Shown here: positions 1 through 33,842 of the stretch, in pieces
Layout: each line of letters starts with the position of its first letter
How positions within the stretch are numbered: position 1 is the first letter of the stretch
Source of the DNA: a virus
Virus record (IMG/VR): IMGVR_UViG_3300028394_000204
Span: 1-33,842 of that record
Length of the DNA stretch: 33,842 nucleotides
Reading direction: 5' to 3' (one strand)
Translations under genes and position numbers: made by a program
Notes under the pieces: generated by a model
Told to the model about the DNA's origin: nothing
The model's input: only the letters and a program-made list of their open reading frames with translations
Database searches by the model: none

Positions 1-1
1 C

Positions 2-472
2 AAGGCTGTCAAAACCCTAAACGATCAGATTCAGAACGGTTATTCAGTACTCGGAGAAGTGGATCATCCAGATGATCTAAAAATTAACCTGGACCGTGTC
101 AGTCACATGATAACAAATATGTGGATGGACGGCCCTAATGGTTACGGTAAACTGAAAATTTTACCAACCCCAATGGGACAACTGATTCGTACTATGTTAG
201 AGTCAGGAGTTAAATTGGGTGTCAGTTCACGCGGATCCGGAAACGTCAAAGAAGACGGTTCCGGTGAAGTTTCAGATTTTGAGATCATCACAGTAGATAT
301 GGTGGCTCAACCTAGTGCTCCTGGAGCATACCCTACACCAATTTATGAACACTTGATGAATAGTCGAGGCGGATTAAATGCCTTGCGCATAGCGCAAGAG
401 GTGAAAGGTGATCCTAAAGCACAGAAATATCTCAAAGAGAGCTTATTGAATATAATAAGCAAACTCCAATAA
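2..472 (+). CDS. gp21: Prohead core protease, T4 gp21-like (5' end outside window)
   Basis: The reading frame is open from base 2, so the gene begins upstream and only the last 156 residues are visible. A GTG at 59 lies inside the conserved GEVDHP motif and is not the true start. T4 gp21 is a serine protease of about 212 aa that matures the prohead by cutting scaffold and capsid proteins. Visible family marks are GEVDHP with the catalytic-type His (codon 65-67), GVSSRGSG with the candidate nucleophile Ser (about 224-229), and VDMVAQPSAPGA. It lies 13 bases upstream of the scaffold gene and two genes before the capsid gene, the same order as in T4. Identification rests on motif recall plus synteny and is strong. 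Confidence 0.93.
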   Translation, partial: KAVKTLNDQIQNGYSVLGEVDHPDDLKINLDRVSHMITNMWMDGPNGYGKLKILPTPMGQLIRTMLESGVKLGVSSRGSGNVKEDGSGEVSDFEIITVDMVAQPSAPGAYPTPIYEHLMNSRGGLNALRIAQEVKGDPKAQKYLKESLLNIISKLQ

Positions 473-485
473 TAAGGAGAATCAC

Positions 486-1583
486 ATGTTGGATGCGCTA
501 AAAAGTTTATTTGAAAACAACGTGATTTCACAAGAGATCAAAGAGTCTATTGAAGTGGCTTTCGAAAGTCGTGTAAACGAAGCTCGTACACAAGTCGCTC
601 AACAATTACGCGAAGAATTTGCACAAAAATACGAACACGATAAGTCAGCGATGGTTGAAGCAGTAGATCGCATGATCTCTGAACAGCTAGCTGTTGAACT
701 TATTGAGTTTGCCGATGACCGTAAGCAATTAGCTGAGATGAAAGTCAAATATGCTAAGAAAATGAAAGCTGACAGTCAAGTAATGAAGGAATTCGTTACA
801 CGTCAACTATCAAATGAAGTTCGTGAACTCCATGAAGATCAAGTTGCAATGGCAAGTAAATTTGGTAAGTTAGAAAATTTCGTAGTTGAAGCTCTTGCTC
901 AAGAAATTACAGAATTTTACAAAGACAAACAAGACCTAGCGGAGACTAAAGTACGTTTAGTTCGCGAAGGTCGTCAAGAAATCAAGAAAGTAAAAGAAGC
1001 ATTTGTTCAACGTGCAGCCGCAATGGTTGAAGGTGTTGTAACTACAGGACTACGTTCTGAAATTACTTCATTGAAAGAAGACATTGAAGCCGCTCGTCGT
1101 CAAGACTTCGGTCGTAAGTTATTTGAAGCGTTTGCTTCTGAATACCAAGCGAGTTACCTAAATGACAAATCGGAAACTGCAAAATTACTCAAAGTCATAG
1201 ACATGAAAGATTTGGCAATGCAAGAAGCCGCTCAGGCAGTTGTGCAAGCTGAAAAAATAATAGAAAGTAAAGAAGCAGAAGTACGTGCTTTGAAAGAAGC
1301 TCAAGAAAGAAAAGCAATCATGAGTGAACTATTGTCGCCACTAAACACGGAACAAAAAGCAATCATGGGTGAACTAATGGAGACTGTGAAAACAGAACGT
1401 CTGAACGAAAGTTTTGAAAAGTACTTGCCATCAGTATTGAATGGTAAGGCTCCGCAGAAGAAACAGGCACTAGTAGAGGCTAAAGAAGTAACCGGAAATA
1501 AAGTAATTTCCAACACCAACCGTAGCAGTGAGACCGAAAACAACATTGTTGATATTCGCAGACTTGCTGGACTAAAATTTTAA
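486..1583 (+). CDS. gp22: Prohead scaffolding core protein, T4 gp22-like
   Basis: The 365-residue product is highly charged, almost free of Gly, Pro and Cys, and dominated by Glu, Lys, Ala and Gln in heptad-like order, as expected for the long coiled-coil scaffold that fills the prohead and is degraded by gp21. It is longer than T4 gp22 (about 269 aa). Residues about 276-297 contain a small in-frame duplication, KAIMSEL then KAIMGEL, encoded by near-identical DNA at 1311 and 1356. The C-terminus ends IVDIRRLAGLKF. AAGGAG sits 7-12 bases upstream of the ATG. Placement between protease and capsid genes makes the call secure although the sequence itself is low-complexity. Confidence 0.9.
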   Translation: MLDALKSLFENNVISQEIKESIEVAFESRVNEARTQVAQQLREEFAQKYEHDKSAMVEAVDRMISEQLAVELIEFADDRKQLAEMKVKYAKKMKADSQVMKEFVTRQLSNEVRELHEDQVAMASKFGKLENFVVEALAQEITEFYKDKQDLAETKVRLVREGRQEIKKVKEAFVQRAAAMVEGVVTTGLRSEITSLKEDIEAARRQDFGRKLFEAFASEYQASYLNDKSETAKLLKVIDMKDLAMQEAAQAVVQAEKIIESKEAEVRALKEAQERKAIMSELLSPLNTEQKAIMGELMETVKTERLNESFEKYLPSVLNGKAPQKKQALVEAKEVTGNKVISNTNRSSETENNIVDIRRLAGLKF

Positions 1584-1595
1584 GGAGAAATTTAA

Positions 1596-2768
1596 ATGTC
1601 AGAACTACTAAACGGACGTTGGGCAGAAACTAAGGAAGCCCTATTAGAAGGCTTACAAGGCACAAAAAAATCAGTAATGGGTGTAACACTTGAAAATACT
1701 CGCAAGTATTTGCTAGAAAGCCCATCAGCTGGTGCCACTTCTGCCGGCAACGTTGCAACATTAAACCGCGTAATTTTACCGGTGATTCGTCGTGTTATGC
1801 CAACCGTTATTGCTAACGAGTTAGTTGGTGTACAACCAATGACTGGCCCAGTTGGCCAAATTCACACTCTACGTGTACGCTATGCAGACAATGCAACAGC
1901 TGACTCTGTAGTAGCTGGTGAAGAGGCATTGAGCCCATTCAAGATTGCGGCTGCTTATTCTGGTAATGACAGTTCTACTGCCAAAGCCGCTAGCACAGCT
2001 ACTCTTGAAGGTCAAGCAGGTAAGCGTATGTCTATTCAAATCTTGAAACAGACAGTTGAAGCTAAGACACGTAAATTGTCTGCTCGCTGGACGTTTGAAG
2101 CCGCTCAAGACGCACAAGCCCAACAAGGCATTGACGTTGAAGCAGAAATCATGGCCGCTCTTGCACAAGAAATTACAGCTGAAATTGACCAAGAGATCAT
2201 TGCATCTCTAATCTCTTTAGCTGGTTCAGCTTCACAAACTTACGACCAAGCCGCTGTATCTGGTACAGCTACATTCGTTGGTGACGAGCATGCCGCATTG
2301 GCAGTTCAAATCAACCGTGTTGCTAACTTGATTGCTCAGCGTACACGTCGTGGCGCTGGTAACTATGCAGTTGTTAGCCCATTTGCATTGACAATCCTAC
2401 AATCTGCTACTACCAGCGCATTTGCTCGTACAACAGAAGGTACATTCGAAGCACCTACAAACACCAAGTTTGTTGGTACATTGAACAATGCAATGAAAGT
2501 ATATGTAAACAGCTATGCACAAGATTCAACAGACGTTCTAATCGGCTACAAAGGCGGTTCAGAGTCTGATGCTCCTGCATTCTATTGCCCATACATTCCA
2601 TTGATGAGCAGTGGTGTTGTTTTAGACCCATCAACATTCGAACCAGTCGTATCATTCATGACACGTTATGGCTATGTTGAGTTGTCAAACACAGCAAGCT
2701 CACTAGGTAATGCCGCTGACTACTTAGGTCGCGTTGCTATTACTAGTGGTAACGTTAAATTCAGTTAA
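1596..2768 (+). CDS. gp23: Major capsid protein, T4 gp23-like
   Basis: This 390-aa HK97-fold capsid protein carries the T4 gp23 signature around residues 62-92: LPVIRRVMPTVIANELVGVQ followed by PMTGPVGQIHTLRVRY. Two sites resemble the gp21 cleavage consensus (L/I)xE followed by a small residue: LLE/G at residue 18 and LLE/S at residue 41. Cleavage at either would remove an N-terminal prosequence as in T4; this is an inference. It is much shorter than T4 gp23 (521 aa), so the extra surface insertion domain of T4 is probably reduced or absent. A strong AAGGAG ribosome site precedes the ATG and a hairpin terminator follows at 2796, consistent with very high expression. Confidence 0.96.
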   Translation: MSELLNGRWAETKEALLEGLQGTKKSVMGVTLENTRKYLLESPSAGATSAGNVATLNRVILPVIRRVMPTVIANELVGVQPMTGPVGQIHTLRVRYADNATADSVVAGEEALSPFKIAAAYSGNDSSTAKAASTATLEGQAGKRMSIQILKQTVEAKTRKLSARWTFEAAQDAQAQQGIDVEAEIMAALAQEITAEIDQEIIASLISLAGSASQTYDQAAVSGTATFVGDEHAALAVQINRVANLIAQRTRRGAGNYAVVSPFALTILQSATTSAFARTTEGTFEAPTNTKFVGTLNNAMKVYVNSYAQDSTDVLIGYKGGSESDAPAFYCPYIPLMSSGVVLDPSTFEPVVSFMTRYGYVELSNTASSLGNAADYLGRVAITSGNVKFS

Positions 2769-2795
2769 TCTGAAATTAAAGTTAGAAGTAATATT

Positions 2796-2821
2796 AAAAA
2801 AGGACCTTCGGGTCCTTTTTT
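2796..2821 (+). terminator. Rho-independent terminator after the capsid gene
   Basis: The sequence is an A-run, GGACC, a TTCG tetraloop, GGTCC and a T-run. The A and T runs extend the stem. It ends the 21-22-23 transcript and isolates the capsid gene from the next promoter. Confidence 0.93.
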
Positions 2822-2828
2822 ATTCTCG

Positions 2829-2838
2829 GCTAAATACA
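2829..2838 (+). promoter_or_regulatory. Candidate T4-type late promoter (GCTAAATACA)
   Basis: It resembles the TATAAATA late box, with one change in the core, and lies directly after the capsid terminator and about 88 bases before the next ATG. Similar boxes occur at 7991, 10275, 14033, 23871 and 31060. Confidence 0.5.
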
Positions 2839-2845
2839 TAGTAAT

Positions 2846-2903
2846 GATTCACATGGTGTGAATTTTATGCGGAAATCCAACCGCGTACAGCCTAGAACGC
2901 TGT
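2846..2903 (+). promoter_or_regulatory. Structured 5' leader with three consecutive hairpins
   Basis: Three small inverted repeats follow each other between promoter box and ribosome site. The first is ATTCACA/TGTGAAT with a 3-base loop (2847-2863). The second is GCGG/CCGC with an 8-base loop (2869-2884), extendable by a G-U pair and an A-U pair. The third is ACAGC/GCTGT with a 7-base loop (2887-2903). Arms were checked by eye. Function is unknown; possibilities are transcript stabilisation or translational control of the 2926 gene. Confidence 0.55.
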
Positions 2904-2925
2904 TATTTCTTAAGGAGAAACTAAA

Positions 2926-3615
2926 ATGGGACGTCCTCTAAATCACAGATTTTTTGGTGACAACAACCAAAATGCAACAAACAACAACGAACAAACTGGC
3001 GGCGAAGGTGTAGCAAGTGTAACAGCACCAGCTGGTACATTAGGTACACTAGTAAATGGTACATACACCATCCCAGCGGCCAGTATCACTGCACCACAAA
3101 TTGCTGGCGGTAAGAAAGCAGTGTTGAGTGTTGTGGTAACTGCCGCAACAACATATACAGTAACAGTGGTATCCCCAGGTACAGGTTACACAGCGGCTCC
3201 AACAATCACATTCAATGGCAGCGTTGCTGGTGGTACAGGCAGTGCTACTCCTGTGGCAACATTGACAACTTCTTCAGTTCCAAATGCATTATCAGTTCAA
3301 GCCATTACAAGCGGTTCAACTAATCGTACAAGCGGCAACGATATTATTCGTCAAACCGGTAGCAAGCGTTTCCAAGTTCGTACACAAGACGGTGTAGCAA
3401 TTTGTAAATTAGTTCAAGCTACTCCAGCGGCAGTCGGCGAAATGGCCATTGTTGCAACTGACAGCGCAAGTGGAACATACTGGGTTAGAAAAATTACTAA
3501 CCGTACAGTAGTATTGGTACAAAACAGTGGATCACAATTTGCTTCTGGTAAACCAGTCAAGTGGACATTGGGTTCTGCTGTAAACGGCGTATCAGTAACA
3601 TTAGCCAACGCTTAA
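2926..3615 (+). CDS. Virion structural protein, marine T4-like type
   Basis: The 229-aa product has a polar Asn-rich N-terminus (NNQNATNNNEQTGG), a beta-rich middle with the recurring PGTGYTAAPTITF motif at about residues 85-97, and a C-terminal domain starting near GSKRFQVRTQDG. That C-terminal style is familiar from structural proteins of marine T4-like phages. No enzyme motif, signal peptide or membrane segment is seen. The same 'GxGY..xP.v' motif recurs in the giant fibres and in the gene at 27597. It has its own leader and probably its own promoter right after the capsid gene, so it may be an abundant virion component such as a decoration or fibre-base protein. The exact role is not known. 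Confidence 0.7.
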   Translation: MGRPLNHRFFGDNNQNATNNNEQTGGEGVASVTAPAGTLGTLVNGTYTIPAASITAPQIAGGKKAVLSVVVTAATTYTVTVVSPGTGYTAAPTITFNGSVAGGTGSATPVATLTTSSVPNALSVQAITSGSTNRTSGNDIIRQTGSKRFQVRTQDGVAICKLVQATPAAVGEMAIVATDSASGTYWVRKITNRTVVLVQNSGSQFASGKPVKWTLGSAVNGVSVTLANA

Positions 3616-3623
3616 TTAGGACT

Positions 3624-3639
3624 GGGGACTTAGGTCCCC
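3624..3639 (+). other. GC-rich intergenic hairpin without T-tract
   Basis: GGGGAC and GTCCCC flank a TTAG loop in the short gap between the genes at 2926 and 3658. No T-run follows, so it is not a standard terminator. It could be a 3'-end stabiliser or processing site. Confidence 0.6.
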
Positions 3640-3657
3640 TAACTATAAGGATATAGC

Positions 3658-4623
3658 ATGTCAAGAGTACTAAAAGTCAGTCAAAGCAATTATAGATTAC
3701 AGACCGCAAGCGGCGGAACTATAACATTAGATACCGGCACAGATGTTGGTACTGTAATTGTCACAGGTGACTTGGTAGTACAAGGTGAAACAACAACAGT
3801 CAATACAACTAACTTAGCTATTGAAGATAATATTATTGTATTGAATAAAAATCAAACTGGCGCAGGTATCACGCTTGCATCACCAATTAGCGGTAAAGCA
3901 GGAGTAGAAATTAGTCGCGGTACTAGACCTGCAGGACAGTTTTTGTTTGACGAAAATGTAAATCATTATGATTTTCCAAATACAACAAATGTAGGCGGAA
4001 CATTTGTATTAAAAACTAGCGATGGTAAAAAAGCAGGATTACAAGTAGCAACAATAGTAAATGACGGTGCAAGTAATTTAGTTTTTGATATGCAAGCTAC
4101 TAGCGGAGTACTAAGTGTTGCCAACAGCACAAACTATTATTTACGAGTAACACACGACGATGATATTCCTAACTGGAAAACGGTTACAAACTATGTTGCG
4201 GCTAGTAACGGTGTTGCAACGGTTGACCGTATGTATTTTCCTCCAGGAGCGTCATTTGGATCTGAAGATAGTAAGGTACAAGCATTTCAAACTAACATAC
4301 AATTTTTTGTTGGCCAGCAAATTAGAGCAACAATTAGTCCTGTAGGTGTTAGTGTTAATAACATTAACTTGTTTACGGATACAATTACAAACACTTCGTC
4401 AAATAGCTTGGTATTAACTGCAATTAATAATAATGTTAAAATTGATGCTGTTTTAAATTTATCAGACCAAAGTTTGGATCCTGCTGTACCAGCTAACGCA
4501 ACTAAATTATATTCTAAACCAACAGTGGGCCCAGGAAACTCTGGGCTATTTTTTAAAAATGTAAATATCTCAGACGAACTAGTATCTAGAAGTAGAGCAG
4601 TTTTATTGAGCATTTTACTATAA
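3658..4623 (+). CDS. Fibre-like virion structural protein
   Basis: The 321-aa protein is rich in Thr, Asn, Val and Ser with a beta-strand pattern. Residues about 34-66 read VTGDLVVQGETTTVNTTNLA and continue IEDNIIVLNKNQTG, a signature common at the start of marine myovirus fibre and neck-fibre proteins. It closes with GLFFKNVNISDELVSRSRAV. No receptor-binding domain is recognisable. The ribosome site is AAGGAT, 7 bases before the ATG. It heads a run of closely spaced fibre genes through 9938 and is followed by a small beta-rich protein, a pairing seen three times in this window. It is probably an accessory or short tail fibre component. Confidence 0.68.
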   Translation: MSRVLKVSQSNYRLQTASGGTITLDTGTDVGTVIVTGDLVVQGETTTVNTTNLAIEDNIIVLNKNQTGAGITLASPISGKAGVEISRGTRPAGQFLFDENVNHYDFPNTTNVGGTFVLKTSDGKKAGLQVATIVNDGASNLVFDMQATSGVLSVANSTNYYLRVTHDDDIPNWKTVTNYVAASNGVATVDRMYFPPGASFGSEDSKVQAFQTNIQFFVGQQIRATISPVGVSVNNINLFTDTITNTSSNSLVLTAINNNVKIDAVLNLSDQSLDPAVPANATKLYSKPTVGPGNSGLFFKNVNISDELVSRSRAVLLSILL

Positions 4624-4632
4624 GGAAAGAAC

Positions 4633-4977
4633 ATGGCATTGACCTCAACTCCAATAGCTTACGCCGCAAGTTTACCAGCAAGTCCGGTTTATACTAGCAG
4701 TGGCAGTAACGCAATTACCAGCATGATTATTTGTAATTTATATGAATTTAATTCGGCTAACCCAACAGCAAATACTGCAAATGTATCGTTGTACGCAGTG
4801 CCAGCAGGTGTAACATTAACTGCAAATCATTTAATTGTTAATGCTGTTCCGGTAACAGCAGGCGAAACACTTAGCTTGGATCAAGAAAAATTAGTTTTAG
4901 CAAACGGAGATATGTTGTATGCTAAATCGAGTGTAGCAAGTACACTAGTAATGACCATAAGTACGTTGACAGTATAA
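4633..4977 (+). CDS. Small beta-rich virion protein (paralog 1 of 3)
   Basis: The 114-aa product is almost all predicted beta strand, with no Cys-rich or catalytic motif. It resembles the products at 9609 and 23966 in length, in an early T-x-I-x-x-x-x-N-L-type strand, and in a late segment where a '(k)lvLanGD' type strand precedes a final Ser/Val-rich strand. All three follow large fibre genes, which suggests a small partner that caps or joins fibres; that role is an inference. The stop codon shares its last A with the ATG of the next gene (TAATG), so the two are likely translationally coupled. Confidence 0.65.
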   Translation: MALTSTPIAYAASLPASPVYTSSGSNAITSMIICNLYEFNSANPTANTANVSLYAVPAGVTLTANHLIVNAVPVTAGETLSLDQEKLVLANGDMLYAKSSVASTLVMTISTLTV

Positions 4978-5975
4978 TGAGATTCCTAAGAAGACAAACT
5001 ATTAACCGTAGAGCAGTGTATGATAATACGCTTTACGTAGACACGAACAACGCAATTGTAATGGGTAGCCAAAACAATTTAACATTGCCAAGCGGCCCAG
5101 ATGGAACTAGACCATCTGTTCCAGTTAACGGTATGATACGTTATAACACAACGTCATTGGACATTGAAGTATATCAGGGTAGCACTTGGAGAGCGTTACG
5201 CTATAGAGAATCTGGCTCAATTACTCAACAAACATTAGGTATTGGAGACGGTGATACATTATATTACGGCCCGTTAAATCCAGCACCTACTGGAAATATA
5301 CAACGCGGCTACACTTGGTCAGGCGCTAATTTGTTGGTACTAGTTGAAAATGTTTTACAATTGCATACTACTAACTATACAGTTGTACAAAACCCAACTT
5401 TTCCTTCCGAAGTTTATGTAGGAAAAACTAGCGTGAGTTCTGCAATTGGCAGCTCAACATTATATTTTAATACAACAGTATCAACATTAACGGCATCTGG
5501 AACAGGTACAACAGTTACATTAACGTTCACAACCGCAACTGTTGCACCGTTTGCTATTGGAGAAACAATCATAGTTGCCGGAGTAATTCCTTACACATAT
5601 AACGGTTCATTTATTGTAACCGGGTCAACTGCTTCTTCGGTATCGTATGCACATACTGCTATTGGCGTTCAGACAACTAGCGGCACAATTGAAGCCGCAA
5701 GTACAATTTATCCTGCTGTGAATATCGTAGGAGCAACTTTAACTGGAAGTAGCGCAATTACAGGTAGAACAGTGTTAAGCTATGCTACCGATACAAATAC
5801 TGGTGCATTAACTAGTGTTGTGTTAAGTGCCGCAACGAGCGGATCAATCATAGCCGCAAATACTGCAATCACTATTACAAAATCAAGCCAAGCAGGAACC
5901 GGATATTACCTGTATTTTAGTAGTCCTGTTCCTCCGGGCAAAGCTGTTACTGCACTAATTGGTTTTGACCAATAA
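4977..5975 (+). CDS. Fibre protein with 'MIRYNT' block and an inserted YNG module
   Basis: The 332-aa protein begins with a basic stretch (MRFLRRQTINRR) and has the common fibre block GMIRYNTTSLDIEVYQGSTW at residues about 52-71. Residues about 170-242 form a module with PFAIGETIIVAG, then YTYNGSFIVTG, that recurs four more times in the giant protein at 14068-23952. No ribosome site is visible; the ATG overlaps the previous stop, so translation probably depends on coupling. The C-terminus ends in SSPVPPGKAVTALIGFDQ. It is most likely a structural tail fibre or baseplate-associated protein. Function beyond that cannot be read from the sequence. Confidence 0.66.
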   Translation: MRFLRRQTINRRAVYDNTLYVDTNNAIVMGSQNNLTLPSGPDGTRPSVPVNGMIRYNTTSLDIEVYQGSTWRALRYRESGSITQQTLGIGDGDTLYYGPLNPAPTGNIQRGYTWSGANLLVLVENVLQLHTTNYTVVQNPTFPSEVYVGKTSVSSAIGSSTLYFNTTVSTLTASGTGTTVTLTFTTATVAPFAIGETIIVAGVIPYTYNGSFIVTGSTASSVSYAHTAIGVQTTSGTIEAASTIYPAVNIVGATLTGSSAITGRTVLSYATDTNTGALTSVVLSAATSGSIIAANTAITITKSSQAGTGYYLYFSSPVPPGKAVTALIGFDQ

Positions 5976-5986
5976 GGAGTTAGCAT

Positions 5987-7978
5987 ATGGCTCTAACGCT
6001 TACAGGTGGTAACTTAAATGGCGGCAAAGAGCTAGGGCGTATTAGCGGTCCTTTATTATCAGCAGACCTACGTCGCAACGGTGTTAATCTTGCATTTGAT
6101 ACTGACAAATTATATTTAAATGTTGTTAACAAGTATGTTGGATTTGGAACTAACACTCCAACTAGAACACTTACTGCACCAGGCAACAGTCGTTTTGCCA
6201 GAACTAATCCTGCCTTATCTGATCTAATAGTAACCACGCAAGCTGATATTGGTAATCTTACTTTCAATGACACTGACAAGATACAAAATTTTACCAATAA
6301 CAATATCACTATCAGCCCAGCGGCTGGGGATCAGTTAATTACTTTCAACGGATTAGGGTCAACTGGCTACTTTGCATTTTTAGACAATTCGTTAACTGGT
6401 ACAACTAATACTGAAATAAACATAAGCCCAACGGGAAAAACCATTATTGGAAGTACTACAGTTGCTGCCAGTCTTAGTTTTTCAGGCAGTAACTATCTTT
6501 CACTAAGTGATGCCCAAACAATTGGCACCCAAGCGTTTACTTTTGAATGTTTCTTTTACAGCACTGGCAACTTTAGCTCGTCAATTCAGACCATACTGGG
6601 AGCAAATGCTCCCCTTGGAATGAGCATATTCTTTTTGACTAGCAGTATAATCCAAGTTGATAGGGCCATGCAAGACGCTATCTTATTCACCGTACCTACG
6701 ATGTCTACAAACACATGGTATCATCTTGCAGTAACACGAGATAGCAGTGGACAGACAGCACTATTTTTAAATGGAACTAAATCTGTTAATAGCTATGTAA
6801 CAGCTACAAATTATTCAGGAACAACCGGATATATTGGGTGGGTTTATAATACAGCATATAATTTTATTGGACAACTAACACAAATAAAATTAACTGTGGG
6901 TTCAAACTATTACGACCCAACTGCGGCCAGTATTTCAGTGCCCACAACAGCTTTGACCGTCAGCGCAAATACAAAGTTATTGTTAATTGTGGCCAACAGT
7001 GGAGCATTCCTTACAGATACTAGCGGAACACAAACAGTATCTAATATAGGCGGCGTAGCTTTCAGCACGTCAACTCCTGTTTTGTTACAACAAAATACCA
7101 GCGTCTTGGTAAATGGCAATTTACGTTCTACTGGAAATATTACATTTGACGGCAACATTACTTTAGGTAATGATGATACTGACAACATTACTTTTGCCGC
7201 AGATGTTAGCAGTAACATTATTCCTGACGCCACTAATACATACAAATTAGGTAGCAGTACAAAAAAATGGAATAATGTTTATTCTGAAAATTTAATTGTT
7301 ACAGATCTACTTTCAACAACAGCTACCGCAGAAACATGGACACAAAACGGTTTAACAATAACTGGTAATTCTATTAGTGCTGGCATAGGCACATTTAAGA
7401 TAACTGTTAGTGGCACAGGTAAAGTAAATTTAAATAATAAAATTTATATTAAAAATAATACTATTACTCACAATAATGCTATCGTACCTTTAGAGTTTGG
7501 ATCTACTGGTATTGGTTATACTAAATTTGGCGGCACACGAGGACTAGTAATTCCAAAAGGCACAACACTACAACGTCCAGCTGCCGCAGAACTTGGGACT
7601 ATTCGTTATAATAGCGATGTAAATTATATCGAAGTTTATGCCAATGTAAGTAATACTCAGGTAGTAAGTTTGTCAACAAACTCAGTAACAGCAACAGCCG
7701 GTGCAACCCAAATACTTACTACTAACACTGTGGGATTTAATGTGGGAGATTTCATATCTTCTACTTCTGATTTACTTGCATTTGCTGGGGGCACAATAAT
7801 AACAGCAGTAGTAACAAATACATCAGTAACAATTAACACACCCTTATTAGCCACGCTTGCCGCAGGCAGTAATTTAACATCTCAACGCAAATGGATTCCA
7901 ATTATTGGAACTAGCCCTGTTCTTAGTTCAACTGAGGTTGGTGCTATACAAGACATTTGGGCCCTTATACTGGGTTAA
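5987..7978 (+). CDS. Tail fibre protein with LamG/concanavalin-like domain
   Basis: The 663-aa product starts with a fibre N-terminus (ELGRISGPLLSADLRRNGVN, residues 15-34) shared with the gene at 8100. Residues about 160-340 resemble a LamG_3/concanavalin A-like lectin domain: AFTFECFFY, TWYHLAVTRD with ALFLNG, and FIGQLTQIKLTVG. Such domains bind glycans on cell surfaces in other proteins. A trunk follows with DATNTYKLGSSTKKWNNVY. The C-terminal block GTIRYNSDVNYIEVYA is interrupted after residue ~553 by a module of about 80 residues before KWIPIIG; the paralog at 8100 lacks this insert. AAGGAG lies 8-13 bases upstream of the ATG. It is probably a receptor-binding fibre. Confidence 0.78.
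   Translation: MALTLTGGNLNGGKELGRISGPLLSADLRRNGVNLAFDTDKLYLNVVNKYVGFGTNTPTRTLTAPGNSRFARTNPALSDLIVTTQADIGNLTFNDTDKIQNFTNNNITISPAAGDQLITFNGLGSTGYFAFLDNSLTGTTNTEINISPTGKTIIGSTTVAASLSFSGSNYLSLSDAQTIGTQAFTFECFFYSTGNFSSSIQTILGANAPLGMSIFFLTSSIIQVDRAMQDAILFTVPTMSTNTWYHLAVTRDSSGQTALFLNGTKSVNSYVTATNYSGTTGYIGWVYNTAYNFIGQLTQIKLTVGSNYYDPTAASISVPTTALTVSANTKLLLIVANSGAFLTDTSGTQTVSNIGGVAFSTSTPVLLQQNTSVLVNGNLRSTGNITFDGNITLGNDDTDNITFAADVSSNIIPDATNTYKLGSSTKKWNNVYSENLIVTDLLSTTATAETWTQNGLTITGNSISAGIGTFKITVSGTGKVNLNNKIYIKNNTITHNNAIVPLEFGSTGIGYTKFGGTRGLVIPKGTTLQRPAAAELGTIRYNSDVNYIEVYANVSNTQVVSLSTNSVTATAGATQILTTNTVGFNVGDFISSTSDLLAFAGGTIITAVVTNTSVTINTPLLATLAAGSNLTSQRKWIPIIGTSPVLSSTEVGAIQDIWALILG
7645..7884 (+). repeat. 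Inserted beta module in the fibre C-terminal domain
   Basis: The C-terminal domain of the paralog at 8100 runs directly from VEMWTGSAWFSV to its end. In this gene the corresponding block is opened between IEVYAN and KWIPIIG by a GATQILTT...VGDFIS...TSVTINTPLL segment, which looks like an inserted module. Boundaries are estimated by eye. Confidence 0.55.
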
Positions 7979-7990
7979 AAACCAAAATAT

Positions 7991-7998
7991 AATAAATA
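7991..7998 (+). promoter_or_regulatory. Candidate late promoter (AATAAATA)
   Basis: It is a near match to the T4 late box TATAAATA, just after the stop of the 5987 gene and about 100 bases before the next start. The leader that follows (7999-8099) holds only weak hairpins (for example AGTGG/CCGCT at 8040-8054) and no recognisable RNA gene. Confidence 0.5.
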
Positions 7999-8099
7999 CT
8001 ATTACTGTAAAGACTGACCAAGTTTTTACGATATTCAACAGTGGTAAACCCGCTATGTAAGGTGGTTATCCGTGAAACTCGGTGTACAAGGGAGCGATG

Positions 8100-9605
8100 A
8101 TGGCTGTTGGTCGAATATCAGGTCCGCTCTTAAAGGATAATTTACTCCGTAATGGTGTAAACCTGGCCTTTGAGACGAGCCTACTTTACTTAGATGTTAA
8201 AAATGGCCGCGTAGGTATTAATAACGCCGCGCCCTTGTACCAACTAGACGTAGTCGGAACAACACAAACAACAAATATTGAAGCTGCCAGTCAGGCAAGT
8301 CTTGCATCATTTACATTAACTGGCAACACAATCAGTAGCACCAGTAGCACTATTAACTTTGTACCAAGTGGCGCAAACGGTGTAGTTTATCAAGGTCGTG
8401 CAACTATTGGAACACAGTTAGCCATGACAGGCAATGTAATTTCCACAGTTGGTACAAACGTAGATTTAATTATCAACACTACCGGAACTGGGCAAACCAA
8501 ATTCAACGGCAATGTGCTAGTTAATGGCGACTTACATGCAACCGGTAGCATTACTGCTGATGGTAGTTTAACACTTGGCGATGCTAATACTGATAACATT
8601 ACATTCGGTGGAGAAATTACTAGTGATATCGTACCAGATGTTAATAATACATATAATCTAGGTAGTAATCCATTAGCCAGCGGAAAACAATGGTTAAACA
8701 TATATGCCCAAACTGGCAACATTGTAAATGTTAATGCTACAAATTTAAATACCACAACAGCTAGAACTTCTGCATTGGATTTTACTGGCTCAACAATCAG
8801 TACCATAAACACCAACACAGATATTAATTTAATATCAACCGGTACTGGCGGAACACAGATTGGTAATGTTAGATTTTCTGATAATAAAATTACCAATTTA
8901 GTAGCCGGCGCAATAACTACAATTGAACAAGTAACTCCATCAACTACTTGGACTGGAACAGTTGCTCAAGGAACTGCATTAACATTTAATGGGCTTATTG
9001 CTGGCACTACTTTATTTGTATCAACTGCGCCAACTGGAACTATTGTTCCTGGACAATTATTAACAGGACCGGGGGTGCAAGCAGGCACTTATATTGTAAG
9101 CAATATCAGTGGTACTGGAACTAGCTCAACTAGCCAATGGACTGTTAATAATAGTCAGGCCGCTGCCTCAACAACCATGACAGCAACCCCGTTAATATTA
9201 ACAGCCAGCGCAGTAACCGGAAATATTTCTTATAAAATGGTTGTGTCAGGCGGCGTATCGGCAGGAACATATATTACAGGTTTTGGCAACGGCAGTGGTG
9301 GCGCGGGAACATATTACGTTACATTAACTTCACCCGTAGCATCGCCAACAGCAATGTCAGGAACACCATTAGGCGGTTATATAAAATTTACAGGAACTAA
9401 CGGTGTTGTTATTCCAGTAGGCACAGTGGGTGCAAGACCAAGCCAAGCAGAAACTGAACAAGGTATGATTCGCTACAACACAGAATTAAATCTTGTTGAA
9501 ATGTGGACAGGTAGTGCATGGTTCAGCGTTGCTGGTTCAGCCGCTGGTGTAACTGCCGACGTTGCAACAGATATTGGAATTGCAACTGCATTAATTATTG
9601 GATAA
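8100..9605 (+). CDS. Tail fibre protein, paralog of the LamG fibre
   Basis: The start at 8100 is chosen because AGGGAG lies 5 bases upstream and the product then begins MAVGRISGPLLKDNLLRNGV, collinear with the N-terminus of the 5987 product. An in-frame GTG at 8082 and ATG at 8097 are possible but less likely. The 501-aa protein has the fibre trunk motif (DVNNTYNLGS...KQWLNIY), then an inserted 'F' module at 8985-9191, a GSGGAGTYYV segment, and the C-terminal block GVVIPVGTVGARPSQAE with GMIRYNTELNLVEMW. It has no LamG domain. It is likely a second fibre or a subunit of the same fibre, followed at once by a small beta-rich partner. Confidence 0.74.
   Translation: MAVGRISGPLLKDNLLRNGVNLAFETSLLYLDVKNGRVGINNAAPLYQLDVVGTTQTTNIEAASQASLASFTLTGNTISSTSSTINFVPSGANGVVYQGRATIGTQLAMTGNVISTVGTNVDLIINTTGTGQTKFNGNVLVNGDLHATGSITADGSLTLGDANTDNITFGGEITSDIVPDVNNTYNLGSNPLASGKQWLNIYAQTGNIVNVNATNLNTTTARTSALDFTGSTISTINTNTDINLISTGTGGTQIGNVRFSDNKITNLVAGAITTIEQVTPSTTWTGTVAQGTALTFNGLIAGTTLFVSTAPTGTIVPGQLLTGPGVQAGTYIVSNISGTGTSSTSQWTVNNSQAAASTTMTATPLILTASAVTGNISYKMVVSGGVSAGTYITGFGNGSGGAGTYYVTLTSPVASPTAMSGTPLGGYIKFTGTNGVVIPVGTVGARPSQAETEQGMIRYNTELNLVEMWTGSAWFSVAGSAAGVTADVATDIGIATALIIG
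8985..9191 (+). repeat. Dispersed 'F' module, copy 1
   Basis: The module runs FNGLIAGTTLFVSTAPTG ... GQLLTGPGVQAGTYIV ... SSTSQWTVNNSQ. It matches copies at 18883-19116 and 22639-22857 in the giant fibre. Protein similarity is clear while DNA has diverged at synonymous sites. Confidence 0.7.
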
Positions 9606-9608
9606 AAC

Positions 9609-9938
9609 ATGACTACATATTTTAGAACTACCGCACAAACAAACATAGGAACAACACCAGTAGATGTGTTAGTAACTAGTCCTTCAAACATTTATACTGT
9701 TATGGGGTTAAACTTAGCCAACACTACGGATTACGATGTGATTGTTGATATCACAGTTACAGATGCTGTGCCTAGAACTGCATTTTATATTAAACAACTA
9801 ATTATTCCTCCGTATACTAGTGCCAAAGTAGTTACTAACGGAGAAAAAATTGTACTAGCAAACAGTTGTAAATTAACCATAACCAGTGATACCGCCAGCA
9901 GTATTGACGCTGTTGCCAGTTATGCTGAGATAGCATAA
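9609..9938 (+). CDS. Small beta-rich virion protein (paralog 2 of 3)
   Basis: The 109-aa product is all-beta in pattern: an N-terminal TTPVDVLVTSPSNIYTVMGL strand pair, then LANTTDYDVIVDITVTDA, a PPYTSAKVV turn and a GEKIVLANSCKLTITS strand. The layout matches the 4633 and 23966 products. It starts three bases after the stop of the fibre gene, with only a weak GGA upstream, so translational coupling is likely. A role as a fibre tip, cap or adaptor is inferred from its repeated position after fibre genes. No domain of known function is recognised. Confidence 0.65.
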   Translation: MTTYFRTTAQTNIGTTPVDVLVTSPSNIYTVMGLNLANTTDYDVIVDITVTDAVPRTAFYIKQLIIPPYTSAKVVTNGEKIVLANSCKLTITSDTASSIDAVASYAEIA

Positions 9939-9948
9939 GGAGATTATT

Positions 9949-10320
9949 ATGTCAGGAAATTATTCATTTGGAAGATCAAAAGAAGAACAAATAGGCGATC
10001 AACCAACCTACTTCTACGGTATTAAAAGAAATGATGACGGCGAAATTACACTTACTCGTGTTAACCAGTTGAGTCGATCAGATTCTATTTCAATTAACAA
10101 TCCGGGTGACATTGATAATAACTACGAAGGTTTTGAAATTGGAACGGATTTCTTTGAAGGCAGAGATGTGTTTCATAATATTGTATATGAAAACTTATTG
10201 TATGAGCAATATCGTTGGGACGAACGAAATGTATACTATTATGTTGATCCGGTAAGTGGCCAATTAGTAGCCCGAATAAATACAAAATACACATATCCTA
10301 GCGGAATATCATCAACATAA
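9949..10320 (+). CDS. Small conserved-looking virion-region protein, function unknown
   Basis: The 123-aa product is acidic and rich in Tyr, Asn and Asp, unlike the Thr/Ser-rich fibres on either side. The middle holds NNYEGFEIGTDFFEGRDVFH and the C-terminal part NVYYYVDPVSGQLVARIN. No signal peptide, membrane segment or catalytic motif is visible. AAGGAG sits at ideal spacing, which argues that it is genuine. Genes of this type beside fibres often encode virion or assembly components, but this one is not recognised. Confidence 0.6.
   Translation: MSGNYSFGRSKEEQIGDQPTYFYGIKRNDDGEITLTRVNQLSRSDSISINNPGDIDNNYEGFEIGTDFFEGRDVFHNIVYENLLYEQYRWDERNVYYYVDPVSGQLVARINTKYTYPSGISST
10275..10282 (+). promoter_or_regulatory. 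Possible late promoter box inside the 9949 gene
   Basis: AATAAATA followed by C, the same form as the box at 7991, lies about 52 bases before the ATG of the 1230-aa fibre. It falls within coding sequence, so it could be chance. Confidence 0.35.
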
Positions 10321-10334
10321 TTTAAGAGAGAACT

Positions 10335-13300
10335 ATGGCCGATTTTAAAATAGCAAAAATTAGATATACCTGGAAAGGTACATGGAGCGGAACTACACAA
10401 TATGTAAGAGACGACATTGTTTATTACGGCGGAAAATCTTATGTTTGTTTTGTAACGCACACTGCATCAACAACATTTCTTGCTGATTTAACGGCAGCTA
10501 CTCCTCGCTGGGTATTGATGTTTGACGGTGGCTCTTGGAGAGGAGCATGGTCAACTGCTACTTTATACAACCCAGGAGACATAGTAAGATACGGTGGAAT
10601 TGCCTACAGAGCACTTACAAGTCACACCAGCGCGGCAACAACTGTATTGGGATTGGAAGCTAATCAAGGCGCTTGGACTACTTTGGCCAAAACTGAAGAT
10701 TGGAAAAATGCATGGACTACTTCAACACAATACAAAGTCAATGACATTGTAAAATACGGAGCACAAGTTTATCGTTGTGTGACTGCTCACACCAGTGCCG
10801 CAATACCGGAAGATGGTTTAGAGACTGATCTTAGCAAATGGGAATTGGTTATTCAGCAGGTTGAGTACAAATCCAATTGGACTGGCAGTACTCGATACAA
10901 GGTTGGAGATGTAGTAAAATATGGCGGAACTTTGTGGAAGTGCAATACCAGCCACACTTCTTTGTTAAGTGTATTTACTGTGTCTAATTGGGATGTCTAT
11001 CTAGATGGCTTACAATGGGAGTCATTACCTTGGTCCCCAGTGACAACTTATCAGAAAGGTGATATTATTGGATACGGCGGGTATGTGTATCGAGCATTAC
11101 AAATACACTCTGCACAACAACCGCAAGCAACAGCCAATGCTTATTGGGGATTAGTAACAGAAAACTACGAATTCCGAGGTTCATGGTCAGCAACTACTGT
11201 GGATCCAGTAGGTCCTTTAGATTATAGAGTTGGGGATGTTGTTAGATTAAACGGATACTTGTATTTGGCAATACTAGATAATACAGGTATAGAACCTCCT
11301 AATGCAACTTATTGGAAAGTATTAAATCAAGGCAATGCTTGGAGAGGGTTATGGAGATTAACAGATCCTGATCCAGTTACTGTTGGATTAACTGTTCCTG
11401 TAAACTTTAAACTTGGTGATCTTGCAACGCAAGGATCTACAACATACGAATGCAAACTAGCCCACACTGCATCAACTCCTCGAGCACCAGTAACTGATGT
11501 TGCAGGGTCTGGCACATACTGGAAAATATACATTGAAGGCACAACTACCAATGTATTGGCCAATCAAGGTGATATTGCCTGGTACGATGCTGGAGTTAAA
11601 AAACGTTTACCAGTAGGCACTGACGGACAGTTGCTACGTGCAGGCACAAGTGGTGCATTGTCATATAAATCATGGGGCGTTATTCCAAAAGTTTATTATG
11701 TTGCACCCACAGGAACAGACAATGAATTGTTGGGTTACGGGGTATCCTTAGACAAACCATTCCAAACAGTCAAATATGCATGTGAACACGTTACTGGACC
11801 CGCAACAATTTTTATCAAAACAGGAATTTACAGTGAAGTATTACCAATCACAATTCCTGCGGATGTGGCATTGGTAGGCGATGAATTGCGTAGCACGGTG
11901 ATACAACCAACCAGCGGATACACTACCAGCAACATGTTCTATGTGCGCAACGGATCTGGTATTCGCAACGTGACATTGCAAGGACTGAGTGGAACATTGG
12001 GCTCATTTAATTCGTTCTTGACAAAACGTCCAACCGCAGGTGCATTTATAAGTTTGGATCCAACTGGTATTGCTATTACCGAAGCTAGAATTACAACCAA
12101 ATCTCCTTACATACAAAACGTCACTGCCATTGGTACCGGGTGTACTGGATTAAAAGTAGACGGTGCAGTGCATGGTGGAGGAAATAGATCCATTGTGGCC
12201 AACGACTTCACAATGATTATCAGCGATGGTATTGGCTATTGGATTACCAATCGAGGCAAATCAGAATTGGTTTCTTGTTTTACCTACTACTGTCATATTG
12301 GTTATTTGGCAGAAAATGGTGGAAAGATTCGTGCCACCAACGGCAATAACTCATATGGAGACTATGGTGCAGTTAGTGAAGGGTCAAATACAGATGAAAT
12401 TCCTATTACTGGCACAGTTAATAATCGTAGCCAACAAGCATCAATAGGATATACATTCACAAACGGCTCACAAATAATTGCTTTAGAATATACCAACGCA
12501 GGACAAAACTATGACACAGCGGCCGCATACTCATTTGGCGGTTCAGGATCAGGAGCAGTTGTTTCTGCAGCCACAGTTACTAATGGTGGAATTTTTGAAA
12601 TTCGCTTGCGAGACCCACTCAACGGCGACAGTGCTGGCGGCAGCGGGTTTATATTTTCGCAAAGTTATGCACAAGCTGGATCTACAACTGGAACAATTAC
12701 CATAGCAGCCGGCGACGGCAACACTCGAGCAAATTATCTTGGCATGAGAGTTGTTGTTATTTCAGGTAAAGGTGCTGGACAATACGGATACATACAGGAT
12801 TACAATGCAACTACCAAAGTTGCTACAATATACAAAGAAACTGATGGTACGCAAGGGTGGGATCATTTCCTACCAGGCAGCACACTAGTTGTGTTAGACA
12901 CCACAAGTCAATACAATATTGAACCTAGAGTAGTTATTGCCGCACCCTCCAGCGGTACTCAAGCCATTGCAAGGGTAACTGTATCTGGCGGCCGAATTGG
13001 CGGATTTAGAATTATTAATCCTGGATCAGGTTATAATTCAGGCACACCTCCAACAGTGACATTGATATCACCAGGACAATCTGCCGCAACGTATACTGTT
13101 CGAGTTGGAAATGGTGTATTGGGACAACCTACATTCAGTAATAGCGGAACAGCATATTTGACAGCAACTGCAACTGTGTCCGGAGTTGGATATGCAGACA
13201 GTTTTCAATTTGGTGCATATTTGTATGTTTCTGGTATCTCAGTAGTGCCTACACCTGGAGCAAACATAATAATAGTTGGAGTATCAACAGTGTTTCGATT

Positions 13301-14027
13301 GGTCACTGTAAGTCAAGTTAGTGGATCAGGTCCGTACAGTTGCAGACTGCAACTGAATCCAACACTTGAACTGAAAGATGCACCAGCACACGGAACCAGT
13401 ATTCAAATTAGATCTGACTATAGTCAGAACAGATTAACAGGTCACGACTGGTTAGAAATAGGAACTGGTAATTTTTCAACTACCAACTATCCTTATGTGG
13501 ATACTACTACAGTGCGCACTGGAAATCTTGCAGTGGAAAATGGTGGCGGCAGATGTTTCTATACAGCAACGGATCAAGACGGTAACTATAGAGTGGGTAA
13601 TTTGTTTAAAGTAGAACAAGCCAGCGGTATTGCCACACTGAACGCCAGCTTCTTTGACCTAAACGGATTAACACAACTTACACTGGGTGGTATTGTGCTA
13701 GGAGGAACCAGTGCAACCATTACAGAAATTTCAACAGATGCAACACTACCATTGAATTCAGACAATGTGATTGTAACACAACGAGCGTTGAAATCTTACA
13801 TCTCATCAAGAATTGGTGGTGGTGGCGCAAGTCTCAATGCCAACACTGTGGTGAGCGGACAAATTTCATTTAATCAAACTACAATTGGAGCCGCAGTTTC
13901 AAGTAACATAACAAATACTGATCCTGCAAAATCAATCAACTTTGCCGCTAGAGTTAATTTCACAGGCGGAGTGGACGGTAGTATGATGGCAAGTGCATTT
14001 TTTATAGCACAAAGCCGTGCAAGATAA
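10335..14027 (+). CDS. Large tail fibre: seven CBM5/12-like repeats plus beta-helix
   Basis: The 1230-aa protein begins with seven repeats of about 50-60 residues (residues 1 to ~420) of the form W.g.W...T.Y..gDiV.YGG..Y.c...HT, resembling CBM5/12 chitin/carbohydrate-binding modules. From residue ~453 (VYYVAPTGTD) a pectate-lyase-like right-handed beta-helix follows, with VALVGDELRSTVIQP, MFYVRNGSGIRNVTLQG and GYLAENGGKIRATNGNNSYG. Two 'N.G..Y' segments, then GRCFYTATDQDGNYRVGNLF near 1070 and TQRALKSYISSRIGGGG near 1150 complete a C-terminus known from marine T4-like fibres. No lyase catalytic residues can be assigned. AGAGAG precedes the ATG. It is probably a long fibre or host-recognition protein and is the uninterrupted paralog of the next gene. 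Confidence 0.82.
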   Translation: MADFKIAKIRYTWKGTWSGTTQYVRDDIVYYGGKSYVCFVTHTASTTFLADLTAATPRWVLMFDGGSWRGAWSTATLYNPGDIVRYGGIAYRALTSHTSAATTVLGLEANQGAWTTLAKTEDWKNAWTTSTQYKVNDIVKYGAQVYRCVTAHTSAAIPEDGLETDLSKWELVIQQVEYKSNWTGSTRYKVGDVVKYGGTLWKCNTSHTSLLSVFTVSNWDVYLDGLQWESLPWSPVTTYQKGDIIGYGGYVYRALQIHSAQQPQATANAYWGLVTENYEFRGSWSATTVDPVGPLDYRVGDVVRLNGYLYLAILDNTGIEPPNATYWKVLNQGNAWRGLWRLTDPDPVTVGLTVPVNFKLGDLATQGSTTYECKLAHTASTPRAPVTDVAGSGTYWKIYIEGTTTNVLANQGDIAWYDAGVKKRLPVGTDGQLLRAGTSGALSYKSWGVIPKVYYVAPTGTDNELLGYGVSLDKPFQTVKYACEHVTGPATIFIKTGIYSEVLPITIPADVALVGDELRSTVIQPTSGYTTSNMFYVRNGSGIRNVTLQGLSGTLGSFNSFLTKRPTAGAFISLDPTGIAITEARITTKSPYIQNVTAIGTGCTGLKVDGAVHGGGNRSIVANDFTMIISDGIGYWITNRGKSELVSCFTYYCHIGYLAENGGKIRATNGNNSYGDYGAVSEGSNTDEIPITGTVNNRSQQASIGYTFTNGSQIIALEYTNAGQNYDTAAAYSFGGSGSGAVVSAATVTNGGIFEIRLRDPLNGDSAGGSGFIFSQSYAQAGSTTGTITIAAGDGNTRANYLGMRVVVISGKGAGQYGYIQDYNATTKVATIYKETDGTQGWDHFLPGSTLVVLDTTSQYNIEPRVVIAAPSSGTQAIARVTVSGGRIGGFRIINPGSGYNSGTPPTVTLISPGQSAATYTVRVGNGVLGQPTFSNSGTAYLTATATVSGVGYADSFQFGAYLYVSGISVVPTPGANIIIVGVSTVFRLVTVSQVSGSGPYSCRLQLNPTLELKDAPAHGTSIQIRSDYSQNRLTGHDWLEIGTGNFSTTNYPYVDTTTVRTGNLAVENGGGRCFYTATDQDGNYRVGNLFKVEQASGIATLNASFFDLNGLTQLTLGGIVLGGTSATITEISTDATLPLNSDNVIVTQRALKSYISSRIGGGGASLNANTVVSGQISFNQTTIGAAVSSNITNTDPAKSINFAARVNFTGGVDGSMMASAFFIAQSRAR
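10350..11560 (+). repeat. Seven tandem CBM5/12-like repeats (1230-aa fibre)
   Basis: The repeat starts are marked by WKGTWSGTT, WRGAWSTAT, WKNAWTTST, YKSNWTGST, WESLPWSPV, FRGSWSATT and WRGLWRLTD. Each is followed by a GD(I/V)V-like strand, a Tyr/Trp and usually HT. Repeats 6 and 7 have longer loops. Confidence 0.75.
11916..11965 (+). repeat. 50-bp perfect repeat, copy 1 (beta-helix)
   Basis: The segment beginning GGATACACTACCAGCAACAT is identical base for base to 16078-16127 in the neighbouring giant fibre, while flanking codons differ at several synonymous sites. It encodes GYTTSNMFYVRNGSGIR. Confidence 0.9.
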
Positions 14028-14032
14028 TTATT

Positions 14033-14040
14033 GATAAATA
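14033..14040 (+). promoter_or_regulatory. Candidate late promoter (GATAAATA)
   Basis: It matches seven of eight bases of the T4 late box, lies in the 40-base gap between the two giant fibre genes, and is 27 bases upstream of the ATG at 14068. Confidence 0.55.
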
Positions 14041-14067
14041 ATAATAACGTTAAATTTGGAGTAGAAA

Positions 14068-17000
14068 ATGGCAGAATTTAAATTAGGTAGAATCAGATTT
14101 GTATGGAAAAATACTTGGGCTGGCTCAACCGCCTATATCAAAGACGATGTGGTCCGCTACGGCGGAAAAACGTATGTTTGTATTTTAGGACATACTTCTA
14201 CTTCTAACTTTTATACAGACTTAACAGCAAATTGGAATTTAGCATCCGACGGACAAGTATGGTTAGGTACTTGGGCCGGAACAACAGCTTATAAAATTGG
14301 TGACACTGTAAAGTACGGTGGAATCGTGTATGTTTGTAACCTTGGGCACACAAGTCAAGCTACACTTGAAGCAGATTCATCTAAATGGGATACTTTTGCA
14401 TCTGCGTTTGATTGGAAAGATGCATGGGCTATTAGCACAGCATATAAAATTGGCGACATTGTAAAATATGGAGCAACAATTTACAGATGTAAACTAGGAC
14501 ACACTAGTGCAGGAACACTGGCATCAGGTCTTGAAAATGATCAAAGCAAGTGGGATGTACTTAATCAAAGTTTTGATTATAAAGGTACATTTGCAACTTC
14601 AACTAGATATAAAAACAACGATGTTGTGAAATGGGGTGCTGGTCTTTGGATTTGCACAGCATATTACACATCTGCTTCAACTTTTGACGATACTAAATGG
14701 AGCCAATTTGTTGAAGGTTTAGAATTTGAAGATACATGGAGTTCTTCGACTGCATATCAAGCAGGTGATATTGTCACATACGGCGGCTATACATACGCGG
14801 CCATACAAAATCATTCAAATCAAACACCATCAACTGCAACTGCATATTGGTCTTTGTTTAGCACAGGATTTTTATTCAGCGGCGATTGGACAACATCAAC
14901 TGCATATAAAGTTGGTAACGTTGTACGATTAGGCGGATACACTTATCTAGCTACAGCTGACCACACAGCAGGAGCAGGAAATAAGCCAGCTAATACAAGT
15001 TTCTGGCAACAACTTAACCCAGGTTTTAAGTGGTTAGGTACTTGGACTACATCTACAGGTTATATTTTAGGCGATACTATCAAGTATAACAACAATTCGT
15101 ATGTTTGTATACTGCCACATACTGCGGCTACTGGCAACCGACCAGATAATGATGTATCATCTACTTACTGGAATTTATTAACTGGCGGTGTCGAAACTGC
15201 GGTAATGACCACACAGGGTGATATTACATACTACGGTGGTAGCGGTCCTGCAAGATTGCCTATTGGTACTGACGGACAAGTGTTGCGTGTAACTGGTAGT
15301 AACCTTACTTGGGATACTTTTGGCGACATCAACAACGTTTATTATGTTGCTCCTACAGGCACTGATGCGGCTGGATACGGCGGAACATTGGACAAACCAT
15401 TCTTAACAATCAAATATGCTTGTCAAGTTGCGGCTACTGGTACAGCATACACAAATGCCAATATACTAATTGGAAACAACATCAATTGGATACCGCGTGA
15501 AGTAGCTCAATATCAAGTTTATGCCAAAGCCAATAGTCTTGATGGATATACACCAGCTTCAGTATTTGACGCGGCAAAATCTTTTAGAGATTCTCAATTT
15601 GTTATTGACGCTATTCGCCAAGACATGACACGTAACAGCAATCAACAAACTGTTATTGCCGCATTGTCATATTTCAGCGGCCCGACAACTTTTTACAATG
15701 CCTCAACAGCCGCGGCAATGCCTTACATTATCACAGCTTTGAACAAAACTAGAGATTTGATGATTGCCGCAGTGACAAGAACTGCTCCAGCTAACAATTA
15801 TCAAACTTTGACCAGTTTTACTCCGGCAGTTACATTTTCAAGTTCAGGATCTGCGGCCGAAGCCAATGCATCAGCTACTATCACTAATTTGATGGCTATT
15901 ATAACAAATGCATTGACAGCACAAAGCACAGCTGGAATTCCAACACCAACTACTGGTGCATTTACATCTATCTTTATTAAGACAGGTACATACAGCGAAG
16001 TTCTTCCAATCAGCGTTCCAGAAAATACTGCATTGATTGGAGACGAATTACGTGGAACTGTGGTACAACCAGCAAGTGGATACACTACCAGCAACATGTT
16101 CTATGTGCGCAACGGATCTGGTATTCGTAACATGACACTACAAGGACTAAGCGGAACACTTGGTGCCGCAAATGCCTACGGAACTCAGCGTCCAACAGCA
16201 GGTGCCTATGTGAGTTTAGATCCAGGAACGGGTGTTGATGATGCAAGCGTTTGGATTTTCCGTCGAAGCCCTTACATACAAAACGTCAGTACATTTGGTA
16301 CTGGCTGTACTGGTATGAAAATTGATGGTTCGTTACATAATGGCGGAAATAAATCCATTGTGGCCAACGACTTTACACAAATTCTCAGCGACGGTATTGG
16401 TTACTGGGTTACTAACTTAGGAAAATCTGAGTTGGTATCAGTGTTTACATACTATTGCCATATTGGTTATTTGGCAGAAAACGGTGGTAAAATTCGTGCT
16501 ACCAACGGCAACAACTCATATGGTAAATTTGGTTCAGTGTCCGAAGGTGTTGACTCTAACGAAACTCCTATCACAGCCACAGTAAACAACAGAGCACTGC
16601 AAGCCATTGTTGGAAATACATTTACTAGCGGCAACACTATTCTTAGATTGGAATATACCAATGCTGGTAATTCATATGCCAATACAGGAACAGCTTACAC
16701 ATTTAATAGCCCAAGCGGTATTAATGCCAATGCAATTGGTGACGAAGTGCGTGATAACGCTGTATTTGAAAATAGAATGTTGACCAGTGGTGCAGGATAT
16801 GTTAATTCTGTTAACGTTGCTCAATCAGGAACAGCAACTGGGGTCACTATTGCGGCCGCAGATACAGCAGTCAGCGGTGCATATCTTGGTATGAGAATTA
16901 TCATCATCAGTGGAGTAGGTGTGGGACAAACTGCATACTTTACTTCTTATAGCGCAGGAACAAAAACTGGTATTATTGCAAAAGAATCATTTGCCACAGT

Positions 17001-20000
17001 TACAGCATCAGCAGTAACAGCAACTGGCGCATTGATTACTGTTCCAAGTACTGTGACCTTTTATGTTGGAATGCCAATCACATTTACTGGAACAACTATT
17101 GGTGGATTTGCATTGTCAACTGTTTACTATGTTGCCAATATAGATGCCGTAAACAACACCATTGGCATTGCTTCTATAAGTGGTGGCCCAGTAATTAGTT
17201 CTGGTTTGAGCAATCAAACTGCCAGTACCATGATTATACATGCCGCAGGCTGGGACCATGTTGTTCCTGGAACTGCGATTGTGGCAGGTTTAGATTCAAC
17301 AACAACTTACAGTATTGAACCAAGAGTACAATTTACAGCTGGCTCATTTGCAACAACAGCAAGAACTCTACCAAGCACTGTTAAGTGGATTTCAACATCG
17401 TATGCTTCTGGTAATGGTCGATTTGTTGCAATTGCCAACGGTTCAACTGTGTCAGCAACATCTATTGACGGATTTAACTGGATTTCAGGAGGTGCTCTTT
17501 CTGGCAGCACAAACTGGGTAAGTTTGGCTTCTGGAACAATTAGTACAGTAACTTATCATGTGGCCATTGCAGGTGGCGCTGGTAGTACAGTTTCTGCATA
17601 CACTACAACTGGTGGAGATTCTTGGTCATCAATGAGCAGTTTGCCAGCCGGCAACTGGACCAGCGTGGCATTTGGTAACGGACGATTTGTTGCTGTATCA
17701 AATGGCACTGTGAGTGCATTTAGCACAACTGGCACAGGATGGACAAACGGCGGCGGTATGGTTTCTGCCAATTACATATCAGTAGCATACGGCAGCGGCC
17801 CTGCTAAGTTTGTGGCCATTGCTGGCGGTAGCATTGGTACTTCACAAACTACTGCATATTCAGCTGATGGTGTGTCATGGACAGCAGGTACATTGCCAGC
17901 GTTGGCATACTGGACTAGCATTACATATGGTAACGGACGATTTGTAGCAGTGGCACAAGGTAGTACAGCAACAGCTTATTCTCTTGATGGTATTACTTGG
18001 ACTACACCAGCAACATTGTTGCCGCAAGTGTCTGCGTGGAGCAACATCAAATACGGTCAAGGAACTTTCTTAGCAACAGCTGGAAAATTAACACCAACAT
18101 TTACTGGTACAACTCCAGGTAGCAATTTGGTAAGTTTGAGTAGTACTGCTGGTTTGGCAACAGGCCAATCAATTGTACCATCGGTAGCCACAGTGACAAC
18201 TACAACAACAAATGCAAACCGTGCATTGACATCATTAAGTGGTACATCTCGTATTGACTCCAACGGAATATTAAGCCCAGGTTTAATTAATTCAGGTAAT
18301 GCTCTTGCAGTGGGTATGGTACTATCTGGTACAGGAATTACAACTGCTCAAAATATTACAATTACAGCAATGAGCGGAAATTCTACAGTAGTAACAGTGA
18401 CTTATGCCACACAAAAAACTATTCCGTTTGTTACAGGACAAACTATTAGAATAGTAGGTGCTATTCCTACTGGTTATAATGGATCATGGACTGTTACTGG
18501 AACACCAACAACAAGTCAAGTACAATTTAACAGCAGTTTAACAACTACAGTTACTACATTTGGATTTGTTCAAAGTACTCCTACTTGGATCACTGGAACT
18601 ACTGCGTTTACATCAACTGCAAGCAGTGTGTCAGGAACAACATTAACAGTGGGCGGAACAGTAACTGGTACTGTGGCACTTGGACAAGCTCTAAGCGGTA
18701 ATAGTTATACTTCAAACTTCCAACAAATTATTGGAACAGTATTATCAATCCCAGGAGCAACAGTAGGAACTCCAACAAACGGTATGTATATTGGTGGCCC
18801 TAGCATTACAACTGGTACAACTATCACAGCAGCCGCTACTGCCAGCTGGTTTGCTGGTGTGGCCAAAGGAACTGATGTTACATTTACTGGTAGTATTAGC
18901 GGTAACGTACTAACAGTAACAAGCGCACCAAGCGGAGCTGGCTTAAACATTGGTATGATATTGAGCATCAGCACACTTGATCCTACTAGAAACAATGTCC
19001 TTGGCGGAAACTATATCACTGGAAACTTGACAGGTACCAGCACAAGCGCATCAAGTACATGGACTGTAAATATTCCACAAACATTAGCCAGCACTGCAAA
19101 CATAGTTGCAACTCCAGTAGTTATGACAGTTAGTGCAGTAGGCGTAGGTTCTGTTGTGCCAGGCGCAGTGCTAAGTGGTCCTGCGGCAATTCCTCAAGCA
19201 CAATCTCTCAACATCACCAGCATTGTAACAGACGGACTTGAAGTTAGGGTAAACTATGCTTCAACCGGTACAGCGGCATTTGCTGTTGGACAGCGTATTG
19301 ACATTGCAGGTACAAGCGTTAGTGCATATAACACATCATGGGTTGTTTCAGCATGTACTGCAACTTTTGTACGATTCTATAGTGCATTAACAACCGATCT
19401 TGGAACTGGCGGAACTATTACCAGCTCGGCAGCATTTGTAACTGCACAAGTAACCAGCAGTGTAGCCGCAGTTGCTAGCCCAACGTTGACTGCAACAGGT
19501 GGTTTTGGTGTAGCCGGATTTAATCAGTTTGTTGTGAGCAGTGCTACAAGTATTGCCAACGGACAATTAGTTACTGGAACTGGAATTCCAACTAATACCT
19601 ATGTGACCAGCATAGCCAGCACAACTGTTACACTGTCAAATAACTTTATTGCTGACGGTTCTGGAACATATAACTTCTACGCACCAGGTGCCGCAGGTAC
19701 TTATTATATTACTCCAGCAACAACAGCAGCCGTCGCAGGCGGTACTTCATTCAGCGGATTAAGTTATACCCTAAGCAACAGTCACAACATCACTCAAACT
19801 AACACCATTTTTGGTAATAGTTTAACAGGTTATATTACTGCATTTGTGGGTGGATCAGGAGGCGCAGGAACTTATACTGTCAGCACTAGCTTTGCACCAA
19901 CAGGTACCCTTGCAATTAGTGGTGTAAATTATCAAACCAATACAGCATTGGCAGTTGCGGCAACAGCAATGACGGCTACTAATAATACTATTAACGTAGC

Positions 20001-23000
20001 AAGTTCTACAGGGTTAACAGTTGGCCAAAATATTACATTCAGCGGCGGAGCAGCCGTACGTACTCCAGCTATTCAACAAACTGCTAGTAGCGGTAATTTA
20101 ATTACACTAAGTAGCGGTACTGGTGTTGTACAAGGTAACGTAATTGTTCCAACTGCAACAATAGTGAATACAACAGCAACTCAAACAGCTAGCGGTTCAA
20201 ACCAAGTATTGCTTGCAAGCGCAACCGGTATTACTGCGGGCTCTAGCTTGATTTTTACGGCAGTTTCACAAAGTACAACCGCTACAGCTACTACTAATGC
20301 AACTGTTTCTTTAACTGCAAGTAGCATAGATACACTAGGTGTTTTGACAGTTGGTTCAGGAACTCCTGTTGTTGGTATGGTGTTGACTGGTACCGGTGTT
20401 CAAACAGCACAGAGTATTCCAGTAACAGTATCATCGGGTTCTGGATCAGTTGTGACACTAACTTATGCAACACAAGGTGCTACTCCGTTTATTGTTGGTC
20501 AAACTATCACAGTGCGTGGTATGACTCCAACAGCATACAACGGCACATGGACCGTGGCCACAGCTTCGACCACACAAGTAACATTTAACAGTAGTGCAAC
20601 TGGTGCATTGACCACAACTGGTACAATTATCAGTGAGCCATGCTATGTTGTAAACAACATTACTGGTTCATTATGGCAGACCAGCTTGTCTGCAACTGTT
20701 GCAGTTGCATCAACAACTATCACAGGTACAAACAACATCATTACAGTTGCAAGTACAACTGGCATAACAGTTGGTGCACCAGTACAGTTTGCTGGTACAG
20801 TGGCTGGTAACATTGTTGCTGGTACAACTTATTATATTACACAAGTAGTCAACGCAACTACTATTGCAATCAGTTCTACATTTAAAGCCGCAAACTTTGC
20901 GCTTACTACAACAACAGCTCAATCGTTTACATTAAACGTAAGTGCAAGTTTTGGTAACTTGCAGCCAGGCGATGTTGCCAACGCAGTTTACTATGTTACA
21001 GCAGTTACTGGTAACTATGTAAAACTCAGTGTGAATCCAACACTAACTCCAGAATATCCGTTGGTAAATGCCAACGGAGCATGGACAGTTAGAGCTGGTG
21101 ATATACTGGGTGGTGCAACTACTACTATTCTTGAAACTGCATCAGGCGGTAACTGGGCACGTTTAAGCAACAGCGTGAGTGCAACAGTTGGGCAAGTTAT
21201 TACACCAGTAACTGACTCTGTATCAGCAACAGTTGGTAGTACATTAGGTGCTCAAACAACCAGCATGACTACCAGTACAATATCAACAGCTGGTGTGTTA
21301 ACAGTGTCAGCTGGTAGTCCGTTCCCAGGCATGATATTAACTGGTACAAACATACCAATTGCACAGAATTATGCAGTTACGGCCACAAGCGGTAACGGAA
21401 CAACAGCTACAATTACATTTAGCAGTGCTACAGCTCCAATTGTTGGACAGTTAATTACTATTCAAGGTGTAACTCCTGTTGGATACAACGGAACTTTTGT
21501 GGTTACTGGATCTAGTGCAACTACTGTTCAGTATTCTAACACTACTACAGGTAGTATGATTACTTCAGGTAGCGTTATCAGCAAGCCAACTTACATTGTT
21601 TCTAACATCAACGGTATTACTGGTGCAGGTGGAACATATCAAGTTAACTACACCACTGGACCAAACGTAACTAGTACAACTATTACTGGTACTGGTAACT
21701 TGATGGCAGTATCTAGTGTACGTCACATACAAGACGGTGAACAGTTTACTACTCCAGCAAGCGGAACATTTGGTGGTTTGAGCAACAGCACAACTTACTA
21801 TGTGATTGCAACTGTTCCAAGCACTAATCAAATTGCTATCAGTACAACATACTTTGGAAATGCGCAGGCATTTACCAGCGGTACAACAGTTGGTAGCTTT
21901 GTTGGATCCTTTGCCGCAGGCTTTGGAGGACTAATATCAGGTACTCCTTACTATGTTGCGGCTGTAAGTGCAAGCGGAAACTATGTACGTTTAAGTACAA
22001 GTGCAACATTAAGCCCAATTGCTACACTGACAAACGGTAACGATGCATGGACTACTGGTATTGATGACAAGTTTGGTTTAGTAAGTGGCCGCCCATATTA
22101 TGTGGCCAGCGTGGCAACTAACAATATTACAGTTAGTTCTTCACCAACACTAACCCCAGTTATTACACTACAAAATGGAGGATCATCAGGTAACGCTCAG
22201 TGGACTACTTCAGTTAGCGATACAAGCACAGGCGGATTGCCAACATCATTTGGTTCAACTTTCAACTACTATATTACTGGTATTCTTAGTGCTACAAATC
22301 AGTTGATTATTAGTACAAGTTATCTTGGTGATAGTATTACTGTTGTTAACGGCACCGGCGGCACTATAGCAACAAGTGCTGGTTCATACTTGGGTGGTTT
22401 AACATCAGGTACAACTTACTATATTGCCACAGTTGACCCTGTTAACAACCAAGTTACATTAAGCACCAGCGCAACACTGACTCCAATTGTTCAAATTGCC
22501 AATTTGAGTCTTAGTGCATGGACCAGTGTGTCTGGCGCGGGCGCTGCCGCAAGCAGTCCGGATGGTATTAACTGGACTACTCGTGCGTTGACTAACGATT
22601 CATGGGCCGCACTAGAGTTTGGTAACACAAAAACCAGCTTTACTGGTAGCATTACCAGCACAACACTAACAGTGACCAGTGCTCCAACTGGATCTGGCAT
22701 TGTGGTTGGACAAACATTGAATGGTATTGGAATCAGTGCTGGCACTAGAGTAGTGGCTAATTTGACAGGTACTGCAACCAGTTCCAGCAGTACATGGACT
22801 GTGAGCAATAACTATACCAGCACCACTGGATCTATAACGATAAACGCGGCATTGCCAACTTGGGTTGTTATTGCTGGCGGTGCAGTAACCAGCGCCAATG
22901 CAGTTTCAATTCCTAACTTTACAACAGCACAAGCTCGTGTGGTTATTGCTTCGGGACAAATTGCTAGTTTCAGACTAATAGAACCTGGAAGTGGATATGC

Positions 23001-23952
23001 AACTGCACCATCGGTGACCATTACTGATCCAAATGCAACCAGTGCCGCAACCTTTACAGTGCGTACAGGCATTGGTGCATTGGGTAATCCATCGTTTACC
23101 AACAGAGGAACTGGATATACCACAGCAACTACCAACGTTTCTGGCGCAGGATTTGCTGATATATTCCAAACAACTCAATACATAAATGTCAGCGGAATGA
23201 CGTCAGTTCCAACTCCAGGTGCAAACGTACAATTTGCTGGAAACGCAACTTATTACAAATTGGTCAGCATAAGCAGTTTGAGTGGTAGTACTGGTAATTA
23301 CAGTGCGGCCCTACAACTCAGCCCAAGCATGAGCATTAGTCTTAGCCCCGTACACGGTGTTGCTATTACCATGCGAATATTGTATAGCCAATGTCGTTTA
23401 ACTGGACACGATTTCTTGAGTATTGGAACCGGTAATTTTGCCACAACCAACTACCCAGGTATACCAACCCAGGCAGCAGATCCAGCCAACGAAACTGTTG
23501 AAAATAACGGTGGTCGTGTGTTCTACACCAGTACTGACCAAGATGGTAACTTTAACGTGGGTGATTTGTTCACAGTTCAACAGTCAACTGGTATTGCCAC
23601 ATTGAATGCCAATGCGTTTAACTTGAGCGGATTACAAACACTGACATTGGGTGCCGTTACACTGGGTAGCTCAAATACCAGTATTACCAGTTTCTCAACA
23701 GACGGTACATTTACTGCAAATAGTGACAATATTGTACCAACACAGCGAGCAATTAGAACATTTATTGCTAGCCAAATTGGTGGTGGCGGATCTACAGTAA
23801 ACGTAAATACGTTGGTAGCTGGTAATTTACAAATTACCGGAAATGTGATAAGTAATACAACAGGCGCGGCGATAAATATAAAGAATAGAGCAAACTTTAC
23901 ACAGGGAGTAGATGGTAGTCCCTTAGCACTAAACTACTTCTTACTAAGATAA
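14068..23952 (+). CDS. Giant 3294-aa tail fibre with nested domain insertions
   Basis: This is collinear with the 1230-aa fibre: seven CBM5/12-like repeats (residues 1-~385), a beta-helix from ~424 with the same MFYVRNGSGIRNMTLQG core, and the same C-terminus (RVFYTSTDQDGNFNVGDLF at ~3150, TQRAIRTFIASQIGGGG at ~3224). Compared with that paralog it carries a helical insert of ~180 residues (453-632), an 86-residue module (~975-1060), and a block of ~1860 residues placed between IEPRV and ARVVIASG. That block is a BNR/kelch-like seven-bladed propeller, itself split by an array of Thr/Ser/Gly-rich modules (~1340-2823) and by one further module (2858-2930). The frame is open throughout with no intein motif. 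The ribosome site is GGAG. It is almost certainly a virion host-recognition protein; ligands are unknown. Confidence 0.85.
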   Translation: MAEFKLGRIRFVWKNTWAGSTAYIKDDVVRYGGKTYVCILGHTSTSNFYTDLTANWNLASDGQVWLGTWAGTTAYKIGDTVKYGGIVYVCNLGHTSQATLEADSSKWDTFASAFDWKDAWAISTAYKIGDIVKYGATIYRCKLGHTSAGTLASGLENDQSKWDVLNQSFDYKGTFATSTRYKNNDVVKWGAGLWICTAYYTSASTFDDTKWSQFVEGLEFEDTWSSSTAYQAGDIVTYGGYTYAAIQNHSNQTPSTATAYWSLFSTGFLFSGDWTTSTAYKVGNVVRLGGYTYLATADHTAGAGNKPANTSFWQQLNPGFKWLGTWTTSTGYILGDTIKYNNNSYVCILPHTAATGNRPDNDVSSTYWNLLTGGVETAVMTTQGDITYYGGSGPARLPIGTDGQVLRVTGSNLTWDTFGDINNVYYVAPTGTDAAGYGGTLDKPFLTIKYACQVAATGTAYTNANILIGNNINWIPREVAQYQVYAKANSLDGYTPASVFDAAKSFRDSQFVIDAIRQDMTRNSNQQTVIAALSYFSGPTTFYNASTAAAMPYIITALNKTRDLMIAAVTRTAPANNYQTLTSFTPAVTFSSSGSAAEANASATITNLMAIITNALTAQSTAGIPTPTTGAFTSIFIKTGTYSEVLPISVPENTALIGDELRGTVVQPASGYTTSNMFYVRNGSGIRNMTLQGLSGTLGAANAYGTQRPTAGAYVSLDPGTGVDDASVWIFRRSPYIQNVSTFGTGCTGMKIDGSLHNGGNKSIVANDFTQILSDGIGYWVTNLGKSELVSVFTYYCHIGYLAENGGKIRATNGNNSYGKFGSVSEGVDSNETPITATVNNRALQAIVGNTFTSGNTILRLEYTNAGNSYANTGTAYTFNSPSGINANAIGDEVRDNAVFENRMLTSGAGYVNSVNVAQSGTATGVTIAAADTAVSGAYLGMRIIIISGVGVGQTAYFTSYSAGTKTGIIAKESFATVTASAVTATGALITVPSTVTFYVGMPITFTGTTIGGFALSTVYYVANIDAVNNTIGIASISGGPVISSGLSNQTASTMIIHAAGWDHVVPGTAIVAGLDSTTTYSIEPRVQFTAGSFATTARTLPSTVKWISTSYASGNGRFVAIANGSTVSATSIDGFNWISGGALSGSTNWVSLASGTISTVTYHVAIAGGAGSTVSAYTTTGGDSWSSMSSLPAGNWTSVAFGNGRFVAVSNGTVSAFSTTGTGWTNGGGMVSANYISVAYGSGPAKFVAIAGGSIGTSQTTAYSADGVSWTAGTLPALAYWTSITYGNGRFVAVAQGSTATAYSLDGITWTTPATLLPQVSAWSNIKYGQGTFLATAGKLTPTFTGTTPGSNLVSLSSTAGLATGQSIVPSVATVTTTTTNANRALTSLSGTSRIDSNGILSPGLINSGNALAVGMVLSGTGITTAQNITITAMSGNSTVVTVTYATQKTIPFVTGQTIRIVGAIPTGYNGSWTVTGTPTTSQVQFNSSLTTTVTTFGFVQSTPTWITGTTAFTSTASSVSGTTLTVGGTVTGTVALGQALSGNSYTSNFQQIIGTVLSIPGATVGTPTNGMYIGGPSITTGTTITAAATASWFAGVAKGTDVTFTGSISGNVLTVTSAPSGAGLNIGMILSISTLDPTRNNVLGGNYITGNLTGTSTSASSTWTVNIPQTLASTANIVATPVVMTVSAVGVGSVVPGAVLSGPAAIPQAQSLNITSIVTDGLEVRVNYASTGTAAFAVGQRIDIAGTSVSAYNTSWVVSACTATFVRFYSALTTDLGTGGTITSSAAFVTAQVTSSVAAVASPTLTATGGFGVAGFNQFVVSSATSIANGQLVTGTGIPTNTYVTSIASTTVTLSNNFIADGSGTYNFYAPGAAGTYYITPATTAAVAGGTSFSGLSYTLSNSHNITQTNTIFGNSLTGYITAFVGGSGGAGTYTVSTSFAPTGTLAISGVNYQTNTALAVAATAMTATNNTINVASSTGLTVGQNITFSGGAAVRTPAIQQTASSGNLITLSSGTGVVQGNVIVPTATIVNTTATQTASGSNQVLLASATGITAGSSLIFTAVSQSTTATATTNATVSLTASSIDTLGVLTVGSGTPVVGMVLTGTGVQTAQSIPVTVSSGSGSVVTLTYATQGATPFIVGQTITVRGMTPTAYNGTWTVATASTTQVTFNSSATGALTTTGTIISEPCYVVNNITGSLWQTSLSATVAVASTTITGTNNIITVASTTGITVGAPVQFAGTVAGNIVAGTTYYITQVVNATTIAISSTFKAANFALTTTTAQSFTLNVSASFGNLQPGDVANAVYYVTAVTGNYVKLSVNPTLTPEYPLVNANGAWTVRAGDILGGATTTILETASGGNWARLSNSVSATVGQVITPVTDSVSATVGSTLGAQTTSMTTSTISTAGVLTVSAGSPFPGMILTGTNIPIAQNYAVTATSGNGTTATITFSSATAPIVGQLITIQGVTPVGYNGTFVVTGSSATTVQYSNTTTGSMITSGSVISKPTYIVSNINGITGAGGTYQVNYTTGPNVTSTTITGTGNLMAVSSVRHIQDGEQFTTPASGTFGGLSNSTTYYVIATVPSTNQIAISTTYFGNAQAFTSGTTVGSFVGSFAAGFGGLISGTPYYVAAVSASGNYVRLSTSATLSPIATLTNGNDAWTTGIDDKFGLVSGRPYYVASVATNNITVSSSPTLTPVITLQNGGSSGNAQWTTSVSDTSTGGLPTSFGSTFNYYITGILSATNQLIISTSYLGDSITVVNGTGGTIATSAGSYLGGLTSGTTYYIATVDPVNNQVTLSTSATLTPIVQIANLSLSAWTSVSGAGAAASSPDGINWTTRALTNDSWAALEFGNTKTSFTGSITSTTLTVTSAPTGSGIVVGQTLNGIGISAGTRVVANLTGTATSSSSTWTVSNNYTSTTGSITINAALPTWVVIAGGAVTSANAVSIPNFTTAQARVVIASGQIASFRLIEPGSGYATAPSVTITDPNATSAATFTVRTGIGALGNPSFTNRGTGYTTATTNVSGAGFADIFQTTQYINVSGMTSVPTPGANVQFAGNATYYKLVSISSLSGSTGNYSAALQLSPSMSISLSPVHGVAITMRILYSQCRLTGHDFLSIGTGNFATTNYPGIPTQAADPANETVENNGGRVFYTSTDQDGNFNVGDLFTVQQSTGIATLNANAFNLSGLQTLTLGAVTLGSSNTSITSFSTDGTFTANSDNIVPTQRAIRTFIASQIGGGGSTVNVNTLVAGNLQITGNVISNTTGAAINIKNRANFTQGVDGSPLALNYFLLR
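14083..15190 (+). repeat. Seven tandem CBM5/12-like repeats (3294-aa fibre)
   Basis: The repeats start WKNTWAGST, WLGTWAGTT, WKDAWAIST, YKGTFATST, FEDTWSSST, FSGDWTTST and WLGTWTTST. They are more regular than those of the 1230-aa paralog, and each includes a YGG- or GG-type turn and a following HT-like end. Confidence 0.75.
15424..15963 (+). repeat. Helical insertion in the beta-helix of the giant fibre
   Basis: The 1230-aa paralog passes directly from IKYAC-type sequence to IFIKTGIYSEV. Here about 180 residues intervene, including SVFDAAKSFRDSQFVIDAIR and QTVIAALSYFSG, which look helical. Similar 'RD...I.DAI...QT..A...YF' segments occur in marine phage fibres (recalled, not searched). Confidence 0.65.
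16078..16127 (+). repeat. 50-bp perfect repeat, copy 2 (beta-helix)
   Basis: It is identical to 11916-11965. The surrounding paralogous sequence has many synonymous differences, so this block stands out. Confidence 0.9.
16990..17247 (+). repeat. Inserted 'YYV' module in the giant fibre
   Basis: The paralog reads IYKETDGTQGWDHFLPG, whereas here IAKES and GWDHVVPG are separated by about 86 residues with FYVGMPITFTGTTIGG and STVYYVANIDAVNNTIGIAS. The same module type recurs within 20700-22500. Confidence 0.65.
18349..18585 (+). repeat. YNG module, copy 2 (copy 1 is at about 5484-5700)
   Basis: Core PFVTGQTIRIVGAIPTGYNG followed by SWTVTG. Further copies lie at about 19200-19430 (degenerate, YNTSW), 20410-20650 and 21365-21598. 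The copy in the 4977 gene shows that the module is shared between genes. Confidence 0.7.
18883..19116 (+). repeat. Dispersed 'F' module, copy 2
   Basis: It begins FTGSISGNVLTVTSAPSG and ends near SSTWTVNIPQTLASTANIVA. It matches 8985-9191 and 22639-22857. Confidence 0.7.
20083..22195 (+). repeat. Two tandem composite units of about 1.06 kb
   Basis: Unit A starts ASSGNLITLSS near 20083 and unit B starts ASGGNWARLSN near 21138. Both then run in the same order through a (V/I)LTGT lead-in, YNG module, a YVVNNITG-like link, TTITGTNNIITVAS-like strand and YYV modules. DNA identity is only partial, so the duplication is not recent. A third, less complete unit begins near 18118. Confidence 0.6.
22639..22857 (+). 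repeat. Dispersed 'F' module, copy 3, inside propeller blade 7
   Basis: It begins FTGSITSTTLTVTSAPTG and ends near TSTTGSITINA. It separates SWAALEFGN from WVVIAGG, which together would make one propeller blade. Confidence 0.7.
23871..23878 (+). promoter_or_regulatory. Possible late promoter box in the fibre 3' end
   Basis: GATAAATA, followed by TAAA, lies about 88 bases before the ATG at 23966. It is the same octamer as at 14033. It falls inside the giant gene, so support is moderate. Confidence 0.4.
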
Positions 23953-23965
23953 TTGGAGATAAAAC

Positions 23966-24304
23966 ATGGCAACAGGAAGATTAGGAATCGCTGATTTAGC
24001 GGCAACAACATACACAAATTTGTACATTTGCCCTGCAACAACATTTGCAGTGGTTAACGTGTCATTGTGTAATAGAAATGCAACATCAGTTACAGTGCGA
24101 GTTGCACTGACAACCACTTCAGCATCAGGCAACACTGCTCCTGCTGATAATGCATTTTTAGAATATGACGTTACTATTCCAGCAAACTCCGTACTTGAAC
24201 GCACTGGTATAGTGGTTGATTCAACTAACAAATACATCACAGTACGTGCAAGCGCAACTGGTGTCAGTGCTGTAGCATACGGCATTGAAACCAGTACAAC
24301 ATAA
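23966..24304 (+). CDS. Small beta-rich virion protein (paralog 3 of 3)
   Basis: The 112-aa protein opens with MATGRLGIADLAATTYTNLY, then CPATTFAVVNVSLCNRNAT, alternating strands, and NSVLERTGIVVDSTNKYITV before the end. It has the overall layout of the 4633 and 9609 products: a binding-face strand, an 'N....V.V' strand, a P-rich turn and a 'k.i.v' strand. This style is common for small proteins next to fibres in marine phages. GGAG lies upstream of the ATG. It follows the giant fibre by 13 bases and precedes the Cys-rich pair, so it may adapt one to the other; that is an inference. Confidence 0.68.
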   Translation: MATGRLGIADLAATTYTNLYICPATTFAVVNVSLCNRNATSVTVRVALTTTSASGNTAPADNAFLEYDVTIPANSVLERTGIVVDSTNKYITVRASATGVSAVAYGIETSTT

Positions 24305-24316
24305 GGAGTAACGGTA

Positions 24317-25960
24317 ATGGGTCGTTTTGTACAAGTTAACGTAACAACACAAAATCTTGCCAAAGTAGCTCCAAAGGTTCCTCTTGCCAAAACCTACTAC
24401 AACGGTAAAGAGTGTTGGCAATACAAAGTAGTATATGATCGTCCAGGCACTTACACATTCACAGTTCCTTCCAATGCTATTTGCGCTAGAACTGTGATTG
24501 TGGGCGGCGGCGGCAAACCGGTTTGTACAAACGGAAATTGTTGCGGATTTGCTGGCGCTGGCGGTGGATACAGTGATAAATGCCATGCTATTACTCCAGG
24601 TGCCACAACATTCACTATTGTGGTAGGACGTCAAAGTCAAGATTCATCAGTTGCATGTAACAGCGTGGGCGTTCACACTGCTGGCGGCGCAGCCGCATGT
24701 ACTGAAGGCACAGCATCAGGCGGTAACTTCAACAGCACAGGTGGTTGCGCTGGATACAACTGTAATTTTTGTAACGGATCATACAGTCACCATTGCGGTG
24801 CTTGCATTTATTTGAACTGCACCAACTGTTGCGGATATTGCGTGATATTTGGTTATACTGATACTGATCACGGTGATAACCGCGCAGGCTGTTGCGTTGC
24901 GGCATATGCTGGCGGCGGATCAGCTGGTAGCCCGCGCCACTGCAAAGGTGGTTGCGGTATGATTATTTGTAATTCAGGCACTGTTACCCACGGCGGAACA
25001 GCCGGTGGTGGCGGTGGTGTAGGCGGTGGCTTTCCGGGCGGCAGTCCATCACCAGTTTGGCAATTTACCTGCTGTAACTGTGTGTGTCCAAACTTTGACG
25101 GCAACGTGGGTGGTGGATGTCAATACTGGCAAATTTGTAACCCTGGTGGTGCTGGCGGCGGCGGCGGTAGTCATACTCCGCCGCCTATGCAATGTCGTAG
25201 TTGGGAAGGTGTATGTCAAGCGCACACATGGCAAGGTGGATGTGGTGGATTAGGCGGTGATAACACAGCGGCTGCTGAAGCATTACCGGCCAAGTGGAAT
25301 ATGTATATGCGTTGTCGTTACAACGAATCATATGGCGTAAGTTGCCCGCATTGGAAAATTGACTTTAATCCCAAACGTTTTGATCCATGCTATTATCCAT
25401 GGTGGGATATTTGCAATATCAGTGGTGCAGGAGCTCCAGGCCATGTCAACGAATCAAACTATTTCTGGTGCTGTATGCCAAGTCAGCTGAGTGGATTCTG
25501 GGGTCGTCCAGCAAATTCAGGTGAAGGCGCTGGCACAGGCGGCACATTCATGAGATGTTGTAACTTGGATCAAGCGGGTGATGCTTATCCGGTAAATGAC
25601 GGTAGTCCAGCTTGTTCAGTAAATTGGATATTGTTGTGCTGTCTTGGCGCACTAGCTGATCCCTACAGATGCGATGCGGCTTATGCACTAAAAGATAAAT
25701 TATTCAGCGGATTTGTAAGTTGTGCAGGAACACTGGGCGGATCTGGTGGTACTGGCATGTGTAATTATACTAGTAAAGCAGGTTTTGGTGGCGGAGGCGG
25801 ACATGCCAAATGTCACTTTGTTTGTGTATGTTGGGGCGGAGCTTATGACTGCTGTAATCAGGTAGCTAGCACACCGTTGGCATTTCCACCGTGCATCTTG
25901 GATAATTTATTAAGCAATGCTGGTTCGGGCATGGCTATTGTTTACTATAAGGAAGCATAA
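24317..25960 (+). CDS. Glycine- and cysteine-rich adhesin-like protein A
   Basis: The 547-aa product has about 51 Cys (9%) and very many Gly. An N-terminal beta segment (ECWQYKVVYDRPGTYTFTVP, residues 32-51) leads into VIVGGGG, the start expected of a Gly_rich_2-like domain. At least eight glycine runs follow (GAGGGY, GGGSAG, GGGGGVGGG, GGAGGGGGS, GEGAGTGG, GGSGGTG, GFGGGGG), as in polyglycine-II adhesins such as those of gp38 type. Cys occur as CC pairs and CxxC/CxC, for example NCCGYC and YDCC. The C-terminus has ASTPLAFPPCILDNLLSNAG. No signal peptide is present. A strong AAGGAG precedes the ATG. It is most likely a receptor-binding tip protein; the cysteine load is unexplained. Confidence 0.7.
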   Translation: MGRFVQVNVTTQNLAKVAPKVPLAKTYYNGKECWQYKVVYDRPGTYTFTVPSNAICARTVIVGGGGKPVCTNGNCCGFAGAGGGYSDKCHAITPGATTFTIVVGRQSQDSSVACNSVGVHTAGGAAACTEGTASGGNFNSTGGCAGYNCNFCNGSYSHHCGACIYLNCTNCCGYCVIFGYTDTDHGDNRAGCCVAAYAGGGSAGSPRHCKGGCGMIICNSGTVTHGGTAGGGGGVGGGFPGGSPSPVWQFTCCNCVCPNFDGNVGGGCQYWQICNPGGAGGGGGSHTPPPMQCRSWEGVCQAHTWQGGCGGLGGDNTAAAEALPAKWNMYMRCRYNESYGVSCPHWKIDFNPKRFDPCYYPWWDICNISGAGAPGHVNESNYFWCCMPSQLSGFWGRPANSGEGAGTGGTFMRCCNLDQAGDAYPVNDGSPACSVNWILLCCLGALADPYRCDAAYALKDKLFSGFVSCAGTLGGSGGTGMCNYTSKAGFGGGGGHAKCHFVCVCWGGAYDCCNQVASTPLAFPPCILDNLLSNAGSGMAIVYYKEA

Positions 25961-25963
25961 GAA

Positions 25964-27586
25964 ATGGGACGTTATATAAGCACGGGACAAACACAAGCAA
26001 CTGCTTGCACGAGCTTTGCTCCTACCACATGTTATCAAGTTACCAATCATAAGTATTCGTATGATTCTAATGAATGTTGGCAAAATCGACTGATGTTGGA
26101 CAAGCCAGGCAGTTATACGTTTGTTGTACCAACAACTACTACTGGTAGCTCAACTGCCTGTATTAGAGCCATTGCAGTTGGCGGCGGCGGCAAAGCATGT
26201 TGTAGTGATTTTTACTGTAATTTTGCAGGTTCAGGCGGCGGCTATGCTGAGTCAGTTCACACTGTAACAGCTGGTTGTGTTATGACCATTGTGGTGGGAC
26301 GTCAAAGTCAAGATACCACCATTGGCTACACTTGTCAAGGTGGCGTTGCTCAAACATTAACAGGCGGCGGCGCGGTAACTAGAGTTCCAGGTGCTGGTTC
26401 TGGTGGCAACATCATGAACAGTCGTGGCGGATGCGGAGGTTGGGGACGTAACTATCAAGAAGTTAACGGAACATGCCCAAGTACTTGTATCTGTATATAC
26501 CCAACTACTTGTTGCGGATATTGTGTGGTGTATGGTTGTAACTGTATAAGTTTTAACGGTGATGCTTATTGTGTATCGTATTTCCCAGGCGGCGGATCAG
26601 CAGGTAGCTTTATGTACCCATGCGGAGGATGCGGCGGAACAGTTTGTAGCAAACAATCAACATATGGTGGATCCGAAGGCGGCTCAATGGCCGGCGGCGG
26701 TGGCGGAATAGGTTACTTTAATAAATGTTGCACACTATCTTCACGCTGTTTCTGTATTTGCCGTATGTATGGTAACAGCCAGCAACCAGGTGTGTGCAGT
26801 ATAACCATTGCTGGCGGCGGTGGCGGAAGTCGTTTTGTACCAAAAATGTCTAGCTGTGAACAAACACTATGGACAGGTTTATGCGAAGGCGGCCTTTGGA
26901 GAACTGGCGCTGGCGGCCGTGGCGGATGTGATAATCACGAAGGAATCCCAGATACTATGTACTGGTCATGCCACTTGTGCATGTGTACTGGACGTAGTGA
27001 ACATGATGTTTGTTGTGGAGTAGCACCTAAAAAATGGCCTTGGCACGATGTATATTCAATATCAGGTTCAGGAGCGTCCGGCAAAGGTTTAGGTTACTGT
27101 CGTAGCGATCTTGACCAAGGCCAGTACTGGGTAACTGGTTGCTCATGGGGCGGCCGCCCAGAAGATTCGGGCGAAGGCGCTGGTACAGGTGGCGCAGTAT
27201 ATCCTAACTTGTGTGATCCTGTCAACGTGGGTTGGCCATGTACCCCAGGCTGGTTCTTGGATTGGCAAGCAGTGTGCCAAATGGGCTTGCAAGGCAGTGC
27301 TACTAATGCATACGATCAGCCAAAGAACTTAGCTCCTGGAATTATCAGCCAAGCTGGTATATTTGGCGGATCAGGCGGCATTGGTGTTCACGGATTTGCA
27401 AGCAAAGCAGGCGCTGGTGGCGGCGCTGGCGTATTTAAATGCTATATTTTATGTATCTGTTATGGCGGATCATATGACTGCTGTAATGGCGTGGCAAGCA
27501 CACCACTGGCATTTCCACCATGCATATTAGACAACATCGTTAGTAACGCAGGTTCAGGCGTTGCAATAATTTATTGGAAAGATTAA
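25964..27586 (+). CDS. Glycine- and cysteine-rich adhesin-like protein B (paralog of A)
   Basis: The 540-aa product has about 47 Cys and is collinear with the 24317 product. Shared anchors are ECWQ....DKPGSYTFVVP, VGGGGKACC, IVVGRQSQD, TTCCGYCVV, PGGGSAG, GGGG blocks, SGEGAGTGG, GSYDCCNGVASTPLAFPPCI and NAGSGVAIIYWKD. Between anchors, loop lengths and sequences differ, while most Cys in anchors are kept. It follows A after three bases, with AAGGAAG upstream of the ATG. The tandem arrangement suggests duplication followed by divergence of the exposed loops, as expected for receptor-binding proteins. No enzymatic motif is seen. Disulphide bonding or metal binding are both possible; neither can be decided from sequence. 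Confidence 0.7.
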   Translation: MGRYISTGQTQATACTSFAPTTCYQVTNHKYSYDSNECWQNRLMLDKPGSYTFVVPTTTTGSSTACIRAIAVGGGGKACCSDFYCNFAGSGGGYAESVHTVTAGCVMTIVVGRQSQDTTIGYTCQGGVAQTLTGGGAVTRVPGAGSGGNIMNSRGGCGGWGRNYQEVNGTCPSTCICIYPTTCCGYCVVYGCNCISFNGDAYCVSYFPGGGSAGSFMYPCGGCGGTVCSKQSTYGGSEGGSMAGGGGGIGYFNKCCTLSSRCFCICRMYGNSQQPGVCSITIAGGGGGSRFVPKMSSCEQTLWTGLCEGGLWRTGAGGRGGCDNHEGIPDTMYWSCHLCMCTGRSEHDVCCGVAPKKWPWHDVYSISGSGASGKGLGYCRSDLDQGQYWVTGCSWGGRPEDSGEGAGTGGAVYPNLCDPVNVGWPCTPGWFLDWQAVCQMGLQGSATNAYDQPKNLAPGIISQAGIFGGSGGIGVHGFASKAGAGGGAGVFKCYILCICYGGSYDCCNGVASTPLAFPPCILDNIVSNAGSGVAIIYWKD

Positions 27587-27596
27587 GGAGATTTAA

Positions 27597-28193
27597 ATGA
27601 CACAATGGGCAAAAATGGTTGATAGCGATGGAGACGGTAATTTTGAAATTTACCAACTTCATGACGAAGATCCAAGCGGATTATGGCACCCAGATGCACT
27701 GGAATTTTGGAGGGAAGTGCCCGACGAACATGCGGCAATTGGCAATGTTTTTGAAGAAAGCACACAAACATGGTATACTGGCGCCGCCTGGGGTTTGAAG
27801 AAAACAGCTGAAGCACCTAAACCAGATGTTGCACCTAAACCAATTGCTATTCCACTTGGCGCAGTGCTGGAATTAGAAATTACTAATGCAGGTTCTAATT
27901 ACGAAACTCCTCCAGTTAGAAATCAATATGATATTGAAGATGGCAAACGTTTGGTAGCAACTGTAACATATGATCCACTAACTGAAAAAGCAGTTAGTGT
28001 TGAAATTAATGAGGCAGGCGAAGGCTACAAAGTCGGACAAACATTTATTATTAATGTGGGATTTGGTAGAGATTGGGATCGTAAAAATCCTGATTATACC
28101 ACTGTACGTATCAAGCGTGTTAATACCGATGCAGAAGCTACTAAACCAGCTGATGTAGCTGTAAGTAACTCACCCGGCGCACCAGCACCGTAA
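27597..28193 (+). CDS. Virion-region protein with EF-hand-like loop
   Basis: The 198-aa product begins MTQWAKMVDSDGDGNFEIYQ. Residues 9-17 (D-S-D-G-D-G-N-F-E) fit a calcium-binding EF-hand-type loop. Next is a Trp-rich acidic part (LWHPDALEFWREVPD), an Ala/Pro/Lys linker (APKPDVAPKP), and a beta domain with LELEITNAGSNYETPPV, the same 'N.GS.Y..pP' motif as in the fibres and the 2926 product. The tail is Ala/Pro-rich. It closes the adhesin operon, just before a hairpin, with AAGGAG upstream. Position suggests an assembly partner or structural companion of the Cys-rich adhesins; that is a guess. Calcium binding is a motif-based inference. Confidence 0.6.
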   Translation: MTQWAKMVDSDGDGNFEIYQLHDEDPSGLWHPDALEFWREVPDEHAAIGNVFEESTQTWYTGAAWGLKKTAEAPKPDVAPKPIAIPLGAVLELEITNAGSNYETPPVRNQYDIEDGKRLVATVTYDPLTEKAVSVEINEAGEGYKVGQTFIINVGFGRDWDRKNPDYTTVRIKRVNTDAEATKPADVAVSNSPGAPAP

Positions 28194-28213
28194 TCAGTAT
28201 TACCTCAACAATT

Positions 28214-28250
28214 AACCTCACTGTGCTATATAACGTACAGTGAGGTTTTT
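28214..28250 (+). terminator. Terminator-like hairpin that also holds the next ribosome site
   Basis: The arms AACCTCACTGT (28214-28224) and ACAGTGAGGTT (28237-28247) pair perfectly over 11 bases with a 12-base loop, followed by a T-run. The GAGG within the 3' arm (28242-28245) is the only ribosome-site-like sequence for the ATG at 28253. Confidence 0.8.
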
Positions 28251-28252
28251 TA

Positions 28253-28933
28253 ATGAGTGAGCAAATTGAGTTTTTTCCAATAATAGCAGGAATTGAAAAA
28301 ATAGAACCAATAGTAGTGGCTTCAAACCCTGCACGTCCACTGCCTTTTGAAAAAGAAAGCCATTCCATGATGAGCTGTCCAGGAATTAGGGATTTAATTT
28401 CCACAGGCTACGTAATAAATTTATGGCAAGACATACTGATAACAGTTGGGCCTGATCACAGTGTCAATGCATCAGGTAGCGGCACTATGACAGACCACGA
28501 CGGCAACCCGTTCCAAGATATACAATTCCACGATGAGCGGACTTTTGCAGGTTATTCATTTGGGCCAGAATATTTCAATTTTTCTATGAAATTACGATGT
28601 CCGTGGTATGTAAGAACTAAAAAAGACACTTCTATACTGTGCCTACCAGTATTTTATAACGAGTCTCCTCATTTTACAGTGGCATCTGGAATTATTGATA
28701 GTGGCAAGTATCCTATGATTCTTGTACAAATAATTTTAAGAAAATTCGAAGGCGAATTATTGCTGAAAAAAGGCACTCCATTGATGCAGTTAGTTGCTGT
28801 AAAAAAACAGCCTGAAATAAAAATGTATGATTCAGACAGCCCAATTAAAAAATCAGTTGGTGTATTAAGAAATTGGATTGCAAGTAAAATGCACACTGCA
28901 ACGCAATATAGGAACATGGATAAACTATTATGA
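28253..28933 (+). CDS. Phage protein of unknown function (relative of the 29537 product)
   Basis: The 226-aa protein has a CPGIRDLISTGYVINLW segment (residues ~42-58), a polar middle with DHDG, the hydrophobic stretch FSMKLRCPWYV, and a GTPLMQLVAVKK segment near 178. The same order of landmarks (CPAFLKSV..TFVV, then NFLFFC, then GDPLYYIKF) is seen in the gene at 29537, so the two appear to be distant paralogs. They may belong to the DUF6065-type phage family, but that is from memory and uncertain. No catalytic residues are evident. The stop overlaps the start of the oxygenase gene (ATGA), giving a coupled unit. Its ribosome site is buried in the preceding hairpin. Confidence 0.6.
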   Translation: MSEQIEFFPIIAGIEKIEPIVVASNPARPLPFEKESHSMMSCPGIRDLISTGYVINLWQDILITVGPDHSVNASGSGTMTDHDGNPFQDIQFHDERTFAGYSFGPEYFNFSMKLRCPWYVRTKKDTSILCLPVFYNESPHFTVASGIIDSGKYPMILVQIILRKFEGELLLKKGTPLMQLVAVKKQPEIKMYDSDSPIKKSVGVLRNWIASKMHTATQYRNMDKLL

Positions 28934-29535
28934 GTAATACCAACGCAGATCTTGACGCCATTGTCATGATAGAAAAAGATTTCATTGCTCAGTTTCCTGG
29001 ATTTATTCCACCGGAATTCTGTGAAATGCTGATTGAGAATTTTGAACATAACAAATCAATGCAAAAAGTTATATATTCTGCAAAAGATAATATTAAACAA
29101 CGACTGCCGTTGCTGAGAGAAGATTCGGCATGGTTTTTAAATTATCATGATAAACATGCGGCAAATGTTGTAAACTGGTTGTGGGTTGCATTAGACAAGT
29201 ATGTTGAGAAATATCAACAACTTGCAGAAATACCATTGTGGCCCAGCGAATTGAAATTGCAATGTACAGAACCCAGCGGCGGATTTCACACGTGGCATTA
29301 TGAAAGCAGTAATTTTAATATGTCACAACGAGAACTAGTTTGGATGTTTTACTTGAATGATGTGCCAGACGGCGAAGGCGAAACTGAATTTTTATATCAA
29401 AAAACAAGAGTTAAACCAACAGTTGGAACGCTGGTAATTTGGCCTGCAGGTATGACACATGTGCATCGAGGTAATACAATGTTTACACAGAACAAATATA
29501 TACTAACTGGTTGGTTTATCAAAATTCCTCGGTAA
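28930..29535 (+). CDS. 2-oxoglutarate/Fe(II)-dependent oxygenase, prolyl-4-hydroxylase-like
   Basis: The 201-aa product fits a compact double-stranded beta-helix dioxygenase. The iron triad can be placed as H123-x-E125 (in GGFHTWHYES) and H179 (in MTHVHRGN), with K189 ten residues further on as the likely 2-oxoglutarate salt bridge. Two structural strands, ELVWMFYLND and TLVIWPAG, lie between. Having Glu instead of Asp in the HxD/E motif is allowed in this superfamily. Such enzymes are frequent in marine T4-like phages and hydroxylate proteins, nucleobases or small molecules; the substrate here is unknown. It overlaps the upstream gene by four bases and lies between two related unknowns, suggesting a shared pathway. 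Confidence 0.85.
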   Translation: MSNTNADLDAIVMIEKDFIAQFPGFIPPEFCEMLIENFEHNKSMQKVIYSAKDNIKQRLPLLREDSAWFLNYHDKHAANVVNWLWVALDKYVEKYQQLAEIPLWPSELKLQCTEPSGGFHTWHYESSNFNMSQRELVWMFYLNDVPDGEGETEFLYQKTRVKPTVGTLVIWPAGMTHVHRGNTMFTQNKYILTGWFIKIPR

Positions 29536-29536
29536 T

Positions 29537-30256
29537 ATGAAAACTGTATATTATTCTGCATCGGTGCCTCCAGAGCTATACGGCAATGATTTTATGCTGT
29601 ATCAAGAACCTGATAGCTTGTACAAAGAATTACTAGCCAATAAAAATAAAGAAAATACACATAACAATTACATGGATTGTCCAGCATTTTTAAAATCAGT
29701 GCAAAATACATTTGTAGTACGTTGTCCGTGGACTAGCAAACTTACAGTGGATTATTCAAATGGAACTTTTGTAAATGAACAAGGTCAACGGGATGAAATT
29801 GCCGAGCATTTTACTCCTAAGCCTACTTCACGTACCAATCCAATGTTTAATGTTTATCACAATTTTTTATTCTTTTGTGAGGACGATTTAGAAATAACAA
29901 CTAGTCCTGCGTTTTTACATAACACTGAATTTCAATCTAATTGTACATATATTCCAGGAACATTTAATATTTCAAAGTGGTTTAGACCCATAGAAGGAGC
30001 ATTTGAAATGAAACACAGATTTCAAACTCTTGACATTGCAATGGGTGATCCGTTATACTATATAAAATTTAATACTACAGATTCTATTAAGTTAGTACGA
30101 TTTGAGTTAACGCCGGAATTATGGAATATGACACAGGGATGTGTTAACCATAAAAAATATCAACCTAACAAATCTCTTGTTTATTTGTATAAGTTGTTTT
30201 TTCATTCAGGAAGACAACGACAAGTACTGAAGAAAATTAAAGAAAATATAATATGA
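29537..30256 (+). CDS. Phage protein of unknown function (relative of the 28253 product)
   Basis: The 239-aa product has MDCPAFLKSVQNTFVVRCPW at residues ~46-65, then LTVDYSNGTF, FLFFCEDDLEITTSPAFLH, TFNISKWFRPIEGAFEM and GDPLYYIKFNT. It shares landmark order with the 28253 product but is more aromatic and basic at its C-terminus (RQRQVLKKIKENII). No signal peptide or known motif is seen. It starts two bases after the oxygenase stop with no clear ribosome site, and overlaps the next gene by four bases, so it is probably translationally coupled. A substrate-binding or carrier role for the oxygenase is conceivable but unsupported by motif. Confidence 0.6.
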   Translation: MKTVYYSASVPPELYGNDFMLYQEPDSLYKELLANKNKENTHNNYMDCPAFLKSVQNTFVVRCPWTSKLTVDYSNGTFVNEQGQRDEIAEHFTPKPTSRTNPMFNVYHNFLFFCEDDLEITTSPAFLHNTEFQSNCTYIPGTFNISKWFRPIEGAFEMKHRFQTLDIAMGDPLYYIKFNTTDSIKLVRFELTPELWNMTQGCVNHKKYQPNKSLVYLYKLFFHSGRQRQVLKKIKENII

Positions 30257-31035
30257 AAAAAACACTGTACACTAATGGTGATAGTTTTGTATTTGGAATG
30301 GAAACTATTGCACCTGGCAGCAGAGATATTGCCTGTAAAGAACATTCATTTGCCAAGCATCTAAGCAGGCAGTTAAACTGTGAAACTTATATCAATAATT
30401 CATATAATGGTTCAAGTAACGATCATATTTTTAAAAGAACAATTTTTGATCTCAATGAATTAGAAAAACAAGGTCATGATCCTAAGGATACATTTGTCTT
30501 AATAGGTTGGAGCTCATTGTCTAGAATTGAAATATCAGGAGAAGCCTGGCTTAGTAAAATTCCAAATTGGAAAGAAGTTGTAAATGATTTTCAATCTAAA
30601 AAACACCCATCTTATCCTATAGAATTTGAAGATTTTGGTGTAATATTTTGTAACCCACACTCGGGAATAACATTAACTGTGGGGGGACAAGTTATCGATA
30701 CGGATAACAGTGTAGTGCCATGGGCCTCCAAATACTTGTGGGATGATTGCATACAGGTTCCCAACCAAGAAGCTAGGATTATTGCACTACACGAATTGTT
30801 GGAAAATAGAGGATATGCGCATTTGTTTGTCAACACTTGTCATCCATTACTCGACACCAAAAATATAGACTTTTCCTGCAAAAACTATTATAATTTGGAT
30901 ACTAGTAGTTTTTATGATTATGGCTGTGAGCATTATCCTGATCAGATGCTGATAATGAATCATTTTACAGAAGTGCCACACATGTTTTATGCAGAAAAAT
31001 TGTTTGAACATATTCAACAGCACAATATTTCGTAA
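30253..31035 (+). CDS. SGNH/GDSL-like protein with atypical catalytic blocks
   Basis: The 260-aa product starts MKKTLYTNGDSFVFG, with block I GDS at residues 9-11 (Ser11). NGSSNDHIF near 52-60 could supply the block II Gly. The usual block III GxND is replaced by GWSS (85-88) after a hydrophobic strand (TFVLIGWSS). A late NHFTEVPHMFYAEKL offers His237 or His243 as the block V residue. It may therefore be an esterase-type enzyme with altered active site or a non-catalytic relative; phage families like DUF6071 share this start (recalled, not searched). It overlaps the previous gene by ATGA and ends the accessory operon before a new promoter. Confidence 0.6.
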   Translation: MKKTLYTNGDSFVFGMETIAPGSRDIACKEHSFAKHLSRQLNCETYINNSYNGSSNDHIFKRTIFDLNELEKQGHDPKDTFVLIGWSSLSRIEISGEAWLSKIPNWKEVVNDFQSKKHPSYPIEFEDFGVIFCNPHSGITLTVGGQVIDTDNSVVPWASKYLWDDCIQVPNQEARIIALHELLENRGYAHLFVNTCHPLLDTKNIDFSCKNYYNLDTSSFYDYGCEHYPDQMLIMNHFTEVPHMFYAEKLFEHIQQHNIS

Positions 31036-31059
31036 TTGCATACTGGCATTTTTTTGAAC

Positions 31060-31067
31060 TATAAATA
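31060..31067 (+). promoter_or_regulatory. T4-type late promoter (perfect TATAAATA)
   Basis: The exact T4 late consensus lies in the 58-base intergenic gap, 26 bases before the ATG at 31094. It is expected to be read by RNA polymerase with a gp55-type late sigma factor, which is not encoded in this window. Confidence 0.72.
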
Positions 31068-31093
31068 ATTAACTACGTAGATTAAGGGATATT

Positions 31094-32017
31094 ATGAAAA
31101 AAGTTGTGTTTATCAATGGTGGCGCAGGCCGTGTAATTGCCAGTATACCCGCTCTTGAAGAGTTGGATCGCAGAGGCGATCTGGCAGGAATCGTTTGTGA
31201 GGGCGGCTTGGAAATATTCCTTGGACATCCTACATTACAAGACAAAGCATGGGATGTGAATCACAAAGGTCTGTTTGAAAATCTCATCAAAGACAATCAG
31301 TGCGTATCAACTGAACCTTATAGAGACTACGAATACTACAATCAACGCAGTAGTTTACAACAGAGTTTCTGGTGGGAAATACTGGGCGAACGTTCGACTA
31401 AAAACAACAAACCAACACTGGTGTTGAGCAAAACTGAAGAAATGAGTGCAATGGGAATTTTATCTCAGGTGCGCCAAGCAAGTCAAAAAGAAAAAACAAT
31501 TGTTATTCAGCCCTTTGGTCGTAGCAGTAACATGGGCCCAGGCATCGTGTTTGATCCCAGCAGTCGCAGTATTGAGCAAAGTACGTTTATTGAACTTGTG
31601 GGCGAATTGGCCAAGGATTACAACATGGTTTACATGGGAGAACACAAATTAGATGTGATTAATCTTCCCTTGTTCCAACCAGAAGGGCAGGTGCCATTAC
31701 GTGTATGGGCCGCGGTTATTGAGTCAAGCGATTATTTTATTGGATGTGACAGTGTGGGCCAGCACATGGCTTATGCATTTGATAAACCAGGAACTGTGGT
31801 GTGCGGAAGTACGTTTCCAATCAACACCACATACCCAGAACATTTCAACATTGTAGAAAAGAAGAATGTGGAGCGTGTGTACAGCCCAATCAGGATTGCT
31901 GGATTTGCCAGCGAAGAAGCAGATAGATTAAACGATACAATTATGGATTTTAGCAAGGATGAGCTCAAAGCAATCATTGCTAATATCCGTGCCCATATCA
32001 AGAAAACAGTCAAATAA
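31094..32017 (+). CDS. Glycosyltransferase family 9 (heptosyltransferase)-like protein
   Basis: The 307-aa product has a GT-B-like layout. The N-terminal Rossmann-like half opens KKVVFINGGAGRVIASIPAL, close to the 'GD.l...pa' start of heptosyltransferases. The C-terminal half has a strand TIVIQPFG, then DYFIGCDSVGQHMAYAFDKP with D219, S220 and H224 matching the donor-binding segment 'DSG.mHlA..l..P', and VVCGST. It is somewhat shorter than bacterial GT9 enzymes (about 320-350 aa). The substrate is unknown; modification of host surface glycan, virion protein or DNA is possible. It shares the late promoter at 31060 and is 8 bases upstream of the carbamoyltransferase. Confidence 0.78.
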   Translation: MKKVVFINGGAGRVIASIPALEELDRRGDLAGIVCEGGLEIFLGHPTLQDKAWDVNHKGLFENLIKDNQCVSTEPYRDYEYYNQRSSLQQSFWWEILGERSTKNNKPTLVLSKTEEMSAMGILSQVRQASQKEKTIVIQPFGRSSNMGPGIVFDPSSRSIEQSTFIELVGELAKDYNMVYMGEHKLDVINLPLFQPEGQVPLRVWAAVIESSDYFIGCDSVGQHMAYAFDKPGTVVCGSTFPINTTYPEHFNIVEKKNVERVYSPIRIAGFASEEADRLNDTIMDFSKDELKAIIANIRAHIKKTVK

Positions 32018-32025
32018 GGAATATC

Positions 32026-33732
32026 ATGTATCTTTTAGGAATCAATATTGGTCACAACGGTAGTACAGCACTGTATAAAGACAGCGAATTAATTTTTTAT
32101 GTGGAAGAAGAGCGTTTAACACGAGTTAAATATGATGGCAATCCGTTTGCTGGTATTGATCTTGCTTTTACATACACAGATCATGTGGATTTCTTAATTA
32201 TTTGTTCGACATCTAATGATTTTCCAATGACTCCGTGGAATCAAGAAGATGTGTATACTGCTGTGGTTCGTAAAAAACAACCAGGAATTCCATTCCAAAC
32301 AGTGCCTGCCGGCGACATACACCATATGACACATGCACTTACTGCATTTTATAACAGTGGATTTGACGAAGCAGCCGCATTGGTGATTGATGGTGCAGGT
32401 AGCGGTTGTAGTGATCCAGAATTTAAAAAGATGACATGGGAAGTTGAGTCAATTTGGTCTGTGGGATACCCAGCAAATGTTGAGTGTCATTACAAACAAT
32501 ATGGTGCAAATCATGCTGATAATTTTGCAATAGAAGAAAATGGACATCAGTCTGAAATTTCAGATAGTCACGGTCTTACCAAAGCATACGAAGCAGTAAC
32601 TCAATTTCTTGGATTCCATCCTATCGAGGCAGGCAAGACCATGGGTCTCGCTCCCTACGGTAAACCCAATGATTCTATCCGAATCAACGATGGCAGATTC
32701 AACAATAGGTCATTTATTAAACCACGATTTCCAGCAGGCAACTTTGTCCGCGCAGATTTGAATCCAGAATTAATGGAGTTGAATGATAAAAAAGAATGGC
32801 ACAATGACGAATCTCTAGTGGGCGACTATCGTAAAGACATTGCCTATGCTGTGCAAAAAGCCGCAGAAGAACGTGTGTTTGGATTAATTCGCAAAACCAT
32901 CGAACTTACTGGCAAGAAGAAAATTGTCATGGCCGGCGGCTTTGGTTTAAATTGCGTGGCCAACTATGAATACTTGAAAGAATTCCCGGATGTTGAATTC
33001 TATCATGAGCCAATTAGTCACGATGGCGGCAATGCCATGGGCGTGTGTCAACATGTTTATAGATCCGTAAGCGAAGATGCAACACCAGCACCACTAACTT
33101 CATTGTATATTGGCCCAGTTGACGAAAAAAGATACGAAGATATAGACTACACTGGCTTTTTAGAACAAACAACTACCAGTGCAGAAGTCGCACAATTAAT
33201 TGCAGATGGCAATATTGTTACACTGTATCAAGGCCGCAGTGAAGCTGGTCCACGTGCATTGGGTAATCGCAGTATTTTGTTTGACCCAACAGTTCAAGAT
33301 GGCAAAGCCATTGTTAACGAAGTTAAACGCCGCGAATGGTTCCGTCCATTTGCAGGTTCTGTTATGGCTGAACATGCTAGCGACTGGTTTGACTTTAGAA
33401 CACGTACAGACAGTCCGTTTATGATGTATGCGGTGGATGTTAAAGAAGATAAGCAAGCATTGATTCCTGCAATTACACACGTTGACGGTACATGTAGAAT
33501 TCAAACTGTAACTAAAGAACAAAATTCTCACTACTATGATTTGATCAGTGAGTTCAACAAGATTAAAAATGTTCCTATTTTGTTCAATACCAGTTTTAAT
33601 CTTGCAGGCGATCCACTAGTAGAAACAGTCAAACAAGCATTGGAAACGTTGGCTAAGTCAGATTTGAAGTATATGTGGCTTCCAGAATTAGGTAAACTGA
33701 TTACTAAAAAAGGTGATTTCGAAGAAGTATAA
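32026..33732 (+). CDS. Carbamoyltransferase, NodU/CmcH/TobZ family
   Basis: The 568-aa protein has the full two-part architecture. The N-terminal Kae1-like ASKHA domain shows LGINIGHNGSTAL at the start, HHMTHALTAFYNSG with metal-type H99 and H103, ALVIDGAG (D122), and GKTMGLAPYGKP (203-214). The core continues with VMAGGFGLNCVANYEY and SHDGGNAMG. The C-terminal YrdC-like part has GRSEAGPRALGNRSILFDP (403-421), WFRPFAGSV and FNTSFNLAGDP. These enzymes transfer carbamoyl from carbamoyl phosphate via carbamoyl-AMP to a hydroxyl group. All signature residues appear intact, so activity is likely. The acceptor is not indicated. Ribosome site AAGGAA. A terminator follows immediately. Confidence 0.93.
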   Translation: MYLLGINIGHNGSTALYKDSELIFYVEEERLTRVKYDGNPFAGIDLAFTYTDHVDFLIICSTSNDFPMTPWNQEDVYTAVVRKKQPGIPFQTVPAGDIHHMTHALTAFYNSGFDEAAALVIDGAGSGCSDPEFKKMTWEVESIWSVGYPANVECHYKQYGANHADNFAIEENGHQSEISDSHGLTKAYEAVTQFLGFHPIEAGKTMGLAPYGKPNDSIRINDGRFNNRSFIKPRFPAGNFVRADLNPELMELNDKKEWHNDESLVGDYRKDIAYAVQKAAEERVFGLIRKTIELTGKKKIVMAGGFGLNCVANYEYLKEFPDVEFYHEPISHDGGNAMGVCQHVYRSVSEDATPAPLTSLYIGPVDEKRYEDIDYTGFLEQTTTSAEVAQLIADGNIVTLYQGRSEAGPRALGNRSILFDPTVQDGKAIVNEVKRREWFRPFAGSVMAEHASDWFDFRTRTDSPFMMYAVDVKEDKQALIPAITHVDGTCRIQTVTKEQNSHYYDLISEFNKIKNVPILFNTSFNLAGDPLVETVKQALETLAKSDLKYMWLPELGKLITKKGDFEEV

Positions 33733-33758
33733 AAAAAGGAGCGTTAAGCTCCTTTTTT
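33732..33758. terminator. Bidirectional terminator between convergent genes
   Basis: An A-run, GGAGC, loop GTTAA, GCTCC and a T-run. Because both sides are A/T runs it can work in both directions. It overlaps the ends of the carbamoyltransferase gene and of the minus-strand gene on its right. Confidence 0.88.
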
Positions 33759-33840
33759 ATATTGAATTAGCAAACTCCAACAAACTGCCAAACTCTTTGA
33801 CTTTTATTTGATGTGTTAGTTCAAATGCTTTGGTTTTTGT
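33757..33840 (-). CDS. C-terminal end of an unidentified minus-strand gene
   Basis: Reading the minus strand leftwards from the window edge, one of three frames stays open for 27 codons and ends with TAA at 33759-33757, right in the shared terminator. The visible residues are TKTKAFELTHQIKVKEFGSL then LEFANSI. The other two frames stop within nine codons. The fragment is too short to name a family. It would be the first gene on the opposite strand and mark the end of the late block. Confidence 0.6.
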   Translation of the reverse strand, partial: TKTKAFELTHQIKVKEFGSLLEFANSI

Positions 33841-33842
33841 AC

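Follow-up and report, generated by a model that had tools for sequence, protein, structure and literature searches.

To our knowledge, host recognition by T4-like cyanophages is poorly understood. The described proteins closest to the pair reported here combine a TNF-like beta-sandwich with a lattice of glycine-rich loops. In Pam3 gp24, a tail fibre, the glycine-rich loops form a stem, and the hypervariable distal ends are proposed to be receptor sites; neither cysteine nor disulphide is mentioned in the text of that paper (PMC9608196). The polyglycine adhesin gp38 of Salmonella phage S16 is built on a similar concept but, according to the Pam3 authors, differs from gp24 in its middle domain (PMC9608196). 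The locus described below encodes two adjacent paralogous proteins ("twins"), which are very probably tail-fibre-tip adhesins of this known fold in an unusual, cysteine-loaded form. The fold itself has been described already; its cysteine-loaded tandem form appears to be undescribed in the open-licence PMC literature that was searched.

The twin genes and their neighbourhood

The stretch of DNA analysed (the window) is a virus record of 33.8 kb carrying T4-like structural genes, among them that of a major head protein resembling gp23 (PHROG 138). The structural genes are followed by tail fibre genes, a giant fibre gene, the gene of a 112-aa protein, the twins, and the gene of a 198-aa protein (Table 1), beyond which lies a gene cluster whose products include a 2OG-Fe(II) oxygenase and a Nol-like carbamoyltransferase. 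From the gene order, the giant fibre is presumed to be the carrier of the twin tips. The 112-aa protein has a homologue at the equivalent position in P-SSM2, S-CAM1, and S-CAM3. The gene 3' of the twins is also conserved in twin loci, with products of 163-251 aa that have no PDB match and only weak Pfam matches; a Tfa-like chaperone was considered, and the position of the gene makes a fibre chaperone possible.

Table 1. Features at and around the twin genes; coordinates refer to the window.
Feature	Coordinates	Strand	Length (aa)	Basis
Giant tail fibre	14068..23952	+	3294	ORF; resembles annotated tail fibre proteins of P-SSM2, S-CAM1, S-CAM3
Conserved small protein between giant fibre and twins	23966..24304	+	112	Homologues
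Twin A, Cys/Gly-rich tail-tip adhesin (predicted), 51 Cys	24317..25960	+	547	ORF, homologues, AF2, PDB match
Twin B, paralogue of A, 47 Cys	25964..27586	+	540	ORF; 44% identical to A, E 3e-84
Downstream conserved protein (MxWAKIV...)	27597..28193	+	198	Conserved across twin loci
2OG-Fe(II) oxygenase, within the gene cluster of the twins	28930..29535	+		PF13640, 40.5 bits; PHROG 61

The two genes lie 3 bases apart on the same strand, each preceded by a Shine-Dalgarno-like AAGGAG/AAGGAA. A preliminary description of this DNA had reported two cysteine- and glycine-rich reading frames, and both were confirmed at exactly the positions given, with cysteine making up 9.3% of twin A (51 residues) and 8.7% of twin B (47), and glycine 99 of 547 and 105 of 540 residues, respectively. 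The 20 remaining genes of the window hold 55 cysteines in 9788 residues (0.56%), a background at which the binomial probability of the twin counts is about 10^-43 for A and 10^-38 for B.

Fold, relatives and distribution

The AF2 model of twin A, computed with 33 sequences (pLDDT 71.4, pTM 0.78), consists of a TNF-like beta-sandwich and a glycine-rich loop domain with large cysteine-bearing loops. It matches the Pam3 fibre gp24 (7ypx_A) with a Z score of 11.5 over 173 residues (rmsd 3.6), followed by the Bxb1 tail tip (Z 9.5) and the TNF-like plus glycine-rich domain of ALK/LTK (Z 6.6-8.8); among the structure matches listed, unrelated folds stay at Z 5.5 or below and S16 gp38 is absent. No helix precedes the first strand, at residue 25, and residues 1-14 are of low confidence. 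Judging by its sequence, twin B would share this architecture. The model of a marine relative (pLDDT 73.8, pTM 0.77) gives the same order of matches, with Pam3 gp24 at Z 16.6 (192 residues), Bxb1 at 13.3, ALK/LTK at 7.8-8.9, and unrelated folds at 3.4 or below. The twin and marine profiles, in turn, align with each other at E 1.4e-6 (probability 90%) over the N-terminal strand-plus-glycine segment. Because of the similarity of the fold to Pam3 gp24 and phage tail tips, and the position at the fibre locus, the twins are read as adhesins, and both "adhesin" and "scaffold supporting variable loops", as the preliminary description had put it, are supported.

The same description had recognised no known family, which appears to hold for the cysteine-loaded form but not for the fold. 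In searches of Pfam, PHROG, and NCBIfam, nothing reaches the cut-off for the twins, and a PDB sequence search returned nothing useful. For PF21722 (Gly_rich_2; curated cut-off 24.3 bits), both window twins and their close homologues gave no match at E <= 10, and the twin B of locus L035 scores 23.0 bits, below the cut-off. Several syntenic marine relatives pass it, among them S-CAM3 gp156 (33.9 bits), L051 (32.0), and the proteins of Sf-FS3 (27.1) and S-SSM7 (24.9).

A search of IMG/VR with a six-sequence profile yielded 24 loci, and just over twenty related contigs have the pair in the same place. Both twins are present at every sufficiently long locus, twin B is the second gene of the pair wherever related loci reach far enough, and intact copies have 41-53 cysteines in 522-565 aa. 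In one locus (L018), twin B is frameshifted. Against cultured phages, a direct tblastn search with the twins found nothing, even with the threshold relaxed to E 10 in the case of twin B, probably due to divergence and low-complexity filtering, and neighbouring genes and profiles provided the link to cultured phages instead. Searches with the 112-aa protein and with the first part of the fibre led to the cultured cyanophages P-SSM2, S-CAM1, S-CAM3, S-SSM7, and Sf-FS3, all of which carry, 3' of the tail fibre gene, two or three syntenic tandem Cys/Gly-rich proteins with 8-12% cysteine that are annotated as "hypothetical". PSSM2_304 and PSSM2_306 of P-SSM2 have 36 cysteines each (10.1%), and the trios of the other four phages have 24-36 per protein (8.0-11.6%).

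Since a set of 235 cysteine-rich ORFs was built with a 5% cysteine filter, its size alone cannot show that every relative is cysteine-rich. A scan of viral contigs with the marine profile used search patterns without cysteine and returned at least 299 further matches, from which 79 loci were kept. The loci inspected are mostly arrays of two or three cysteine-rich ORFs, with up to five, and the resolved ORFs have 6.1-11.1% cysteine in the absence of any cysteine filter, which points to relatives being cysteine-rich in general, with the reservation that the queries were cysteine-rich themselves. In many T4-like phages of aquatic habitats, cultured cyanophages included, the tail-fibre locus carries cysteine-loaded arrays of this kind, which seem to have escaped notice.

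Ordinary members of the fold are poor in cysteine. The Pelagibacter phage Mosig has one cysteine in a 243-residue domain at the same locus, Synechococcus phage syn9 gp38 has 0.8%, and a Gly_rich_2 protein encoded between the terminase genes of P-SSM2 has two in 485 aa. In a sample of eight Gly_rich_2 segments taken from other bacterial genomes, cysteine accounts for 0-0.9% in seven and 2.7% in the eighth. These low contents (0-3%) indicate that cysteine loading is tied to the fibre-locus gene set rather than to the fold, to the genome or to the host group. The preliminary description had called the cysteine content exceptional for phage proteins, which is correct in relation to such ordinary members but not within the aquatic-phage group, where cysteine-rich arrays are common. 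Glycine is lower in the cysteine-rich tips (about 14-21%) than in the cysteine-poor domains (29-41%), a comparison of whole ORFs with domains that is indicative only; this might be expected if cysteine takes over part of the stabilisation.

Regarding the host, no match to Photo_RC (psbA/psbD) or Hli was found in the 356-kb, the 280-kb, and the other twin contigs tested, and one marine contig with a cysteine-rich array carries both. An actinobacterial host, suggested by the only match in a bacterial genome (the MAG contig L035), was rejected, since the sequence switches from phage to bacterial at the very start of the gene that follows twin B, within its first codons, which identifies the contig as an assembly chimera.

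Cysteine conservation and proposed role

In an alignment of about 31 near-full-length twin homologues, cysteine ranks second to glycine in residue conservation. Columns with at least 90% cysteine number 27 within A and 17 within B, and 16 are shared by both paralogues, the remaining positions turning over singly. The earlier statement that the copies share most cysteine anchors is partly borne out, for these 16 near-invariant columns and not for the rest; the identity between the twins is 43-44%. The arrangement of the cysteines as CC, CxC, and CxxC, also put forward before, is present in the sequences without being enriched. Twin A has 8, 3, and 5 of these motifs, compared to 4.9, 4.8, and 4.8 in shuffles with glycine fixed, and twin B has 5, 6, and 3, compared to 4.1 each. 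Between twin A and its L001 counterpart, synonymous changes outnumber replacing ones at cysteine codons by 13 to 2, compared to 38 synonymous and 48 replacing changes at the other residues with twofold codons. Both this excess of synonymous changes and the rank behind glycine indicate that the cysteines are under purifying selection.

The 235 ORFs comprise 135 with an even and 100 with an odd count of cysteines (64 and 47 after thinning, p = 0.13, close to random), and in 55 independent close pairs with any change in cysteine, the number of changes is odd in 34 and even in 21. Many cysteines, accordingly, cannot sit in obligate pairs. With a tightly paired disulphide knot, the reverse would be expected. 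The knotted scaffold offered as one option in the preliminary description, if taken to be fully disulphide-paired, is not supported, given the odd counts and the single gains and losses among close homologues. What survives the parity data are partial or heterogeneous disulphides, within and between subunits, or a role without fixed pairs, such as metal binding or thiol exchange. Cysteine pairs deduced from the joint loss of columns were dropped, as clade structure dominates among the 14-16 sequences available. Likewise, homeostasis of the cysteine count is not claimed, as the variance in A is close to that expected of independent columns and in B falls somewhat below it.

The model that is proposed here sees the twins as the receptor-binding tips of the long tail fibres of the phage. 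The strands of the TNF-like beta-sandwich would extend into a glycine-rich loop lattice as they do in Pam3 gp24, with much longer, cysteine-loaded loops. The proteins would be made in reduced form in the host cytoplasm and then attached to, or next to, the giant fibre whose gene lies shortly before theirs. After lysis, many of the cysteines would become oxidised in oxygenated water, forming disulphides inside single loops and subunits as well as across them, and these may staple the long, fast-evolving receptor loops onto the glycine-rich scaffold, which is the least certain step of the proposal. With two to five diverged copies, each phage would have several different tips at its disposal. 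The gene pair, its cysteine content, the conservation and turnover of the cysteines, the synteny and the predicted fold are results of the analysis, from which the place at the tip, the binding of receptors and the oxidation following lysis are inferred. Taken as a whole, receptor-binding tips with loops stapled by disulphides after lysis are, in our estimation, about evenly balanced between right and wrong. A bolder reading, in which thiol-rich tail tips are spread among aquatic phages, their redox or metal state controls adsorption, and selection keeps the quantity of cysteine over its fixed pairing, is unlikely; under it, oxidation, whether in the oxygenated water or on the surface of the host, would switch attachment or make it irreversible.

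Metal binding would explain part of the conservation differently. The conserved cysteines, some of which are grouped as CCxxC (171-175), CxCxC (253-257), and CxC (503-505), could hold Zn, Fe or Fe-S in an adhesin that tolerates the other cysteines as extras, which fits the 16 near-invariant columns as well as the single gain and loss of non-conserved positions. There is also a tail-tip precedent, as proteins related to lambda gpL reportedly coordinate an iron-sulphur cluster (a finding ascribed to Tam et al. 2013, as cited in PMC13243795). However, the equally cysteine-rich marine family has largely different conserved cysteine positions, so that no single site defines the group, and about 30 further cysteines per protein would be left unexplained, making this role, on balance, rather unlikely. 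The maintenance of 41-53 cysteines per protein while single positions turn over, as if amount mattered more than place, is what would be seen if most of them were present as exposed thiols or as strained disulphides and underwent exchange with thiols or disulphides of the host surface, making adsorption covalent or irreversible. Free thiols should, on the other hand, become oxidised with time in oxygenated water, we know of no host partner for such an exchange, and syn9, which infects the same host group, has cysteine-poor glycine-rich proteins at its fibre locus; exchange of this kind is thus judged quite unlikely.

The remaining explanations concern the adhesin function and the cysteines as such. 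The fold also occurs in the animal receptor kinases ALK/LTK, the glycine-rich relative in P-SSM2 lies between terminase genes, and no virion proteomics for these phages or proteins was found in the literature searched, all of which would allow the twins to be a non-adhesin virion protein or an intracellular protein. The fixed place directly 3' of tail-fibre genes in distant relatives, the fact that phage tail tips are the best structural matches, and the fit of array duplication and fast-evolving loops to receptor binding make a non-adhesin distinctly improbable. That biased mutation or composition produced the cysteine content as a side effect is barely credible. TGT is indeed the commoner cysteine codon in the 235 ORFs (4680 TGT and 2864 TGC), which come from A+T-leaning genomes, but the other genes of the window stay at 0.56% cysteine, the genome of P-SSM2 itself encodes a cysteine-poor Gly_rich_2 protein, and the predominance of synonymous changes at cysteine codons contradicts such a bias.

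Reading the twins as receptor-binding tips singles out two to five genes per genome, still "hypothetical" in P-SSM2, S-CAM1, and others, as likely determinants of attachment with an unusual chemistry, that is, 8-12% cysteine probably at the virion surface. If these cysteines are redox-active, redox or metal conditions could affect how aquatic phages adsorb.

Comparison with known systems

Pam3 gp24 (7ypx, 7yfw) shares with the twins the TNF-like beta-sandwich that extends into a lattice of glycine-rich loops, and it is likewise the product of a tail fibre gene. It differs in its N-terminal helical domain for trimerisation and docking, which has no equivalent in the twin A model, and is about half as long as the twins, which have additional large loops and the cysteine load. 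The Bxb1 tail tip (9d93) and the glycine-rich domains of ALK/LTK have the overall fold in common with the twins in a different context, and what S16 gp38 shares is the concept of a glycine-rich lattice that displays variable receptor loops at the tip of a T4-like fibre. The ordinary members of PF21722 that were sampled (0-2.7% cysteine, 29-41% glycine) stand apart from the window twins in composition and in the lack of a match to these.

Counterparts in gene arrangement are the fibre-locus arrays of Kyanoviridae in PHROG 4205 and PHROG 35878, which contain the syntenic cysteine-rich proteins of S-CAM1, S-CAM3, S-SSM7, Sf-FS3, and P-SSM2. As in the window, these arrays follow a tail fibre gene and consist of tandem paralogues with more than 5% cysteine; the twins have no sequence match to either PHROG, apart from a remote match between profiles to the same proteins (E 1.4e-6), and are 1.5-2 times as long as these.

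Likeness between the twin copies

The two abutting Cys/Gly-rich genes for probable tail-tip adhesins (twins A and B) share 72% DNA identity over their C-terminal 146 bases (window 25808-25953 versus 27437-27582), and the corresponding identity between the twins of L001, a large T4-like virus contig of 356 kb, is 77% over 188 bases. The two copies of one genome can also share the same wording, as exemplified by CCNGAASTPLAFPPCILDN, which is present in both L001 copies. The identical wording and the C-terminal DNA likeness may reflect conversion between copies.

Twin loci on other contigs

Besides L001, Cys-rich twins are carried by a second large T4-like virus contig, L040 (280 kb); no match to psbA/psbD or Hli was found in either contig. 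At a further locus (L018:9527-11226), a frameshift divides twin B into two overlapping ORFs; this frameshift may be genuine or may stem from misassembly. The GTDB MAG contig CAIJHZ010000130.1 (L035:1-9195), labeled "uncultured actinobacterium", holds phage twins at its start, but in the gene that follows twin B the sequence changes, within the opening codons, to actinobacterial cytochrome oxidase/bc1 genes. Since this phage-to-bacterial switch marks the contig as an assembly chimera, it was rejected as evidence for an actinobacterial host.

Neighboring genes and Gly-rich relatives

Other genes of the window
Feature	Window position	Remarks
Tail fibre	10335-14027	1230 aa; five CBM5/12-like carbohydrate-binding stretches
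Gene related to PHROG 7084	28253-28933	unknown function; one side of 2OG-Fe(II) oxygenase gene
Second gene related to PHROG 7084	29537-30256	unknown function; other side of 2OG-Fe(II) oxygenase gene

2OG oxygenase genes also lie near the fibre locus in the Pelagibacter phage Mosig and the cyanophage syn9. At the same locus, the marine virus AG-345-P14 encodes one Cys-rich ORF of 282 aa (L033:5117-5965), which lacks long Gly runs and gave no family match. The 485-aa Gly_rich_2 protein PSSM2_126 from the cyanophage P-SSM2 (L155:3666-5123) is poor in Cys and contains 27.6% Gly; its gene lies between those for the small and large terminase subunits, an odd site for a tip-like protein. In syn9, gp36, gp38, and gp39 (within L156:28855-32327, gp36-gp39) are tip-like, Gly-rich, and Cys-poor; gp38 and gp39 are annotated as 'tail fiber assembly', and gp39 holds a partial internal duplication, apparently frame-shifting.
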